Assembly: GCF_002210295.1 (NCBI RefSeq)
Contig: NZ_MWQH01000010.1
Span: forward strand, 1 to 64,000
Direction of reading: 5' to 3'
DNA: 64,000 bases
From: Fibrobacter sp. UWB5
GTDB lineage: Bacteria > Fibrobacterota > Fibrobacteria > Fibrobacterales > Fibrobacteraceae
This document shows, piece after piece, positions 1 through 64,000 of the stretch. Both the position numbers and the translations under genes were made by a program. The notes beneath the pieces are model-generated. The model searched no databases. It had not been told where the DNA came from and saw only the letters and a list, made by a program, of their open reading frames with translations. How positions within the stretch are numbered: the stretch's first letter is position 1; each line of letters starts with the position of its first letter.

Positions 1-64
1 GCGCAATGAATATAGTAGCTTATGCTACCCTCTTATTAAACTCCTGCATAGTCCACTTTTTTGA

Positions 65-2134
65 TTAATGCACGCCGTTGCCGTCAGCGACGTCGCAGGT
101 CACCGGCTTGCCGTTCACTTCGAGGGCGAGGGCGTCGCAGAATACGGCGCCTCCCTTCACGGAGAGCGCAATCTTCTCGAAGTCCTTCACCTTGAGTTCA
201 CGCGGTTCACTCGGAGCGACACCCTTGAAGAGGGCGCGGTCACCGGGCTTTGCGTCTTCGGGCACGGAGACGAGGCGGCAGGTGTGTGCTTCGGCGTCGA
301 GGTCGCCTGCAAAGAGCATTCCCTGGCTCATGATGCCACGGAGGGCGCTCGGCTTGAGGTTTGCGAACAAGAGAATCTTGCGATCCTGGAGTTCGTTTGC
401 CTGATAGCTGTTCTTGAGGCCGCTGCAAATGGTGCGGAGTTCGCCTTCGCCGGCATCGACCTTCAGTACATACAAGCTGCTGGCGTCCGGATGGTCGGCG
501 ACTTCCTTGATCTGGGCCACGCGCATATCCAATGCGGCAGGGACATCCGCTGCCATGAGCGGCTTGTTCTGCTTCTGCTTCGGCTGGGCTTCTTGTTTCT
601 TGACTTCTTCTTCAATACGCGGGAAAAGCGGCTTGCCTTCGCCGAAACTTTCGCCACCCTTGAGGATTCCCCAAGCGAGGTCGTCGGCGCTCTGGAACTT
701 GCAGCCGATCATGGCGAGGCCTTCTTCGGATTTGCCCGGAATCACCGGCCACAGCAAGCAGAGCGAGAGACGCACGGCTTCTGCAGATACGTAAAGAACC
801 GTAGCGAGTTCGTCCTTGAGGGCGGGGTCCTTCGCGAGCTTCCACGGAGCCTTGACTTCGAGGTAGCGGTTGATGCTACGCACGAGCTGCATGATGGTTT
901 CGATAGACTGCGAGAGGCGAGCCTGCGGCAGGCCTTCCTTGATTTCGGCAATCACCTTGTTTGCAAGATTGATGACTTCATTTTCGGCGTCGCCGATTGC
1001 GGTGGCGGCGGGGAGCTTGCCTTCGAAATTCGTGATGACCAGGCGGTGCACGCGGTTCAGCACGTTACCGAGGTCGTTAGCGAGGTCGCTGTTGATGCGG
1101 CGCACGAATGCTTCGTGAGTGAAGTTGGCATCCTGACCGACGACCATTTCACGAGCGAGGAAGTAGCGGAACGCGTCGATGCCGTACTTTTCCATGTAGT
1201 CCATCGGGTTCACCACGTTGCCTGCGGACTTACTCATCTTTTCGCCACCATTTACGAGCCACCAGCCGTGGGCGAGGATATGCTGCGGGAGCGGAATGTC
1301 GAGAGCCATGAGCATGGTCGGCCAGTACACGCTGTGAGTCGTCAAGATGTCCTTACCAATCAGGTGGTAAGTGGCGGGCCAGATCGGCGTGCCGTCGGCA
1401 TAAGTCTTGTGGAAGGCGGTGGAGGCGCTCACGTAGTTGAGGAGGGCGTCGAACCACACGTAGGTCACGTAATCGGTGTCGAAGGGCAGCGGAATGCCCC
1501 AGCTGAGGCGTGCCTTCGGGCGGCTGATGCACAGGTCGTTCAGCGGCTGACGCAGGAATCCGCGGATTTCGTTCCAGCGGTAGTCCGGCACGATCCAGTC
1601 CTTGTGGCTTTCGAGGAAGTCAATCAGCTTCTGCTGGTAAGAACCCATCTTGAAGAAGTAGTTCTTTTCCTTGAGCCATTCCACCGGGCGGTGGCTGATG
1701 GGGTCGCACTTGTTCTCGTCAAGTTCGTCTTCGCTGAAGAAGCGTTCTTCGCCCACGGAGTACCAGCCCTCGTATTCCTTCGAGTAGATTTCACCCTTGT
1801 CCCAGAGCTTCTGCAGGCATTCCTGCACAAAAGCCTTGTGTTCGGGCATCGTGGTGCGGATAAAGAAGTCGTTACCGATACCCATCTTCTTCCACAGGTC
1901 TTCGAAACGGTGGTAGTATTCATCCACGTGTTCCTGCGGAGTCACGCCACGCTTGTCGGCAGCACGCTGCACCTTCTGGCCGTGTTCATCGGTACCGGTT
2001 AAGAAGAAGGTCTGGTAGCCCAGAATCTTGTGGAAACGGGTGAGAATGTCGGCCAAGACCGTGGTGTAGGAATGCCCAATATGCGGGGCGTCATTCACGT
2101 AGTAAATCGGGGTAGTAACGTAAAAATTTTTCAT
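65..2134 (-). CDS. metG: Methionyl-tRNA synthetase
   Basis: Charges tRNA-Met with methionine in the cytoplasm. The 689-residue protein has the class I signatures HIGH (about residues 18-21) and KMSKS (about 299-303), then an anticodon-binding helical domain, a Lys/Gln-rich linker near 535-555, and a C-terminal EMAP-type tRNA-binding domain (about 560-680) that normally drives dimerisation. The insert around EGWYSVGEERFF lacks the CxxC pairs of zinc-binding MetRS types. I chose the ATG at 2134 rather than the GTG at 2140, because a TACATT -10-like box ends 7 nt before the ATG. It is the last core gene before the left mobile region. Identification is secure; only the start is uncertain. Confidence 0.97.
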   Translation of the reverse strand: MKNFYVTTPIYYVNDAPHIGHSYTTVLADILTRFHKILGYQTFFLTGTDEHGQKVQRAADKRGVTPQEHVDEYYHRFEDLWKKMGIGNDFFIRTTMPEHKAFVQECLQKLWDKGEIYSKEYEGWYSVGEERFFSEDELDENKCDPISHRPVEWLKEKNYFFKMGSYQQKLIDFLESHKDWIVPDYRWNEIRGFLRQPLNDLCISRPKARLSWGIPLPFDTDYVTYVWFDALLNYVSASTAFHKTYADGTPIWPATYHLIGKDILTTHSVYWPTMLMALDIPLPQHILAHGWWLVNGGEKMSKSAGNVVNPMDYMEKYGIDAFRYFLAREMVVGQDANFTHEAFVRRINSDLANDLGNVLNRVHRLVITNFEGKLPAATAIGDAENEVINLANKVIAEIKEGLPQARLSQSIETIMQLVRSINRYLEVKAPWKLAKDPALKDELATVLYVSAEAVRLSLCLLWPVIPGKSEEGLAMIGCKFQSADDLAWGILKGGESFGEGKPLFPRIEEEVKKQEAQPKQKQNKPLMAADVPAALDMRVAQIKEVADHPDASSLYVLKVDAGEGELRTICSGLKNSYQANELQDRKILLFANLKPSALRGIMSQGMLFAGDLDAEAHTCRLVSVPEDAKPGDRALFKGVAPSEPRELKVKDFEKIALSVKGGAVFCDALALEVNGKPVTCDVADGNGVH

Positions 2135-2141
2135 GGCCACA

Positions 2142-2147
2142 AATGTA
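2142..2147 (-). promoter_or_regulatory. Possible -10 box of metG, near-leaderless
   Basis: On the minus strand TACATT is followed by TGTGGCC and the metG ATG, a spacing of 7 nt. The same arrangement (TATATT-like box, then 6-10 nt, then start codon) recurs before several core genes in this window. No good -35 box is evident. Confidence 0.45.
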
Positions 2148-2171
2148 GAAATTTTTTGTTATATTTGCCAC

Positions 2172-2231
2172 CGAATTTGCCTGGATAGGACTATCCAGAG
2201 ACCACCCGAAACGCGTCTGGGTGGCTTTTTT
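2172..2231 (+). ncRNA. Candidate small RNA of about 60 nt
   Basis: A TATATT box at 2160-2165 on the plus strand is followed by two strong hairpins. The first (2181-2198) has arms CTGGATA and TATCCAG around a GGAC loop. The second (2202-2224) has arms CCACCC and GGGTGG and is followed by six T, a classic intrinsic terminator. No plus-strand gene lies upstream, so the terminator must serve a transcript starting here. It diverges from metG and precedes the integrase at 2323. It could instead be a leader or attenuator for the integrase. No known RNA family recognised. Confidence 0.45.
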
Positions 2232-2267
2232 GTTGGCCTAGGCGTCGGTTCGATTCCGACACAAAAA
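2227..2267 (+). other. tRNA-like minihelix, possible attachment-site remnant
   Basis: The stretch folds like an acceptor plus T-arm: TTTTTGT (2227-2233) pairs with ACAAAAA (2261-2267), and GTCGG-TTCGATT-CCGAC (2244-2260) has the shape and loop of a T-arm. D and anticodon arms are missing. It sits 56 nt before a tyrosine integrase, where a tRNA-derived att site would be expected, but I found no matching direct repeat elsewhere in the window. The weak A/T acceptor pairing makes a functional tRNA unlikely. Confidence 0.25.
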
Positions 2268-2322
2268 CCTTGATACTCCGACACAGCTTCGCATCGAAAA
2301 CCTGACCCCAAGGAGGTCTTCG

Positions 2323-3411
2323 ATGATTGAAATGACAAAAAAACAATCCTCAATGGCAGCATTAGGGAGCAAAACTACCTATGCTATACGCCAACTACAC
2401 AAGAGTGCTGGAAACAAAACCTGGTACGGTTGCGTTTATACACCCGGTCAAAGCCCTAAGCATATTTCGCTACACACGGAATCCAAACAGCTTGCCGAAA
2501 AATGGCTGACCAAGATGCAGTTCGTCGAAATGATGCCGCCGTCGTGGCAGCGTGAGTTTAACGATTACCCGATGGAAAAGGCTTACGAGGAGTATTTGCA
2601 GTATGTCGAATCGGTGCATCCTGGGGTTACCTACAAGACCTACAAGTCCCGTATTCATCCTTGTGTCGAATTTATGCAGGCTCAAGGGTGCATCAATCTT
2701 AGACAGATTACCAAGGGGGTAATCCTCAAGCTGATAGCCTCTTTTCCAGAACACAGACGCATGACCATACATGAGCGATTTCGGAGCTTTCGCTTGTGGC
2801 TCAGATGGTGCGCCAAGCATTATGATATGAATGAATTTGATCCATGCGATGGTGTGAGTATCAAGGTGCCTTATGATAAGGAAAACGAGGAGTCGTGGTG
2901 CGAGGATGAAATTAAGCGCATATTGGACGCAGCTCCAGATCCACTGTATAGATTTTTCCTTGGCTTGATGGCCTATGCTGGGTTACGATTGAAAGAAGCT
3001 CTTTTCTTGCGTACCGAGGATATTCACCGCGATACGCGTGAAATCGCTCTTGTGGGCAAAGGGAATAAATTCGCCGTTGTGCCTATCAGTGACAAACTGT
3101 GGGTCCTCTATGAGGCGGTAATGACTGAAATTAAGCCAGATGGTCGCTTCTTTCCTCCGGGACGGTTTGAACAAAATACGCCGGAACTTGGGGTTATGTT
3201 CAAGTTTGTCCTTACTAGGGCTGGGCTGCCTATCCCCAAGAAATCGTTGCATCATCGCCTAAGGCATAGCTACTGCACCAACCTTATTCGTGCCGGGGTC
3301 GATTTGAAAACAGTGACCCGTTTGATGCGTCATAGCGATGTGAGAATCAGCCTGAATGTCTATACCCACATTAGCGATGAAAGCATGCGTGACGGCGTTA
3401 ATCGTATATAA
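2323..3411 (+). CDS. Tyrosine recombinase / phage-type integrase
   Basis: Site-specific recombinase expected to integrate or excise the neighbouring element. The 362-residue protein has an N-terminal SAM-like core-binding region (about 75-175) and a C-terminal catalytic domain. Visible catalytic elements are the Arg of YAGLRLKEAL (about 225), a Lys in the GKGNKF turn, HHRLRHSYCT (H-x-x-R, about 310), the His of LMRHSD (about 338) and the nucleophile Tyr in NVYTHI. AGGAGG at 2311-2316 lies 6 nt before the ATG and fixes the start. It converges with a second recombinase at 3441. All catalytic residues look present, so it is probably active. Confidence 0.93.
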   Translation: MIEMTKKQSSMAALGSKTTYAIRQLHKSAGNKTWYGCVYTPGQSPKHISLHTESKQLAEKWLTKMQFVEMMPPSWQREFNDYPMEKAYEEYLQYVESVHPGVTYKTYKSRIHPCVEFMQAQGCINLRQITKGVILKLIASFPEHRRMTIHERFRSFRLWLRWCAKHYDMNEFDPCDGVSIKVPYDKENEESWCEDEIKRILDAAPDPLYRFFLGLMAYAGLRLKEALFLRTEDIHRDTREIALVGKGNKFAVVPISDKLWVLYEAVMTEIKPDGRFFPPGRFEQNTPELGVMFKFVLTRAGLPIPKKSLHHRLRHSYCTNLIRAGVDLKTVTRLMRHSDVRISLNVYTHISDESMRDGVNRI

Positions 3412-3416
3412 AGAAG

Positions 3417-3444
3417 GGAGGCGCTATTTTGTGCCTCCTTTTAT
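3417..3444. terminator. Shared bidirectional terminator
   Basis: Arms GGAGGC (3417-3422) and GCCTCC (3433-3438) are followed by TTTT on the plus strand. It lies exactly between the two convergent recombinase genes and can end both. Confidence 0.8.
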
Positions 3445-4724
3445 CCTGTAATGGAATCGATTTCCTGAAAGCTGATGACATTCGCTTGTCCGGCAACTAT
3501 CCTATTGGGCTCGATCCCAGTAATGGGCGCTGGTTGCTGACTTTTGCGATATAGCTCATCCCAGAACGCGTTGACCTCTTCGTAGTCGTTGTAGTCAGTA
3601 TAACTTTTGTGGGTTACCCTGGAACAAATGCTATGGCCAAGTTGCAGGTCACCCAGACCATGCTTGAACTTTTCGATTAAGTTACAGCCACTTCGACGGA
3701 GGCAATTCGATGTTGTATCCTTACCCTCGACTCCTGTCATATCCTTTAGAAGTTTCTTATAGACACTAAGATCGCGGTTTTTGTCGTATCCCTTGAACAG
3801 CTTGTCACCGGGAAGATTGCCTGTTGTGCGACTTAATTGGACTTTTCTGAGAAAATCCTGCATGACCTTGGGGAACTGGGCTTTTCTACATGTCCCGCCC
3901 TTGGCTATGGTGACATCTAGGTTGTTGTTCGCGTAATCCAAATCGCCCCAATGAAGGGTGACGAACTCGTTGTAGCGCAATCCGCAAATTAAGGGGAAAA
4001 AGAACATTGCCTTGATACGTTCGTCAGGGTAATCGTAACGAAGGATGGCCTGTATCTGGTCTGGACGGAGGAAAACCTTTGGATGACTTCGTTTGAAGCC
4101 GAAGCGGCCCCGCCATCCCTTGATAGCTTTATAGAACTTTGTATTCATAAGGGAATTGTCCTGTTTGCCGTCGTACCACCTTAAGAAGGTCAATGTACTA
4201 GTCATGATGGACCTTGAAGTGTCTCCAATGGCGACATTTTCGTAAAGTTCATCGATGTAGGCGTTGATGATTTCTCGCTTGAACATTTCGTTAATGTCTG
4301 TTATGCGCCTTTTGCGACAAAATCCCAGAAAATGCTTGCTGAGACGTGATTTTATGGTGCAGATGGTGTGCTCAGTTGATTCTGCCAGAGAGGTTAAGGC
4401 GTATTTTCCTTTTTTGCATGCGTTGGCGTGCTTTCTCAGGTGTTCTATGTATTTGTTAAGTTCTCCAGCTGGAGATTGGTCATCTGTGGCGGAATCTAAT
4501 TCCAACGAATCGGCAATCCGCTGTGCAGATTTCTTGTCCCTTAATCCCAGGGAGATTTCTCCGCATTTCTCTCTTTTTTCGGTAAATGCGCGGAGTCTGT
4601 AATAGGCTCCATCTCTGACGGCGTAAATCTTGGTCGCTTGCTTTTGCTGCATTTGCATCCACCAGTTTTGAACCTGTTCTGTTGATGGGCATGCTTGTTT
4701 CATGTTTAGGTCCTTTTTAGACAA
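3441..4724 (-). CDS. Second tyrosine recombinase
   Basis: Predicted DNA strand-transfer enzyme of 427 residues. It has an N-terminal SAM-like region (about 95-200) and a catalytic domain with the box I Arg in CGLRYNEFVTLHWGD (about 250), the LGHS histidine (about 375) and a candidate nucleophile Tyr in KSYTDY. The H-x-x-R box reads NCLRRSG, so the usual first His appears to be Asn. Such changes occur in some active family members but can also mark loss of function. The gene starts with ATG at 4724. It converges with the integrase at 2323 and is preceded by an inverted-repeat element also found before the next gene. Confidence 0.85.
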   Translation of the reverse strand: MSKKDLNMKQACPSTEQVQNWWMQMQQKQATKIYAVRDGAYYRLRAFTEKREKCGEISLGLRDKKSAQRIADSLELDSATDDQSPAGELNKYIEHLRKHANACKKGKYALTSLAESTEHTICTIKSRLSKHFLGFCRKRRITDINEMFKREIINAYIDELYENVAIGDTSRSIMTSTLTFLRWYDGKQDNSLMNTKFYKAIKGWRGRFGFKRSHPKVFLRPDQIQAILRYDYPDERIKAMFFFPLICGLRYNEFVTLHWGDLDYANNNLDVTIAKGGTCRKAQFPKVMQDFLRKVQLSRTTGNLPGDKLFKGYDKNRDLSVYKKLLKDMTGVEGKDTTSNCLRRSGCNLIEKFKHGLGDLQLGHSICSRVTHKSYTDYNDYEEVNAFWDELYRKSQQPAPITGIEPNRIVAGQANVISFQEIDSITG

Positions 4725-4737
4725 TGGTTGAACAGTC

Positions 4738-4782
4738 CAAGTCGGGGACGACTTGATCTTGAAATCCGTTGGGTGTTAGGGT
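4738..4782 (-). promoter_or_regulatory. Inverted-repeat operator plus conserved box, copy 1
   Basis: CAAGTCG-GGGA-CGACTTG (4738-4755) is a perfect 7-bp inverted repeat. It is joined to a box that on the minus strand reads about ACCCAACGGATTTCAAGA. The same unit recurs at 5543-5587. It lies just upstream of the recombinase that starts at 4724, so it is a candidate shared operator or 5' leader hairpin. Confidence 0.55.
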
Positions 4783-4858
4783 TATTTGGATGAGAAATAC
4801 CGGGGGATTGATAAGGCCTTTTACATGAAAACCCGATATTCCTTAAATTTGGGTGAGA

Positions 4859-5485
4859 TTACTCATGGTAGAGTCTGAGTATTGTGCGTGAATTGCCTTC
4901 TTCAATGTGGATGAATGCCTTTTCACTGGTCCAAGGATTTGATTTGGTATCCTTTACATCGGGGCCTTTGCCTACAAAGCATACGGTTACTTCGTAGGGA
5001 AGACCGCCCATGATTATATCGGTAATCCAGTTTTTTTTCTTTTGACCGTTGCCTTTATGTTCTGTATAGCCGAGCCTGAATCCGCGTGCTTGTGATTTCT
5101 GGTATACTGCTTTTTCGAAGGAGTTCAACTCACTGAAAGACTTGTACTGGTCTTCGTACATGACATCCTCCCAGCCTTTCATCATTGCTTGGTTTAGCCA
5201 TTCATTTTTCGCGCGACGCTCAATGACTCTTATGAGTGCGTGAAATTCACAGCAGGGATATTCCTCAAGGTAGTATTTGTCAACTTGCTGCCATGATTGC
5301 TGATCCTTGAAGAAATCGAGCAAACAGATGTCAAGCTCGTCTTTGACATTTTCATCGCTGAAAGCGAATCTTGCCATTTCCCAATCGACATCAGCGCAAT
5401 CGACGCTCGCGATAAGGTCGTCAATGGTGAGAATGTCTCCGTTGGAAGCCGTTATGGGTTTGATAGTGCTGCTACTGTTCTTCAT
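4859..5485 (-). CDS. Hypothetical protein of the accessory region
   Basis: Unrecognised 208-residue soluble protein. AAGGAG lies 8 nt before the ATG at 5485, which I prefer to the longer reading frame starting at 5545. It begins MKNSSST, is acidic in the first half (FAFSDENVKDELDICLLDFF) and more basic later, with a KKKNW stretch. There is no signal peptide or membrane segment. It shares upstream architecture with the recombinase at 3441-4724, suggesting co-regulation. Confidence 0.7.
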   Translation of the reverse strand: MKNSSSTIKPITASNGDILTIDDLIASVDCADVDWEMARFAFSDENVKDELDICLLDFFKDQQSWQQVDKYYLEEYPCCEFHALIRVIERRAKNEWLNQAMMKGWEDVMYEDQYKSFSELNSFEKAVYQKSQARGFRLGYTEHKGNGQKKKNWITDIIMGGLPYEVTVCFVGKGPDVKDTKSNPWTSEKAFIHIEEGNSRTILRLYHE

Positions 5486-5542
5486 AGCGTATCTCCTTGT
5501 TTTAGAGTTGAATTTTTTTGTTGGGTATAATCCTATCCGTCG

Positions 5543-5587
5543 CAAGTCGCTCCCGACTTGTTCTTGAAATCCGTTTGGTTTAGGGTG
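5543..5587 (-). promoter_or_regulatory. Inverted-repeat operator plus conserved box, copy 2
   Basis: CAAGTCG-CTCC-CGACTTG (5543-5560) keeps both arms of the copy at 4738 while the central four bases differ. The flanking box, minus strand CCAAACGGATTTCAAGA, is nearly identical. It lies 58 nt upstream of the start at 5485. Confidence 0.55.
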
Positions 5588-5658
5588 CTTTAGGGAAAAT
5601 CCTAGACGGGAAGGGCCAATTACATATAAGACCCGTCAAGGAACATGGAAAATGGGAA

Positions 5659-6036
5659 CTAATTATTGCGGTAAAGAAGCGCCTTCAGTTCCCTTTTATG
5701 TAAGAGCGCCTTGGATGACAGTGAGCATTTGTTGGGCTCTGCATCGTTTTCATCCCCGAAGAGTCTGATCCGCTTATATGTGGAGCAGTGGCAAGTAACC
5801 CAGACCTTCGCTGCCTGGATTGACAAGGGGATGATTTCGGGCCTGACAGCCCAGCAACTATCGTTGACATCGTCGGTGCAGTCGCCACCATGGCGATAAA
5901 TGAAGAATTCGCCAGTTCTCTTGTAATAAAGGGTCTCGGTGAATGATTCCCTGGCTTCGTCAGCAAAGAGAATGTAGCAGCCAACGTATGTCGCCGTATC
6001 GGTGTCATACTTTAACCCGTTAATGCGAGTTTTCAT
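5659..6036 (-). CDS. Small hypothetical protein typical of mobile elements
   Basis: A 125-residue protein beginning MKTRINGLKYDTDTA, followed by a beta-rich segment with RTGEFFIYRHGGDC and EIIPLS. This pattern (KxxINGxxYDTxTA, then an aromatic RTGxFFxxxxGG, then IxPLSxxxA) is one I associate with small orphan proteins of integrative elements in many phyla; no function is known to me. AAGGAAA precedes the ATG. It is encoded between two other unknown accessory genes on the same strand. Confidence 0.65.
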   Translation of the reverse strand: MKTRINGLKYDTDTATYVGCYILFADEARESFTETLYYKRTGEFFIYRHGGDCTDDVNDSCWAVRPEIIPLSIQAAKVWVTCHCSTYKRIRLFGDENDAEPNKCSLSSKALLHKRELKALLYRNN

Positions 6037-6065
6037 GTGTATTTTCCTTTATATTGGAGGTTTAG

Positions 6066-6108
6066 CCAAGTTTGGGAATGCCCGTCAGTGTGCATTCTCC
6101 GTACTTGG
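6066..6108 (-). promoter_or_regulatory. Long imperfect hairpin in the leader of the 5659-6036 gene
   Basis: Outer arms CCAAGT (6066-6071) and ACTTGG (6103-6108) enclose inner arms GGGAATGC and GCATTCTCC. It lies between the stop of the gene at 6130 and the start at 6036. It may be a terminator without a U-tract or an mRNA leader structure. Confidence 0.35.
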
Positions 6109-6129
6109 CGGTTGTTATAGGAAGGTTTG

Positions 6130-7515
6130 TTAAGTGGATGCGGAAGCCTTGCTTGCTTCATATTCGGGCGTGAAGTCATGCTCAAACCTACAGCTGTGTA
6201 CGCAGCCCCAGAGTCCTCCCTTGTCTGATGTGCAACGGTAGCAACCGCAGATGTTGGCGATTTCGAACAGTGAGTAAGAACCGGGGCGATACTTGGCCAT
6301 GTGAGCAAGGGTTTCCTTGGCGGTGTCAATGTTGGTCAGGCTGAAGAAGCTCTCTGCGACCTTGGTCTTGTAGGCTTCAAAAGTAGCCTTGGCTTTGTTC
6401 GCATTTTTGGCTTCATTGCCGTAAATCATGAAACATTCAAGAGAACAGCGGTCTTCGAAGGTAATCCCGTCTTGGTCGCTGGGATACTGTATCCCGGCGA
6501 AAATGGTGTTTTCGCCATGTTCTTGGGCGTATACCATGAAATCGACCAATTTATGGGCTACTTCGTCGCGTTCCTTTTCGCTCTGAAACTCGTTGACACG
6601 GATTCCGTTCGGGGTAGGCATGTCGAAGAGCTCTGAACAGTTTTCTAAATCGGAAATAAATTGCATTTCGCTGGTGGAATCCGACTTTTTAAGAACGTAG
6701 ACCTGATTATTTGTGTGTTCAAGAGCCGTGTTCACATTTTCAAAGATCTTCATGATCTCTTCGTCGGTGTATTTTTCACCATTCTTAGGCATATCCTTGA
6801 TGAATCCGTATTTCTTGAGCCCGGCCTGGATATTCTTGTCCTCTTGAATGCAGTCGAGCGGGTGAAGGTTTGACATAGAGAGAACCCCGTTGTTTTCGGT
6901 TTCATAGCCCAAATAGAGGTTTTTGTCCTCAGACATTGAAACCCAGCGAACGGTTGCCAAATGGACGCCTTTGCCTGCGTTATGATAACCGTAGAAGGCG
7001 ATGCGGTCCTTTTTCATGCTGGCAATCAGTTTTTTGTTTTCGGAGTTCAAGTATTCGTCGAAGAATCCTTCCTGGGGACCGGAAAGGAATGCAAATTGAC
7101 TAGAAATTTCTTTTCCAACCAAATAATCTTCGATGAATCGGTTCGTTAGGCTGAACAGATTGTAGGATCCGTAACGGAGCTCTCCGTTGCCGGATAAATC
7201 CCAATTTAGGATTTTCTGAGTGTAATCCCGATCCTGAAAACGATTGATCACTGCTTGAATTCGATCAAGGTATTCATCCGTCGTAATGGAATCGTCATTG
7301 GGGCAATCTGTGACAATGTCATCCATGTATTCCTTGTCCTTAACAAGGAACTGAATGTAGCCGGAGATTACTGTACCGAGCGCGTTGACCTTATCCGGGT
7401 CCATGTTCGGTACGATGCCGAAAACATCGTCATGCGACTTGATGCCGAGCTTGATGAGTGCGCTGCGAATTTCTTCGCGAGAGAGGGAATCTTTAGGATT
7501 CTTGTTATTGGTCAT
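6130..7515 (-). CDS. Hypothetical protein, Cys-rich C terminus
   Basis: Unrecognised 461-residue soluble protein. The ATG at 7515 has AAGGAG 8 nt upstream. The N-terminal part is acidic and helical; the C-terminal 45 residues contain CGCYRC and GCVHSC (about 425-442), a spacing suited to a zinc site. No signal peptide or membrane helix is visible. A third copy of the CCAAAC-N3-TTTCA box lies upstream near 7570-7590, so it may share a regulator with the genes at 3441 and 4859. Confidence 0.7.
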   Translation of the reverse strand: MTNNKNPKDSLSREEIRSALIKLGIKSHDDVFGIVPNMDPDKVNALGTVISGYIQFLVKDKEYMDDIVTDCPNDDSITTDEYLDRIQAVINRFQDRDYTQKILNWDLSGNGELRYGSYNLFSLTNRFIEDYLVGKEISSQFAFLSGPQEGFFDEYLNSENKKLIASMKKDRIAFYGYHNAGKGVHLATVRWVSMSEDKNLYLGYETENNGVLSMSNLHPLDCIQEDKNIQAGLKKYGFIKDMPKNGEKYTDEEIMKIFENVNTALEHTNNQVYVLKKSDSTSEMQFISDLENCSELFDMPTPNGIRVNEFQSEKERDEVAHKLVDFMVYAQEHGENTIFAGIQYPSDQDGITFEDRCSLECFMIYGNEAKNANKAKATFEAYKTKVAESFFSLTNIDTAKETLAHMAKYRPGSYSLFEIANICGCYRCTSDKGGLWGCVHSCRFEHDFTPEYEASKASAST

Positions 7516-7617
7516 AATATGACTCCTTGTGTTTTATGTCGGGGCGGAATGCCTCGACATTCCAAAACTAGAATCGTGAAACTTGTTTGGGTATGGATGC
7601 GGAAATCTTCATGAAAC

Positions 7618-7706
7618 CTTTTTAGGAGCCCTAAAAAAGGGGCTTTTTTTAGGAGCCCTAAAAAGAACAACGAAACAGCCTGCCTTATATAAAGGCAGGC
7701 TGTTTT
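7618..7706. terminator. Terminator pair with a duplicated 19-bp unit
   Basis: The palindromic unit TTTTTAGGAGCCCTAAAAA occurs twice (about 7618-7637 and 7648-7666); AGCCC and GGGCT between them can form a U-tailed hairpin. A second hairpin at 7673-7706 has 12-bp arms (AAACAGCCTGCC and GGCAGGCTGTTT) and can end the minus-strand gene at 7725. Confidence 0.7.
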
Positions 7707-7724
7707 GCGATCATCAAATCAGGT

Positions 7725-8456
7725 CTATTTTTTCTTTTTATTGTTTGGCGATAAGTCCGCTTTATTGCGTTTTTTTCTTATTTTTTCCATTCGGATGTTT
7801 GATTCTTGGTTTAAAAGCCGATCTTGAAGCTCGGTGAACATTTTTGTCGGACCATACTTGTATTTCAATTTTTGAAGTTCTTTTTGTTCTGCTCTTGAAA
7901 GTGTTTCTTTACTTTGCAATTCAAGGATTCGGTTGATTTGAGCTTCTTTTCCTTTATCCTTCTTTTCAGCATCGGCTTTAAGTGCCTGGTAATATTCTTT
8001 GCGTTTTAGTGCGCGAACCTTATACTTTTCCTCTTTAAAGTCATTTCGAATTTCGTCTTTAATGAGGTCTAAGAGCTCTTTGCTGATGTTGCTTCTGTTG
8101 GTGGCGTTTCTCTTGAAGGTTCGCTCGGTTGAGGCGGTTCTTTGTCTTTTGCTGGTGTATATTCCGCAGTAAACATTCTTTCGGCTTGCGGGTGGTTCTA
8201 CGAGCGCTTTTATATGGGAAGATAGGAATTTCAGCATTTTTGTGGTGTCATAGATGTTTTCTCGAACTTCGGTACACAGAGGATTTTGGGTGTAGAAACC
8301 GATTACATCTTTCTCTTTATTGCTTATTTCCGTAATTTCATCCATTAATGCACTCAATCCGTTACAACAATTCCGGAGCATGATGCGAATGACATATTTA
8401 TATCGGTGCAACATGAATCTGGATTCTACCCTTAATAGGAGGCTGCTTTTTGTCAA
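7725..8456 (-). CDS. Hypothetical highly charged protein
   Basis: Unrecognised, up to 243 residues. The longest frame begins with TTG at 8456; ATG codons at 8414 (MLHRYKYV) and further in are more likely starts, but none has a clear ribosome site. The C-terminal half is Lys/Glu-rich and predicted to be mostly helical or coiled coil (KADAEKKDKGKEAQINRILE), ending in a basic KKKK tail, which suggests nucleic-acid or scaffold binding. Codon use is AT-rich compared with core genes. It is followed by a strong terminator. Confidence 0.55.
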   Translation of the reverse strand: MTKSSLLLRVESRFMLHRYKYVIRIMLRNCCNGLSALMDEITEISNKEKDVIGFYTQNPLCTEVRENIYDTTKMLKFLSSHIKALVEPPASRKNVYCGIYTSKRQRTASTERTFKRNATNRSNISKELLDLIKDEIRNDFKEEKYKVRALKRKEYYQALKADAEKKDKGKEAQINRILELQSKETLSRAEQKELQKLKYKYGPTKMFTELQDRLLNQESNIRMEKIRKKRNKADLSPNNKKKK

Positions 8457-8524
8457 TTTAATTTTTTTGATGCATGTGGGTTGGAGTATATAAACTCCAT
8501 GTCAGCGAAAAAGCTCGAATTGAC

Positions 8525-8908
8525 ATGAATCAAACTAACGATATTTGTGAATCTGTTGCAATTCGCCCATCTGTGGTGCAAAAACGCGTGTCAGAAGCCC
8601 TTGAACGGGGAAGCAGCGTAATCCTGCTGGACGGCCTCGATAAGGCCCTTGTGGGTACCTTTTTGAATGAAAACGGCCATGCTGTCGCGGTATATGCCGA
8701 AGAGCTGTGTCTTGCGCTTATTGTTGAACGCTTGAAAGGGGAACATCCTGATAGATCCATTGAGGAATTGAATGAGGATGCGGCTGATTATTTGAGCGAT
8801 TTAGGATACGCGGCCCCATATATGCGCGGAGCCGCGCCCGTAATTATCGAGGGCTTCGAAGTCGATTCGAGCGTATGGCGGTGTTTCTTGGAAGGTAAGG
8901 TTGACTAG
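8525..8908 (+). CDS. Hypothetical protein
   Basis: Unrecognised 127-residue acidic protein starting MNQTNDICES, with a central hydrophobic segment (SSVILLDGLDKALVGTFL) and the phrase GHAVAVYAEELCLALIVERL. I chose the ATG at 8525 because the upstream part of the longer frame (from 8474) overlaps a probable promoter: GGAGT-atataa-ACTCC near 8493-8508 contains a TATATA box. It is the only plus-strand gene in this part of the region and is transcribed away from the gene at 7725. Confidence 0.6.
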   Translation: MNQTNDICESVAIRPSVVQKRVSEALERGSSVILLDGLDKALVGTFLNENGHAVAVYAEELCLALIVERLKGEHPDRSIEELNEDAADYLSDLGYAAPYMRGAAPVIIEGFEVDSSVWRCFLEGKVD

Positions 8909-9120
8909 ATTGAGTCTTCTTTTAGCGTATTGCCGCGCAGCGGCATTGAGCTAAATTGGTTTCTCATCCGGCGTCAAATGGTGTTTTTCATTTAAGCGAC
9001 TGGATAGTAATTCTTATTCAATCTAAGCAAGATTTAGTCAATTATATGAATGACTGTAATCAAGAGTGATGATGGTTCCGCGAAGCGGAAGATCTATCAA
9101 GTGTGATAAGCGATTATGGA

Positions 9121-9181
9121 GTAGGACTAAGCCTATTAGGGTAGATTTATTTCAATTAAGGTAGAATGGACTTAGTCCTAC
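9121..9181. repeat. 61-bp segment with 11-bp terminal inverted repeats
   Basis: GTAGGACTAAG at 9121-9131 and its exact complement CTTAGTCCTAC at 9171-9181 enclose 39 bp containing two GGTAGA motifs. It could be a miniature insertion element or an operator/origin palindrome. No target duplication is visible. Confidence 0.6.
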
Positions 9182-9434
9182 GCTATACCCCTTCCAATTG
9201 GGTTGAGCTGGGTCAGGGGCTTGCCCCTGTTTACTCCGTCGGTAAAAGCCTTCGGCTTGCTCTGACTCTCGAAGAGAGGATGAGGAAGTCGGAGGCTTTT
9301 CCGTTTACAATACTCCGGCTGGAAGAGGTGAAGCTTTAGCTTCGCCGAATCAAAGACGCCAAGGACGGCTGTGATCGGTTCCTAGTAGGCTACGAAGTGG
9401 ACTGCTGGGAATCCAGCTGGTTTATTATGCGGAC

Positions 9435-9531
9435 CCTAAATAATGAACTCGGCGCTTAAATATTGAACTCGGAACTTAAATAATGATACGATTTGGCGCC
9501 TAAAAATGGAACTGTTTTGCCTAAAATAAAG
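9435..9531. repeat. Iteron-like tandem repeats
   Basis: Four and a half units with a period of about 20-24 bp, each starting CYTAAA. Starts are at 9435, 9455, 9475, 9499 and 9520; the first two share TAAATAWTGAACTCGG. The array ends just before the terminator of the gene at 9577. Directly repeated 20-bp units are typical binding sites for a plasmid-type initiator. Confidence 0.55.
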
Positions 9532-9533
9532 AA

Positions 9534-9559
9534 AGCCACCGGATTTGATTCCGGTGGCT
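9534..9559 (-). terminator. Terminator of the 9577-10734 gene
   Basis: Nine-bp arms AGCCACCGG and CCGGTGGCT, followed on the minus strand by a T-rich run. Confidence 0.75.
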
Positions 9560-9576
9560 AGGTGATTTATTTGAAA

Positions 9577-10734
9577 CTAGAATGTTATGAAGTCGTAATC
9601 GGAACATGTTTTTCGTCGTTCCTTTAGCAAGGCGAAGAACTTGGCGACGGTGGCCCTGCCTACCTTAAACCGATCGATAATTTCCTTGTAAGTCAAGTTT
9701 CCGATGTCACGGTCTTTCAAAAATTCGTCAATCAGCATCTTGACCTTTGGCGATGCAGTCCACAGATATTCTTCGTTGTCTTTGGTGAACTTGCCTGCAC
9801 GGGTCTTTTCGAGATACTTGTCAAGGGTCCAGCGGTCTTTTTCCGGTAGAAGCTTGTTGCTGTCCCTCAGCTTGTCATATACATAGAACTCGAAGTTTTG
9901 CAAAGCGTTCTTGGTAATCCACTCATTATCAGTCGTGTTTCCAATGAGCGATTTCCAAGCTTTATTGCGCTTAGGGCTTGTCATGACATAACAGATTGCT
10001 AAGGCAACATCGTTGAATCCGACCGTTTTTCCGGCGCTTTTTGCGATGAGTGCATTCGGAATAATGACATCGTGAAAGACGCGGCTGTATAGACGAAAAA
10101 TTGACTTTTCAGTGGGTGATTTGTTCCAGTTACGGTCAAAGGAGAAATCCTTGCCAGAATAGCCCCTGATCTTGAAGTGGCTTATTGTCTTGCTGGTGGA
10201 TAGGAGCCAGTGTCTTGGCTTGCGCTTGTATTCCTTTGATGTGGCTTCTTCTGTGGCTGGCGCGGTTATCTCAGTCGGGGTTTTAAGGGATTCTATTTGT
10301 GCTAGGACTGAATCTACTTCTGATTGTGTGATAAAGATGATGTACTTTCCGTCTCTACAAGCGCAATAGATGTTTTGCTTTTCTTGTCGCTTTAGTTCTT
10401 TTCGTTCTTCAGCGCTGTTAATGAAGTATTCCCTAAGTTGTGTGGCGATATTGTGCAAGGCTTTGAGTCTTAGACCACAATAATAAGCCTTGTCTCGTTC
10501 TTCTTTTGTAGAACCGGGCAAATGACTGAAATAATCTAAATATATATAGTAGTTATAAAATGGGGCTAGGTCATTCTGATTCTGGTCCTTGGTAAACCGA
10601 TAGTGACCGGGCTTGAATTTTTCCTTAAAAAGGGAAAACATCTCTTTGGTGGGAACGTCGGTCGGTTCAAGTAGTATTGCGGATTGAAAGTTCGGTTTTT
10701 CGCGGGAGCCTAGATTCTTATTCATGAATATCAT
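9577..10734 (-). CDS. Possible replication or DNA-binding protein
   Basis: A 385-residue basic protein without a confident family match. The C-terminal 35 residues (LTYKEIIDRFKVGRATVAKF) look like a helix-turn-helix: a helix, a short turn, then a recognition helix with GRATVAKF. The region around 190-260 is rich in Lys/Arg/Trp. I chose the ATG at 10734, which has AAGGA 10 nt upstream, over the TTG at 10797. Iteron-like repeats and a hairpin-rich non-coding stretch lie directly downstream, so a replication initiator or partition role is possible; that assignment rests on context only. Confidence 0.55.
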   Translation of the reverse strand: MIFMNKNLGSREKPNFQSAILLEPTDVPTKEMFSLFKEKFKPGHYRFTKDQNQNDLAPFYNYYIYLDYFSHLPGSTKEERDKAYYCGLRLKALHNIATQLREYFINSAEERKELKRQEKQNIYCACRDGKYIIFITQSEVDSVLAQIESLKTPTEITAPATEEATSKEYKRKPRHWLLSTSKTISHFKIRGYSGKDFSFDRNWNKSPTEKSIFRLYSRVFHDVIIPNALIAKSAGKTVGFNDVALAICYVMTSPKRNKAWKSLIGNTTDNEWITKNALQNFEFYVYDKLRDSNKLLPEKDRWTLDKYLEKTRAGKFTKDNEEYLWTASPKVKMLIDEFLKDRDIGNLTYKEIIDRFKVGRATVAKFFALLKERRKTCSDYDFITF

Positions 10735-10862
10735 AGGTTTTGGATCCTTTTGTTTTCTGATTGGTGCAAATTTAACAGGAATCAATTTGAATTGCAAATT
10801 GCGAAAATTAGCCGACTTTGGCTCATTTTTGTACCAGAACTGATAAACTATATATGTCCTAA

Positions 10863-11204
10863 ATGGGGTACTCTATGATAGTGTACATGTACAATGATGA
10901 ATGTGAGCCGATAAGCGACAAGGTGGTTCGCGAGAGATTCCTGCTGGAAGAGGAAGCGAATCGAGTTAAGACGTTTGTTCAAGACATCTATAGCGAGTTC
11001 GGCATCGAAGTTGATGGTGTAAACAACCAGCTTGATATTGCCGTTAAGATGCTCCGAAGTCGGTTGTCTAGCGAACCGGACAATGCGGCGGTAATATGTC
11101 GGTACTTGAATCGTGCGGCGGCTATCGGCTGGGATTTTCACTGGCATTGCTGCTACATCAGAAAGTTCAAGTTGCCTATTGATCCATATATCTACTTGCC
11201 GTAA
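10863..11204 (+). CDS. Hypothetical protein
   Basis: Unrecognised 113-residue protein. CTATATAT lies about 10 nt before the ATG, so the mRNA may be almost leaderless; an in-frame ATG four codons on is an alternative start. The sequence is helical and acidic at the N terminus (RERFLLEEEANRVKTFV) and ends in an aromatic-rich stretch (WDFHWHCCYIRKF). It is divergent from the gene at 9577 and ends before a strong terminator. Confidence 0.6.
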   Translation: MGYSMIVYMYNDECEPISDKVVRERFLLEEEANRVKTFVQDIYSEFGIEVDGVNNQLDIAVKMLRSRLSSEPDNAAVICRYLNRAAAIGWDFHWHCCYIRKFKLPIDPYIYLP

Positions 11205-11230
11205 AGGGGCCTTTGGTACAGTGCTAAATG

Positions 11231-11268
11231 GTGGCATCCAGTGAGTCTATTCGCTGGATGCCACTTTT
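11231..11268 (+). terminator. Strong intrinsic terminator
   Basis: Perfect 11-bp arms GTGGCATCCAG and CTGGATGCCAC followed by TTTT. It separates the genes at 10863 and 11287. Confidence 0.85.
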
Positions 11269-11286
11269 ATATCTATATTGACTGAT

Positions 11287-12126
11287 ATGCCTATTACCGC
11301 CCAAGATGTCTATCCCTTGCTTGGTGAATTACTCCATGCGTGTCAGCGCATCGAATGGACCATGAAGTATCTGGTTGAGCAAGCGTATCGCAAGGTGGAG
11401 TTTAAGACGGTCGATGAACTGCAAAAGCCGCCCAAGATTGAAGATAAGTGGATGTCGAATCCAGATACGCTCGGAATGGTCGTCAGGGACTTTCTGCAAG
11501 ACTTCTATGGCGAACCAGCCGATGACTGTGCCGATGTCGACTGCGTCAAGTTCGAACTTCGCTATAGCTTTAATGCCGACGTCGATGCGGATGTCCGCGA
11601 GGAAAACCGCCGTCGACGTGCCGCTGAGCTGGCAGACCTTGTGGCGATTCGCAACTTTCTGGCCCACCAATTCGGTCTACGTTATCCTCTGCACGATGAA
11701 GAGAGCTGTACGGCTGCGATGGCGTATCTGGAAGATGCCAAGGCGAAGCTGAAAAAGCACGATGAACAGTTGAAGTTCGAGGTCAACATGTTCCAGGCAA
11801 TTCGTCAGGACATGTGTTCTATGGCTCCGAATATGCCTATGATTATGGAACGGGTGCGTCGTGCTGATGAGCTAAAGGGCAAGATTGGCAAGCTAAAAAC
11901 CTATAACTTTTCGAATATGGCAGAACGTACCATATTCGACTTTACCGACCGCCAAGACGTGATAGAGGCGATTCTGTACGGCGAGCAAGATATCACGCTG
12001 GATGCGTATATGTCGAAGCCTATCGAGGTGCGGCTGGCCAACCTTCAATGGCTGGCAGAGCTATCAGAGAACCCCAACTTCATTGAGGCCGTGCGCAAGC
12101 AACAGCAGAAGCGTGGCGTCATTTAA
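11287..12126 (+). CDS. HEPN-like protein, possible RNase
   Basis: A 279-residue helical protein. Near residue 122 it contains RNFLAH (R-N-x3-H), the hallmark of HEPN domains, many of which are RNases in toxin-antitoxin and anti-phage systems. The motif follows a Arg/Ala/Glu-rich helix (EENRRRRAAELADLVAIRN), as in HEPN helices. No nucleotidyltransferase partner is adjacent. TATATT lies 8 nt before the ATG; the TTG nine bases upstream is an alternative start. A non-catalytic HEPN scaffold cannot be excluded. Confidence 0.6.
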   Translation: MPITAQDVYPLLGELLHACQRIEWTMKYLVEQAYRKVEFKTVDELQKPPKIEDKWMSNPDTLGMVVRDFLQDFYGEPADDCADVDCVKFELRYSFNADVDADVREENRRRRAAELADLVAIRNFLAHQFGLRYPLHDEESCTAAMAYLEDAKAKLKKHDEQLKFEVNMFQAIRQDMCSMAPNMPMIMERVRRADELKGKIGKLKTYNFSNMAERTIFDFTDRQDVIEAILYGEQDITLDAYMSKPIEVRLANLQWLAELSENPNFIEAVRKQQQKRGVI

Positions 12127-12270
12127 TAGTTTCAGTGGGTTGTTACACATACTGTAAACTCCGTTGACCGCTGTAAACGGAACTGTTGCTTGGTTGTGGT
12201 TATTCTGCTTGTAATAGGATATTTTACTGGCCAGGGCAGTGTATCCGCACTTAGCTATGGAAGTTGCAAT

Positions 12271-12432
12271 ATGGCTATAAACCATTCTGATCGCTGCTGG
12301 TGGAGAACCTTTTGTGATGATGTTCGGCGAGCGTTTCGGCGAAACGACCTTGAAATGAAGGCGTACTTGTATGAGGCTTACGAACGTTACATGCACAAAC
12401 GGCTGATGCGTGAATATCAGTATTACAAGTAA
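12271..12432 (+). CDS. Small hypothetical protein (53 aa)
   Basis: Starts at ATG 12271 (MAINHSDRCWW) after a GGAAG site; a longer TTG frame from 12190 would add a hydrophobic N terminus. It is rich in Arg, Tyr and Trp with a helical YLYEAYERYMHKRLM segment. No family recognised. It lies 145 nt after the HEPN-like gene on the same strand and could be its partner. Confidence 0.4.
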   Translation: MAINHSDRCWWRTFCDDVRRAFRRNDLEMKAYLYEAYERYMHKRLMREYQYYK

Positions 12433-12788
12433 ATCGAGAACAATGAGTTAAAGGCTAAGGGACTGATTGGTAAACGGCTTTGAGCAATCCACACATTGAT
12501 TTCCTCCAGTAACTATATCTTTCCTATAAGTTCTGGAGCAAATCGTAGTTGTTACAACTGACTTTCTATAAATTCCTTGACTGCAGGATTTGATGTTATT
12601 GCAAATTGAAAGCGAATCCCACAAAAATGTTAAGGCGTTACCGAATAAAGTCGTCTTTACAGTCTATTGATGATTTAGAAGAGCGCTAAACGAGCCTTCA
12701 TGGCCTCCGCATTCATGGAAGCCGAGAAATAAATTCACAAAATGGTTTGTCTGACAGCAGTCTTATTATTTGGGGTAAAATTTGCGAA
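12433..12788. other. 356-nt gap without a recognisable gene
   Basis: AT-rich. The only coding possibility is a 20-codon frame from ATG 12627 (MLRRYRIKSSLQSIDDLEER), which lacks a ribosome site. No strong hairpins or repeats. It probably marks the end of the left accessory block. Confidence 0.5.
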
Positions 12789-15227
12789 TCAGTTCTTTAC
12801 GCAACGGACAGGATGTCCTCTTCCCTTATTGAGAGTCCCATAAGAGGCTGCTCCATTTGAATTCGAAATGTAAAAGTAATATCCTGATGTATATCCATCC
12901 CCTCCCTGGGTTGCAGTCCAAAAAGTAGCATAATATCCATCGCCATAAAAAGATCCTCCTTGATTGTATCCAACGGGAAAAGCAGAAAATCCTATAGCGT
13001 CAGTTCCATTGTTTGACCTATCCCATCCTGTTTTGGATCTCAAAATTTTTTGCCTATTGCCAAGTTCTTCAATTGTTGATAATAGATTTTTCCATTCTTC
13101 TAGGCGAGGGATGTGCCATCCTTCTGGACATATACCTTTTCGATTGACATCGCTTATAGAACAACGAAGTCCTTCGCCACAATCGTATGCGGCAGTATCC
13201 ATTGCTGCAGACCATGTGTAGTATCGGCCCGCTATTTCCCCGTCAGGATCATTTTTATTTGCCCACATATTTCCTTCTAAATTATGAGAAATATTCTTGT
13301 CCGCAAAATTCAAGTTTTCTGCCATCCAGGTAACACCATCTATAACCGTGGTCCTATAAACCTTTCCATCTCTTTCATCAGTCATAGTTCCGTATTCAAA
13401 ATCAGGATTAAAGCGATATTCCTTGGGGACAAGCCAATTCCAATCGTTAGTCATGTCAACCCAATTACCGTTTGACGCACAATAGTAACTAATGGTATCA
13501 ACGACTGCACCCTTGATGATTTTTCCGATTTCATCACAAGTCGTTTCATTATTTAGGTCTTTCTCGTATGAAGTCGCAAACCGCCAAAATACAGAGTTAG
13601 AGGAATCGCGGCAAATAAAGCGACTGTAAGTATTTTTGTAGTAAAGTTTGCTGTACTGATTGGTGACTGCGGCAATTTCACCAGCACGTTCCTTAGTGCA
13701 AGTTCCTATTCCATATTCTCGCCTCCAGAAATTACCCAGGAAAGCAGACTTATAGGGGGCTGCATAAGATGAGGAAGTTACAGATGTTTTAAACGTCGTC
13801 TGGGAAAGTATTGACCCCGCCCTTGCAAAATCTGCCATTTTGGCTTTTATACTATCGCTCCACTCTCCATCTTTTTCAAAATCGTCTGCGACTTCATCAA
13901 TTAGTTTTTGCAAAGCAGAGGCACTATTGGTCAGTCCATTGAACAAAAGCGTTACATTGTATAAAACCGTGTCGGCTGCCGTTTTGGGAACGATATCCTG
14001 TGGTTCTGTAAAGGTTCCTTCTAAGCCTAAAGACTTAATCCATTCATTATTCGCCTGTTCTCTTGCCGACGGAAAATCAAGACCGTTCTTTACCAAATAG
14101 GCGATTCGCTTTGATTGGATATGTGTAAACAAGTTGACCCTAGCAATGTACTCTACCCTTTTGTTTATTGTTTTTCGGTCCAAATATGTCGCATCGACTA
14201 TGGCGTTAAGTGTCAAGGAATCAGTCGTCGTCTTTTGGGAATCCAGTTCAAAAAATTTTCCTTGGCATTCAATCAGCATATAAATTGACTGTTGTCCGAT
14301 TGTGTCTGACTCCGAATAATACTTGTTGCCAAAGACTCCTATATAACTGGTACTATTGACATTTGTCGATTGATGCTGGACTCCCGTTTTATTAAGAGAC
14401 GCATTCAGTTCATGAACAACAACCTTCGGGGCGATAAGATACTGCGTACCCGTGGCAAGCACAGCATCTCTAATAGAGAATGTACTTGAGTCCACTTCGG
14501 CAGATGACATTGTTTCACTAGAAGATTCAGGGGCAAACGAAGAACTAGACACCGTTGCAGAACTCTGCACTTGACTAGATGAAGACAAACTAGATGAACT
14601 TGGACTAGTATTCGAAGATGAACTAGACTTGGCTTTTTCGCAGTTATCCAGATTCAACACATAAGTAACACCATCATCACACAGGTACATTTTTTCGCTG
14701 CTGCTTGAATTTTCTGTTTCATTGTCAGAACTGGATGAAGCTGGAACATCGCTAGAACTGGAGGCAACTTGAACCTCGCTTGAACTTGAATTCGTCACAC
14801 GGCTGGAACTTGATGCGACCGACTTTTCACTAGAACTGGATGAAATCGGCGCGTCGCTAGAACTGGAGGCAACTTGGACCTCGCTTGAACTTGAATTCGT
14901 CACACGGCTGGAACTTGATGCGACCGACTTCTCACTAGAACTGGATTCAACAGATTTTTCGCTAGAACTAGAGAGTACCTGAACTTCGCTTGAGGAACTG
15001 GACGAAACTATTTCAACCCATTTACCATCGGAACATTCTCTGAAGTTTTCGCTGTCCGCCGGCTTGATAACGAGACCTTCGTTAGATGAATCGCAAGGAA
15101 TTTCGGTCCCCTTGGAATCATTTGCGTTATCGTTCGCATTACTCGCAGAATCATCGCCGCAAGCGAAAAAGCAAAGAGCCGAAATAACGGATACGCTTGA
15201 CACAACATAGCGCAGGCTGTTTTTCAT
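12789..15227 (-). CDS. FISUMP-domain lipoprotein with poly-Ser linker
   Basis: Exported surface lipoprotein of 812 residues. The N terminus MKNSLRYVVSS leads to a lipobox-like CFFAC, then CSDGKWVEI and a long linker of SSSS blocks (about 80-250). The middle (about 260-620) is unassigned, with several Cys. The C terminus (about 630-812) is a FISUMP domain: VIDGVTWMAENLNF, GRYYTWSAAMD, GICPEGWHIPRLEEW, GYYATFWTAT and HPVRCVKN. This domain is abundant in Fibrobacter, and its role is unknown to me. I chose the ATG at 15227 because it begins the signal peptide; 30 upstream codons look spurious. Confidence 0.9.
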   Translation of the reverse strand: MKNSLRYVVSSVSVISALCFFACGDDSASNANDNANDSKGTEIPCDSSNEGLVIKPADSENFRECSDGKWVEIVSSSSSSEVQVLSSSSEKSVESSSSEKSVASSSSRVTNSSSSEVQVASSSSDAPISSSSSEKSVASSSSRVTNSSSSEVQVASSSSDVPASSSSDNETENSSSSEKMYLCDDGVTYVLNLDNCEKAKSSSSSNTSPSSSSLSSSSQVQSSATVSSSSFAPESSSETMSSAEVDSSTFSIRDAVLATGTQYLIAPKVVVHELNASLNKTGVQHQSTNVNSTSYIGVFGNKYYSESDTIGQQSIYMLIECQGKFFELDSQKTTTDSLTLNAIVDATYLDRKTINKRVEYIARVNLFTHIQSKRIAYLVKNGLDFPSAREQANNEWIKSLGLEGTFTEPQDIVPKTAADTVLYNVTLLFNGLTNSASALQKLIDEVADDFEKDGEWSDSIKAKMADFARAGSILSQTTFKTSVTSSSYAAPYKSAFLGNFWRREYGIGTCTKERAGEIAAVTNQYSKLYYKNTYSRFICRDSSNSVFWRFATSYEKDLNNETTCDEIGKIIKGAVVDTISYYCASNGNWVDMTNDWNWLVPKEYRFNPDFEYGTMTDERDGKVYRTTVIDGVTWMAENLNFADKNISHNLEGNMWANKNDPDGEIAGRYYTWSAAMDTAAYDCGEGLRCSISDVNRKGICPEGWHIPRLEEWKNLLSTIEELGNRQKILRSKTGWDRSNNGTDAIGFSAFPVGYNQGGSFYGDGYYATFWTATQGGDGYTSGYYFYISNSNGAASYGTLNKGRGHPVRCVKN
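14751..14951. repeat. 105-bp tandem duplication in the Ser-linker coding region
   Basis: The block starting GCTAGAACTGGAGGCAACTT at 14751 recurs at 14856 almost base for base for about 95 bp. Because 105 is divisible by three, the duplication keeps the frame and lengthens the linker by 35 residues, a sign of recent slippage or unequal exchange. Confidence 0.85.
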
Positions 15228-15664
15228 GGGGCACCCCTGGTTAAGTCTTTTTACAGGATAGAACTGTTTTCCTCTAATATAAATTATTTTAGCTGTTTTG
15301 TAAAAAAAACTATACATCTTATCATTTTTTCAGTCGGCTCTGTTAGGCCAGACCGTATAGCTGCGAACATGCTGCGGCGAGCCTGGTCACGATTTCAGCG
15401 AAAATTCTGCAATTCCGTAGTGAAAAAAAAAGCCTTGGATGGGCTTACGAAACCGACTTTTTTGGCTAAGACCGCCCGATTGTACAAAATGACCTGACAG
15501 AGCCCTAAAATCTTGCAAAAAGTGATATTTTCCAACCCGAAATATACTCCTTTTGCCCCCCAAAAAAATTTGCTTTAGCTCACACTCAGTATATTAATGT
15601 TTTTTTTTCTTTACTTTAGGCTCGTTTGAAGCTATATTTACTCCTATAGCACAACGAGGACTCT
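15228..15664. other. Divergent intergenic region with promoters and a MITE-like repeat
   Basis: Promoter of the FISUMP gene lies near 15250-15290 (TATAAATTA on the minus strand side is AT-rich). The plus-strand gene at 15665 has TTTACT (15610-15615), 17 nt, TATATT (15633-15638), where the -10 sits inside GCTATA-N8-TATAGC, then GAGGA 6 nt before the start. The repeat at 15336-15504 occupies the centre. Confidence 0.55.
15336..15504. mobile_element. MITE-like repeat, copy 1 (169 bp)
   Basis: Terminal inverted repeats GGCTCTGTTAGGCCA and TGACCTGACAGAGCC bound a non-coding core that includes TTCAGCGAAAATTCTGCAAT. A second copy at 19056-19223 keeps the ends and several core blocks. No transposase frame is inside, so it would depend on an enzyme elsewhere. 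No clear target duplication. Confidence 0.7.
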
Positions 15665-18600
15665 ATGCTCAAAAAACTGATTGCAGCCATTTTGTTCGTA
15701 TGCCCCCTGGCTTTTGCCGATTGGACCGGTGGCGTAAAAAAGCCTTCGACCATCGAAAAAGAGGGTAAGACATTCTATGAAATTGAGTCAGCAGAAAATT
15801 TGGCGTGGCTCGCGACCCAAGTTAACAAGGGAAATCCTAACTATAATGCAATTCTGAAAAATGATGTTGCGATTACTTCTAGTAAGGTTTCTTCAGAAAC
15901 AATCAAATGGATTTCAATTGGAACGGACTCAACGACATTTAATGGTGTTTTCGATGGCGCAGGTTACAAAGTGTCGGGATTCTATAGTCAAGGTAAATAC
16001 GCCGGTCTTTTTGGTTTTATTGGAGAAGGGGCTGTTGTCAAGAATTTAAAACTGGACAATGCTTTGGCTCAAGGTGATAATGGAATTGCTGGTATTTTGG
16101 CAGCTTCTTTTGGCGGAGATTCTATTATAGATGTTCAGGTTTCAGGGACTGTTCTTGCCGATAGTTTAGCAGGAGGCCTTGCGGGACAGTTGACGGGACG
16201 CAACTTTATTGTTCATTCTCGTTCGAATGCCAAGATTGGTTCCAAATACTATGCTGGTGGCTTTGTGGGTAGCGTAAAAGGCTCTGTTCATTTTTACAGA
16301 ACTGTAGGTGATTGCGCTTTAGACAGTGCTACAAATACGGGGGCCGTAGGTGGATTTGTGGGGTATGTTGAAAACAAGGCGTTCTTTTTTAATGATACGA
16401 ATGTAGCAAACATTATTTGGGGCGCGAAACAATCCTCGTCTGCCATAGGCGGCTTTGTTGGCAATTCAAAATCGATATCGACGACCCAGTTTGAGGAATG
16501 TGTCAATAAGGGAAATCTCTATGGTTCCAAGAAAAATAATATGGGTGGCTTTATAGGCAACAGCAATGGCCATGTGAATATTTTTACTGCGGTTAATGAG
16601 GGTAAAATAGAAAACGGAAATACTTGTGGAGGCTTTATTGGGAACTTTAATGCATCTCATGCTATCATTAGGGATGTTGTCAACAGGGGGTATATGGATA
16701 ATACGGCATCGGGTGGAATTATTGGAACTTCAGGTAATAAGGGGTCTTTTATAGACATTAGTAATGCAAGGAACAATGCTGTTTTGCATGGATATAGTGT
16801 CGCAGGGATTGTTTATTCCTTTGAGGGGGATACTCTACTAATCTCAAAATGTGTGAATACTGATTCGCTTTATGCAACTTCGTATAAAGGCACGTCTGGT
16901 GGAATTTTAGGTTTTGGTCGTGGATCCTCTAATAACGGTAAAATTGGATATGATGCTTATATCGTGATAGAAAATTGTACGAACGAGGGCTCCATTTCTG
17001 GGAGAGGTGCTATGGGTGGAATTGTCGGTAGCATTGATGATGATAAAATAATTCCGAATACCTATGTGAAAAAATCAAAAAATTTCGGAAATATATCAAG
17101 TGATTATACTTACATTTTTAATGGTGTTGGCGGTATTGCTGGATATGCGGAAAGAGCATATATACAGGATTGTATAAATTACGGAAAGGTAAGTGCTGAC
17201 TTAAAGGGAATGACTGAAGAAATGTACTTTGTTGGCGGAGTTGCTGGCTATGCAGGAAATGTATTTCATTCAATAAATGAAGGGGGGGTATCGGTTCATT
17301 CTGATAGCTCGAAATATAGTTTCAAAGCCGAGGTTATTGTCGCTGGAATTGCAGGAAATGCTGATTCCATAGAATATTGTAAAAATAAAGCTGATGTGAG
17401 TTTCGTTGGACAAACGCAAGGAGAAGAGTTCGTTCGTGCCTATGCGGCTGGCGTTGTGGGTTTTGCTGAAAGTTTGGTTCGCCTTTGCGAAAACGAAGGA
17501 CGAGTTTATTTGGATATGGGTGAGAAAGCATCTGCTGCCAATGCTGCGGGTGTTTATGTGGGACGCTCAAGCTCTTACCCGAGGTTAGGAGCGAACATAA
17601 ACAAGGGTCGAGTTTTATTGAAATCAAATAGCATACAAGTTGTTGATGACCACTGGAATTCTGGAGCGTGGTCGGCTTATTCCTATGTTGCTAATGCTGC
17701 TATTGAGTCGGGTACCCTTTCTATAACAGATTCTGTTGCCATTAATGGAACTTTGGTCCCAGGAAATGGAATGCGCTTAAATCAAAGAAATTGTGTCTAT
17801 TACGACAAGATGTTGAGGCCTGCAGAAAATGATACGTTGCCTGAGTTTGCAATGACTACAGCAGAAATGCAGACCGAAAAATTTGCATGGATGTTGAATA
17901 CATGCAATGGAAAACTGCCTAATTTAGGCTTGTGGAGTCAGAGCGGCAAGAATTATCCAGTCTTTGCAGATGAAAGCAATCATGCGATTTATAAGGTGAC
18001 CTTCCTGGATTCTTCAAAGGTGTTGAGCGTTTATACTTATAAAATAGATTCCAGCTTTACAAATTATAAGGGCAACATCATTACCATGGCCGAAGAGCCT
18101 GACCCGACTGACGGTGATGAAGACTTGCAATTCGGTTTTTGGGCCTACGGAGATTCCGCTATTTCTGCCAAGACGATTATCAATGGCGACTATGAACTTT
18201 ATGCGACATATGTACCGAAGGGATCTGTGCTTCAAACCGTTGTTTTCAAGACCGAAGATGGCGACATCGTTGCTGAATTTGTTCTGGCAGAGGGTGTCTC
18301 TGAAGTCACCTTACCCAATGCGCCTGCTAAAGTGGGGTACAGGTTTATCGGCTGGTATAATGGAACCCAAAAGCTGGGCTTGACTGGAGATAAGGTTTCT
18401 GTTGGGTCGGCAAAGACCTTGGTGGCAAAGTATGAGGCGCTCTTGTATAGGATTGCCTTTATAACGGGTATGGATACGTTGCAGGTGGATTCTGTTGCTT
18501 ATGGAAAAACTCCTGAATATAGGGGCAAAACCCCGATGGGTCAGTTGGAAGGGTTTGAGTTTAGTGGCTGGGTTCCGGCTATTGCGCCGGTTTCTGGTGA

Positions 18601-18991
18601 TGCGGAATATTGGGCGGCGTTCTCGCCGATAAGTTCTTCTAGCGCTGCATCCAGTTCTTCTGTGGCTTCGTCCAGTAGCATTTCGAGTAGCTCTGTAGCC
18701 TCAAGTAGTTCGGTAGTTGCGTCGTCTTCGAGTGCTGCAGAAAGCAGTTCCTCCGAGGAGCATACGATCGTTGTTTTGAACGCTGTTAAGCCCGCGTTCA
18801 ACCTTGCGGTAGACGGCATGACGCTTATGCTAACGAATGTGCAGGGCGGAGTTGTCCGCATCTTCGATAGCCTGGGTCACCTAGTTACGGCTAAGTCGCT
18901 AGCCGATGCAACGACAAGCATTACCTTACAGACCCCTGGTAGCTACATTGTCCGCATGAATGGCATGAGCAAGATCGTATCGCTTAAGTAG
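15665..18991 (+). CDS. GLUG-repeat surface protein with type IX-like sorting domain
   Basis: Large exported protein of 1108 residues. A signal peptide (MLKKLIAAILFVCPLAFA) is followed by about ten GLUG-type repeats (IAGILA, AGGFVGS, GGFIGN, GGIVGS; about 110-640), which build an elongated beta solenoid. Two InlB-type B-repeats follow at about 775-975 (YRFIGWYNG, FSGWVP), then a poly-Ser linker (about 980-1035). The last 70 residues (VRIFDSLGHLVTAKSL ... GSYIVRMNG) resemble the C-terminal signal of type IX-secreted proteins. Likely an adhesin or substrate-binding protein. It is flanked by MITE-like repeats, so the gene may have been moved or exchanged. Confidence 0.85.
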   Translation: MLKKLIAAILFVCPLAFADWTGGVKKPSTIEKEGKTFYEIESAENLAWLATQVNKGNPNYNAILKNDVAITSSKVSSETIKWISIGTDSTTFNGVFDGAGYKVSGFYSQGKYAGLFGFIGEGAVVKNLKLDNALAQGDNGIAGILAASFGGDSIIDVQVSGTVLADSLAGGLAGQLTGRNFIVHSRSNAKIGSKYYAGGFVGSVKGSVHFYRTVGDCALDSATNTGAVGGFVGYVENKAFFFNDTNVANIIWGAKQSSSAIGGFVGNSKSISTTQFEECVNKGNLYGSKKNNMGGFIGNSNGHVNIFTAVNEGKIENGNTCGGFIGNFNASHAIIRDVVNRGYMDNTASGGIIGTSGNKGSFIDISNARNNAVLHGYSVAGIVYSFEGDTLLISKCVNTDSLYATSYKGTSGGILGFGRGSSNNGKIGYDAYIVIENCTNEGSISGRGAMGGIVGSIDDDKIIPNTYVKKSKNFGNISSDYTYIFNGVGGIAGYAERAYIQDCINYGKVSADLKGMTEEMYFVGGVAGYAGNVFHSINEGGVSVHSDSSKYSFKAEVIVAGIAGNADSIEYCKNKADVSFVGQTQGEEFVRAYAAGVVGFAESLVRLCENEGRVYLDMGEKASAANAAGVYVGRSSSYPRLGANINKGRVLLKSNSIQVVDDHWNSGAWSAYSYVANAAIESGTLSITDSVAINGTLVPGNGMRLNQRNCVYYDKMLRPAENDTLPEFAMTTAEMQTEKFAWMLNTCNGKLPNLGLWSQSGKNYPVFADESNHAIYKVTFLDSSKVLSVYTYKIDSSFTNYKGNIITMAEEPDPTDGDEDLQFGFWAYGDSAISAKTIINGDYELYATYVPKGSVLQTVVFKTEDGDIVAEFVLAEGVSEVTLPNAPAKVGYRFIGWYNGTQKLGLTGDKVSVGSAKTLVAKYEALLYRIAFITGMDTLQVDSVAYGKTPEYRGKTPMGQLEGFEFSGWVPAIAPVSGDAEYWAAFSPISSSSAASSSSVASSSSISSSSVASSSSVVASSSSAAESSSSEEHTIVVLNAVKPAFNLAVDGMTLMLTNVQGGVVRIFDSLGHLVTAKSLADATTSITLQTPGSYIVRMNGMSKIVSLK

Positions 18992-19012
18992 GCTCTGTCA
19001 GGCTAATTCGTA
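18991..19012. repeat. Partial third copy of the MITE-like terminus
   Basis: GGCTCTGTCAGGC starts at the last base of the preceding stop codon, and the following bases match the inverted right end of the full repeats for about 22 nt before similarity fades. It looks like a decayed copy in opposite orientation. Confidence 0.5.
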
Positions 19013-19055
19013 CTTTTTTACAAAGACTGCCAAAACGCTGCGAAAATGACCGTTC

Positions 19056-19223
19056 GGCTCTGTTAGGTCAAACTGTATAGCTACAGAAACGCTGCGGCGG
19101 TCAGATTGCCTTTTTCAGCGAAAATTCTGCAATTCCGTAGTCAATTTGCAGTTTCCAAGGGGCTGACGGATTGGGAAAGTTTTGCTAAGACCGCCCGATT
19201 GTACAAAATGGCCTGACAGAGCC
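19056..19223. mobile_element. MITE-like repeat, copy 2 (168 bp)
   Basis: Same ends (GGCTCTGTTAGG and CCTGACAGAGCC) and orientation as the copy at 15336, with shared internal blocks (TTCAGCGAAAATTCTGCAAT and GCTAAGACCGCCCGATTGTA). With copy 1 it brackets the 3.3-kb GLUG-protein gene. Confidence 0.7.
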
Positions 19224-19298
19224 AACAGCTTTTCGCACACGATGCAAAATAACCTAAAGTCCCGCCTTTTTTAGCTTGTAGGCGGGGAGGAGTGAAAG

Positions 19299-19388
19299 AT
19301 GAAGAAACGCAAGTCCTTCAAGGACTGTATCGTAAAGCCGGGCGAAAAGAGCCCCTACGCAAACCAGCTTGTCGATTTGGCCTTATGA
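19299..19388 (+). CDS. Possible 29-residue basic peptide
   Basis: ATG 19299 is preceded by GGGGAGGA, an unusually good ribosome site, 7 nt upstream, and by a CCCGCC/GGCGGG hairpin. The peptide begins MKKRKSFKDCIVKPGEKS and is Lys-rich. No family known to me. The strong site is the only support, so it may be a remnant. Confidence 0.3.
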   Translation: MKKRKSFKDCIVKPGEKSPYANQLVDLAL

Positions 19389-19829
19389 CATCACCACAGC
19401 CCACGGCTCCAGAGGTAAGCTCTTCTCGCTCACATGGCCGTTCCGGAATGTTCGCTCGAAGACTTACCTTCTTCCGCCTTAGGGCTGCATTCTAGCCGCC
19501 GAAATGTCTTCCCGGCCCCCGAGCCGGGATCTCCTCTGGCCGCTTGCAAAAGAAAGCCCCGTTTTCCTATGCAAACTGCGCTCCGGCTCTGCCTGCTCCG
19601 CACGCCATTAAGACCGTTCGCCTTACGTCTTACTCTCACCACAGCCCCAGCTTAACGCATGGGGCTTTACGGCACACAGAAATTACGGCCTTCGGCCGAC
19701 ATCGTTTTGCGGTCAGGCACTCGCCTCCGCTTTAGCCTTGTCAAAATGTCTGTCTTTTTTATTGACACTAATGTAAAAAAAACGTATACTTAGATGAGGT
19801 GTGGCAATATTTTGATGGAGTTCTTCATT

Positions 19830-21302
19830 ATGCAAAAGAAAACCCTTATAACTGTATATTTATTTGCTTTCCTTTGCATAGCGGACGCCTTTGCACAGGA
19901 TAAAGACATCTTGATTGCACAGGGTGTCTTTAACAACTGTCAGTCATTGTACTTATGCGAATGGAATTCGTATGTCGAACCCGTATGGGATGAAAAACTG
20001 CAAAGCTATAAAGATTACCTTGCCGGTAGTGTTTATTTAGGAACAGATTTGGAAGACGAAACAAGGTATCTTATCTTTAAAACCAACGGAATGGATATTA
20101 AACCCTACGGCATTCAGGCAACCCACGGGCTTATATTGCAGCAAGGACACTCATATCAAATTGTAGGAACAGGGCGTGTAGAAGAAAGCGCCACGGGAGC
20201 GGTTTCTATCGGCGTTATGAACAGTCTAGACATGACTGTATTTGAAATTGAACAGAGCTTCAATGGGGAATTTAAGTCCAGTGTTTATAACCACTGTTCC
20301 AAGAGTGAAGGCGGAAACCTTTACATAAATGCAGGAAAATTGAAGCCAAGCGAAGGGGAATCCGCAGGTTATTTCATATTACAAGAAATCAAAATCATTG
20401 AAAATGAAATTTCCTGCAACGACGTGAATCACAAGGATTCCATTAAGATAGATGACCTAGAAGATGGGGACGACGTCACTCTTACGGGCGGAACGTGGTT
20501 CGCCTATGATGACAACAACACAAGAGATCGTCAAGGAAACTACTCTCAGTCCTCCTTTACCAACATAGACAGCCTAGTTTTACCCGCAACAAACGGCTCC
20601 GAATATATGGCAGGGCTAGAAGGAATTGCTCTTGATGCTGGTTATTACAATGGTGCGCCCTTTGTTGTGCTGGGCTTAAAAATGAACAAGGATTCCTCGG
20701 GCTATGATTTTAGCTCCTGCGATGTGATTGCTTACGATTACATCGGAGCTCAACATCAATTTAAAGTCGTCATGGAAGGTGATTACAATGGTGAATTAAC
20801 GGAAGATAATAATCACTACGTTATGGCAAGTAAATCCGTTTCATGGAAGACTGTTTCATTTAGTTTGGGGGCACTTGCACAAGAACCGAATTGGGGGTAT
20901 ACATATCGGCTGGATATGACCAAAATCGGAAAGTTGCTGTGGGATGTCCGTGGTCGTATTCCCGATTACCTTTATGTCGACAATGTTCGTTGCCTAAAAC
21001 GCAGTGTTGTTCCAGTTGATTCGAATGATGTCAAATCCAGTTCTAGCGAAGTTGAGTCCAGTTCTAACGAACATACAACTTTCATTGGGGCATCTAATGG
21101 CCGTTTGCAGATTAGTGCAAATTATGGAACCGATGTAAGGGTGAATGTGTTCGACATGTTGGGCAACAAAGTCAAGAGCCTACGTTTGACACTCGCGAAG
21201 GATGACAATACAATTGTACTGACAGACCTTGCCCGTGGAAAATATATCGCAAAAATTTCTGGAAAAAACGCTAGTGGCGTCGTGCGCATAAATATTCGCT
21301 AG
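19830..21302 (+). CDS. Exported protein with type IX-like sorting domain
   Basis: A 490-residue secreted protein. The signal peptide is MQKKTLITVYLFAFLCIADAFA, so I start at ATG 19830 (GGAG 9 nt upstream) rather than 19794. Two beta-rich modules follow; the second (about 210-400; KIDDLEDGDDVTLTGGTWF ... YLYVDNVRCLK) resembles carbohydrate-binding or CIA30-like jelly rolls. A short SSSS linker (about 410-425) leads to a C-terminal sorting domain (VRVNVFDMLGNKVKSL ... GKYIAKISG). A polysaccharide-binding role fits a fibre degrader but no catalytic motif is seen. Confidence 0.75.
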   Translation: MQKKTLITVYLFAFLCIADAFAQDKDILIAQGVFNNCQSLYLCEWNSYVEPVWDEKLQSYKDYLAGSVYLGTDLEDETRYLIFKTNGMDIKPYGIQATHGLILQQGHSYQIVGTGRVEESATGAVSIGVMNSLDMTVFEIEQSFNGEFKSSVYNHCSKSEGGNLYINAGKLKPSEGESAGYFILQEIKIIENEISCNDVNHKDSIKIDDLEDGDDVTLTGGTWFAYDDNNTRDRQGNYSQSSFTNIDSLVLPATNGSEYMAGLEGIALDAGYYNGAPFVVLGLKMNKDSSGYDFSSCDVIAYDYIGAQHQFKVVMEGDYNGELTEDNNHYVMASKSVSWKTVSFSLGALAQEPNWGYTYRLDMTKIGKLLWDVRGRIPDYLYVDNVRCLKRSVVPVDSNDVKSSSSEVESSSNEHTTFIGASNGRLQISANYGTDVRVNVFDMLGNKVKSLRLTLAKDDNTIVLTDLARGKYIAKISGKNASGVVRINIR

Positions 21303-21412
21303 TATAGGGAACAACAAGACAAGCGACTACAAAACGCCTTAATTTCATAACGCAAATATCTTTTTACATCAAAATCAGTCCATAAACGCCCGAAAAAAGC
21401 GTGTATATATAT

Positions 21413-21433
21413 GAATAGGGACAGTCCCTATTC
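21413..21433. promoter_or_regulatory. Perfect 10-bp-arm palindrome upstream of brnT
   Basis: GAATAGGGAC-A-GTCCCTATTC. It lies 155 bp before the toxin start and may be an operator, or the terminator of the gene ending at 21302 (no U-tract). Confidence 0.4.
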
Positions 21434-21587
21434 GCCCGACGGAGGTTCATCCGTTAAAAGCGATATGTACATGCGGAAGAATCGTAAAATTAAAAGATAT
21501 GCCCATAAACAATCCAATATTGTTAAAAAGGAAATATCTTCTATTGACGATGAATCTTCTTGTATATATATTATATATACCACATAT

Positions 21588-21881
21588 ATGATTTTCGAAT
21601 GGGATGAAAACAAGGCCGAAACAAATTTTATCAAACACAAGGTGACTTTTGAAGAGGCTCAAACAGTTTTCTATGATGAAAATGCTCTTTTGCTTGCGGA
21701 TGAAAAACATTCAGATGAAGAAGATCGTTTTATTCTAATGGGAATGTCGTCAATGATGAATACGCTCTTGGTGTGTTTTTGCGAACGAGGTTCAGAAGAA
21801 AACGAAATTATCCGAATTATTTCATCTCGAAAAGCGAATAAAAAAGAAACAGAACAATACTGGAAAAGGAGGTTGCCATGA
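21588..21881 (+). CDS. brnT: BrnT family toxin
   Basis: Type II toxin of 97 residues, an RNase of the BrnT fold. Family features are visible at the N terminus (MIFEWDENKAETNFIKHKV, then TFEEAQTVFYD) and the C terminus (RIISSRKANKKETEQYW). I start at ATG 21588; the longer frame from 21411 adds 59 residues without family similarity. An AT-rich palindromic block (TATATATTATATATA) directly before the ATG is a likely autoregulatory operator. The antitoxin overlaps by four bases. Confidence 0.9.
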   Translation: MIFEWDENKAETNFIKHKVTFEEAQTVFYDENALLLADEKHSDEEDRFILMGMSSMMNTLLVCFCERGSEENEIIRIISSRKANKKETEQYWKRRLP

Positions 21882-22111
21882 AGAAAAACTACGATTTCAG
21901 CAATGCAGTCAAAAACCCGTATGCCAAAAAGTTAAAGAAGACGATTTGTATAAACATCAGCGAATCGGTTCTCGCTTATTTCAAGGATCTGGCGGAAAAG
22001 ACAAATATTCCGTACCAGACATTAATCAACATGTTCCTTGAGCAAGCCAAGGCTGATAAAATGGAGCCTAAATTCGTTTCGAAACCAAATCGCAAAAAAC
22101 AAGTGGCATAA
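21878..22111 (+). CDS. brnA: BrnA family antitoxin
   Basis: A 77-residue ribbon-helix-helix-type antitoxin expected to bind BrnT and repress the operon. The sequence MKKNYDFSNAVKNPYAKKLK, then ICINISESVLAYFKDLAEKT and IPYQTLINMFL, is characteristic. Its ATG overlaps the toxin stop (ATGA), so the pair is translationally coupled. Confidence 0.9.
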   Translation: MKKNYDFSNAVKNPYAKKLKKTICINISESVLAYFKDLAEKTNIPYQTLINMFLEQAKADKMEPKFVSKPNRKKQVA

Positions 22112-22302
22112 TTCATATCATAAATGTCAAGGATTGCCCTAGGCTTAATGGAACTGATGGAACGGTGACCAAGATTGATTATTTAGGCCAGTTGCACGGA
22201 ACGTGGGCGTCAACAGTCGCTATCATACCATCCGAAGATGAGTACGAAATTATTCTTCCCGCCGAAATAGCAACACCAATGTCGGATATAATGAAAAAAT
22301 AA
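22104..22302 (+). pseudogene. DUF4314-like remnant without a normal start
   Basis: In the frame +2 relative to brnA, translation gives GTDGTVTKIDYLGQLHGTW and IIPSEDEYEII, the core of the DUF4314 fold found in many mobile elements. The open frame reaches back only into the end of brnA and offers no ATG, GTG or TTG before the conserved part, apart from a GTG inside it (about 22165). I read it as a 5'-truncated gene; an ATT or ATA start is possible but unlikely. Confidence 0.5.
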
Positions 22303-22358
22303 AGCATCCGTCAGCCAAGGGTGATGTCCATTAACCCAAGGCGAACGGATGATGCTTT
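22302..22358. terminator. Bidirectional terminator hairpin
   Basis: AAGCATCCGT and ACGGATGATGCTTTT pair with a small bulge, with an inner GGGT/ACCC stem. It separates the DUF4314 remnant from the convergent recombinase gene. Confidence 0.6.
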
Positions 22359-22981
22359 TAGGCCGCATTCTGGCGGTCTTGCCGTAGTAATTTGTAGTAG
22401 GTTGTTCGTTTAAGCCCCAACTGACGCATTGCCGCCGTCGCCGTCAGCGTACCAGATTTGACTTGAGTGATTGCGTCATCCCAGCCTTCAGGCTTCGGAA
22501 TCGCCTTTTTACCGAAATGAACTCCGCGCTCCAACGCGAGCTTTATACCTTGTTTTTGCCTAGATTTTATGTTAAGTCTCTCACGCTCACTAACATAACT
22601 AAGAATTTGTAATACAAGGTCAGCGACAAAGCGCTTATCAAGATTACCGTTGTTATTGGTCGTATCAAGTAGGGGCATGTTGATGACTTTTATGTCGCAG
22701 CCCAATGTTTGGGTTATATGCTTCCACGCTTGCTGTATTAGGTTGTACGACCTCGAGATTCTATCCAAATCAACCACCACAACGCAATCTCCGGGACGCA
22801 TGGCGGCAAGAGTTGTTTCGGTGCCAACTAATGCGCCCCAAGCTTTTCGATTAAAATCTTTTCCTGAGGCCTTGTCACAGTAAAGATAACGTTCATCTGT
22901 AATATATGGTTTTAGTGCTTCGATTTGACGCGATAAATTTTGCGTGTTACTGGACACACGGGCATACCCAAAAACAGCCAT
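22358..22981 (-). CDS. Serine recombinase (resolvase/invertase family)
   Basis: Small serine recombinase of 207 residues. The catalytic Ser is in FGYARVSS (about residue 10), with conserved Asp/Arg in VVVDLDRISRSY (about 68-80) and the E-helix region (about 115-145). A C-terminal helix-turn-helix (TATAAMRQLGLKRTTYYKLL) binds the site. AAAGGAGG precedes the ATG. Upstream lie the GACTG double box and two palindromic CGAATGTTCG sites that could be its recombination site. Likely role: dimer resolution or DNA inversion for the island. Confidence 0.92.
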   Translation of the reverse strand: MAVFGYARVSSNTQNLSRQIEALKPYITDERYLYCDKASGKDFNRKAWGALVGTETTLAAMRPGDCVVVVDLDRISRSYNLIQQAWKHITQTLGCDIKVINMPLLDTTNNNGNLDKRFVADLVLQILSYVSERERLNIKSRQKQGIKLALERGVHFGKKAIPKPEGWDDAITQVKSGTLTATAAMRQLGLKRTTYYKLLRQDRQNAA

Positions 22982-23024
22982 AATGGCCTCCTTTGTTTGA
23001 TGTTAATTAAATAAAGAACTTAAG

Positions 23025-23049
23025 CAGTCCCGTAGACTGGCTGTCAGTA
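23025..23049 (-). promoter_or_regulatory. GACTG double box, copy 1 (serine recombinase)
   Basis: Minus strand: degenerate TACTG, then CGGGACTGC with its GACTG exactly 20 bp downstream. The proximal box lies 44 nt upstream of the recombinase ATG. Same spacing as four other copies. Confidence 0.65.
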
Positions 23050-23071
23050 TTCGGTAAAGTCAATCAGCTAT

Positions 23072-23113
23072 GCGAATGTTCGGACAAGTTATTCAATCAA
23101 GCCGAATGTTCGC
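23072..23113. repeat. Paired CGAATGTTCG sites
   Basis: GCGAATGTTCGG (23072-23083) and CCGAATGTTCGC (23102-23113) each contain the imperfect palindrome CGAA-TG-TTCG and together can pair as a 12-bp stem with two G-U pairs. TTTTTTT follows at 23119. Either a recombinase binding site with two subsites 30 bp apart, or a plus-strand terminator. Confidence 0.5.
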
Positions 23114-23309
23114 ATTGCTTTTTTTGTGTTTTGCGCATTAATTTAAGCCGTACTTTGATATTGGAAATGAGTGTGTGGTATAGTACACTTTAACGGCCTA
23201 CTTTGTGCACGATTTTTGATGATGACGATGTCGGGTTTACTTCAATAGGGTTTGTGTATATATGTGGGAATCTTACGGGAAAAAAATTGAAGGGTACAAT
23301 GTTCTATAT

Positions 23310-23546
23310 TAATATATATATGTGATAAGTGTACCAATAGGGGAGCTTTGTAAGCGTTTCTACTTAGTGATCGTACACCGATTTGGTTGGGGCAACGAAA
23401 AAATTTCAGCAGCATATAAACTTTTATTGGTTCGCTAGGGTGCCTTAGCAACCAATGCATCATGCATTCTCTATTGGTCAAAGCAAGCGGATGGGGACGG
23501 AAACAGTTGGTTCATATATACGATGTCCCCGCCCGCTTGTTTTTTA
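23310..23546 (+). ncRNA. Candidate structured RNA with alternative hairpins
   Basis: A promoter-like TATATTAATATAT lies near 23303-23316. Downstream, ATTGGTT (23426-23432) pairs with AACCAAT (23450-23456), enclosing GCTA/TAGC. The same AACCAAT can instead join the AATGCAT/ATGCATT hairpin (23454-23468) or pair with ATTGG at 23473. The region ends in a strong terminator: CAAGCGG/CCGCTTG plus GGGGAC/GTCCCC, then TTTTTT (23484-23545). No plus-strand gene follows, so this would be a free RNA converging on the ArdC-like gene. No known family recognised; the 5' end is a guess. Confidence 0.45.
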
Positions 23547-24398
23547 TTGTTTTTCGTTTAGGATGTATTCAACAGCTCGTTCCGCTTTGGAGGCTGCGAT
23601 TGGCAAAAGAGAATAATCATTGCTTAGCTTTTCAATCCATCCTTCGATATAAGCAGCATTTTGTTCTAAGGTACTTTTTGTGTCAATATTGAATGTCCTG
23701 AGTAAAAAAGCCGAACCAAGTTCTGCAATCAACTCTTCGCGAGAATACTCTTTTGACCCAAATGTGGTTGGGGAATTATTTACCCCAAATCTACCTAATC
23801 TGTGTTTCGCTCCCGTACTATGACAAACTTCGTGAAGTAAAGTGCTATAGTAATCTTCCGACGACTTGAAATTTACGATTGGAGCAATGTTGATGTAATC
23901 ATATTTTTTTGAGTAGTAGGCATCATTTGAATTATGCTTAAGTTCAATGTGTTCTCTAGTGAGGTATTGATTTATATTTTCTTCAACTTGTTTGATTGGT
24001 GAAACGATTGTGTTATTGGACGCCTTAGGTTGCCATCGTGGCTGGATACCATCACAATCAGCAACCCTAAAAACCGTGTATGTACGCAGATATGGCACTT
24101 TTTTAATTGTTACTTCCCCTTTTTCGTCGGTTTCTGCCTTTTCAAAAGTATGCCAAAAGAAAACTCGACGGCCTTTACTTCCTTTATGTAGACGACCTTT
24201 TAACATCTGTATCTGATGCCAAGTTATGAATTCCGCTGATTCACCACCTAAAATCAATTGGTTCAAAAAAGAATAAGCCTTTCCCGTTGCAAAGCTAATT
24301 GCGCATCGGTTTCCAAACCATGGTTGCTCCCACGGAATGCAACCTTGTTTTAACTGTTCGATGATTTTGTTTGTAATTTCTTCGTACGCCTTGTTCAT
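23544..24398 (-). CDS. ArdC-like antirestriction / zincin metallopeptidase protein
   Basis: A 284-residue protein of the ArdC type found on plasmids and integrative elements, where it binds ssDNA and protects incoming DNA from restriction. The N-terminal domain (about 1-120) has the family phrases GCIPWEQPW, SFLNQLILGG, KGSKGRRVFFW and RTYTVF. The C-terminal zincin domain has HEVCH (about 189-193) and the third ligand Glu in REELIAELGSAF. A GACTG double box lies 48 nt upstream of the ATG. It implies past conjugative or natural transfer of the module. Confidence 0.88.
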   Translation of the reverse strand: MNKAYEEITNKIIEQLKQGCIPWEQPWFGNRCAISFATGKAYSFLNQLILGGESAEFITWHQIQMLKGRLHKGSKGRRVFFWHTFEKAETDEKGEVTIKKVPYLRTYTVFRVADCDGIQPRWQPKASNNTIVSPIKQVEENINQYLTREHIELKHNSNDAYYSKKYDYINIAPIVNFKSSEDYYSTLLHEVCHSTGAKHRLGRFGVNNSPTTFGSKEYSREELIAELGSAFLLRTFNIDTKSTLEQNAAYIEGWIEKLSNDYSLLPIAASKAERAVEYILNEKQ

Positions 24399-24445
24399 TT
24401 TGACCTCGCTTGTTGTCTTGTCATAGATGAAATAAAAGACTATGG

Positions 24446-24470
24446 CAGTCCCGCTGTTCGTCTGCCAGTC
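24446..24470 (-). promoter_or_regulatory. GACTG double box, copy 2 (ArdC-like gene)
   Basis: Minus strand GACTG and GACTG with starts 20 bp apart, the second as CGGGACTGCC; TATGAC follows 19 nt after GACTGC as a possible -10. Confidence 0.7.
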
Positions 24471-24493
24471 GTTATGATGAGGCGCAAAAGAAA

Positions 24494-24523
24494 AATCACC
24501 CTACTCCTCCAAGTAGGGTGATT
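24494..24523 (-). terminator. Terminator of the SpoVG-like gene and its downstream ORF
   Basis: Perfect 12-bp arms AATCACCCTACT and AGTAGGGTGATT, followed on the minus strand by a T-rich run. Confidence 0.85.
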
Positions 24524-24545
24524 CGACTAAGGAAGAAAAATCGTG

Positions 24546-24599
24546 TTAGCCGGAAACGCGCTTCTTGCTTGGCCTGTAGACGATGCGCTTTTTAGCCAT
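24546..24599 (-). CDS. 17-residue basic peptide coupled to the SpoVG-like gene
   Basis: Tiny frame MAKKRIVYRPSKKRVSG with 7 Lys/Arg. Its ATG overlaps the stop region of the SpoVG-like gene (ATGGCTAA), with GGAGG 6 nt upstream inside that gene, an arrangement suited to translational coupling. A strong terminator follows 22 nt after the stop. The excellent ribosome site and compact placement support real translation, but a peptide this short could be chance. Confidence 0.5.
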   Translation of the reverse strand: MAKKRIVYRPSKKRVSG

Positions 24600-24957
24600 T
24601 TGTAGCCTCCGGTGTTGCGATTGCTTGCTGGTATTTCTCTAGTACGGCGTTTTCGACATGTTCGCGTAATGCCTTTGTGATGGGGTTGCAAACAGAACGA
24701 TATTCATCACCCTTGAAGAACGGATCTATGGGGTAGTTTACAAACAGGCCGTTCTCACCACTCATTACACGTAGTCCACGAATTATGAGCTGGTCGCCAA
24801 GAATAACGCTTGCAAGTGCCTTTACGCTTCCAAGCGAAGGTCCTTCGTGAAAAGGGAATACCTTGCAATCGGTCACTTGCATGGCTGAGCTTGTTTGGCT
24901 TTCGAGCTGTTGGATGCGGGTGATAAGGTCTGCCTTCTTCATGCTTTGATAGTTCAT
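24592..24957 (-). CDS. SpoVG-family protein
   Basis: A 121-residue member of the SpoVG family, nucleic-acid-binding regulators first known from sporulating Firmicutes but also present on plasmids. Matching features: a beta-strand core KVFPFHEGPSLGSVKALASV, then the strand VILGDQLIIRGLRVMSG, the phrase NGLFVNYPIDP, and the C-terminal helix NPITKALREHVENAVLEKYQ. An N-terminal 28-residue helix is added. The gene has AAAGGA before its ATG, a GACTG double box 62 nt upstream, and a 17-codon ORF overlapping its stop. Likely a regulator within the island. Confidence 0.8.
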   Translation of the reverse strand: MNYQSMKKADLITRIQQLESQTSSAMQVTDCKVFPFHEGPSLGSVKALASVILGDQLIIRGLRVMSGENGLFVNYPIDPFFKGDEYRSVCNPITKALREHVENAVLEKYQQAIATPEATNG

Positions 24958-25018
24958 ATCGAATCCTTTTTGTTTTTGTTTGTCATGTCATTGACATAGA
25001 AGTGATAAATGGCCAAAG

Positions 25019-25043
25019 CAGTCCCGTGGATTCCGTGTCAGTC
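25019..25043 (-). promoter_or_regulatory. GACTG double box, copy 3 (SpoVG-like gene)
   Basis: Minus strand GACTGACA and CGGGACTGC with GACTG starts 20 bp apart; TATGTC follows 19 nt after GACTGC. Confidence 0.7.
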
Positions 25044-25066
25044 CCTTGCAGCTATAAACAAAAAAA

Positions 25067-25084
25067 GAACCCCGTTAGGGGTTC
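25067..25084 (-). terminator. Terminator of the 25088-25489 gene
   Basis: GAACCCC-gtta-GGGGTTC, then six T on the minus strand. Confidence 0.85.
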
Positions 25085-25087
25085 CTC

Positions 25088-25489
25088 TTAGACAGTCATG
25101 GTGTAGGCGTCCTCGCACCAGCCTTGTATGTAAGCAGGGTATTCGCCGTAAGTGCCGTAGTAGAAGGTGACGCCATCTGCTTGGTTGTCTGCGATGATGT
25201 CCTTGCGGTGCGCCATCAGGTAGGCTCGGTCCTTTGCTGTGGCTAACCTCCAATCGGATGCGCGTTCTCGTTCGTTGGCAGTCCACTTGGCATGTCCGTA
25301 TAGGCGCTCTCCGGCAAGTCTAATAGCCTGGATTGCGTCAGCGCGCTTGGTGAGGTCATAGTTATACTTGGTCGCAGCCTCGCGGACATACTGTTCAAGC
25401 TCTTCGCCGTCACCCATGCCCCAGTTTTGATATATGTATGCGAGGCATTTGCCGCCATGTCTTATTTGAAATATAATCCTATCGCTCAT
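25088..25489 (-). CDS. Hypothetical island protein
   Basis: Unrecognised 133-residue soluble protein beginning MSDRIIFQIRHGGKCLAYIYQNWG. It is rich in Tyr and Ala with helical segments (EELEQYVREAATKY) and ends near GYIQGW-type aromatic residues. It belongs to the same monocistronic style of unit as its neighbours: GACTG double box 41 nt upstream of the ATG and its own terminator. Clearly part of the mobile module, function unknown. Confidence 0.65.
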   Translation of the reverse strand: MSDRIIFQIRHGGKCLAYIYQNWGMGDGEELEQYVREAATKYNYDLTKRADAIQAIRLAGERLYGHAKWTANERERASDWRLATAKDRAYLMAHRKDIIADNQADGVTFYYGTYGEYPAYIQGWCEDAYTMTV

Positions 25490-25529
25490 AATAATTCACT
25501 TTATTTATGAAGCTCATGTTATATGATGG

Positions 25530-25554
25530 CAGTCCCGCCGCTGCCGTGCCAGTC
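25530..25554 (-). promoter_or_regulatory. GACTG double box, copy 4 (25088-25489 gene)
   Basis: Minus strand GACTGGCA and CGGGACTGCC, GACTG starts 20 bp apart. Confidence 0.7.
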
Positions 25555-25577
25555 TGATGAGGGTTCGGCAAATAAAA

Positions 25578-25594
25578 AAGGGGCATAGCCCCTT
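25578..25594 (-). terminator. Terminator of the 25598-26029 gene
   Basis: AAGGGGC-ata-GCCCCTT followed by a T-run on the minus strand. Confidence 0.85.
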
Positions 25595-25597
25595 GTA

Positions 25598-26029
25598 CTA
25601 ACAATGCTCCATAGGGTCATAATCGCGAGCGTCATAGGTACATACATAGCGGCACTCAGCGTACAGCGTGCCACCCTTGACGAGGTGCTTGGGACGGCTC
25701 TTGTAGGTCTTGTGCTCGGTACTCTCGACTATGTGGTGGTCTTCGATGTGGCGCACCTTGCGAGTCACAACCCATCCAAGCACTCCGACCAAGACCGCAT
25801 TGCAGGTGTACTTGTCAGCCCATTCATCGACGATGGGGTTCGGCTTCTTGCTGAAGCGTTTCCATCTTGCTGAAGTCAGTCGTTCTTTGGAATGGATGCT
25901 CACAACTACGCGATTGCATCCGTCTCTTTCGCACGCTTGCTGTTTCCTCCAGTAGTCTTTGAAATCATCCGTGAAGTATCCTGGTCTGATCAGGACATTG
26001 TGACTTTCTCGTTTTACGCCATAGTGCAT
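25598..26029 (-). CDS. Hypothetical island protein, Cys/His-containing
   Basis: Unrecognised 143-residue basic protein (MHYGVKRESHNVLIRPGYFTD...). It has CERDGC near residue 33, one hydrophobic stretch (CNAVLVGVLGWVV) that could be a core strand or weak membrane segment, and a Tyr/Asp-rich end with CRYVC. AAGGAGA precedes the ATG. A GACTG double box lies 55 nt upstream and a terminator lies just after the stop, as in the other genes of this module. Confidence 0.65.
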   Translation of the reverse strand: MHYGVKRESHNVLIRPGYFTDDFKDYWRKQQACERDGCNRVVVSIHSKERLTSARWKRFSKKPNPIVDEWADKYTCNAVLVGVLGWVVTRKVRHIEDHHIVESTEHKTYKSRPKHLVKGGTLYAECRYVCTYDARDYDPMEHC

Positions 26030-26083
26030 AAAGCATCTCCTTGGTTAAGTTTTCGTGTCATAGATATCGATATCGACTAGGTG

Positions 26084-26108
26084 CAGTCCCGTGCAGATTG
26101 CGTCAGTC
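26084..26108 (-). promoter_or_regulatory. GACTG double box, copy 5 (25598-26029 gene)
   Basis: Minus strand GACTGACG and CGGGACTGC with GACTG starts 20 bp apart; TATGAC follows 20 nt after GACTGC. Confidence 0.7.
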
Positions 26109-26359
26109 GCTTGGATTTGTTATGGGTGAAAACGCCGTAAGGGGCTATTTAACGGGCTTTGTTGGTTTACGTTCACAATAAAAAATCAAAGTGTTTTTTA
26201 GGGTACGGGTTTTTCCTAAAAAAGGAATCTCCATATCGGAGAAAGCGCCTTCGAAATCGAATGAATAAAAATCGGTTGTCAATAACCCCATACCCCAAAA
26301 GTGAGCAAAGTCAGAAGGGGCATTTTTCCAAAATTTTGGGGGCTGGGGAAGGATACAAG

Positions 26360-26390
26360 AAAGGCCTCTTGCATAATGCGAGAGGCCTTT
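26360..26390 (-). terminator. Terminator of tRNA-Arg
   Basis: Ten-bp arms AAAGGCCTCT and AGAGGCCTTT immediately after the tRNA 3' end on the minus strand. Confidence 0.8.
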
Positions 26391-26394
26391 ACTA

Positions 26395-26467
26395 TACCCG
26401 GGCCGCGACTCGAACGCGGATATCATCCTTAGGAGGGACGTATTTTATCCCGTTAAATTACCCAGGC
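26395..26467 (-). tRNA. tRNA-Arg (anticodon CCT)
   Basis: Reads AGG codons. The full cloverleaf is visible: acceptor GCCTGGG/CCCGGGT, D stem ATTT/AAAT, anticodon stem CGTCC/GGATG with loop CTCCTAA (anticodon CCT), T stem CCGCG/CGCGG with loop TTCGAGT, discriminator A. CCA is not encoded. A consensus promoter lies upstream and a terminator follows. Its D stem is all A-T, unusual for a core tRNA, which suggests it came with the mobile module. Confidence 0.9.
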
Positions 26468-26477
26468 GAGTGGCGAT

Positions 26478-26506
26478 AATATAGAAACATACGCATTAAT
26501 TGTCAA
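26478..26506 (-). promoter_or_regulatory. Promoter of tRNA-Arg
   Basis: Minus strand TTGACA, 17 nt, TATATT, about 11 nt before the tRNA 5' end. The best consensus promoter in the window, and it supports TATATT as the usual -10 in this organism. Confidence 0.85.
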
Positions 26507-26945
26507 AAAAACGGCTTTTCTGCTATTCAATTGGATAGAACGCGAAAAGGTGTTTTTGCGAATTCTTGATTCGAACACTTGCCGAACAGTAAAAAAAGCA
26601 GTGTTTTGGAGCGCGTGCTATCTGAAATTTGATACAGTGACTGGCTTTGACGCGATTTATAGAACGCGGAACTTTTTTCAGTTCGAACTTGACATTGAAT
26701 GGTTTTATAACTATTTTCGAACTCGTGGATAGAACGAGGCTGCTGTCGGTCGTGTTCGACTAAATGTCGTTATGCCTTGTCTTTCCTGACATAAACGCGA
26801 TGTGAGACTGTTCGAAAATCGTTCGATTAGGCCGATACACATCACGACACACTGTTCGACACAGGTTGGTGTGTTTGTATGTGAAATTGGCGCTATTAAG
26901 CGAAAATCGCAAGGTTTAGTGTTCGGGCGCGGTATATCCTAAATA
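26507..26945. other. Non-coding region with tRNA-like fragments
   Basis: No gene. TTCAATTGGATAGAACGCG (26526-26544) matches 17 of 19 bases of the D-arm region of the damaged tRNA at 26946. Further GGATAGAACG or TATAGAACG pieces occur near 26659 and 26728, and TTCGAA/TTCGAC T-loop-like motifs recur about eight times. CGCGAAAA/TTTTTGCG near 26541 forms a hairpin. Probably debris of repeated integration and excision at a tRNA gene. Confidence 0.45.
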
Positions 26946-27018
26946 GATTGGATAGTTCAGTTGGATAGAACGGGTCCCTCCTAAGGATCAGACTCGCGTT
27001 CGAATCGCGATCCGGGTA
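26946..27018 (+). pseudogene. Damaged tRNA-Arg (CCT), probable attachment-site scar
   Basis: From the D arm to the 3' end it is a good tRNA: D stem GTTC/GAAC, anticodon stem GGTCC/GGATC with loop CTCCTAA, T stem TCGCG/CGCGA, discriminator A. The 5' acceptor strand GATTGGA pairs poorly with TCCGGGT: one A-G mismatch and three G-U pairs, where GCCCGGA would pair well. This is the pattern left when an element inserts and replaces the 5' part of a tRNA gene. No consensus -35 is present. It may still be weakly functional. Confidence 0.6.
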
Positions 27019-27068
27019 TTTCGCTGGTTGCTTCGGTGGCCAGCCTTTTTTTTTGTTATTTTTCGCAT

Positions 27069-28631
27069 GTGAAGAAACTCTATATTGCCTTTATTGTTGT
27101 TTTTGCAGTCTTGTTGCTGTTGCCGTTTACGGTGCAGACGGTGGCGGATTTGCGCGGTGAAAAGCGCTTTGTCAGCCTGGATATTTTCAAGGATGTCGTT
27201 TATACGCCGTTTAAGCGTGAATCCGAGATGGCGGAATCGGCTGCCAAGTTGAACGATGCCTGGTTTGCGGCGCGTGAATCGATTGCCGGTGGTGCCGAGG
27301 TGGGCGAGTCGCTGGAAAACGTGGTCAGTGCGCTTTCGGACCTGGAGGCGGTTGCGCTTTCGGTGAATAGCTATGCCGAACTGGATACGGCCGAGGCGGA
27401 CTACAAGTTGCTGAAGTTGGCTGATACCTTGGTTGCAGCCCTTGAAGATGAACCGGAAACCTTCAAAACTGTTGATTCTACGCTGAAGGCGGTGGTGGCT
27501 GAATTCGGGCGTTTCTCGGTTTGGCGTGCGCTTTGCGGCATTAAGCATTACGGTGTGTGGACGAGCCGCTATCTGCGTGCGTTCGAAAACAAGGTCGAAG
27601 ACGAAAATGCGCTTGTGCTTGCTTTCCGCCCCAAGTACCAGTTGGCGGTATGGAATATCTTCAATGATCCGGGCGAAAAGGTGGTTCTGGGTGAGGGCGA
27701 AGGCCGTTGGCTTTTCTACCGCCAAGATGTAGAATTCCTAGTGCAGCCGTCGCCGCTGGATGTACGCAGCGCAAAGCTCGATAACCCGATTCAGGCAATT
27801 CTCAAGTTCCGCAACCAGCTTAAGGCGAAGGGCGTAGAGCTCCTGGTGGTGATTACTCCGGGCAAGCCGAGCATCTATCCGGAACGCTTGACCGGCGTTG
27901 ATGGCTTGAAACTTGCCGGACACGGCAAGGCGATTCTGGATTCGCTTGCGACGATTGGGTTGAATACGGTGGACCTGTATACGCCGCTCCTTGCCGCAAA
28001 GGCGGACGATGCAAACCTGGGTGCGCTTTATCTGGATGACGATACGCACTGGACTCCGCGTGGTGCAGAACTTGCCGCCGGTGAAATCGCGAAAAAAGTG
28101 AATGCGATGGTGGATGCGGGCCTGATCAATATCGGTGAACCGTCTATGGATTATGTGGTGTCTGATTCTTTGGCGGATCGCATGGGCGACATTGGCGAAA
28201 TGAGCGGCCTCAACAAGTTCAACGTGTTCAAGGTACAACAGGTAACCGGCCATGTGGTTTCTCAGCAAGAAATTTCGGAACACATGGAAGCTCCGGCAGA
28301 TTCGCTTTCGGATTCCACGGTGGTACGCGATACGACCAAGACTCCGTTTAAGGATGACTTCCGCAAGTCGAAGATTTTGATTCTGGGCGACAGCTTCAGC
28401 CGCATTTACCAGACGGATGCGCCTGTGAATGCGGGTTGGATTGCCCATTTTGCAAGGAATATCGGCCGACCGGTGTCCTCGATTGTGAGCGATGGCGGCG
28501 CTTCTACGCTTGTGCGTGAAAAGCTTGCCCGTAAGGCGGGCGTGCTCAAAGGCAAGAAACTCCTGATTTGGGAATTTGTAGAACGCGACCTGCGCTTTGG
28601 CGCCGAAGGCTGGAAAACGATTGAATTTTAG
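27069..28631 (+). CDS. AlgX/AlgJ-like SGNH acyltransferase-family protein
   Basis: A membrane-anchored periplasmic protein of 520 residues. The N terminus VKKLYIAFIVVFAVLLLLPF is an uncleaved signal or anchor. The family features are LFYRQDVEFL (about 220), DDDTHWTPRGAEL (Asp-His of the active site, about 330), ILGDSFSRIY (nucleophile Ser block, about 440) and WEFVERDLRF near the end. Relatives add acetyl groups to exopolysaccharides. I chose the GTG at 27069; the frame upstream overlaps the tRNA terminator. First core gene after the island. No MBOAT partner is visible here. Confidence 0.75.
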   Translation: MKKLYIAFIVVFAVLLLLPFTVQTVADLRGEKRFVSLDIFKDVVYTPFKRESEMAESAAKLNDAWFAARESIAGGAEVGESLENVVSALSDLEAVALSVNSYAELDTAEADYKLLKLADTLVAALEDEPETFKTVDSTLKAVVAEFGRFSVWRALCGIKHYGVWTSRYLRAFENKVEDENALVLAFRPKYQLAVWNIFNDPGEKVVLGEGEGRWLFYRQDVEFLVQPSPLDVRSAKLDNPIQAILKFRNQLKAKGVELLVVITPGKPSIYPERLTGVDGLKLAGHGKAILDSLATIGLNTVDLYTPLLAAKADDANLGALYLDDDTHWTPRGAELAAGEIAKKVNAMVDAGLINIGEPSMDYVVSDSLADRMGDIGEMSGLNKFNVFKVQQVTGHVVSQQEISEHMEAPADSLSDSTVVRDTTKTPFKDDFRKSKILILGDSFSRIYQTDAPVNAGWIAHFARNIGRPVSSIVSDGGASTLVREKLARKAGVLKGKKLLIWEFVERDLRFGAEGWKTIEF

Positions 28632-28640
28632 GAATTGACT

Positions 28641-28877
28641 ATGGCAAGGCATGGAACACCCACTCCGGGGCAGGCGATTTTAGAAGGCATTGAATGGCTC
28701 AAGATGGACAAGGCGGAATTTGCCCGCCGCATCGGGGTCCCGATGGAAACTCTCGAGGGCTTGATTGCGGGTACGGTTGAAATTACCCGCGAACTTGCCG
28801 AAGCGCTTGAATCTGTGACGGGAAGCCCCGCTGCCTACTGGCGCATGCTCGCCAGCAAAGCCAAGAGGAATGCGTAA
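28641..28877 (+). CDS. HigA-like HTH protein
   Basis: A 78-residue XRE-type DNA-binding protein resembling HigA antitoxins: PTPGQAILEGI, then the helix-turn-helix FARRIGVPMETLEGLIAGT, VEITRELAEALESV and TGSPAAYWRML. No HigB toxin is adjacent, so it may be an orphan regulator. It starts 9 nt after the preceding gene and its stop overlaps the start of the next by one base, implying an operon. Confidence 0.75.
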   Translation: MARHGTPTPGQAILEGIEWLKMDKAEFARRIGVPMETLEGLIAGTVEITRELAEALESVTGSPAAYWRMLASKAKRNA

Positions 28878-30205
28878 TGAATATTACCGATGCCGTTTCT
28901 TGTATGTGCGACCTCGCAAAGGGCGAGGCGGAACAGTTTGATGTAATTGCCTCGAATTCCCATTCCGAGGGCTTGTCTGTTTTTCAGGGCCAGGTGCAGA
29001 ATACCGAAATTTCGGATTCCGTAGGGCTTGGCATTCGCGTGATTAAGGATGGCCGTCCGGGCTATGCGCACACGGAACGCTTGACCAAGGAAGCGATTGC
29101 GCAGACCATTAAGGATGCCGTTTGCCACACGCAGTGGACCGAGAAGGTTGACTTTGAATTGCCTGCTCCGGCAAAGATTCCGGAAGGCAATCCCAACTAC
29201 AATCCGGCGCTGGAATCGCTCACGTTGGCGGAACTCAAGGACTTCTGCATCGAACTTGAAAAAGAAACGTTTGCACGTTCTGCCGACATCAAGAATATTC
29301 CATACTTGGGTGCCGACCTGAACCGCGACTTTTCGATTGTTGCAAACCACAAGGGTCTTTTCTATACCGATAAGGGAAACTCCGTGTCGGTGGGTGCAGG
29401 TGCAGTCGCTGTGCGCGATGGTATCAGCAAGCTCGGCAACTTTGTCAAAAGTGAACGCGACTGGAGCAAGTTCACCGTTGCCGAAATTGCTGACAAGGCT
29501 GCGAACTATGCAACGGAACTTTTCGGCGCCAAGAAAATCGAAGGCGGCAAGATTCCTGTCGTGTTCTCGGAACGCATTTCTGGCCGATTCATGAGCATGT
29601 ACGCTTCGCCGTTCATCGCTGAATCCATGCAGAAAGGTACTTCTCGCTTGGCTGGTAAAGAGGGGCTGAAAATTGCCTCTGAAAAGCTTTCTCTATGGAG
29701 CGATCCAACAGGCGAAGCCTTTAGCACCAAGATGTATTTTGATTCCGAAGGCTGTTTGACTCGACGAGTCGAAGTCATTAAGGACGGTATCTTTAACGAA
29801 GCGCTCTACAACCTGGAAACCGCCACGAAGGCAGGCTGTGCAACAACGGGCAACGGCGCCCGCGATTTCGGCTCCAAGATGTCTACGGCGTTCTGGAACA
29901 TGTTCGTTCCGGCAGGGGAGTATTCTTCTGCGGATCTTTTGAAACTTTTTCCCAAGTGCCTCCTGGTGGTGCGCCTCGAAGGTGGCTCCGGCTGTAGCTC
30001 CGTGAGTGGCGAACTCAGCATTGGTGCCCACGGTTTCTGGTGCGAAAACGGCGTGATTCAACACCCTGTCGATGGCGTAACCTTGTCGGGCAACTACTTC
30101 GACATCATCCAGAATGTGGTTGGCGTTGGCAACGAATATTACAATCCGTTCGCCGGAATCAAGGTCCCGGCGCTTGCCATCAGCGAGCTTGCGGTGAGTT
30201 GTTAA
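28877..30205 (+). CDS. pmbA: PmbA/TldE family protease component
   Basis: A 442-residue member of the TldD/PmbA family. In enterobacteria TldD and PmbA form a heterodimeric metalloprotease that processes modified peptides and CcdA; PmbA lacks the catalytic residues. Matching features are IASNSHSEGLSVFQGQVQNTE near the N terminus, GLGIRVIKDGRPGYAHTE (about 50-67), and the C-terminal GGSGCSSVSGELSIGAHGFW ... VGVGNEYY. The HExxxH of TldD is absent. No tldD is in the window. Confidence 0.88.
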   Translation: MNITDAVSCMCDLAKGEAEQFDVIASNSHSEGLSVFQGQVQNTEISDSVGLGIRVIKDGRPGYAHTERLTKEAIAQTIKDAVCHTQWTEKVDFELPAPAKIPEGNPNYNPALESLTLAELKDFCIELEKETFARSADIKNIPYLGADLNRDFSIVANHKGLFYTDKGNSVSVGAGAVAVRDGISKLGNFVKSERDWSKFTVAEIADKAANYATELFGAKKIEGGKIPVVFSERISGRFMSMYASPFIAESMQKGTSRLAGKEGLKIASEKLSLWSDPTGEAFSTKMYFDSEGCLTRRVEVIKDGIFNEALYNLETATKAGCATTGNGARDFGSKMSTAFWNMFVPAGEYSSADLLKLFPKCLLVVRLEGGSGCSSVSGELSIGAHGFWCENGVIQHPVDGVTLSGNYFDIIQNVVGVGNEYYNPFAGIKVPALAISELAVSC

Positions 30206-30209
30206 AAAA

Positions 30210-30236
30210 AGTCCCCTTACGGGGACTCTTTTTTTA
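30210..30236 (+). terminator. Terminator after pmbA
   Basis: AGTCCCC-ttac-GGGGACT followed by a run of T. Confidence 0.85.
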
Positions 30237-30251
30237 ATCTCAAACCACTGC

Positions 30252-31127
30252 CTACTTCTTACTGTCTACAGCAGCCTTTTTTTGCCTGTAAATCAGCACA
30301 ATCAGCCAGATTAAGCCGGTCAGGAACATGACGCTGCAAAGCGTCTGCCCGCGGCTCATGCCGAATAGGTCCACGCGGCCCAGGTGTGCATCGGGCCTGC
30401 GGAAAAATTCGATGAAGAATCTAAAGAAACCATAGCCCATCAGGTACAGGCAAGGCATTTTGTCGCGCAACAGCGGAATGCGTCTTAAGTTGTACAAAAT
30501 GGCAAATAAGATAACGCCTTCGAACAGCATCTCGTAAAGCTGGCTCGGGTGGTGCAGAATCGGGTTGGTAATGGGACTGTCGTGGGCGAGCGGGAACCAC
30601 ATGCCGATACCGCTCGTGGTGACTTCGCCAAATAGTTCGCCGTTAATGAAGTTGCCCCAGCGGCCCCAGGTGTAGGCGAGCGGCGCCAGCATAAAGCAAA
30701 GGTTCAGGCCTTCCCAGACCTTCATCTTGTTGCGCTTCAGGCCGATGTAGGTGAATATCGTTCCGAGAATCATGCCACCGTGGTAGCTCATGCCTGAGAT
30801 TCCGGCAAAGTGGTAGCCAAGAGCATCGTGAGTCATGGGCAGAATGATTTCGGTCGGGTTGGCAAGGTAATAGCCCGGCTTGTAGAAGAACACGTAGCCC
30901 AGGCGCGCACCGATAATGATGCCCGCGATAATCCAGGTGAACAGGCTGTCGAACTGGTCCTTGGTGTAGCCCAGCTTTTCCTTCTTGTTCACGTGCATCA
31001 GTGTCAGGTAGCCTGTTACGAAGGCGAAAATGTACATGATGCCGTACCAGCGCACCGGGAAACTCCCGAGCGTAAAGGCCGTTCCGTCAAAATAAGAAGG
31101 GATTAGATTCCACCATGTCGGTTCCAT
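30252..31127 (-). CDS. lgt: Prolipoprotein diacylglyceryl transferase
   Basis: Inner-membrane enzyme that moves diacylglycerol onto the lipobox Cys of prolipoproteins. The 291-residue protein has about seven membrane helices, the signature GRWGNFINGE (155-164), an HGG motif near 116-118 and the conserved C-terminal YGFFRFFIEFFRRPD with D-H-L-G-R. It starts one base after the stop of the transpeptidase gene, so they form an operon. Substrates in this window include the lipoproteins at 12789, 50345, 58957 and 63249. Confidence 0.96.
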   Translation of the reverse strand: MEPTWWNLIPSYFDGTAFTLGSFPVRWYGIMYIFAFVTGYLTLMHVNKKEKLGYTKDQFDSLFTWIIAGIIIGARLGYVFFYKPGYYLANPTEIILPMTHDALGYHFAGISGMSYHGGMILGTIFTYIGLKRNKMKVWEGLNLCFMLAPLAYTWGRWGNFINGELFGEVTTSGIGMWFPLAHDSPITNPILHHPSQLYEMLFEGVILFAILYNLRRIPLLRDKMPCLYLMGYGFFRFFIEFFRRPDAHLGRVDLFGMSRGQTLCSVMFLTGLIWLIVLIYRQKKAAVDSKK

Positions 31128-31128
31128 T

Positions 31129-32478
31129 TTACTTTCCTTTCTTGGGTAAATATTGGTGAGCCCAATAGTTAAACAGCATTCCGGCGACTTGGGTTGCCGG
31201 CTGCGAACGCACGCCCTGCAAGTCGTGCACCTGCATAATCACGAGCACCACCGCCTTGCTCGGATCTACCTTGGACTGCGCAAAACCCATGAACCATTCG
31301 TAACGGCCATAGGGGTCGTGTCCGTCGAGGGAGCCTGTCTTTCCGCCGATGGTGAGAGCCTCGTAGTTCTTGCGGGCCATATGCCTGGTCGAAATGTTCT
31401 TGCGGGCGGTGCCGTGCGTGACGGTGCGGATCATCGCTTCGCGCAGACCGTAATAAGTGTTGTCGCTGAACTTGCCCACATCAAGTGCGATGCGGCTCTT
31501 GGGGGCGTAACCGTCCAGGTTGGCTGCCCACGGAATTTCGAGCGGCTTTTTCATGAGAATGGAGCGGACCTGGGCTGCGGCAAGGAGCGGGGTCAAGGTG
31601 GTGGCTTCCGTAAAGCCGCTGCTGACTTCGGCGAGACCGTAACCGGTATCGGGCGGAGCGTAGTTGGAACGCGGGGGGAGTGCACCCGGGAAGTTCGTGT
31701 TGTAACCGAGCTTCTTGGCGGCGCTACGCAGGCGTTCGGCACCCACGTTCATGCCCACGATGGCCATCGGCGGGTTCGCGGACTTGGCGTAGGCGTCTTG
31801 CAGTTCGATAAACGGCCCCCTGTAGCCTTCCTTGACGCGCAGTTGGTTCTTGTAAAGGTGAATGCTGGAACCGATCATCGGAATTTGCGATGTGAGCGAG
31901 TAGCGGTTTGATTCCATGGCTGCCGAAATGGTGACTGTCTTTGCAAGCGATGCCGCCGGGAAGGTGTTCTTGATGAAGTACTCGGGCTTTTCCTGCACGT
32001 GGTTGTTGCGACGTTCGCCCCAGGCAATGATTTCGTTGCTCTGGGGGTCCACCATCAAGATGACCGCGTGTTCGGGGCGGAATCGGCGCAGCAGGTTGTC
32101 GATCTTTTCGGCCATGAAAACATCTTTCTGCGCCTTGATGTGCGAGCTGTCGATGACGTCTGCTTCGGCGGGGCTTTCGGGGACGACTGCGGCGGCAACC
32201 GTTGCCTGCGTGTTCGCTAGGTCTTCGGAATCGGCCTTCGGGAAAAGTCCCGTTTCGCTTAGTTGTTCGGCCTGCAGGGTTGCGTCGCTTGCGGCTGTAG
32301 AATCGATTGCTTCTGCATATTCGTCTTCTTCAGCGGGCTTTTGGGGTTCTTTTTCGCCAAAAATGCAGGTGCCCATCAGGGCGCAAAGTCCCATAAAAAC
32401 GGAAAAAACAATAATTCGGTTACGGATCCTAACGGCGTAGGGGAGCCTTTTTTTCGGAAGGTAGTTATTATAGTCCAT
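31129..32478 (-). CDS. Penicillin-binding protein, transpeptidase domain
   Basis: A 449-residue membrane-anchored peptidoglycan transpeptidase. One membrane helix (about 21-40) and an acidic/Ala-rich linker (45-125) precede a transpeptidase domain with SLAK (177-180; nucleophile Ser), SAN (233-235) and KTGS (380-383). There is neither a glycosyltransferase domain nor a recognisable class B dimerisation domain, so it is a minimal enzyme compared with FtsI or PBP2. Cell-wall crosslinking is likely; its exact class is uncertain. Confidence 0.85.
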   Translation of the reverse strand: MDYNNYLPKKRLPYAVRIRNRIIVFSVFMGLCALMGTCIFGEKEPQKPAEEDEYAEAIDSTAASDATLQAEQLSETGLFPKADSEDLANTQATVAAAVVPESPAEADVIDSSHIKAQKDVFMAEKIDNLLRRFRPEHAVILMVDPQSNEIIAWGERRNNHVQEKPEYFIKNTFPAASLAKTVTISAAMESNRYSLTSQIPMIGSSIHLYKNQLRVKEGYRGPFIELQDAYAKSANPPMAIVGMNVGAERLRSAAKKLGYNTNFPGALPPRSNYAPPDTGYGLAEVSSGFTEATTLTPLLAAAQVRSILMKKPLEIPWAANLDGYAPKSRIALDVGKFSDNTYYGLREAMIRTVTHGTARKNISTRHMARKNYEALTIGGKTGSLDGHDPYGRYEWFMGFAQSKVDPSKAVVLVIMQVHDLQGVRSQPATQVAGMLFNYWAHQYLPKKGK

Positions 32479-32493
32479 CTTAAAGTTTAAACT

Positions 32494-33039
32494 TTACTTG
32501 AAAATCGTCTTGCGGTAATACTGGAGTTCGGCAATGCTTTCGCGGATATCGTCCAGGGCCTGGTGCTTTTCCATCTTCTGGAATTCCGGCAGGTCCGGGT
32601 ACCAGCGGAAAGTCAGTTCCTTGATGGAACTCACGTCGATGTTCCTGTAGTTCAGCCAGCCGGTCAAAAGCGGCATGTACTTGTACAGAAAACGTCTGTC
32701 CTGCGTAATGGAATTCCCGCAGAGCACGTTTCCGCGTTCGGTGGTGAAGGGCTTGATGAAGTCAAGGGTCATCTTGTCGGCGTCGGCCATGGTGAGTGTC
32801 GACTTACGGCAGCGTTCCACGAGTCCGCTCTGGGTGTGGTGACGCTTGTTCCAGTCGTCCATGCCTTCAAAAACGTTTTCGGTCTGGTGAATCGCCAAGA
32901 CGGGCCCTTCGGCCAAAATATTCAAGTTCGGGTCGGTTACGATCGTCGCAATTTCGAGAATGACGTCCCTCTCCGGCTCGAGACCCGACATTTCGAGGTC
33001 CATCCAGACGAGGTTCGGTGCGCTTTTAATTCTTGCCAT
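32494..33039 (-). CDS. orn: Oligoribonuclease
   Basis: A 181-residue 3'-5' exoribonuclease of the DEDDh type that clears RNA dinucleotides and pGpG. Motifs are VWMDLEMSGLEPERD (Exo I Asp/Glu, about 11-25), LCGNSITQDRRFL (Exo II, about 107-119) and HQALDDIRESI (Exo III His-x4-Asp, about 159-169). Length equals the family standard. It is followed by the transpeptidase gene in the same direction after 15 nt. Confidence 0.96.
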   Translation of the reverse strand: MARIKSAPNLVWMDLEMSGLEPERDVILEIATIVTDPNLNILAEGPVLAIHQTENVFEGMDDWNKRHHTQSGLVERCRKSTLTMADADKMTLDFIKPFTTERGNVLCGNSITQDRRFLYKYMPLLTGWLNYRNIDVSSIKELTFRWYPDLPEFQKMEKHQALDDIRESIAELQYYRKTIFK

Positions 33040-33127
33040 AACGCGGACAATTTAAAAAATTTTGAAGTGCAAAATTGTAGGGTCAGATGGTTATGAATGC
33101 AATTCCGCCCAGGGACGTTAATTTTTT

Positions 33128-33133
33128 TATTTT
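33128..33133 (+). promoter_or_regulatory. Possible -10 box, near-leaderless start of the 33140 gene
   Basis: TATTTT lies 6 nt before the ATG at 33140, like the arrangement at fabF and ribE. Confidence 0.4.
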
Positions 33134-33139
33134 TGTGGC

Positions 33140-34255
33140 ATGGAGTCTCTGAACAAGTTGCTGCGAATGGCTATTTCGCCCGAGTGTGATCCGCAAATAT
33201 TTGATTGCAAATTAGATGAATCTGAATGGGAAAAGGTTCATTCGGATAGCTTGCGCCATTTGGTGGCTGCGGTTGTTTACCGTGCCGTCCGCAACTTGCC
33301 TAAAGAAAAGCGCCCTCCGTTAGGACTGATGTTCCAGTGGGCGAGTGAAGCGGAGACAGTCAAAGGCCATAACGAACTCTTGAACGCCGAGGCCGCGAAA
33401 TATACGGAACTGTTTGCCGCAAAAGGGCGCAAGACGGCTGTCTTGAAGGGGGCTGCCAATGCAAGGCTTTACCCGGACCCGTTTATGCGGCACGCGGGCG
33501 ATATCGACTTGTGGGTGGAAGGCGGGCGAAAAAGCGTTGTCGCTCTTGTGAAAGAGATGGGGTATGAACTTGACGAGTTCGGTGAAAACGCCCCGCACCA
33601 TGTCCATTTGCTCCATACGGGGAATGTTGCTGTCGAAGTCCATTTTAAGCCGTCTTCTGGAGTCTTGAGCCCGCTTGCAAATGCCCGACTGCAACGTTAT
33701 CTGGAACGGGAAATCTTGAATACGGAGCGTGTGCCCGAAGGATTTTGGTCTCCGTCTATCAAGTTTGCTCTCGTAATGCAGCTGGCACACCTTCAAAGGC
33801 ATTTTTTCAATGAGGGCGTCGGACTCAAGCAGTTTGTCGACTACTTTATCTTGTTGCAGCGTTCTACGGCTGACGAACGTCGCGAAGTGGCGTCAAAATT
33901 GGGGAGTTTTGGCCTTAAGCGCTTGGCCGGTGCTTTTATGTGGGCCATGCAAGAGGTATTTGGCCTGGAAAGAGACCGAATGCTTGTGCCGCCCAACAAA
34001 AAGCTGGGGAAAAAGGTGCTTGCCGAGGTTTACAATAGCGGAAATTTCGGCTTTAACCGTATAAATTCCAGGGACTTGCATGGAATGAACTTTATTCGGC
34101 GCTGGTTTACGAATCGCTGGAATTCGATTCGGTTGGCGCCTTATTCGCCGTCCGAGGTCTTTTGGCACGAAGTGGAGTATTGGAGAAACTTTGCCAAAAC
34201 GTTTCACCTCAGAATCAAGCATCGTCGCATTTCTATTTGGGACTTGTACCATTAG
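33140..34255 (+). CDS. Nucleotidyltransferase-fold protein (NTP_transf_5 family)
   Basis: A 371-residue cytoplasmic protein. The segment TAVLKGAANARLYPDPFMRHAGDIDLWV (about 98-125) has the layout of NTP_transf_5 proteins, with Lys-Gly, an Arg and the paired Asp of DIDL that would bind metal; HVHLLHTGNVAVEVHF gives the third acidic residue. These proteins often occur in polysaccharide or peptide clusters, and their substrates are mostly unknown. Here it stands alone between orn and fabF, each with its own promoter. Confidence 0.75.
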   Translation: MESLNKLLRMAISPECDPQIFDCKLDESEWEKVHSDSLRHLVAAVVYRAVRNLPKEKRPPLGLMFQWASEAETVKGHNELLNAEAAKYTELFAAKGRKTAVLKGAANARLYPDPFMRHAGDIDLWVEGGRKSVVALVKEMGYELDEFGENAPHHVHLLHTGNVAVEVHFKPSSGVLSPLANARLQRYLEREILNTERVPEGFWSPSIKFALVMQLAHLQRHFFNEGVGLKQFVDYFILLQRSTADERREVASKLGSFGLKRLAGAFMWAMQEVFGLERDRMLVPPNKKLGKKVLAEVYNSGNFGFNRINSRDLHGMNFIRRWFTNRWNSIRLAPYSPSEVFWHEVEYWRNFAKTFHLRIKHRRISIWDLYH

Positions 34256-34363
34256 TGTGTTTTCTTGGCTGAAAATTTAGCTGTTGTAGCTAAATTGTAA
34301 GCAAATTGTATCGAATTTCTAAAAATTTAAGACAAAATGCTCCCAAGTTACTTTGCTTTTTTC

Positions 34364-34369
34364 TATATT
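34364..34369 (+). promoter_or_regulatory. -10 box of fabF
   Basis: TATATT 10 nt before the ATG at 34380, inside CTATATTTGCGCGC. Transcription should begin at or just before the start codon. Confidence 0.6.
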
Positions 34370-34379
34370 TGCGCGCACT

Positions 34380-35612
34380 ATGGAAGAAGTTGTAATTACA
34401 GGTATGGGGTGCGTTTCCGCCCTCGGCAATACGCCGGAACTCCTTTGGAACAACCTGCTGGAAGGTAAATCCGGACTCGCAACGATCGATCGCTTCGACG
34501 TGACCAACTATCCGATCAAGATAGCTGCTGCCGTCAAGGAATTCGATGGTTCCGAATACATTACCCCGCGCGATTCGTCCCGTCTGTCCAGGTGCATCCA
34601 GTACGCTGTGTATGCCTCTTTCCAGGCTCTTAAGAATGCCGGTATTTCCCCCGAAAACGAAGATCCGACCCGCTCTGGCGTGATTATCGGTTCCGGTATC
34701 GGTGGCATGCAGATTTATAGCGACTCCGTGGTGGCCCTCGACAAGCGTGGTCCGGGTCGTGTGTCCCCGTTCTTTATTCCGATGTCTATCGTGAACATGC
34801 CCGCTGGCGAAGTTTCCAACCGCACCGGCTGGATGGGCCCCTGCTACGCAGTGGTTTCCGCTTGCGCTACCTCTAACCACTCTATCGCCGCCGCTTACGA
34901 CCAGATCCGTCTCGGCCGCGCCGATATCATGCTCGCCGGTGGTACCGACGAAACCGTGAACAATGTGGCTCTCGCTGGCTTTACCTCCATGAAGGCCTTG
35001 AGCAAGCGCAACGACGATCCGACGACGGCATCTCGTCCGTTCGACAAGGACCGCGACGGTTTCGTGATCGGTGAAGGTTCTGGCATCCTCGTTCTCGAAA
35101 GCCTTTCTCACGCCAAGAAGCGTGGCGCCAACATTCTCGCCCGCGTGGCCGGCATCGGCATGAGCGCTGACGCTCACCACATGTCCGCCCCGCGTGAAGA
35201 CGGCGAAGGCGTCCGCCTCGCTATCGAAATGGCTCTCCGCGAAGCCGGTATTTCCCCGAAGGATGTGGGCTACGTGAACACCCACGGTACTTCGACCCCG
35301 CTCGGCGACGTTGCTGAATGCTCCGCCCTCGAAAAGGTCTTTGCCGGCGCTACCGACAACCTCAAGGTGAACTCCTCCAAGTGCATGATCGGCCACGCTC
35401 TCGGCGCCGCCGGTGCTCTCGAAGCCATCATCACCGTGAAGTCCTTGCAGAATCAGATGATTCATGCGACCACGAACGTGTTCAACCAGGACGAACGCAT
35501 CCACCTCGATGTGTGCGCCAACAAGAACACCAGCCACTCGTTCAACTACGCCATGTCCGACAGCTTCGGCTTCGGTGGCCAGAACAGCGTGCTGCTCCTC
35601 GGCCGCAACTAG
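34380..35612 (+). CDS. fabF: Beta-ketoacyl-ACP synthase II
   Basis: Condensing enzyme of fatty-acid elongation, joining malonyl-ACP to acyl-ACP. The 410-residue thiolase-fold protein has Cys162 in VVSACATSNHS and the two His residues (VNTHGTSTPLGD, His302; MIGHALGAAG, His339). Length and motifs match FabF. ATG 34380 gives the standard N terminus EEVVITGMGCVSALG; the longer frame is spurious. Codon use is strongly biased (CTC, GGC, AAG), typical of high expression. It is monocistronic. Confidence 0.96.
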   Translation: MEEVVITGMGCVSALGNTPELLWNNLLEGKSGLATIDRFDVTNYPIKIAAAVKEFDGSEYITPRDSSRLSRCIQYAVYASFQALKNAGISPENEDPTRSGVIIGSGIGGMQIYSDSVVALDKRGPGRVSPFFIPMSIVNMPAGEVSNRTGWMGPCYAVVSACATSNHSIAAAYDQIRLGRADIMLAGGTDETVNNVALAGFTSMKALSKRNDDPTTASRPFDKDRDGFVIGEGSGILVLESLSHAKKRGANILARVAGIGMSADAHHMSAPREDGEGVRLAIEMALREAGISPKDVGYVNTHGTSTPLGDVAECSALEKVFAGATDNLKVNSSKCMIGHALGAAGALEAIITVKSLQNQMIHATTNVFNQDERIHLDVCANKNTSHSFNYAMSDSFGFGGQNSVLLLGRN

Positions 35613-35715
35613 TTCGATGAAAAATGTGAAATGAGTAATGTGTAATTACTCATCTCACATTACACATCCCACATTTATAAAAGCCTTTGGTGATTGTTCT
35701 CCGGGGCTTTTTTTG
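35613..35715 (+). terminator. Repeat-rich terminator region after fabF
   Basis: ATGAGTAAT and ATTACTCAT form a hairpin (about 35630-35653) flanked by repeated AATGTG/CACATT words, then AAAGCC ... GGGCTTTTTTT (35680-35715) forms a second terminator. Confidence 0.6.
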
Positions 35716-35744
35716 TTGCCTTTGTAAAGAAAAGTTTCTATAAT
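35716..35744 (+). promoter_or_regulatory. Promoter of the DUF2279-like gene
   Basis: TTGCCT (35716-35721), 17 nt, TATAAT (35739-35744), only 7 nt before the GTG start at 35752: a clear case of a leaderless mRNA. Confidence 0.7.
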
Positions 35745-35751
35745 TGACCCG

Positions 35752-36684
35752 GTGAAAATTTTCCGTTCCATATCCATTGCGCTGGTGGCGCTCCTGTTTG
35801 CAAGTGTTTCCTTGCAAGCGGCTCCGAGTGATCCGCTGACTTGGCGCGATTCCACGTGGGACTACCGCAGCGAAGACCCGACCGATACGGTTCAATTTTC
35901 GGTTGCCAAAAGTGTCGGCGTGGCCTCGACCGTGTTGATTGCCTACGGTGCCGCCTACTGGCTTGTATTCCAGAAAGGCTGGTGGGATGAGCAGGGGAGT
36001 GATTTCCATTTTGAAAACGATTTTGACTACGCTTTGAACCTTGACAAGTTCGGCCATTTCGCCTCGGGCGTCATGATGGGCGAGTCCTTTTACGAAGGCT
36101 ACCGCTGGGCGGGAATTTCCGAGTTTTATTCGTACTTGTTCGCCGGCTTTTCGGCGATGGCAACCCATATTGCAATCGATGTGAAGGACGGCTATTCGCC
36201 GGAATGGGGCTTCAGCATTTTCGATGTGCTTTCGGGAACGCTCGGCGGCTTCTTGCCCATGGCGGAACGCTATATTCCCGTGTTCAAGTATGTAGATCTT
36301 AAGTGGAGCTACTGGATCAATACCAAAGCGTATTACAGACAAAGTAAAACAGGCGTGTTTACCGACGACTATTGCAACCAAACATTCTGGGCATCATTCA
36401 AGGTTTATCGCTTGTTGCCTAAGGCCGCGCGCCAGTATTATCCGAGCTGGCTTGCCATTGCGGCGGGCTTGAGTATTGACGAAGGCGTGTTCCTGCACGA
36501 CAGAGATGTGACGCCCCATCGCGAAGTCTATATTGCCCTGGATTACGACCTGGAAGCGTTCCGTCCGCAGAGCCGCATGGCGCGTACCATTGTGAAGTAC
36601 CTGAATTACTTCAAACTGCCGGCCCCCACCGTGCAAGTTTATCCCGAATTCCACTGGTACTTGCTGTATCCGATTAAGTTCTAG
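35752..36684 (+). CDS. DUF2279-like exported protein
   Basis: A 310-residue protein with signal peptide MKIFRSISIALVALLFASVSLQA. The middle matches the DUF2279 pattern: an N-terminal GAAYWLVFQKGWW, then LNLDKFGHFASGVMMGESFY (Asp-Lys-x2-His), then SAMATHIAIDVKDGYSPEWGFSIFDVLSG. Its family mates are predicted periplasmic or membrane proteins of unknown role. The His/Asp residues in hydrophobic surroundings suggest a membrane-embedded site. The GTG start fits the promoter spacing. Confidence 0.75.
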   Translation: MKIFRSISIALVALLFASVSLQAAPSDPLTWRDSTWDYRSEDPTDTVQFSVAKSVGVASTVLIAYGAAYWLVFQKGWWDEQGSDFHFENDFDYALNLDKFGHFASGVMMGESFYEGYRWAGISEFYSYLFAGFSAMATHIAIDVKDGYSPEWGFSIFDVLSGTLGGFLPMAERYIPVFKYVDLKWSYWINTKAYYRQSKTGVFTDDYCNQTFWASFKVYRLLPKAARQYYPSWLAIAAGLSIDEGVFLHDRDVTPHREVYIALDYDLEAFRPQSRMARTIVKYLNYFKLPAPTVQVYPEFHWYLLYPIKF

Positions 36685-36696
36685 TTGCTATTTTTC

Positions 36697-36702
36697 TATA
36701 TT
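36697..36702 (+). promoter_or_regulatory. -10 box of the riboflavin operon
   Basis: TATATT 9 nt before the ribE ATG at 36712. There is no room for an FMN riboswitch leader, unlike in many bacteria. Confidence 0.6.
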
Positions 36703-36711
36703 TGCCCCCGT

Positions 36712-37311
36712 ATGTTTACGGGTATTATTCAATCTACCGGTGAAATCGTTTCTATTGAAAGTAGGGGCGATGCGCTTACCATGCGCCTTAAGTCACCGGG
36801 CTTTTTTAAGAATTGTAAGTTGGGCGACAGTGTCGCCAACGATGGTGTGTGTCTTTCCATTGAATCTTGTACCGATGACGAAGCCACTTTTTGCCTGATG
36901 CACCAGACGGTGGAAAATACGGGCTTTAAGCAGGCCGCTGTTGGTAAGTTGGTGAATTTGGAACTTCCGTGTCGTGCAGACAGCTTTATGGGCGGTCACT
37001 TTGTGATGGGCCATGTGGACTGCATAACCGAAGTCATCAAGGTGACTCCGCGTGAAACGGGTGTCGAAGTGGATTTGAAGCTTCCGGCAGACCTGCGTCG
37101 CTATGTGATTCGCCGCGGTTCGATTTCTCTCAACGGAATCAGCCTGACGGTCGCTGAAAAGTTCGAAGATTCCATTCGCGTGTGCATTATCCCTGAAACG
37201 CTTGCTCGCACGAACCTGCGCAACTGGGTTCCGGGTACAATCGTGAATGTGGAAGTCGACATGCTCGGCAAGTATATTGAAAATTATCTGAAGGAACGTG
37301 ACCTTGCTTAA
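36712..37311 (+). CDS. ribE: Riboflavin synthase, alpha subunit
   Basis: Makes riboflavin from two 6,7-dimethyl-8-ribityllumazine molecules. The 199-residue protein starts with the invariant [12 protein letters not shown] and shows the internal duplication of two lumazine-binding barrels (about 1-96 and 97-195; [11 protein letters not shown] and [11 protein letters not shown]). Start fixed by the conserved N terminus. First gene of ribE-ribBA-ribH-nusB, overlapping ribBA by 14 bases. Confidence 0.96.
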
Positions 37312-38539
37312 TACGATTGAAGAGGCCATAGAAGATTTTAAGAACGGCAAGTTTTTGATTGTGGTCGATGACGAAGACCGCGAAAACGAAGGCGACTTTG
37401 TAATCGCCGCCGAAAAGATTACGCCCGAAAAGGTGAACTTCATGCTCCACGAAGGTCGTGGCGTGCTTTGCGCACCGCTCCCGATCAAGCGTTGTCATGA
37501 ATTGAACCTCACGCGGCAGACCGCCGAGAATACCTCGATTTTGGGCACGCCCTTTACCATCATGGTCGACAAGATTGAAGGCTGCACCACGGGTGTATCC
37601 GCTCACGACCGCGCTGCAACGATTCTCGCTCTTTCGGACCCGAATTCCAAGCCCAGCGACTTCGGCAGGCCGGGGCATATTTCGCCCCTGTACGCCCAGG
37701 AAGAGGGCGTACTCCGTCGCGCAGGCCATACCGAAGCAGCAGTAGACCTGGCTAAGCTTGCGGGCCTGCGCCCGGCGGCCGCTTTGATCGAAATCATGAA
37801 CGAAGACGGCACGATGGCTCGTATGCCGCAACTTCAGGAAGTTGCGAAGAAGTTCGGTCTCAAGATTATCTCCATCCGCGACCTCATCGACTACCGTTTG
37901 AAAAACGAAAAGCTCGTGCAGCGCGTAGCCGCCCCGCATGTGTCGACCAAGTATGGCGACTTTACCGCCTATGCTTACAAGAGCAAGACCGACGGTGTAG
38001 AACATGTGGCCTGGGTTGCAGGAAATCCCGACTTCAGCAAGCCGGTGTACGTGCGCGTGCACAGCGAATGCCTTACGGGCGATATCTTTGGTAGCCTGCG
38101 TTGCGATTGTGGCGAACAGTTGGCCGCCGCCATGAAGTTCATTGGCGAGCACGGCGGCGTGTTCCTTTACATGCGCGGCCAGGAAGGCCGTGGAATCGGT
38201 CTCTGCAATAAGCTCCGCGCTTATGAATTGCAAGAAAAGGGCTTGGACACGGTTGAAGCAAACTTGCACCTTGGGTTCAAGTCTGACCTGCGCCAGTATG
38301 GTACGGGCGCCCAGATCTTGGCAGATCTCGGCGTCAAGGAAATGCGACTTCTCACGAACAACCCGAGCAAGATTTCGGGCATTACGGCCTATGGCCTTAA
38401 AATCGTGGAACGCGTGCCAATCGAAATTAAGCCGAACAAGGAAAACTTGTTCTACCTGCTCACGAAGCAGAAGAAGATGGGACACCAGCTGCATATCGAC
38501 GGCGCTGCACCCCAAGAGAATTTGAAAGAGGAAAAATAA
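37298..38539 (+). CDS. ribBA: Bifunctional DHBP synthase / GTP cyclohydrolase II
   Basis: Provides both riboflavin precursors: 3,4-dihydroxy-2-butanone 4-phosphate from ribulose 5-phosphate and the pyrimidine from GTP. The 413-residue protein has the RibB half ([18 protein letters not shown], about 22-39; [13 protein letters not shown], about 149-161) and the RibA half with the zinc ligands in [20 protein letters not shown] (about 256-275) and [10 protein letters not shown]. The GTG start at 37298 overlaps ribE, suggesting coupling. Both active sites look intact. Confidence 0.96.
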
Positions 38540-39004
38540 ATGGTGAACGAAATCAAGAATTCCCTCAATGGTAGTGGCCTCAAGGTGGCAATCGCCGTTG
38601 CCCGCTTTAACGAGGTCGTGACGGACAAGCTCCTGGAAGGGGCTGTGCGTCAGCTCGAACTGCTCGGTGTAGCAGACAAGGACATCACGGTCGTGCATGT
38701 GCCGGGCGCATTCGAACTTCCGGGCGTGTGCCGTCGCCTCGCCGACAGCGGCAAGTACAGTGCCGTGATGGCGCTCGGCGCCGTGATCCGCGGTGAAACC
38801 AGCCACTACGACGTGGTGGTGAATGCTTCTACCGGCGGAATCGCAAACATCGCTGCCGAAGGCAAGCTCCCCGTGATTCTTGGAATTTTAACCACCGACA
38901 CCGTGGACCAGGCCATGAACCGTGCAGGCCTCAAGGCCGGCAACCTCGGTAGCAGCTGGGCATCTACCGCCGTCGAAATGGCAAACCTTTACAAGACCAT
39001 CTAA
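38540..39004 (+). CDS. ribH: 6,7-dimethyl-8-ribityllumazine synthase
   Basis: Condenses the RibA- and RibB-derived intermediates. The 154-residue subunit has the family motifs VARFNEVVTDKLLEGA (about 21-36), VPGAFELP (about 55-62), GAVIRGETSHYDVV (about 78-91; catalytic His) and GILTTD. It starts immediately after the ribBA stop and forms the penultimate step before RibE. Confidence 0.96.
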   Translation: MVNEIKNSLNGSGLKVAIAVARFNEVVTDKLLEGAVRQLELLGVADKDITVVHVPGAFELPGVCRRLADSGKYSAVMALGAVIRGETSHYDVVVNASTGGIANIAAEGKLPVILGILTTDTVDQAMNRAGLKAGNLGSSWASTAVEMANLYKTI

Positions 39005-39021
39005 TTACTAGCGACTCGATT

Positions 39022-39456
39022 ATGAAAGTAAGTTACAGACCCGCCCGTGTTTTTGCCATGCAGCTTTTGTATGCCATGGAAATTACGGGCCAGACCGCAG
39101 GGGAGGCTCTTCCGGGAGTGCTTGAATCCCAGCCCCTTCATGCTGAACAGAAAAAGTATGGAATGAAGTTGGTGGACCTGGTGCAGGCCCATCGCGAAGA
39201 ACTCGACGAAAACATCAAGGCTGCGGCCGCCCACTGGGAACTGGACCGCATGGCAAGCCTTGACCGCATTGTGCTCCGCATTGCGATGGTCGAACTTTCT
39301 TACATCCCCGAAATCCCGATGAAGGTCGCTATTTCTGAGGCAGTGCAAATTGCCGCCAAGTACAGCACTGACAATTCGGATTCTTTCGTGAACGGCCTTT
39401 TGACTGGCTTTATGCGTAACCGTGGCATGGTTGTCACCGAACCCAAGGAAAAGTAA
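39022..39456 (+). CDS. nusB: Transcription antitermination factor NusB
   Basis: A 144-residue all-helical RNA-binding protein that works with NusE in rRNA antitermination. Features are ARVFAMQLLYAMEITG near the start and SLDRIVLRIAMVELSYIPEIPMKVAISEAVQIAAKYS with DSFVNGLL near the end. The ribH-nusB order is common in bacteria. Confidence 0.93.
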   Translation: MKVSYRPARVFAMQLLYAMEITGQTAGEALPGVLESQPLHAEQKKYGMKLVDLVQAHREELDENIKAAAAHWELDRMASLDRIVLRIAMVELSYIPEIPMKVAISEAVQIAAKYSTDNSDSFVNGLLTGFMRNRGMVVTEPKEK

Positions 39457-39457
39457 A

Positions 39458-42400
39458 ATGCTCAAGGAAAAATGGATGAAACATATCTTCGCAGGCATTG
39501 CGGCATTTGTGGCACTGATCGTGTATGTGCTGACAATGGCTCCTACGGTAAGCTTCTGGGATTGTGGCGAATTTGTCGCCTGTGCCAATACCTTGGGTAT
39601 TCCGCATCCTCCTGGAACTCCGTTCTTCGTGTTCCTCGCCCGTGCAGTCATCGTATTGCTCCCGTTCGTGGGCGAAATCGCAAAGCGAGTGAACTACATC
39701 TCGGTGGTGAGTTCTGCCGCGACTGTCTATGTGACGGCTCTCTTTGCCTGGGAACTCTTGGCTACCGTTCTCAAGAGCGATGCTCTTGCAGAAAAGATTT
39801 CCAGTAAGGTCCGCACGGCCGTGCTGGGTTCTGCCGCTCTCGTGGCCGGTTTCCTCCTGACCTTCTCGGACACCTTCTGGTTCAACGCTGTCGAAGCCGA
39901 AGTTTACGGCATCGCCATGTTGATCTTGATGCTCGTCTCTTACCTCGGTCTCGTTTGGTACAACAAGCGTAACGAAGAATACAGCGACCGCATCCTGATT
40001 TTCATTTGCTACATCGCCTTCCTCGGCGTGGGTGCACACCTTTATACCATGCTTACGGTTCCTGCCGTGTTTGCACTTTTGCTCGTGGCCGAACCCAAGA
40101 AGATTGTAGAACGCATTCCTATCTGGATTACGGGTACGCTCCTTTGCTCCGTGATTTACATGGTGTCTGCCTTTATTGAAATCTCTTTCATCTGCTTGAT
40201 TGCTCTTTCGATTCTCTGCCTTGCCAAGCCGTTCAAGAGTAAGGGTGTGCAGCGCAGCATGCGTCTGTCCTTGGCATTTGCCTTCTTCGCCTTGATCGGT
40301 TACAGCACGCACCTCTACATTCCGATCCGTTCGGAATTGAACCCGATTATCGACGAAAACGATCCTGAAATCAATATCCGCGACGAACAAGGTAACCTCC
40401 AGCTGGGTAACCTCTTCAAGGATGAAAACTGGGTCGCCTTCAACAACTTCATTGAACGTAAGCAGTACGGTTCCGAAAGCATGATCAGCCGTGCATTCTA
40501 CCGTCGTTCCCGCGTTAGCCACCAGTTCCTCTCCTTCCCGCACATGGGTTACGGTGGATACCAGATGGCTCAGTACCTGCCGTACAAGGTGGGCGATGTG
40601 AACTACGCCAACGGCGTCTATACTTTCGATGCAGCCGACAACCAGCCTGTGGAACGTTTCGGCATCAAGTTCCCGACGCAGATGAGCTTCATGGGCGATG
40701 CGACACTCCCGCAGTTCATGATGTTCTTGCTCTTTAACGGCCTTTTGGTGATGGTTTGCGTGTTTGTCTGGAAGCGCAACCGCAACGTGGGTGTGTTCGT
40801 TTCTGTGCTTTATGCCCTTTGCTCGCTTGGCCTGTTGTTCTATATCAACTTCGCCGACGGCACCCGCATGGAACAGCGCGATCATGACTACTGGGTGTCT
40901 GTGATGAGCCGCAATGTTCAAGACCTGAACAGCCGTGGCATGGGTATTTCGGCTTTGCCGGACCCGAACGAACTCATCGATATGCGCCAGAATATCGAAC
41001 ATGCCAAGATCCGCCTGGAAACGCTCAAGGCCCGTGGTGCAAACGACGCTCGTCTTGCCGATATCCAGCGTGAAATCGATGGCTATACCAATTCCGCTAT
41101 CTGGCAGAACTGGCAGAAGATTGAAAGCGGCTTTGCCCAGGTGGGCAGCCGTGCTCCGTTCCCCGATGCAGTGCACCTGGAAGTGCGCGAACGTGACTAC
41201 TTCTATACTCCGGCATTCATTGTCATGAGCATGATATACGGTATCGGTGCCGGTATCCTGGTGTTCCTGGTGGCAACGTCCAGTTTTGCCGCCTTTGCGA
41301 ACCCGGTGGCCGCAGCCTTGGTTGCCGTTTCGTTCTTGGTGCCTTGCATTTCGAACTACAAGGAACATGACCGTTCTGGCCTTTGGGTTCCTTGGGATTA
41401 TGCTTACAACCTGCTGAATAGCTGCCGTCCGAATGCAATCCTCTTCACGAATGGTGACAACGACACCTTCCCGCTGTGGTTTGCTCAGGAAGTGGCCGGT
41501 ATCCGTAAGGACGTTCGCGTGGTGAACCTCTCGCTCGGTAATACCGACTGGTACATCAAGCAGATGCTCGACAACGAGCCGATTCTCAAGCTCAGCTACG
41601 ACAAGGCTGCTATCGACCGCGACATGGTGCTCGACAACAGCTCCGCCTCTAACCCGAACCATCAGGTTTCTACTTGGGTCAAGAACGCCCAGCGCCTTAT
41701 GCCGCAGCTCAAGAACCGCATTGACGCTATGGAAGGCCAGGAACTTTCTCCGGCCGACTCTGCAAAGCTCTTGCAGTTCAAGGTGCATTACCAGGTGTGG
41801 GACGCCTTTACGGAATGGGCTGCCCGTACCCGTAGCGGCATGATGCTCACGCAGCATAAGCTCGTGATCGACCTTGCACTCCAGAATATGGACAAGCCGA
41901 TTGAAATTTCGACGACTGTCGGTACTTCCAACTTCATGGGTCTCGAAAAGTACATGGTGCAGGAAGGCATGGTCTACAATTTCGTGAAGGGTGATTTGAC
42001 CCCGAAGCGTAATTCCTTCGATGCCAAGTTCACGGCCGACCTCATTGATTCCGTGTTCAAGTTCCGTGGCCTCGGCGACGGTACGGCTTACATCAACGGT
42101 GAAACCGAACGCTTGCTCTCTGGCTACGTGTCGCTCTATCTGCAGATCTCTTTCGATGCTCGCGACAAGATTTCGACGCTCCGCAACACGCACCCGTTCA
42201 CGGCCGAAAGAAAGGCCCAGGTGGACAGCATTGCCGCTTCTGCCGGCAAGTACCTCGAAATGGGTATGAAGCAGTTCCCGAGCGAATGGCGTAACTACTG
42301 GGCTGCCGCATTCGTTTACGAATCCGCTGGCCAGAAGGCCAAGGCTCAGGAAGTGGTGAATCGCGGTCTTGAAAATGTCCCGGCTTACGAAGAAGGTGGC

Positions 42401-42547
42401 CGTGCACGCCTTGTGATGGCTGCCCGCCAGATCGAACAGATGTCCGACGAACCTTTGAAGGTTGAAGAACCCGTGCCGGCCGCTCCGGTGGATTCTCTCC
42501 AGAAGGATTCCGCTAACGAACCAGCTGTAGTTGCGGTGGCGAACTAA
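39458..42547 (+). CDS. DUF2723 membrane glycosyltransferase-like protein
   Basis: A 1029-residue inner-membrane protein with about ten to twelve helices and a large periplasmic C-terminal part. The DUF2723 signature is at residues 16-110: MAPTVSFWDCGEFVACANTLGIPHPPGTPFF (Asp-Cys-Gly-Glu-Phe and the HPPGTP loop), as in GT-C enzymes related to protein O-mannosyltransferases. The end (about 930-1000) looks TPR-like. Next to two polyprenol-phosphate sugar synthase-like genes it could transfer mannose from a lipid carrier to proteins. The start is ATG 39458, one base after nusB. Confidence 0.8.
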   Translation: MLKEKWMKHIFAGIAAFVALIVYVLTMAPTVSFWDCGEFVACANTLGIPHPPGTPFFVFLARAVIVLLPFVGEIAKRVNYISVVSSAATVYVTALFAWELLATVLKSDALAEKISSKVRTAVLGSAALVAGFLLTFSDTFWFNAVEAEVYGIAMLILMLVSYLGLVWYNKRNEEYSDRILIFICYIAFLGVGAHLYTMLTVPAVFALLLVAEPKKIVERIPIWITGTLLCSVIYMVSAFIEISFICLIALSILCLAKPFKSKGVQRSMRLSLAFAFFALIGYSTHLYIPIRSELNPIIDENDPEINIRDEQGNLQLGNLFKDENWVAFNNFIERKQYGSESMISRAFYRRSRVSHQFLSFPHMGYGGYQMAQYLPYKVGDVNYANGVYTFDAADNQPVERFGIKFPTQMSFMGDATLPQFMMFLLFNGLLVMVCVFVWKRNRNVGVFVSVLYALCSLGLLFYINFADGTRMEQRDHDYWVSVMSRNVQDLNSRGMGISALPDPNELIDMRQNIEHAKIRLETLKARGANDARLADIQREIDGYTNSAIWQNWQKIESGFAQVGSRAPFPDAVHLEVRERDYFYTPAFIVMSMIYGIGAGILVFLVATSSFAAFANPVAAALVAVSFLVPCISNYKEHDRSGLWVPWDYAYNLLNSCRPNAILFTNGDNDTFPLWFAQEVAGIRKDVRVVNLSLGNTDWYIKQMLDNEPILKLSYDKAAIDRDMVLDNSSASNPNHQVSTWVKNAQRLMPQLKNRIDAMEGQELSPADSAKLLQFKVHYQVWDAFTEWAARTRSGMMLTQHKLVIDLALQNMDKPIEISTTVGTSNFMGLEKYMVQEGMVYNFVKGDLTPKRNSFDAKFTADLIDSVFKFRGLGDGTAYINGETERLLSGYVSLYLQISFDARDKISTLRNTHPFTAERKAQVDSIAASAGKYLEMGMKQFPSEWRNYWAAAFVYESAGQKAKAQEVVNRGLENVPAYEEGGRARLVMAARQIEQMSDEPLKVEEPVPAAPVDSLQKDSANEPAVVAVAN

Positions 42548-42587
42548 TTAAGTCTGTTGTTATTTGCGATAAGAAGAGAGGATACGA

Positions 42588-43523
42588 ATGGATTTGAGTC
42601 TTGTTATTCCAGTCAAGGAAGAAAGCGAGAACCTTCCCGAGCTTTTTAAGGAAATTGTTGCGGCCATTGAACCGACGGGCTTTACCTTCGAGGTCATCGT
42701 CATTGATGACGGTAGCCGTGACAATACTTGGGAAGTGGTGGAGTCTTTATCCAAGGAGTATTCTTTTGTCCGAGCATTCCGCTTCCAGTTCAACTGCGGA
42801 AAGGCTGCAGGGCTTGCCTTCGGTTTTTCTAAAGCCCGCGGTAAGTATGTGGCGACTTTGGATGGCGACTTGCAGGACGATCCGCTTGAAATCCCGAAGA
42901 TGATCAAGATTCTGGAAGACGGCTACGACCTGGTTTCGGGTTGGAAGATCCGTCGCCTGGATCCCTGGCACAAGACTTGGCCGTCCAAGCTCTTCAACTT
43001 GACGGTTTCGATCGTGTGCGGTCAGCGTCTGCATGACTTTAACTGCGGTATCAAGGCTTATCGCAGCTCCGTGGTGCGCTTTATTCACCTGTACGGCGAC
43101 TACCACCGCTTTATTCCGGTGATGGCCAAGTGGCAGGGCTTCCGCATTACCGAAATGCCGGTGGCTCACCGTGCCCGTATTCACGGTGTTTCCAAGTACG
43201 GCGTGTCCCGCCTGGTTTCTGGGTTCTTGGACTTGGTCTCCTTGATGTTCATGCGTAGCTTTTCTTCGAAACCGCTCCATTTCTTTGGCCTGCTTGGCTT
43301 GATTTTCATGCTGGTGGGTTTCGGTATTTCGGGCTACTTCGGCTATGAATGGTTCCAGACAGGCGCTCTCCATGTGCGTCCGCTCCTTTTGGCTGGCGGA
43401 TTCTCGCTGGTCATGGGCGTGCAGTTCATTTCTCTGGGCCTTTTGGGCGAAATGATGAACGGAAGCAAAAAACAGAGCTATCCGGTGGCCGAATCGATTC
43501 GCGAAATTGTAGATTTGACTTAG
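42588..43523 (+). CDS. GT2 glycosyltransferase, polyprenyl-phosphate type
   Basis: A 311-residue membrane glycosyltransferase of the DPM1/ArnC/GtrB kind. The N-terminal GT-A domain has VIPVKEESENLPEL, VIVIDDGSRDNTWE and the DGDLQDDP metal-binding motif (about 94-101), and HDFNCGIKAYR. Two C-terminal membrane helices (about 225-290) anchor it. Such enzymes load a sugar from a nucleotide donor onto polyprenyl phosphate on the inner face. AGAGGA precedes the ATG. Confidence 0.88.
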   Translation: MDLSLVIPVKEESENLPELFKEIVAAIEPTGFTFEVIVIDDGSRDNTWEVVESLSKEYSFVRAFRFQFNCGKAAGLAFGFSKARGKYVATLDGDLQDDPLEIPKMIKILEDGYDLVSGWKIRRLDPWHKTWPSKLFNLTVSIVCGQRLHDFNCGIKAYRSSVVRFIHLYGDYHRFIPVMAKWQGFRITEMPVAHRARIHGVSKYGVSRLVSGFLDLVSLMFMRSFSSKPLHFFGLLGLIFMLVGFGISGYFGYEWFQTGALHVRPLLLAGGFSLVMGVQFISLGLLGEMMNGSKKQSYPVAESIREIVDLT

Positions 43524-43536
43524 GAGAAGTTGGTTT

Positions 43537-44250
43537 ATGGCGTACCCTAAAAGTCTTGTGATTGTTCCGACTTATAATGAGAAAGAAAATATCATGCTCA
43601 TTATGTCGGCTATTTTGGAACAGAACGAATGTCTTGAAATCTTGGTGGTCGACGACGGCAGTCCCGATGGTACGGGCGACATGGTCGAAGAAGAAACCAA
43701 GAAGAATCCGCGTGTTCACTTGATTCGCCGTAAGGGCAAGATGGGGCTCGGCTCCGCTTATGTGACGGGTTTTAAGTGGGCTCTCGAACGCGATTACGAA
43801 CGCGTCTTTGAAATGGATGCCGACTTTAGCCATGCTCCGACGGATTTGAATCGCTTCTTGGAAACGGCTGAAGATGCCGACCTCGTGCTCGGTAGTCGCT
43901 ACCAAAATCACCGAATCAGCGTGGTGAACTGGGATTTGCGTCGTCTGATTCTCAGCTATGGTGCAAACGTTTACACCCGCATCGTGACAGGACTTCCGAT
44001 TAGCGATGCCACGGGCGGTTTCAAGTGCTTCCGTCGCGAAGCCTTGCAGGCATTGAATCTCGACAAGATGAAGAGCGATGGTTATTGCTTCCAGATTGAG
44101 ACGACCTTCAAGATTTGGAAGAAGGGACTCCGCGTCAAGGAAATACCGATCATCTTTACGGACCGCACCCGCGGTACTTCCAAGATGAGCGGCGGCATTA
44201 TTTCCGAAGCTTTCTTCCTGGTCCTTAAACTCCGCCTAGGTCTGGCATAA
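43537..44250 (+). CDS. Polyprenol-phosphate mannosyltransferase-like protein
   Basis: A 237-residue GT2 enzyme without membrane helices, closest in layout to dolichol- or polyprenol-monophosphomannose synthase. Motifs: SLVIVPTYNEKENI, EILVVDDGSPDGTGDM, MDADFSHAP (metal-binding DAD), DLVLGSRY and SDATGGFKCFRREAL, then the acceptor-side RTRGTSKMSGG. It probably supplies the lipid-linked sugar used by the DUF2723 protein two genes upstream. Confidence 0.88.
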   Translation: MAYPKSLVIVPTYNEKENIMLIMSAILEQNECLEILVVDDGSPDGTGDMVEEETKKNPRVHLIRRKGKMGLGSAYVTGFKWALERDYERVFEMDADFSHAPTDLNRFLETAEDADLVLGSRYQNHRISVVNWDLRRLILSYGANVYTRIVTGLPISDATGGFKCFRREALQALNLDKMKSDGYCFQIETTFKIWKKGLRVKEIPIIFTDRTRGTSKMSGGIISEAFFLVLKLRLGLA

Positions 44251-44276
44251 CCTCTTCATTTTTATCGTCTGCCCCT

Positions 44277-45968
44277 ATGTATTCTTGCTCCATTATCGTT
44301 ATTGCGTACAATTCTTGCGACTTTATCCCGGCATGTCTAAAGTCTGTTCGTGACGCGTGCGAAAATGTGGATGCCCAGATTATCGTTTTGGATAACGGCT
44401 CCGACTCGCCGATACTGCCTGAAATCAAGGCGTATTTCCCGGAAGTCGTTTGGATTGATTCCAAGGAAAACCTGGGCTTTGGCAAGGGATGCAATCTGGC
44501 TGAAAAACAGGCAACCAAGCCGTATCTCTTCTTTATTAACCCGGATACGGTGGTGTCTCGCGACTCGTTTACCAAGGTGCTCGACTTTATGGAAGAACAC
44601 CCGGAATCGGGTACGGTGGGTTGCCGCATCTTGAACGAAGACGGTTCTATCCAGTGGGCTTGCCGTCGTTCTTTCCCGACCATTGTTTCTGCCGTGTCCA
44701 AGACGATTGGTCTTGCGGCCCTGTTCCCGAAGAACAAGACTCTTGCCAGCTACAACATGACGTTTGCCGATCCTGACAAGATGATCGAAGTGGACGCCAT
44801 CAGTGGTTCGTTCTTCTGCATCCGTCGCGACTTGTACGAAACGCTGGGCGGTTTCGACGAAGATTTCTTCATGTACGGCGAAGACCTTGACTTGTGCTTT
44901 AGGGCCAAGGCTGCAGGGTTCAAGAACTATTATACGCCTTCGACGAATATCCTTCATTTTAAGGGACAGAGCTGCCGCACTCGCCGCTGGGGATCCTATG
45001 TGGATTTCTACAAGGCGATGCTTATCTTTGTGAGAAAGCACAAGGACCTGTATTTTGTGCCGAATTTCCTGGTGTCTTTCGGTATTCTCTTTGCGGCTTT
45101 TGTCGGTATGTTCTCGCGCTTGATTCCGAAGTTCTGGAAGATGTTCCTGGATCTCGGCGTTCTTGCTATTTGGGCGTTCGCCTTCTTGGGTAAAGGCATT
45201 TCGGTGGATCGTTCCTGTGCCGAACGCGTTGGTGATGCGGCTTCGAACTGCTTTAATTATGCGGTCGTGGTCAAGCATTCCATTTTGGATATTTCCCAAT
45301 TCGAAGACTGGTGGCTCGTGGGCCTGGTCGTTATCGTGAACATGGTGTTCCTCATATTCCGTGGGGAATACACGGTGTCGAGCCTGAAGGGCGACGGAAT
45401 CCTTCGATTCCTGCTGCCGTTGAATGTGCTTGCGGTGGGTGGCTACTTGACATTCCGCTATTTTACCCAGACACCGATCGATGTCGATGAAATGAGTCTC
45501 TTGCCTTACGATATGCGCTGGATTGCCGTTGTGGCGGCCTCTAGCCTTGCGATTCCTTTTGCGCTCCTGGTCTGGAGACGCTTCGCATTTTGGATAAACT
45601 ATTTCTACCGTATCTTTGCAAAGAAACGTCATCGCTCCATTTTGCTGGGCGGTTCCGAAGATTCTCTGCAGTCCTGGTTTGACCGTTACAATGTGATTCC
45701 GGGAATTGAAATTCTCGGTTGCGTGAGTTCCGACCCGTCCAAGGTATCCGATGAAAACCGCCAGCATCTGCTGGGCGACCTTTCTTCGATGGAATCGATT
45801 TGCAACCGTACGGGGTGTCGTGAACTTCTGGTAGTGTCCAATTTGTCGGGCTACCGCGAACCTTTCGACATCAAGTGGCTCGACAGCCTCGGTTTAAAGG
45901 TGTTTTTGCTCATCGGAAACACCCAAATGGGCGATTTTGCCCTTGTAAACCTCAAATATCTGCACTAA
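44277..45968 (+). CDS. GT2 glycosyltransferase fused to membrane and nucleotide-binding-like domain
   Basis: A 563-residue fusion. Residues 1-270 are a GT2 domain of the rhamnosyltransferase type (SIIVIAYNSCDFIPACLKSV, INPDTVVSRDSF, SGSFFCIRRDLYETLGGFDE, EDLDLCFR). Residues 270-450 hold about five membrane helices. The last 115 residues (RSILLGGSEDSLQSWF, IEILGCVSSDPSKV, LGDLSSMESICNRTGCREL) resemble the CoA_binding_3 domain that precedes the catalytic part of WcaJ-like phosphoglycosyl transferases, but the catalytic part is absent. Last gene of the glycosylation operon. Confidence 0.75.
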   Translation: MYSCSIIVIAYNSCDFIPACLKSVRDACENVDAQIIVLDNGSDSPILPEIKAYFPEVVWIDSKENLGFGKGCNLAEKQATKPYLFFINPDTVVSRDSFTKVLDFMEEHPESGTVGCRILNEDGSIQWACRRSFPTIVSAVSKTIGLAALFPKNKTLASYNMTFADPDKMIEVDAISGSFFCIRRDLYETLGGFDEDFFMYGEDLDLCFRAKAAGFKNYYTPSTNILHFKGQSCRTRRWGSYVDFYKAMLIFVRKHKDLYFVPNFLVSFGILFAAFVGMFSRLIPKFWKMFLDLGVLAIWAFAFLGKGISVDRSCAERVGDAASNCFNYAVVVKHSILDISQFEDWWLVGLVVIVNMVFLIFRGEYTVSSLKGDGILRFLLPLNVLAVGGYLTFRYFTQTPIDVDEMSLLPYDMRWIAVVAASSLAIPFALLVWRRFAFWINYFYRIFAKKRHRSILLGGSEDSLQSWFDRYNVIPGIEILGCVSSDPSKVSDENRQHLLGDLSSMESICNRTGCRELLVVSNLSGYREPFDIKWLDSLGLKVFLLIGNTQMGDFALVNLKYLH

Positions 45969-46050
45969 AATCATAATTCCTTACAATATCTTTACACATT
46001 GCACAAAAATTGAGTTATTTTTTGTGTAAGTATTTGATTATTAAGGTTTT

Positions 46051-46296
46051 ATGTTCGATACAAATCTTTTGGATATTCTTTGCTGCCCCGAAACCAGGGG
46101 AAAGCTCAAATTGGCGTCTGACGAATGCTTGGCCGCCTTGAATCAATCTATTTCTGCTGGCACGCTTAAGAACGTTGCCGGTGAAAAGGTGACGGAACCT
46201 TTGACCGAGGCTCTTTCTACCGAAGACAATTCCAGGGTGTATCCGGTTCGCGAAGGAATTCCGGTTCTTTTGGCGGACGAAGCAATTTTGCTCTAA
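46051..46296 (+). CDS. Trm112 / YcaR-like small protein
   Basis: An 81-residue Trm112-family protein: LLDILCCPETRGKL at the start and RVYPVREGIPVLL near the end, with a 20-residue acidic insert between. Members often chaperone methyltransferases. Only the first Cys pair (CC) of a possible zinc site is present. It is followed after 9 nt by the TPR protein gene. Confidence 0.8.
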   Translation: MFDTNLLDILCCPETRGKLKLASDECLAALNQSISAGTLKNVAGEKVTEPLTEALSTEDNSRVYPVREGIPVLLADEAILL

Positions 46297-46305
46297 GAGG
46301 TGTTT

Positions 46306-49140
46306 ATGGCGGTAACGTTGGAATCACTTAGAAAGTCTGTAGGCAAGAAAAACACCAACTCCATGGTGTTTGCATGGCTTGCAGATCTTGAACGCGAAGC
46401 AGGGGAGCTGGACAAGGCTCTCCAGAGAGTCGACGGCGGTCTCACGTTGTACCCGAACGATATTTCGGCAAGACTTGTTCGCGCAAAGATTCTTACTCAA
46501 CTCGAAGCTTACCAGCCTTGCGTTGAGGAATGTGAACGCATCATTGTGATGGATCCGTTCAACCTGGCTGCACAGCAGTTGATGGGCAACGCCTACGACA
46601 AGCTGGGAATGCTTGCGGAGCGAAACGTCTGTTACCGTCGTTTACACGACATGGACCCGCTGAACACCTTCTGGAAAGAAGAATACGACGTCGTGCTTGA
46701 AAGCACGGCTGCTTCAGCCGCTATTGCTGCCGCGGGTGACACCGAATTTATCATGTCTGATACCACCCAGGAACTGGGCGGTGCCGCATCTCCGCTTGAC
46801 ATGTCGTTTGACGACGAATCCTCGTCTGAACCTGCGACTGCGGATGCCGGTGCGGATACATTTGAAATGCCTGCTACTGCAGATTCGATTGATTCTCCGG
46901 CCGCCGAAGATTCCGCTTCTGACGAAAGTATGGCAGACGATCCGTTTGCCTCTCTTGCCGCCATGCTTCCCAATGGCGATGCCGCCGAAGATTCTACGAT
47001 GGACGACCTGTCTGCATCGCTTGAATCTGCAATGGATTCTATCAAGACCGACGAGTCTGAAACCCTTGCTGAAGAATTCGGCGCCGAAGAAAATATTTCC
47101 AGTTCCGACGTGTCTTCGGCCCTGTCCGACATGTTCGGTCTGGATGACGATCTTGAACCCGAGGAAACGTCTAGCGCAAGTCCGTTTGCAAATACCGCAG
47201 CTTCCGCTTCGGATATTCCTGCAAGCATCGACGAGAATGCGCAGTCTAACGCCGCCTCGATCTTTGAATCGGCTTCTATCGAAGACAAACCGCAGAGTAT
47301 TGACGACGCCTTTGGTGACATCTTTGGCGAAGACGAACTTCCCGAAGAAAAGCCGGTTAACGAAGAGAGCGCAAGTGCTGAAACTCTGGAACCCGCCGAC
47401 ACGGACGATTTCTCGACGCAGTCCATTGAATCCCTTACCGAATCTCCGCTTGATGAAGGTATCGAAGACAAGGACTCTCTTGAAGAATCGTCTCTGTTTG
47501 AAAAGTCTGCAGAAGACAAGCCGCAGAGCATCGATGACGCCTTCGGCGATATCTTTGGCGAAGACGAATTGCCCGAGGAATCCAGCGGTAGCGGTCTGTT
47601 TGAAAAGTCTGCCTCTGCCGACATGAACTTGGTTTCCGACGCACCTGCCGAAGAAACACCTGCTGAAGAATCTCTCGAAGAAACTCATGCAGCTGAAGAA
47701 ACTTTCAAGCTCGATGATGAACCTGCGCTTGAAGCCGCTTCTGCAGTGGATGCCCCTGCTGCCGATGAACCGACGACGATCGATAACGCCTTCGATTCTA
47801 TTTTCGGTGAAGATGAACTTCCTGAAGAGAAACCGGTAGAAAACGCTGAGACTCCGGCTGAAGAACCCGTTGCGGATCTTGAACTGCCGGCTGAAGAAGA
47901 AACCTTCAAGCTTGACGACGAACCCGCTCTTGACGCTCCGGCACTTGAATCTCCGATCGACAATCTCCTTGCAGACGACAAGCCTGCAACGGAAGAAGTA
48001 CCTGCCGCAGAAGAACCTGCTGCCGAAGAAGAACTGGTAGTGGATGATGCTCCGGCTCTTGAATCGCCGATCGATAATCTATTCGCTGATGAAACTCCGG
48101 CCGAAACTGAAGAACTTGTTGCCGACGTTCCTGCTGAAGAAGCACCTGCTGCCGAAGAAACGCCTGCCGCAGAAGTTCCTGCTGAAGAAACTCCTGCTGA
48201 AGCAACTCTTGCTGAAGAACCTGTTGTACAGCAGGCTTCGGATAGCGCCTTTAGCGTAGACAGCGCCTTTGAATCGATCTTTGGTGCAGACGATGACCTG
48301 CCCGAAGAAAAACCGGTTGAAGCTGCTGAAACGCAGGAAACTGAACCGGAAGAAACGGTGTCGCTTGAAGAACAAGTGAATCAGGCTGAAGCCGAACTTG
48401 AAATGCCTGAAGTGAAGACGGAAGAAACTTCGGACCTTGCCCAGGAAATGGGTGGCGCCTTCGCTTCGATGTTTGGCAACACGGACGATGACTTGGATTT
48501 GCCTGAAGTCTCTGCTCCGGCAGCGGCTGATAGTCAGGAAGCTATCGAGCAGGATTTGACCGAAGCTCCGGTTGAAGAATCTCTTGAAAAGGCTCAGGAA
48601 TCTGCTCAAGAAGCTCTTGAAGAAGATATCGATAAATCATTTGATAATTTGTTCGGAAAAGAAGATGAATCCGACTTGCCGGTAGAAGGCTCGACTGCTC
48701 CGGCAGAATCTGTGGCTCAGCCGGAAGTCCCGGCACAAGAAGCCCCGGCTGCCGAACCTGCACAGGATTTGGATTCCCTGGAAACGGAAGTCTCCGGCGC
48801 ATTCAAGGGTCTGTTCGATATGGACGACGACTCCCTACCCGAAGAAACAACGCCTTCGAACAAGGGTGTCGATTTCTTGATGTCCGGCGATTCCGACGAT
48901 GAAATTTCTGCGGGCCTGATTAATGACCCGGATGCTCCGCTGGATCGTGGATCCCATGATTTGGACGAAAGCCTGAATACGCGTACGCTTGCCGAAATTT
49001 ATTTTGACCAGGGTCTGTATGGCAAGGCTCTCGAAATCTACAAGGACCTGGCTCAGAAGGAACCTGAAAACGAAGATATTGCTGCTAGACTTTCCGAAGT
49101 GGAAAAACTCTATAACGAAAAGTTTGGAGGTGAAGCCTAA
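46306..49140 (+). CDS. TPR protein with long acidic repeat region, pilT-linked
   Basis: A 944-residue cytoplasmic protein. The N terminus (about 1-130) is a TPR block (FAWLADLEREAGELDKALQR, LVRAKILTQLEAYQPCVEEC). Residues 145-870 are an acidic, Ala/Glu/Pro-rich disordered region with about seven copies of a motif like DDAFGDIFGEDELPEE. The C terminus (about 890-944) is another TPR (LAEIYFDQGLYGKALEIYKD). The stop overlaps the pilT start by one base. By analogy with FimV-type proteins it may scaffold a pilus or polar machine, but that is inferred from context only. Confidence 0.7.
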   Translation: MAVTLESLRKSVGKKNTNSMVFAWLADLEREAGELDKALQRVDGGLTLYPNDISARLVRAKILTQLEAYQPCVEECERIIVMDPFNLAAQQLMGNAYDKLGMLAERNVCYRRLHDMDPLNTFWKEEYDVVLESTAASAAIAAAGDTEFIMSDTTQELGGAASPLDMSFDDESSSEPATADAGADTFEMPATADSIDSPAAEDSASDESMADDPFASLAAMLPNGDAAEDSTMDDLSASLESAMDSIKTDESETLAEEFGAEENISSSDVSSALSDMFGLDDDLEPEETSSASPFANTAASASDIPASIDENAQSNAASIFESASIEDKPQSIDDAFGDIFGEDELPEEKPVNEESASAETLEPADTDDFSTQSIESLTESPLDEGIEDKDSLEESSLFEKSAEDKPQSIDDAFGDIFGEDELPEESSGSGLFEKSASADMNLVSDAPAEETPAEESLEETHAAEETFKLDDEPALEAASAVDAPAADEPTTIDNAFDSIFGEDELPEEKPVENAETPAEEPVADLELPAEEETFKLDDEPALDAPALESPIDNLLADDKPATEEVPAAEEPAAEEELVVDDAPALESPIDNLFADETPAETEELVADVPAEEAPAAEETPAAEVPAEETPAEATLAEEPVVQQASDSAFSVDSAFESIFGADDDLPEEKPVEAAETQETEPEETVSLEEQVNQAEAELEMPEVKTEETSDLAQEMGGAFASMFGNTDDDLDLPEVSAPAAADSQEAIEQDLTEAPVEESLEKAQESAQEALEEDIDKSFDNLFGKEDESDLPVEGSTAPAESVAQPEVPAQEAPAAEPAQDLDSLETEVSGAFKGLFDMDDDSLPEETTPSNKGVDFLMSGDSDDEISAGLINDPDAPLDRGSHDLDESLNTRTLAEIYFDQGLYGKALEIYKDLAQKEPENEDIAARLSEVEKLYNEKFGGEA

Positions 49141-50258
49141 TGGCCGAACAGCAACAGCAGCCGCAGCTTCGCATTGAAAAATTACTCCGTGAAATGGTGA
49201 ACCGCGGTGCATCTGACTTGCACTTGCGCGTGGGTGTTCCGCCTGTTTACCGTATTAACGGTGCTTTGCAGCGTCCCTTCGATGTGAAGGTGGATTCCTT
49301 GATGATGGATTCCTTCTTGGATGATATCATGAATCGCGACCAGAAACAGCGCTTTGAAACGAACAAGGAATGCGACTTTGCCGTGGGCGCTCGCGACATG
49401 GGCCGTTTCCGTGTGAACGTTTTCCGCCAGCGTGGTTCTATCGCTGTGGTGATTCGTCACATTAAGGCCAAGATTCCTGCCTTCGAAGAACTGCATTTGC
49501 CCGAAGTCATTCGTGACATGTCCTTGACCAAGCGTGGTCTCGTGCTGGTTACAGGTACGACGGGTTCGGGTAAGTCTACGACTTTGGCCGCCATGCTGGA
49601 TTATATCAACCAGAACGAAGCGGTGAATATCATTACGGTCGAAGACCCGATCGAATACCTTTACAAGGACAGCAAGGCCATTATTTCGCAGCGTGAAATC
49701 GGCGTGGATACGCTTTCTTACGCCAACGCCTTGCGCGCCGCCCTCCGTCAGGACCCCGATGTGCTTCTGGTGGGCGAAATTCGTGACTTGGAAACCATGC
49801 AAATCGCCATGACGGCTGCCGATACGGGCCACATGGTGTTTGCGACAATCCATACCACGAACGCGACAGAAACCATTCACCGTGTGCTTTCGATGTACCC
49901 GCCGCACCAGCACGACGAAATCCGCTTGCTGCTTTCCGAAGTGCTTGCCGGCATTATTTCGCTCCGCTTGTTGCCGACCAAGGATGGTAACGGGCGAGTG
50001 CCTGCTGCCGAAATTCTCGTGAATACGGCTGCCATCAAGGAATACATCGAAGACAAGGACAAGAACGACTTGATCGAACAGGCCATTGCTGAAGGCCACA
50101 TGCAGTACCGCAGCCAGACCTTCGACCAGGCGCTCCTGAAACTTTACGAAGAAGAAAAGATTTCCCTTGAAACGGCTATGAACGCTGCCACGAACCCCGA
50201 TGATTTCGATCTTAAGATCCGCGGTATTTCGGGAACGTCTGAACGTAGCTGGATGTAA
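49140..50258 (+). CDS. pilT: Type IV pilus retraction ATPase PilT
   Basis: A 372-residue hexameric secretion-type ATPase that powers pilus retraction and twitching. Motifs: Walker A GTTGSGKST (139-147), Asp box ITVEDPIEYLY (about 165-175), Walker B DPDVLLVGEIRD (205-216), His box TGHMVFATIHTTNA (229-242) and the C-terminal helix region near 285-300. Length matches PilT. No other pilus gene is in the window except the overlapping TPR gene upstream. Confidence 0.96.
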   Translation: MAEQQQQPQLRIEKLLREMVNRGASDLHLRVGVPPVYRINGALQRPFDVKVDSLMMDSFLDDIMNRDQKQRFETNKECDFAVGARDMGRFRVNVFRQRGSIAVVIRHIKAKIPAFEELHLPEVIRDMSLTKRGLVLVTGTTGSGKSTTLAAMLDYINQNEAVNIITVEDPIEYLYKDSKAIISQREIGVDTLSYANALRAALRQDPDVLLVGEIRDLETMQIAMTAADTGHMVFATIHTTNATETIHRVLSMYPPHQHDEIRLLLSEVLAGIISLRLLPTKDGNGRVPAAEILVNTAAIKEYIEDKDKNDLIEQAIAEGHMQYRSQTFDQALLKLYEEEKISLETAMNAATNPDDFDLKIRGISGTSERSWM

Positions 50259-50295
50259 GCAAAATCTTTGGCGGTTTCGCCGCAAGAATATGAGA

Positions 50296-50326
50296 AATCC
50301 TCCGCTTTCGCGGAGGATTACTTTTT
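50296..50326. terminator. Terminator after pilT
   Basis: AATCCTCCGC-tttc-GCGGAGGATT, then CTTTTT. It also lies downstream of the convergent lipoprotein gene. Confidence 0.85.
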
Positions 50327-50344
50327 GGTGGATTAGGAGGAATT

Positions 50345-52585
50345 CTATTCGTTGTAGTAGACGGTGCTTCCTGAAGGGAAGGTGACGCTCTTCTGATAGC
50401 TGGATGTATTGCTTACTTGTGCGGGCTGACCCGTAGTAGCGACCATGTATCTACCCGATATGGTGGGCTTGAATGCGATGTTAGAGGTTCCGTAGTAGTT
50501 GCCGGTTGTAAAGCTCACGTTATAGTTCGTGCCCTTTTCCGAGGAACCGCTACTGAATCCGAGAACCGTTTTGCTGGTGAGGCTTGCAGAACCGTCGGCG
50601 TCGAAGGAGCCGCCCATGCCGCCGCTAATCTGGCATTCAACGATGACAACGCCACCAGAAATGGTGAGTTCGCCGTTGCTGTCAATGCCGTCGGTGTCAC
50701 CGGAGCCAGTCTTTGCGTGGTGTACGCCGCCCGTAATGGTCAGGAAACCGCTGCTGCTTCCCATTCTACCACCCATGCCGCCTCCGGGGCCGAATCCCCA
50801 GTTTGACTGGCCGCTTTGATTGGTGTTGCCTGATCCGTCATTGCCGCCGGCTGCATTCCAGGCGTCATCGGTTCCGTAGACATCGGTAATGCCGCCGTTT
50901 GCCTTGATGTACCAGGCCTCCAGACCTTCATAGGAATTGGTCACGTAGATGGTTCCGTCGTTGATCATGAGGGTAGAGTCGGCATGTACGCCGTCGTTCT
51001 TGGGGGCCGCAATAGTTGTGTAGCCTCCGTTAAAGTAGATGTTCTGGTTGGAATGAACGCCGTCGTCACCAGAGGAAATATCGATCTTTCCGGCATTGAT
51101 GTAAACTCTGTTGTCAGAGACGATGCCTTTGCCGGTCGATGTTACCTTGATGTTCGGCTCAGAAACAGAGTCCTGGACGATGATATAGTTGTAAGCCTGG
51201 ATGCCGTCGTCGCCCGCCTTGGTAATGGTGATGTTTCCGCCCTTGATATTGACAATGCCTTTATTGTCTACTATAGAGCCTGCATCTTCGCCTTCGTCGC
51301 TCTTGATGCCGTCGCCGTTGGTTGCTGCGATGGTAATGTTGCCGTTTTCGATATCCACGATGCCCTTGCCCTTCAAGCCGTTATTTACGGCGGTCACGTT
51401 GATTGTCGTTGCACCGCGGAAGCGCAAGTCGTTGCTGGTGTGAATGCCGTTGTTGTAGTTGCCCTTCACGATTAAGGAGCCTTCGCCCTTGATGGTCAAG
51501 TCGTCCTTGGCGTAAATGCAGGCGCTGGTGGTATCTACCTTCGTTTCGTTGTTGGAATTGACGTAAGTATAAGACTTTGTACGAGTGCTTCCGTCGCTAA
51601 GCGTATTGGTGGTTCCGCTTTTAGCGACCACGAAGGTCTTGCTAGACATCTGTGCGTAAATGGGGGCGTCTGCGGTATTGCTGAGTGTGAGCCCGCGTAG
51701 GTTCAGGTAAACGCCCGAATCGCTCTTGGGAGAATACACGCGGATCTGGGCGTCGGCACCGCTATAGGAACCGCTAAAGTCGTAGTCGCCGGCGCAGGTA
51801 ATAACGACTTCGCCGCCGGTAACCGTGACGCAGCTGTTGTTGTTTTCAACGCTAGCACCGTTTGCGGCATAGGTGATTGCCGGCACGTTGCCATTCGATG
51901 TGGTGGTGGCGCTGCTGCTCGGAGTCACGTTTGCAGAGCTGTTAGGCGTTGCATTCGAACTGCTCGATACCTGCGTTGCTGTCTCGGAAGACGAGGAACG
52001 GTCCGGTTGAGAGGCGCTGCTTGCGGCTGTTTCAGGATCTTCGGATTTCTCGGAAGAACTGCTTGCCGGTGCAATCGTCGAAAGAGAATTCTTGTTGCAG
52101 TCTGCATCAAAGTAATAGAGACTTCCGTCGTCATTCTTGTAGTAAGAAATGCCGTTTACGGAATAGAGAGCCTTGTCGGTGGTACAAGACTGCGTTTCGC
52201 TTGCTGGTTCGGAATCCGTTGAATCCTCTGCGGGTTTGTCGGCGGATACCGTAGAGTCGCTAGGCGTCGTTGTGCCTACATCTGTGCTGGTTTCGATAGG
52301 ATCTGCGGTGTTATTTTCAGTGGACCCCGGCGTGGCTTCGGGAAACCCGTAGCTTCCGTCTGCATTGATCCAGAAGGCAAGTGTCCCTTCGGTATCGAGG
52401 CAAAGTGTTTCTCCGCTTGCGCCCTGCATGGCTGCGTAGCCGTCATAGACGCATGCGTTAGTGGTGATTCCTGTAGCATCGGCGAGATTGTCTTTGGGGC
52501 TGGTAGAGCTGCTGTCGCTCGAACATCCGGCAATAAGGCCTCCTGCTACAAGGGTAGTAATTCCCAAACAATTCCTTGTAAGCAT
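50345..52585 (-). CDS. Cthe_2159-like beta-helix lipoprotein
   Basis: A 746-residue exported lipoprotein. Lipobox LIAGC follows MLTRNCLGITTLVAGG; Ser-rich linkers occupy about 170-270. From about 275 on, parallel beta-helix rungs appear (VTVTGGEVVITCAGDYDFSG, DDLTIKGEGSLIVKG, NGIHTSNDLRFRG, NGLKGKGIVDIENGNIT, GDDGIQAYNYI), characteristic of the Cthe_2159 family, whose founding member binds polygalacturonic acid and calcium. Role: probable pectin or polysaccharide binding at the surface. I chose the ATG at 52585, which has AGAGGA upstream; the extra 50 codons of the longer frame are spurious. Confidence 0.85.
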   Translation of the reverse strand: MLTRNCLGITTLVAGGLIAGCSSDSSSTSPKDNLADATGITTNACVYDGYAAMQGASGETLCLDTEGTLAFWINADGSYGFPEATPGSTENNTADPIETSTDVGTTTPSDSTVSADKPAEDSTDSEPASETQSCTTDKALYSVNGISYYKNDDGSLYYFDADCNKNSLSTIAPASSSSEKSEDPETAASSASQPDRSSSSETATQVSSSSNATPNSSANVTPSSSATTTSNGNVPAITYAANGASVENNNSCVTVTGGEVVITCAGDYDFSGSYSGADAQIRVYSPKSDSGVYLNLRGLTLSNTADAPIYAQMSSKTFVVAKSGTTNTLSDGSTRTKSYTYVNSNNETKVDTTSACIYAKDDLTIKGEGSLIVKGNYNNGIHTSNDLRFRGATTINVTAVNNGLKGKGIVDIENGNITIAATNGDGIKSDEGEDAGSIVDNKGIVNIKGGNITITKAGDDGIQAYNYIIVQDSVSEPNIKVTSTGKGIVSDNRVYINAGKIDISSGDDGVHSNQNIYFNGGYTTIAAPKNDGVHADSTLMINDGTIYVTNSYEGLEAWYIKANGGITDVYGTDDAWNAAGGNDGSGNTNQSGQSNWGFGPGGGMGGRMGSSSGFLTITGGVHHAKTGSGDTDGIDSNGELTISGGVVIVECQISGGMGGSFDADGSASLTSKTVLGFSSGSSEKGTNYNVSFTTGNYYGTSNIAFKPTISGRYMVATTGQPAQVSNTSSYQKSVTFPSGSTVYYNE

Positions 52586-52816
52586 GATTTCCTCTTTTAT
52601 GGGGGTTGTTTTGTTTTTATGAAAGATACATAGTGGAACAATCCGTTTTAAACAAAAAAGTGACTTAATAAAAAAAACAGAAAACATAATTTGGAACGAA
52701 TTTTCCCGTTCGGAACAAATCGCTCCAAAATGCACCCGTTGCGTTGTTTACAACAATTAAAAAGCTATCTTTTGAAATAGAATACGCCATTTTGATTCTT
52801 GAAAAATCGAGACGTT

Positions 52817-54355
52817 ATGAAAATATCACTGTCTAAGCCGTTTGCCCTTTTGGTGGCAGCCATGCTTTCTGTACCGGCATTTGCAGCATCGCCTGTAGTC
52901 GGTCCTGAAAATATCCGCAATTTGCGACTCCTTGAAAATTCTCCGATGCTGTTTGATTTGCATCGTGTAACGACAGGGGAGGGGCGTCAGTTCTTCGCCT
53001 ATCCGCATCGCGATACGACTTTCCGCAAGAACTTTGTCGACTCCGAAAGAAATGCATTGCTTTACTACGATAATGAAAACGGCGCTGCGGTTTCGGGACA
53101 CGGTTCGGCTTTTGAAAAAAAGAGCCCGCGTATGGGGCTTGCCATGTCGCTTGTGGGTGGCCTGGATTATCGCGGCGGTGAAGCGCTGAATGATACCATT
53201 TGGCCGGGAATCGATGGCGGTATCTACCTGCGCGGTTATGCGGATTCCATTGACTTTGTGCTGGATGCCCGTATTTATGACGAAGGCCATTCGGCTGATC
53301 GTCCCAGGTCTTTTGATGGGGAGTTTCTGGAAAACCAGAAATCGGAAGATAATTCGGGTCTCGAATACACGAGTTATGCCCGCTACCGTGCGCACATTGC
53401 GTTGAATTACGATTGGCTGCGTTTGGACTTTGGTCGCGACGTGATGCACTGGGGCCCGGGCTATTACAATAACCTGAGCTTGAATCAGTTTGCGCTCCCG
53501 TACAACATGCTTTCGCTCGACATGCAATTCGGCCCGTTGCGCGTTCTTTCGTTCTATGGCGACTTGCGCATTTATCCCGGTATGGGAATGAACAACAAGG
53601 ATGAAACGCGCAACATCTTCGGTCATCGCTATGAACTGGCTGTGGGCAATGCCACGTTCGGTATCAGCGAACTCCAGATCCAGTACGACAACTTGAAGCC
53701 TTGGCTTTTTGTGCCGGTGGTTCCCTTGTTCATGGAAAAGGGCAATTATTCCGAAGACAGCAATAACGGTTCCCTTTCTTTCGACTTTAACTACCGCCTG
53801 TTCCGTTCGCTCCGAGTCTACAGCGAATTCTTCCTGGACGATATGGAAAGCCCGGTGAGCCTCGTGAAAAACGACAACATTGAAGCCAAGTGGGCTTGGA
53901 TGGCCGGTATGCATGGCGCCCATGATTTCAAGATCAAGTCCCATTTGTTGGAATCGGGCTTTATCGCAGAATATGCCCGCATCGAGCCTTACGTGTATTC
54001 GCACTTCCATGCGAATACGGCGCAGATGGCGCACTTGGGCCGTCCGCTGGGTAGCCAGGCTGGCCCGAACAGCCAGACGATTGACTTTACGGCTTACGGT
54101 CGCTTGGACCATCATATTTTTGCTTCGCTTCGTAACACTTGGTTCTGGAAGGGAACGGATTACGGCAGCGCTTTAAACGATACCACACCTAGGGTGGATC
54201 ACATGAGAATCCATAAGCGCTTCTTGAGGGGCGCGAATATGGAATATTCCCTTACGCCTTCGATCAGCTACGAAGGCCAGTACGTGTTTTTCCTTGGCGA
54301 GATTACGTTGTTCAACGACGAAAAGGTTTACTTAAGAACAGGATTCAAGTGGTAG
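52817..54355 (+). CDS. Wzi-like outer-membrane beta-barrel protein
   Basis: A 512-residue exported protein with signal peptide MKISLSKPFALLVAAMLSVPAFA. The rest alternates polar and aromatic residues as in outer-membrane barrels and ends in Trp (FKW). LRLDFGRDVMHWGPGYYNN and LSLNQFALPYNMLSLD match the capsule-assembly Wzi family. It may anchor surface polysaccharide. The start is ATG 52817; a TTG six codons upstream is less likely. Confidence 0.8.
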   Translation: MKISLSKPFALLVAAMLSVPAFAASPVVGPENIRNLRLLENSPMLFDLHRVTTGEGRQFFAYPHRDTTFRKNFVDSERNALLYYDNENGAAVSGHGSAFEKKSPRMGLAMSLVGGLDYRGGEALNDTIWPGIDGGIYLRGYADSIDFVLDARIYDEGHSADRPRSFDGEFLENQKSEDNSGLEYTSYARYRAHIALNYDWLRLDFGRDVMHWGPGYYNNLSLNQFALPYNMLSLDMQFGPLRVLSFYGDLRIYPGMGMNNKDETRNIFGHRYELAVGNATFGISELQIQYDNLKPWLFVPVVPLFMEKGNYSEDSNNGSLSFDFNYRLFRSLRVYSEFFLDDMESPVSLVKNDNIEAKWAWMAGMHGAHDFKIKSHLLESGFIAEYARIEPYVYSHFHANTAQMAHLGRPLGSQAGPNSQTIDFTAYGRLDHHIFASLRNTWFWKGTDYGSALNDTTPRVDHMRIHKRFLRGANMEYSLTPSISYEGQYVFFLGEITLFNDEKVYLRTGFKW

Positions 54356-54358
54356 TCT

Positions 54359-55672
54359 ATGCAAAAGCCTGAACTCTTAGCTCCTGCCGGCGACCTTGTT
54401 CGCATGAAGTATGCCTTCGCTTACGGCGCCGACGCCGTGTATGCGGGCCAACCGGCCTTTTCGCTCCGTGCCCGTGAAAACGGATTCAAGAATTTGGATG
54501 ATCTTGCCGCAGGTATTGAATACGCCCACCGCTTGGGCAAAAAGTTTTACCTCACGAGCAACGTCATCCCGCGCAATGTGAAGGTGGAGGCCTTCCAGAA
54601 CGCTTTGCTTGCAGCCATTGATTTGAAACCCGATGCGCTGATCGTGGCCGATCCTGGCTTTGTGGGTTGGCTCCGCGAAGTACGACCGGAGGTCGAAGTT
54701 CATTTGTCTGTGCAGGCGAATACGACGAATTACCTGGCCGCCAAGTTCTGGCATGACTTGGGTGTGCGTCGCGTGATTTTGAGTCGCGAACTTCGCTTGT
54801 CCGAAATTCTGGAAATCAAGAATCGCTTGCCGGATCTGGAACTGGAAGTGTTTGTGCATGGTGCGGTTTGTATGTCGATGTCTGGCCGTTGTATGCTCAG
54901 CAATTGGGTGACTCGCCGCGATGCAAACCAAGGTGCCTGTGACAACAGTTGCCGTATGCCTTACCGCCTGTATGCCAATCCGGAACCGCAGTGCGAAGAC
55001 TATCGCGAGCATGAGGGCTCTTTCAGCCTGCAGCGCACGGATCGCCCGGAACTGGACCCGATTGCCTTGGACGAAGACACTTGGGGTACGTACTTCATGA
55101 GCAGCCGCGATATTTGCGCTATCGACGTAATTCCGGAACTGATGGCGGCGGGGCTCGATTCGTTCAAGATCGAAGGACGTACCAAGTCGGTGTATTACTT
55201 GAGCCAGGTGGTGCGTGCCTATCGTATGGCAATTGATTCTTGCGCCGCACAAATGGAACAGGGAATTGCGACGGAATCGGTCAAGGTGGCTGACGATGCT
55301 TATCGCGCGATTTCGTTTGTGGATGGCCGCGGCTTTATGCCAGGATTCTTGCGCGGTCCCTTGCCACAGAATTACGAGTCCACTCACGAAGAGGCTCCCG
55401 GCGGCTGCGTGGCAGCCCAGGTCATTGCCTACGACGCAAACACGAATTCTTGCCGCGTGAATGTCAAGAACCCCTTCTCGATAGACGATTCTCTCGCTCT
55501 GATGACTCCCTCGGGAATGGCTCGTTGCAAAATTGATTCAATGAAGGATTTCAAGGGCGGGGACGTGGATCGCTTGCATCCGGGTACCGAAGGCGTCGTT
55601 TTCTTACAAGAAGGTGTTGAAAATCTTTCTTCTAATGCGAATTTTGCCTTTTTCGTGCGCGAAATCACATAA
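54359..55672 (+). CDS. Peptidase U32 family protein
   Basis: A 437-residue protein of the U32 family; members such as TrhP/YegQ are needed for tRNA U34 hydroxylation, others were described as collagenases. The N-terminal TIM-barrel-like domain has LLAPAGDLVRMKYAFAYGADAVY. The signature LEVFVHGAVCMSMSGRCMLS with NQGACDNSCRMPYRLY (about 162-203) carries the four Cys for an Fe-S cluster. A C-terminal beta-barrel follows (about 340-437). It starts 3 nt after the Wzi-like gene. Confidence 0.9.
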   Translation: MQKPELLAPAGDLVRMKYAFAYGADAVYAGQPAFSLRARENGFKNLDDLAAGIEYAHRLGKKFYLTSNVIPRNVKVEAFQNALLAAIDLKPDALIVADPGFVGWLREVRPEVEVHLSVQANTTNYLAAKFWHDLGVRRVILSRELRLSEILEIKNRLPDLELEVFVHGAVCMSMSGRCMLSNWVTRRDANQGACDNSCRMPYRLYANPEPQCEDYREHEGSFSLQRTDRPELDPIALDEDTWGTYFMSSRDICAIDVIPELMAAGLDSFKIEGRTKSVYYLSQVVRAYRMAIDSCAAQMEQGIATESVKVADDAYRAISFVDGRGFMPGFLRGPLPQNYESTHEEAPGGCVAAQVIAYDANTNSCRVNVKNPFSIDDSLALMTPSGMARCKIDSMKDFKGGDVDRLHPGTEGVVFLQEGVENLSSNANFAFFVREIT

Positions 55673-55701
55673 AATTTGAATTTTTTATAAATTTATAGCG
55701 T

Positions 55702-56136
55702 ATGGCTGTCGACGAAGCGACAAAGAAACAAGACGAATTGGAACTTTATCAGATTGATGATAAAGCCATTATGCCTTTCTTTGAATGCCACCGCGAAGAA
55801 CTGAAGCAGTTTATTCAGGATCGCAAGGGGCAGAATCTCTCGCTTTTGGAATTGCTCAAGCAGTTTATCCGCACCTACAAGCTCCCGTTTAACATGCAGC
55901 GCTATATGTCCGTACAGACGACATACATCAAGCAGGTGCTGCAGGAACGCATGCAGGACCGCCAGGTGGCGGTAAGCCGCTGGATCCAGGAACACGCCGG
56001 TCGTCACCGCAGTCGCATGATCCAGCTGCAGTGCCTTTATCTGGACCGCATCAAGGATCGACTCCTGCCTCAAATCCAGAATATGCTGGAGCAGCGGATC
56101 GAAAACCTCCAGTCGAAACTGGACGAAAATAAATAG
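55702..56136 (+). CDS. Hypothetical helical protein
   Basis: Unrecognised 144-residue protein, almost entirely helical and charged (KKQDELELYQIDD, EELKQFIQDRKGQNLSLLELLKQF, RIKDRLLPQIQNMLEQRIENLQ). No signal peptide or membrane segment. TTTATA lies just before the ATG, so its mRNA may be nearly leaderless. The C-terminal 40 residues could form a coiled coil. It precedes the AT-rich region upstream of the DnaA homologue. Confidence 0.65.
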   Translation: MAVDEATKKQDELELYQIDDKAIMPFFECHREELKQFIQDRKGQNLSLLELLKQFIRTYKLPFNMQRYMSVQTTYIKQVLQERMQDRQVAVSRWIQEHAGRHRSRMIQLQCLYLDRIKDRLLPQIQNMLEQRIENLQSKLDENK

Positions 56137-56505
56137 ACCGCTAAATCATTGACAATCAATATCTTCTATGAAAAATTGCCGTTTTTTGACTAAAAAAGGC
56201 GATTATTTTTTTGTATGCTTTTTGCATTGGTGGTAATTTGAGCACTAAAAGTATACTTTTTCTTGTCAAGACATGCAACAAAATTTTTCTGTTGATAAAG
56301 TGTTCTAATCATAGGGAGTCTATCTTGACTGCGGAGTGATTAAAAGAGTGATTTGTTTGCAACAATGCGGTAAGTTTTGGGAATAAATATTTTTTTGGCT
56401 TTTTTACGCTAAAAACGCCGTTTTTAGAAAAAAATGTGCGCTCCCGATTATTTTCTTGTATGCTTTATTTAATTTTTTCATGCTTTTTTAGATGATTGGT
56501 AGAAC
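56137..56505. other. 369-nt AT-rich region upstream of the DnaA homologue
   Basis: No gene. It has long A/T runs, the word TTGTATGCTTT twice (about 56212 and 56454) with CATGCTTTTT nearby, and one TTATCAACA-type DnaA-box-like word (minus strand, about 56293-56301). The hairpin-forming AAAACGCCGTTTT is at about 56411. It could be a promoter region bound by the DnaA homologue or a replication origin; one box is weak evidence. Confidence 0.4.
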
Positions 56506-57981
56506 GTGACAAACTCTGTTGCTCTTTTGAATTCTGAATCTTCGGTCTGGCAGCTGACACTGGACCGTTTGCGCCTGGAATGTAATGACTATTTTGGCCT
56601 GACCATTCTGGATACGGTTAAATACGAAGGTGTTTTTGATGGTTTTGTCCAGCTTTCCGTTCCTGATGAACTGCGTGAAAACTGGGTGAAGGCGCATTAT
56701 GCGGATATTATGCGCAAGGCTTTTTCTGAAGTCCTTGGCGAATCCTTTGTCGATTTCAAGATTTCTATTGCAGCCGCCGAAAAGAACGTGCAGGTGATGG
56801 CGACTCCGGCCGCCCCGAAGATTCCTCCTGTGCATGCACCCCGTGCTGCTGCCCCCAAGAAGCGTCCGCGCATTAAGCTTGCGTTGTATGCCGACTATAC
56901 GTTCGAAAACTTTATCGAGGGCGATTGTAACAGTACTGCCTGCGAAGCTTGCAAGTCGGTTGCCGAAAATCCGGGCGATCCGGCCCTGAATCCGCTTTTT
57001 GTGTATGGCAAGTCCGGTCTTGGCAAAACCCATTTGCTCCAGTCGATTGCCGCCCAGATCGTGAAAACGAAGCCCAATACGCGCGTCGTCTATTGCCAGG
57101 CTTTTGATTTCGTGCACGATGCTACGGCCATGTACAAGGCCCTGAAACTCAAGACGGGTAACGCCCGCCAACTCGCCGAAGCATTCCAGGATAAATACGA
57201 AAATTGCGATGTCTTGCTTCTGGACGACATCCAGCTTCTGGAATACAAGAAGTTCTGCCAGGAAAAGCTTGCTATCTTGATCAGGCATTTGCGTACGCTC
57301 GGAAAGCAGGTCGTGTTGTCTTGCGACCGTCATCCTTCCAACTTTAACCGCTTGGAAGAGGGCGAAGCTGCGCCTGAACGCAAGTTGCCGAACGCGATTC
57401 CGAGCATTTCGGCAAAGTTGCTTGCTCCGCTGGAATCTTGTGTCGCTGTCGGTATCGATGTTCCGGACCTCACGACAAGAATCAAGCTGATTCAAAAGAA
57501 ATCGATGAACATTCCGTTTCTCGATCGTGACCGCGAAGAAATCTGCAGGTACCTTTCGCTCCCGCCGCGTGAAAATGTTCGCGTGATCGAGGGTATGCTG
57601 AACGGTATTCGTGCCTTGAATCAGTTCCGCGACGAGAATCTCGACTTGAACGTGGTGAAGCGCCTGGTGGCTCCTCCGGGAACGACCGGTGTCGAAGAAC
57701 TTACGGTCAAGGGCATTGCTGAAACGGTTGCCCTGGAATTCGATACGGATTTGATGGCGCTTTCGAGCAAGCGTCAAGATGCTGGTGTCGCTTTGCCGCG
57801 CAAGGTTGCCATGTACCTTAGCCGCGAAATGACAAATACCTCTCTTGTGAATATCGGCGAATTCTTTAATAGGGATTACTCTTCTGTTATCGCCGCAATC
57901 CGTTCACTTGTAAAGCAGATGGATAATGACGAAGACCTTGCCCGCAAGGTCAAGGATATCCGCTATTTGCTGGAAGCCTAG
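56506..57981 (+). CDS. DnaA homologue, divergent
   Basis: A 491-residue protein with full DnaA architecture: domain I (WQLTLDRLRLECNDYFGLTI, about 15-85), linker (90-120), AAA+ domain with Walker A GKSGLGKT (168-175) and Walker B DVLLLDDIQ (235-243), and domain IV (about 395-491). Two features are atypical. The box VII segment reads AKLLAPLESCVAV, so the arginine finger of RxxSRF is lost. The DNA-contact signature GGRDHTTVxHA is FNRDYSSVIAA. No dnaN follows; the next gene is an epimerase. It may be a paralogue of the true initiator or a lineage-specific initiator. Confidence 0.85.
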   Translation: MTNSVALLNSESSVWQLTLDRLRLECNDYFGLTILDTVKYEGVFDGFVQLSVPDELRENWVKAHYADIMRKAFSEVLGESFVDFKISIAAAEKNVQVMATPAAPKIPPVHAPRAAAPKKRPRIKLALYADYTFENFIEGDCNSTACEACKSVAENPGDPALNPLFVYGKSGLGKTHLLQSIAAQIVKTKPNTRVVYCQAFDFVHDATAMYKALKLKTGNARQLAEAFQDKYENCDVLLLDDIQLLEYKKFCQEKLAILIRHLRTLGKQVVLSCDRHPSNFNRLEEGEAAPERKLPNAIPSISAKLLAPLESCVAVGIDVPDLTTRIKLIQKKSMNIPFLDRDREEICRYLSLPPRENVRVIEGMLNGIRALNQFRDENLDLNVVKRLVAPPGTTGVEELTVKGIAETVALEFDTDLMALSSKRQDAGVALPRKVAMYLSREMTNTSLVNIGEFFNRDYSSVIAAIRSLVKQMDNDEDLARKVKDIRYLLEA

Positions 57982-57983
57982 CA

Positions 57984-58865
57984 ATGATTGCTTTGGTGAC
58001 GGGTGGCGCAGGCGTCGTAGGGAAGGCGCTCTGTCGGGAACTTTTAGCGTGCGGTGTGTGTGTTCGCGTGCTTGTGCTCCCGGGCGATACCCAGGCTGGG
58101 TTTTTACCCGAGGGGGTGGAGGTTTTTTATGGGGATGTGTCGGACGCGGAATCGATCCGCGAAGCCTTTGTCGGCGTAGATTTGGTGTACCATCTCGCCG
58201 CGATACTCCTTTCGACTAAACCGGGTGCCTTTGAGCGCATCAATGCCGGTGGAACGTGCAATGTCGTTGCCGTTGCCCAAGAGGCCCACGTAAAGCGCTT
58301 GGTCTATGTTTCTAGCATTTCGGTAACGTATCCCGTGCTGACGGAGTATGGCAAAAGTAAGTTGGCGGGGGAGTCGTATGTCAAGAATTCCGGTTTGCAA
58401 TGGACAATCGTTCGCCCGACGCTTGTCATCAGTTCTCCTATCGGTACCGGCGGAATTGAATTCAATATGTTCGTAGCCTACGTGAAGCGTTTCCCGGTGT
58501 ATTTGATGCCGGGTGGGGGCAAGTGCCTCAAGCGCCCCGTTAAAAGTACGGATTTGGTCAAGGGCATCGCCTTGGCGGGCCTTTCTGAACGTGCGGTCGG
58601 TAAAACGTATGCCCTGGCTGGGGAGATTGTGCTTTCGATGGCGGATATGGCCAAGGCGGTCTTGAAACAGGCCGGTAAGCACCATTTGATGATTCCGCTC
58701 CCGTGGTGGATTTCCAAAAAACTCGCTGTCCTTAAAAGTTGGATTGGCGGGCGCCCGGTGACTGCGGAACAAGCCTTGGCTGGCTTTTTGTATGACGCCG
58801 CGCCCGATATCGAGAATGCCAAGGCCGATTTAGGCTATGAGCCCGGTTCTCCCTTAGAAATTTGA
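57984..58865 (+). CDS. NAD-dependent epimerase/dehydratase family protein
   Basis: A 293-residue extended short-chain dehydrogenase. The Rossmann motif VTGGAGVVGKAL (about 5-16), VYHLAA (about 71-76), the SS-S-x and catalytic YGKSK (about 122-126; Tyr-x3-Lys) are present. The C terminus resembles sterol or nucleotide-sugar dehydrogenase relatives. Substrate not predictable from sequence. It starts 2 nt after the DnaA homologue, so they are probably co-transcribed, which is odd for a replication gene. Confidence 0.85.
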   Translation: MIALVTGGAGVVGKALCRELLACGVCVRVLVLPGDTQAGFLPEGVEVFYGDVSDAESIREAFVGVDLVYHLAAILLSTKPGAFERINAGGTCNVVAVAQEAHVKRLVYVSSISVTYPVLTEYGKSKLAGESYVKNSGLQWTIVRPTLVISSPIGTGGIEFNMFVAYVKRFPVYLMPGGGKCLKRPVKSTDLVKGIALAGLSERAVGKTYALAGEIVLSMADMAKAVLKQAGKHHLMIPLPWWISKKLAVLKSWIGGRPVTAEQALAGFLYDAAPDIENAKADLGYEPGSPLEI

Positions 58866-58956
58866 GTCAAAAAGCGTTTTTTATCACAAAAAAACGCATT
58901 CTGTTTACATCGCCGGCATTTTTGTATATATTCGTATGCAGAAAAACGAGGTATTT

Positions 58957-60111
58957 ATGAATTTTAAAGCTTGTTCGGCGGTCGCTTCCGCCTTTGCCAT
59001 GTCTTTGATGCTTGCCGCTTGCGGCAGCGATGACAATTCGTCGAATGTGGAACGCGGTGAAGACAGTTCTTCGAGCGTTAAGGAATCGTCTTCTTCTGTC
59101 GAAGAATCTTCGTCTTCTGCCGCTCCGGAACTTCCGAAGGGCTTGCGTGCTGCAACCTTGGAAGATCTTGAAAAGAACATGACTCTTGGTGAAATGTTCG
59201 GAACGCAGATTTATCTTGCTGCCGGTGCAAAGCAGGGGGTGTTCTCTATCTGGATTCCCGATACGGCATGGATTGCGGTCCGCTCGGATTTCGAAAACGG
59301 CGTGATTGAATACGGCAAGTCCAACGGTTCGTTCATGGGTATCAATTCGAAGGCTTCGGATGATATGCAGAAGTTCTTTGAAAAATCCGGCAAGCTCCAG
59401 TTTGTCGTCAAGGACGAAAAGAAACTGCAGGTCTCGATCAACGATGGCGACTATATCGATGTCGAAAAGGCCAATGTGCCCGTATCTACGAACTGGATTT
59501 CGGACGGTACCCAGTTGCAGGGTGTCAAGCTTTCTTGCAAGAACGGTGACACCAAGCAGGTCTATTCGTTCTACAAGGGCCGCTATGTTGTCGAAGAAAC
59601 GGTCAAGGAAGAATCGAGCTGGTCTGCGGGCTACTACGATATCGAACGCAGCCACTTGCTGATGCTTCCGGTATTCTTCGATCAGGCGGTTTATTCGCTG
59701 GTCTCGACCCAGGTCAGCACCGATTTCGACCTGAATATGGATACGGGGGAATCGTACAAGTGCGAAAAGTCCTCGATTAAGTATAAGGATATCGACAAGG
59801 AATCCTTGGCGGGCGAATGGGTCGCTCCTGAAAATGGCCTTGACTGGACGCTTACGCTCAAGAAATCGGGCGATTACTCCGTTGTCGCTAAGAAGGGTGC
59901 CAATACCGAAGAACTCAAGTCCGGCATTTGGGATGTCTATGGTGATGTCCTTATGCTCAAGAATTCCAGCTGCATGCGCCCCAGCGAATGCGCCTCGGCG
60001 GTCAAGGGTTCTATCGAAGGCTTTGACGCCAAGAAGGGTTTCACCTTCAACCATGATGACGACGATACTCCGGCGGTGCCCACGACTTGGACGCTCCCGC
60101 AGTACGAATAA
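58957..60111 (+). CDS. Lipoprotein with poly-Ser linker
   Basis: A 384-residue exported lipoprotein: signal peptide with lipobox LMLAAC (about 14-19), then GSDDNSSN and an SSSS/Glu-rich linker (about 25-50). The rest is beta-rich with no family recognised (GVFSIWIPDTAWIAVRSDF, WTLTLKKSGDYSVVAKKG, GIWDVYGDVLMLKNSSC). I chose the ATG at 58957, which begins the signal peptide; the GAGG upstream supports it. Surface-exposed, function unknown. Confidence 0.75.
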   Translation: MNFKACSAVASAFAMSLMLAACGSDDNSSNVERGEDSSSSVKESSSSVEESSSSAAPELPKGLRAATLEDLEKNMTLGEMFGTQIYLAAGAKQGVFSIWIPDTAWIAVRSDFENGVIEYGKSNGSFMGINSKASDDMQKFFEKSGKLQFVVKDEKKLQVSINDGDYIDVEKANVPVSTNWISDGTQLQGVKLSCKNGDTKQVYSFYKGRYVVEETVKEESSWSAGYYDIERSHLLMLPVFFDQAVYSLVSTQVSTDFDLNMDTGESYKCEKSSIKYKDIDKESLAGEWVAPENGLDWTLTLKKSGDYSVVAKKGANTEELKSGIWDVYGDVLMLKNSSCMRPSECASAVKGSIEGFDAKKGFTFNHDDDDTPAVPTTWTLPQYE

Positions 60112-60140
60112 GCGTCGATGAACGTGCTTTTCTAGAAAAC

Positions 60141-60178
60141 AAAACGCTCCGCTTCAAAGCGGGGCGTTTTAATTTTTT
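60141..60178. terminator. Terminator between convergent genes
   Basis: AAAACGC and GCGTTTT with inner CCGCTT/AGCGG, followed by a long T-run on the plus strand. Confidence 0.85.
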
Positions 60179-60193
60179 TTAAAAGGCTTTTGA

Positions 60194-60799
60194 TTACTTG
60201 TTATGGTGCTTGTCGTGGTTGGGGCAGCCGCAGCCACCGTTACCGTCGCAGTTTTCCTTGTGGCCTTCGCCGCCACATTCGCATTCGTGGCCTTCTTCGC
60301 CGCACTTGCATTCGCTTTCGCCGTCGCCACCGCAGCAGCAGTGGTGACCCATAGGCTTCAGGTCTTCTTCGGTAGCTTCGCGCACGGAAACGACTTCGAT
60401 GGCGAAATTCAGGTTCTGGCCGGCGAGTTCGTGGTTGGCGTCGATGACGGCGGTCTTTTCAGAAACGGACTTCACGCGGATCGGCATCGGGCCGGCCGGA
60501 GTCTGGGCGTAGAACATCATGCCTTCGACCACCTTGTCGACACCCTGGAAAACGTCCAGCGGGACTTCCTGGGTCATTTCTTCGTTGTATTCGCCGTAGC
60601 CTTCGGACGGAATCACCTTGACGTCGAACTTGTCGCCCACGTCGTGGCCGACCATTGCCTTTTCGAGACCGACCACGATCATGTGGGCGCCCTGAATGTA
60701 CTGCAGCGGTTCGCGGCCTTCGGAGGAATCGATGACCTTGCCTTCGTCGGAGGTCAGGGTGTAGTGCATCTGGACAACGGTCTTGTCAGCAATCTTCAT
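60194..60799 (-). CDS. slyD: FKBP-type peptidyl-prolyl isomerase, SlyD-like
   Basis: A 201-residue cytoplasmic prolyl isomerase and chaperone. FKBP features include VVQMHYTLTSDEGKVIDSS, PLQYIQGAHMIVVGLEKAMVG and the insert-in-flap KVIPSEGYGEYNEEM. The C terminus (about 155-201) is a Cys/His cluster (GHHCCCGG, CKCGEEGHECECGG, NHDKHH) that in SlyD binds nickel and other metals for hydrogenase maturation. AAAGGA precedes the ATG; TATATTTGC at about 60846-60854 is the probable -10, giving a leader of roughly 40 nt. Confidence 0.93.
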   Translation of the reverse strand: MKIADKTVVQMHYTLTSDEGKVIDSSEGREPLQYIQGAHMIVVGLEKAMVGHDVGDKFDVKVIPSEGYGEYNEEMTQEVPLDVFQGVDKVVEGMMFYAQTPAGPMPIRVKSVSEKTAVIDANHELAGQNLNFAIEVVSVREATEEDLKPMGHHCCCGGDGESECKCGEEGHECECGGEGHKENCDGNGGCGCPNHDKHHNK

Positions 60800-60862
60800 A
60801 GAAAATCCTTTGTTTGATTTGGCGAGGAGCCGTAAGAATGGATGTGCAAATATAGTAAAAAA

Positions 60863-62989
60863 CTATTGCTTTTGATTTTCGGGCGAGGGAATAAATCGCA
60901 CTACGTCGGTGCTGCCGTTCTTTTGCGTAAGCGTCGGCGGTAATTTCTTGCCGAATCCCTGGAACTTGAGGCGTTCTTTGCGGATTCCTTTCTTGACGAG
61001 GTAGTTATAAATGAATTCGGCACGCTCGTTAGAGATTCGTTCGGCGTTTGCTCCGGCTTCGCTTGCAGAACACTGGATCTCGAGATTCATGGGGTATTGA
61101 CGCATGTAGTAAACGATGTCGTTCAATGCGGTGTAGCTCGAATTCACCAGGACCGTGTCGATACCCTTGAAGCGGATATGCTTTGCAAACGTATTGAAGT
61201 TGTGCCTCTGGTTGGTGGGGCAGCCGGAAATGTCGATAAAGGTGTTGGGTGCGGTTCCCGGGCATTGGTCTGCCCAGTCGGCGATACCGTCTCCGTCGGA
61301 ATCGAGCGGGCAACCGAGGCTGTCGATCGGGGCGCCTTCAGGTGTACCGGGACATTTGTCCTCTTCGTCAAAGATACCGTCGCCATCTTGGTCTATGCGG
61401 CAGCCGAGAATATTGACTGCGACGCCTTCGGGGGTATCGGCACATTCGTCCTTTGTGTCGGGAACGCCGTCCTTGTCGGAATCCAGGGGACATCCCGATT
61501 CGCCGACTAGTTCGCCTAGCTTGCTGTTGGGGCAGTTGTCGATATCGTCGGGGACTCCGTCACCATCGAAGTCGAGCGGGCAGCCGTTCTTGTCAATCGA
61601 AATGCCTTCGGGGGTGTCGGGACATTGGTCCGTTTCGTTGGGAATGCCGTCTTTATCCTGGTCCAAGGGGCAACCGTCATTTCCGACGGGTTCTCCGTGC
61701 GGAGTCTCGTGGCACTTGTCGTTGTTGTCGTCAATGCCGTCGCCATCGGTGTCGAGCATGCAGCCGGTAGAATCGACTGCAAAGCCGTTCGTCGTATTGG
61801 GGCACTTGTCGAGGTAATCGGCGACGCCGTCGTTGTCGTGATCCAGGGGGCAACCATTGTAATCGACTTCAAGGCCCGTGGGCGTGTTCGGGCAAAGGTC
61901 AACGATGTTGAGGATTCCGTCCTGGTCTTCGTCAACAGGGCATCCGCGGGGGTTTACCTTCTGGCCTTTAAATGTGTTCGGGCACATGTCTTTACGGTCA
62001 ATGACGCCGTCGTTGTCGTCGTCGCCCCAGCTCAGGTTGAATACCTTGCTAAGGCTAATGGCGATGGCGACTTCAGGCGAGCCGGATGTCTTGTAATGCA
62101 GGTTGTTTTTGCCAGATTTGAGGTTGACTGACAAGGCGTCTTCGGAATCGAGCTCCTTGAAGTAATGGAAACCCACGTCGCCCGAAAGGGTGAGATAGGC
62201 TTCGTAAGGCAAGTGCAGTCGCAAGCCCGGAGTGAGTCTGAAGGGGCTATTCAAGAAATGATAGCTCATTCGCGTGGAGCGCATGGGTGTTTCGCCCGAT
62301 GCTTCGAAAATCAGCGTAAGGGTCTTTTCGGGGAAGATATTGAAGCCGGCTCCCCACAGGAGGTATTTTGCCTTTTCGCCGAAATCGCTCAGAAGACCGG
62401 CGTATCCGTTAAAGGTCAGGTATTGCCTAAGGTCAAACGAAAAATGGACGTTGACGTTGGCGGCCGGATAGTTCGAGGTGAAGGCATAGGCTTCTCCATC
62501 CGACTTGACATACCAGCGGTGCCTGGGGCGGAATCCCTTTTCGGTAGAACCTGTCGGGGCAAAAAGTTCACCGCTAAGACCCAGATAAAACCATTCGTTC
62601 ACGGGAATGGAACCTTTCGCGGACAAATGCAGGTCGCCGAGACCGAAACCGTCCAAATCCGTGTTGTTGATGTCACCTTCGTAATGGAACGGTATCGATA
62701 CGCCTAGTTCAAGGTTGTCCAGGACGGCGAAACTCGCGTAAAAGGTTTCATCGTTCGAGGGCGTATTCTTTTCGAGGGTGACAAAATTGCCTTTGGAATC
62801 GGTGTAGCCGCCGTCCAGGCTCAAGGGGTTTCCGTCGCTCACCATTTCGAAGGTGCCGGAAATGTAAAGAAATCCTTGTGGAAGCGTCTTTGCCGAGGGG
62901 GCGTGAATGCCGCTCGTTGACCTTACGATTCCTACCTGAGCCAAGGCAGGAATACACATTAGGCTTAATGCGGCAAACAGCTTCTTCAT
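60863..62989 (-). CDS. Outer-membrane protein with TSP3 repeats and OmpA domain
   Basis: A 708-residue exported protein with signal peptide MKKLFAALSLMCIPALAQ. Residues 20-330 form a beta-barrel-like region. About 335-590 hold nine calcium-binding thrombospondin type 3 repeats (DxDxDG ... D.CP.TP.G ... GCP). The C-terminal domain (about 600-708; ERISNERAEFIYNYLVKKGI, RLKFQGFGKK) matches the OmpA peptidoglycan-binding fold. It likely ties the outer membrane to the wall. The ATG at 62989 is used; the longer frame is not needed for the signal peptide. Confidence 0.88.
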   Translation of the reverse strand: MKKLFAALSLMCIPALAQVGIVRSTSGIHAPSAKTLPQGFLYISGTFEMVSDGNPLSLDGGYTDSKGNFVTLEKNTPSNDETFYASFAVLDNLELGVSIPFHYEGDINNTDLDGFGLGDLHLSAKGSIPVNEWFYLGLSGELFAPTGSTEKGFRPRHRWYVKSDGEAYAFTSNYPAANVNVHFSFDLRQYLTFNGYAGLLSDFGEKAKYLLWGAGFNIFPEKTLTLIFEASGETPMRSTRMSYHFLNSPFRLTPGLRLHLPYEAYLTLSGDVGFHYFKELDSEDALSVNLKSGKNNLHYKTSGSPEVAIAISLSKVFNLSWGDDDNDGVIDRKDMCPNTFKGQKVNPRGCPVDEDQDGILNIVDLCPNTPTGLEVDYNGCPLDHDNDGVADYLDKCPNTTNGFAVDSTGCMLDTDGDGIDDNNDKCHETPHGEPVGNDGCPLDQDKDGIPNETDQCPDTPEGISIDKNGCPLDFDGDGVPDDIDNCPNSKLGELVGESGCPLDSDKDGVPDTKDECADTPEGVAVNILGCRIDQDGDGIFDEEDKCPGTPEGAPIDSLGCPLDSDGDGIADWADQCPGTAPNTFIDISGCPTNQRHNFNTFAKHIRFKGIDTVLVNSSYTALNDIVYYMRQYPMNLEIQCSASEAGANAERISNERAEFIYNYLVKKGIRKERLKFQGFGKKLPPTLTQKNGSTDVVRFIPSPENQKQ

Positions 62990-63039
62990 AATCCGCTGTA
63001 TAACATAGAAATTTAACGGATAGGGAAATTGCGATTTGT

Positions 63040-63045
63040 TATATT
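63040..63045 (+). promoter_or_regulatory. -10 box of the 63056 gene
   Basis: TATATT 10 nt before the ATG at 63056, same geometry as fabF. Confidence 0.55.
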
Positions 63046-63055
63046 TAACCCCGCA

Positions 63056-63214
63056 ATGAATGAATCGAATGAAAAACAGGAACTGCCGTCTTGGCACCGT
63101 AAGTCGCAAAAGGCCTACCGCGTAAACCGCATTATCATCATTTTGCAAATGGTTGCTGCGTTTGTCTTGGCTGGTGTCATTTGGTTCGGTGTGGAACGCG
63201 TGACTGGCAATTAG
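63056..63214 (+). CDS. Small single-pass membrane protein (52 aa)
   Basis: Begins MNESNEKQELPSW, with a basic stretch (HRKSQKAYRVNR) before one membrane helix (IIIILQMVAAFVLAGVIWFG). N terminus inside by the positive-inside rule. Function unknown. It precedes the lytic transglycosylase gene by 34 nt and may share its operon. Confidence 0.65.
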   Translation: MNESNEKQELPSWHRKSQKAYRVNRIIIILQMVAAFVLAGVIWFGVERVTGN

Positions 63215-63248
63215 GTGGCCTGTAATTAGGTGTCTGGAATTTTTTTGA

Positions 63249-64000
63249 TGAGATTTTTCTTTTTTGGCATAGTATCTTTATTCGTGTTGTTGGTGTCCGG
63301 TTGCGCAAGCAAGCCCGATATGACGCCCAAGGTTGACTCAGCAAATTCGTCCGATACGGAATCTTTTTCGGAACGGGCCCTCAAAGAAAAAATCTCGGAT
63401 TCCCTTGCGATTCGTCCCTCTTGGACCTATTACCAGTATGCCTTGCAGGCCATGGACAATCAGGAATGGCTCTTGGCCAGGCATTATCTGGATGAATCCT
63501 TAAGACAGTTGGTTTCCGAACGGTTTGATTCGACCTATAAGAATGTTTCTGCCGCTGAAGATTCGGCCTACCGTGCCAAAATGCCGCTTCGCATTGTGCG
63601 CGCCCTCGATGAAGTTTACCCCAATGTGGCTGAACTTGGCGAAAATGCCGAAAATTTTGTGCGAAACGAAGTCTCGATCGAAGGTGTGGACGCCCTTGAT
63701 GAAAGTGAAGCCGACAGCGCCGCCTTGCTTGTAATCGAAAGCTTCTTGGATACGCTCGATGTGTCGCAGTTTACGCTCCCGGTAAGGTTTAACGAACGCG
63801 TGCTGCAAGAAATCTACTATATGACCAATTCGGCTCGAGCCTTTATGTCGGGCTCGCTGAACCGAAAGACTGCCTATGATTCGCTGATTTATGCACAGCT
63901 CGATGCGGCAAAAATGCCTCGCGACTTGATTTACCTCGCCCTTGTGGAATCGGGCTTCAAGCTCAAGGCCTATAGCCGCGCCAAGGCTTCCGGCATGTGG
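63249..64000 (+). CDS. Lytic transglycosylase lipoprotein, cut by the window end
   Basis: The reading frame from ATG 63249 runs off the window after 250 codons. The N terminus MRFFFFGIVSLFVLLVSGCASKP is a lipoprotein signal with lipobox VSGC. A helical acidic region follows, and the visible end (MPRDLIYLALVESGFKLKAY, then SRAKASGMW) is the start of an SLT domain with the catalytic Glu in ALVESGF, as in MltD-type enzymes that cleave peptidoglycan glycan strands. Confidence 0.85.

Follow-up and report, generated by a model that had tools for sequence, protein, structure and literature searches.

At the right end of an integrated element in Fibrobacter sp. UWB5, five minus-strand sites, each shortly upstream of a gene, share an architecture that recurs in T4-like jumbo phages. 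We consider it fairly probable that they are promoters of this jumbo-phage class and that a phage factor of matching type switches on the cassettes of what would be a satellite-like island. Since such sites are otherwise found upstream of dozens of giant-virus genes, the island genes are probably switched on during infection by such a virus. The architecture, phage arrays, type matching, homology, and island borders that carry this reading are all taken from sequence. The features of the 64-kb stretch of DNA analyzed here (the window) are collected in Table 1.

Table 1. Features of the element and of its cassette module in the 64-kb window.
Feature	Position	Strand	Remarks
Integrated element	2189..26948	.	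24.8 kb; site empty in five relatives; core of 7 bp, TGGATAG
Tyrosine integrase	2323..3411	+	left end of element
Second tyrosine integrase	3441..4724	-	
Serine recombinase	22358..22981	-	resolvase/invertase type
Class-3 type A promoter-like site of serine recombinase	22998..23049	-	TACTG in box 1
ArdC-like anti-restriction protein	23544..24398	-	
Class-3 type A promoter-like site of ArdC	24419..24470	-	
Terminator-like stem-loop	24493..24524	-	SpoVG/ArdC gap
SpoVG-like protein	24592..24957	-	
Class-3 type A promoter-like site of SpoVG-like gene	24992..25043	-	
Terminator-like stem-loop	25062..25089	-	IIF/SpoVG gap
IIF	25088..25489	-	133 aa; function unknown; without Pfam hit
Class-3 type A promoter-like site of IIF	25503..25554	-	
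Terminator-like stem-loop	25578..25594	-	HYG/IIF gap
HYG	25598..26029	-	143 aa; function unknown; without Pfam hit
Class-3 type A promoter-like site of HYG	26057..26108	-	GACTG ... CGGGACTGC ... TATC ... TATGAC
tRNA-Arg(CCT) carried by element	26395..26467	-	
Host tRNA-Arg(CCT)	26946..27018	+	integration target (5' end)

The preliminary description had reported five minus-strand copies of GACTG-N15-GACTG, one of them with TACTG, each shortly 5' of an ATG, and these are indeed present, with exact copies at 24446-24470, 25019-25043, 25530-25554, and 26084-26108 and the TACTG variant at 23025-23049. All five end in CGGGACTGC, which occurs once more in the window against a chance expectation of 0.38. 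Between the second box and the ATG lie 39-60 nt, the same as the 41-62 nt given earlier apart from the counting convention, and a TATGAC or TATGTC lies downstream of the second box in three of the five copies. The boxes are conserved and the spacers variable, as had been stated. We also find support for the proposals that the boxes have a promoter- or activator-like architecture and that a trans-acting regulator probably reads them. That description caught just half of the motif: it missed an invariant AT, usually within TAT, 11 nt past the second box. In full, the site reads ACTG-N12-CGGGACTGC-N11-AT, and a TATGAC usually follows after about 6 nt.

The scan for GACTGN15GACTG that had been called for, run on the genome of the strain itself, gave a divided answer. 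With up to one mismatch, the bare pattern matched 56 + 44 times against 41 + 41 for a reversed control, which is the level of chance, and we rejected it as a genome-wide signal. The clustering in the window is not of this kind: four exact copies fall on one strand within about 2 kb, an arrangement that Markov shuffles of the region do not produce, with never more than one exact copy in any of 2000. The composite pattern ACTG-N12-CGGG..T.C-N11-AT has five matches in the 3.36-Mb genome, and these are precisely the five window sites. A matrix built from phage A (described below) alone likewise ranks exactly these five at the top of the 64-kb window, four of them scoring 29-42 bits and the fifth 12.5, with the next-best position at 4.4.

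The borders of the element follow from the empty site in five relatives, where window positions 56-2188 are joined directly to 26949 onward. Tyrosine integrases lie at its left, and the module of cassettes and its own tRNA-Arg lie at its right. Of defense-related genes, only BrnT/BrnA turned up in the ORFs scanned in the element, and PADLOC gave no hits on these ORFs. An island-wide regulon, as had been proposed, is not what we see, the sites being confined to the last 4 kb of the 24.8 kb. Strong terminator-like stem-loops occupy three of the four gaps between cassette genes, so most of the units look monocistronic.

A scan of viral contigs returned, among the matches listed, many clustered matches in a 348-kb contig only; this contig is the T4-like phage A (IMGVR_UViG_3300037512_000782). 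Phages B (IMGVR_UViG_3300028887_000067, 308 kb) and C (IMGVR_UViG_3300037455_000372, 355 kb) were found via homology to the islands together with generalized patterns, and a stricter generalized pattern picked out only the contigs of these three phages in IMG/VR. A scan of the whole phage A contig for CGGG..[TC].C-N11-AT gave 73 plus-strand sites, of which 71 fall between 231 and 297 kb. These sites precede mostly small genes and consist of GACTGGC as box 1, CGGCGGG[A/G]CTGCC as box 2, the AT, a TATACAA a few nucleotides on, a Shine-Dalgarno sequence, and the ATG; the AT is kept in 72 of the 72 copies first aligned. Each phage has its array on the plus strand in one region, with 71 (A), 43 (B), and 24 (C) sites, of which 69, 37, and 23 are intergenic within the bounds tested, for genes called by a simple ORF script on contigs that are possibly fragments.

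The second box differs by phage, reading CCGGGGCTCC in phage B and CGGG[CT][TGC]TCCC in phage C, and the changed second boxes of phages B and C and of the type C islands described below take the forms CGGGGCTCC and CGGG[CT][TGC]TCCC. By type, the box is CGGGRCTGC, CGGGGCTCC, or CGGG[CT]NTCCC, and only the AT is invariant downstream. The earlier idea of a dimer bound to direct repeats fails in types B and C, since box 1 is still ACTG-like where box 2 has changed. The boxes thus change independently of each other, and the direct repeat is peculiar to type A.

The three phages have 100 mutual best-hit genes in common, and the terminase of phage C matches terminases of T4-superfamily phages. A 164-kb contig of this phage family was binned in a Fibrobacter genome that is 99% complete, and phage A encodes a Fib_succ_major protein behind a class-3 site, as we call the sites described here. 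Both observations support Fibrobacter as the host; through binning and homology they favor infection of Fibrobacter by these phages, short of proof.

Two other kinds of promoter occur elsewhere in the phages. One, TTGACA-N17-TGCTATATTT, resembles a host-type promoter at the island tRNA, and the other, [TG]ATAAACT[AG], is frequent in structural-gene regions and is similar to the T4 late promoter. Class 3 is essentially restricted to one region per phage and is distinct from both the sigma70-like and the late-like promoters. From the spacing, transcription would start near position 48 of the site, within TATACAA; a later start would remove the Shine-Dalgarno sequence, which often stands directly after TATACAA. 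Counted from such a start, box 1 would span roughly -48 to -44 and box 2 roughly -31 to -22, with the AT falling near -11/-10; if the start is near TATGACA/TATACAA in general, the ACTG box, CGGG-core box, and AT would sit at about -46, -27, and -11.

Class-3 sites have no conserved -35 hexamer. Matches to a sigma70 promoter (TTGACA-N17-TATAAT) occur in the region at the level of shuffles, with none on the gene's own strand upstream of HYG, IIF, SpoVG, or the recombinase, and a sigma54 promoter (GG-N10-GC) does not fit either, as the copies at 23049, 25043, and 26108 are without the GG and GC where these are required. Many phage A copies contain a stable dyad with a CTG loop. Many others, along with the island copies that were folded, form no dyad; the hairpin is therefore not a shared feature, and we rejected an N4-like DNA/RNA hairpin as the feature recognized.

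The cassette genes themselves point to the same phages. HYG and IIF are 45% and 56% identical, respectively, to phage A proteins that sit behind class-3 sites, the SpoVG-like protein is 55% identical to a phage B protein, and ArdC has relatives in phages A and B (29-33%), with an orthologue of these in phage C. Four of the five families (ArdC, SpoVG, HYG, and IIF) thus have relatives behind class-3 sites in the phages, and blastp found no relative of the serine recombinase there. Searches of cultured phages gave no matches to HYG or IIF, and searches of plasmids gave none to HYG. Predicted structures were too poor for a structure search, with pLDDT values of 65 for IIF and 39 for HYG.

Six Fibrobacter islands carry such cassettes: the window element and those of genomes G065, G103, G138 (Fibrobacter succinogenes RUG14497), G075, and G080. 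Site types were assigned with matrices trained on the phages only, which in leave-one-out trials placed 131 of 138 phage copies with their own phage. The type is uniform within every island, with 16 of 16 sites being type A in the window, G065, G103, and G138 and seven of seven being type C in G075 and G080. A type A pattern led to most of the type A islands, and HYG homology led to the type C islands; because the latter route did not depend on the motif, the difference in type is not an artifact of the search. The window element and that of G075 sit at one and the same tRNA-Arg(CCT), their flanks share about 88-94% identity, and their HYG proteins are 89% identical across the type A/type C divide. 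Their DNA alignment ends at window position 26064, inside the promoter.

For the recombinases, ArdC, and SpoVG, sequence identity does not follow promoter type; the two type C ArdC proteins are alike, and the type A ArdCs are about as distant from one another as from type C. As no conserved island protein follows the type, the type-specific factor is probably phage-encoded and none of these proteins. The serine recombinase is present in all six islands, four of which have a site for it (about 190 nt upstream in G065 and degenerate in G103), with none at the G138 and G080 recombinases. The module adjoins type I or type III-like restriction-modification genes in G065, G080, and G138 and stands behind tniA/tniB/tniQ-like genes in G103 and G080.

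The presence of these promoters throughout one gene region of T4-like jumbo phages also suggests that the regulator is encoded by the phage. A Pfam search of 40 phage genes that have sigma70-like promoters found no DNA-binding domain, and no MotA or AsiA was identified in the same candidates. All three phages encode a sigma70-family protein, which may instead be the factor for the late promoters.

Promoter function, the start site, a phage-encoded factor, induction by infection, and a satellite lifestyle, all of which we infer, would fit together as follows. The infecting phage would make a factor, either an activator similar to T4 MotA or a dedicated sigma factor, that recognizes the type-specific second box and brings RNA polymerase to the cassettes, which may be viewed as separate promoter-gene units at the end of a tRNA-Arg-integrated island. 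In uninfected cells, the cassettes would be silent, and a jumbo phage of matching type would turn them on. The induced products would be ArdC, the SpoVG-like protein, HYG, and IIF, joined in four of the six islands by the recombinase, a set suited to the needs of a satellite or hitchhiking island. These products may serve in the transfer of the island, in the protection of its DNA, or in interference with the phage. A stronger version, to which we give even chances, is a lock-and-key code in which only a jumbo phage of the matching type is able to read the island promoters and the set is switched as a unit following the diverging phages, possibly through a new phage sigma factor or activator. 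Such a readable promoter code would tie chromosomal islands that look silent to one particular group of giant phages. The sites also describe a promoter class for T4-like jumbo phages apart from the sigma70-like and late-like ones; a limited literature search found no earlier report of it.

Alternatively, the cassettes may be phage genes that were captured with their promoters and have been kept passively, with no regulation for the benefit of the island. The phage relatives of four families behind the same kind of site, and the gene flow between phages and islands that they make evident, are what such capture would leave. It accounts poorly for the uniform type of each island, for a type that changed while HYG stayed 89% identical, and for the site that the recombinase, a gene without a phage relative, also has in most islands. 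The reading frames are moreover intact, whereas decay would be expected without use, and we regard passive capture as unlikely.

A host-encoded sigma factor or activator that is exploited by both phages and islands seems less likely still. It draws some support from two Fibrobacter genomes (G064 and G117), in which a sigma-like chromosomal gene, of a family with two members in the UWB5 genome, has type A sites some 400 nt upstream. The UWB5 genome, however, has no composite site beyond the five cassettes, and the specificity (A, B, or C) changes from phage to phage and from one island to another among very close hosts, a pattern that one host factor would leave unexplained. It is also conceivable that the sites are not promoters and instead serve the serine recombinase as recombination sites for shuffling cassettes, as the gene content behind them varies strongly among phages and islands and the recombinase accompanies all six islands. 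The short, fixed distance to the ATG, the Shine-Dalgarno sequence right behind, and the promoter-like spacing make this very improbable, as do the arrays in phages that yielded no blastp relative of the recombinase and a recombinase clade that does not follow the site type.

T4 middle promoters have a MotA box, TGCTTtA, centered at -30 and 12 bp from a good TAtaaT -10 element, and depend on sigma appropriation by AsiA (PMC2988021). Like these, class-3 sites occur in many copies per phage in T4-like phages (PMC2988021), and under the start proposed here, a phage box in the -30 region would replace the -35 element. Unlike them, class-3 sites have a GC-rich CGGG core rather than TGCTTtA, no clear TATAAT -10 element, a further ACTG box some 20 bp upstream, and three divergent types.

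Among chromosomal islands, the PLE satellites are activated by infection with the lytic phage ICP1 (PMC7567579); a similar activation of a chromosomal island by lytic phage infection is proposed here. Jumbo phages transduce I55-type islands, which have a tRNA/tmRNA site, a tyrosine integrase, and defense genes (PMC12595487). The Fibrobacter islands share with these tRNA integration with direct repeats (here, the 7-bp core), a tyrosine integrase near one end, and possibly, in several members, defense cargo, with a jumbo phage vehicle being suspected in our case. They differ in their Fibrobacter host, in the use of the tRNA-Arg 5' end, and in the phage-type promoters on their cassettes. A search of the I55 paper for relevant terms found nothing that connects island genes to promoters of the helper (PMC12595487), and our sites suggest a way, left aside in that published case, for islands carried by jumbo phages to sense their helper.

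The closest parallel to such sensing may be SGI1 and related islands, whose helper is a conjugative plasmid and whose AcaCD-responsive promoters match the sites of the helper's master activator, so that the island times its own genes (PMC4207636, PMC5058578, PMC7826253). The suspected helper here is instead a jumbo phage, and the activator, which is known for SGI1, is putative in our case. As in SGI1, where island promoters match helper-activator sites, matrices trained on phages recognize the sites of the Fibrobacter islands, with a uniform type in each.

The class-3 module, five cassettes of a gene behind a promoter-like site near the right end of the integrated island, is convergent to a BrnT/BrnA toxin-antitoxin pair. 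In two other Fibrobacter genomes, G103 and G080, the cassette module lies immediately downstream of tniA/tniB/tniQ-like transposition genes, and it therefore has at least two unrelated carriers. The UWB5 island is inserted at the 5' end of a host tRNA-Arg(CCT) gene, the first bases of which are changed from GCC to GAT upon insertion, likely weakening the acceptor stem. The element itself supplies an intact tRNA-Arg(CCT) in inverted orientation, and the same pair is present in G065 and G075.

Coordinates of the features discussed (window or local to each sequence piece)
Feature	Location	Strand
BrnT/BrnA pair	window 21411-22111	
Element-borne tRNA-Arg(CCT)	window 26395-26467	
Host tRNA-Arg(CCT), insertion target	window 26946-27018	
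tniA/tniB/tniQ-like genes, G103	L233:12428-16285	
tniA/tniB/tniQ-like genes, G080	L271:587-4960	
Type A sites, first piece	L231:12764 and 17675	minus
Type A site, second piece	L235:13744	minus
Sigma70-family protein, phage A, first	L211:14688-15500	minus
Sigma70-family protein, phage A, second	L220:18173-18937	
Box 2 dyads, phage A (240-264 kb)	L223 and L224	
Box 2 dyads, phage B	L256-L257	

Outside the cassettes, three type A sites in two further Fibrobacter genomes (L231, L235) are all intergenic, and two of them lie about 400 nt upstream of mutually related sigma-like genes, which gave no Pfam match. A second, sigma70-like promoter is closer to the sigma-like gene than the type A site is. 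Each of the two sigma70-family proteins encoded by phage A has regions 2 and 4, and clear relatives exist in phages B and C for the first alone.

The T4-like jumbo phages (L211-L228, L242-L257, L278-L295) also carry a late-type promoter, [TG]ATAAACT[AG], and a sigma70-like promoter, TTGACA-N17-TGCTATATTT, the latter upstream of genes for RtcB, Thy1, NAPRTase, NADAR and an IF-3-like protein, among others. In many phage copies of the class-3 site, box 2 sits inside a perfect or near-perfect dyad, with a 3-nt loop, CTG, in phage A; the island copies have no such dyad. The arms differ from copy to copy, and two outer pairs of the phage dyads equal or exceed the maximum of 1000 shuffles. The dyad may form a DNA or RNA hairpin having its own role.
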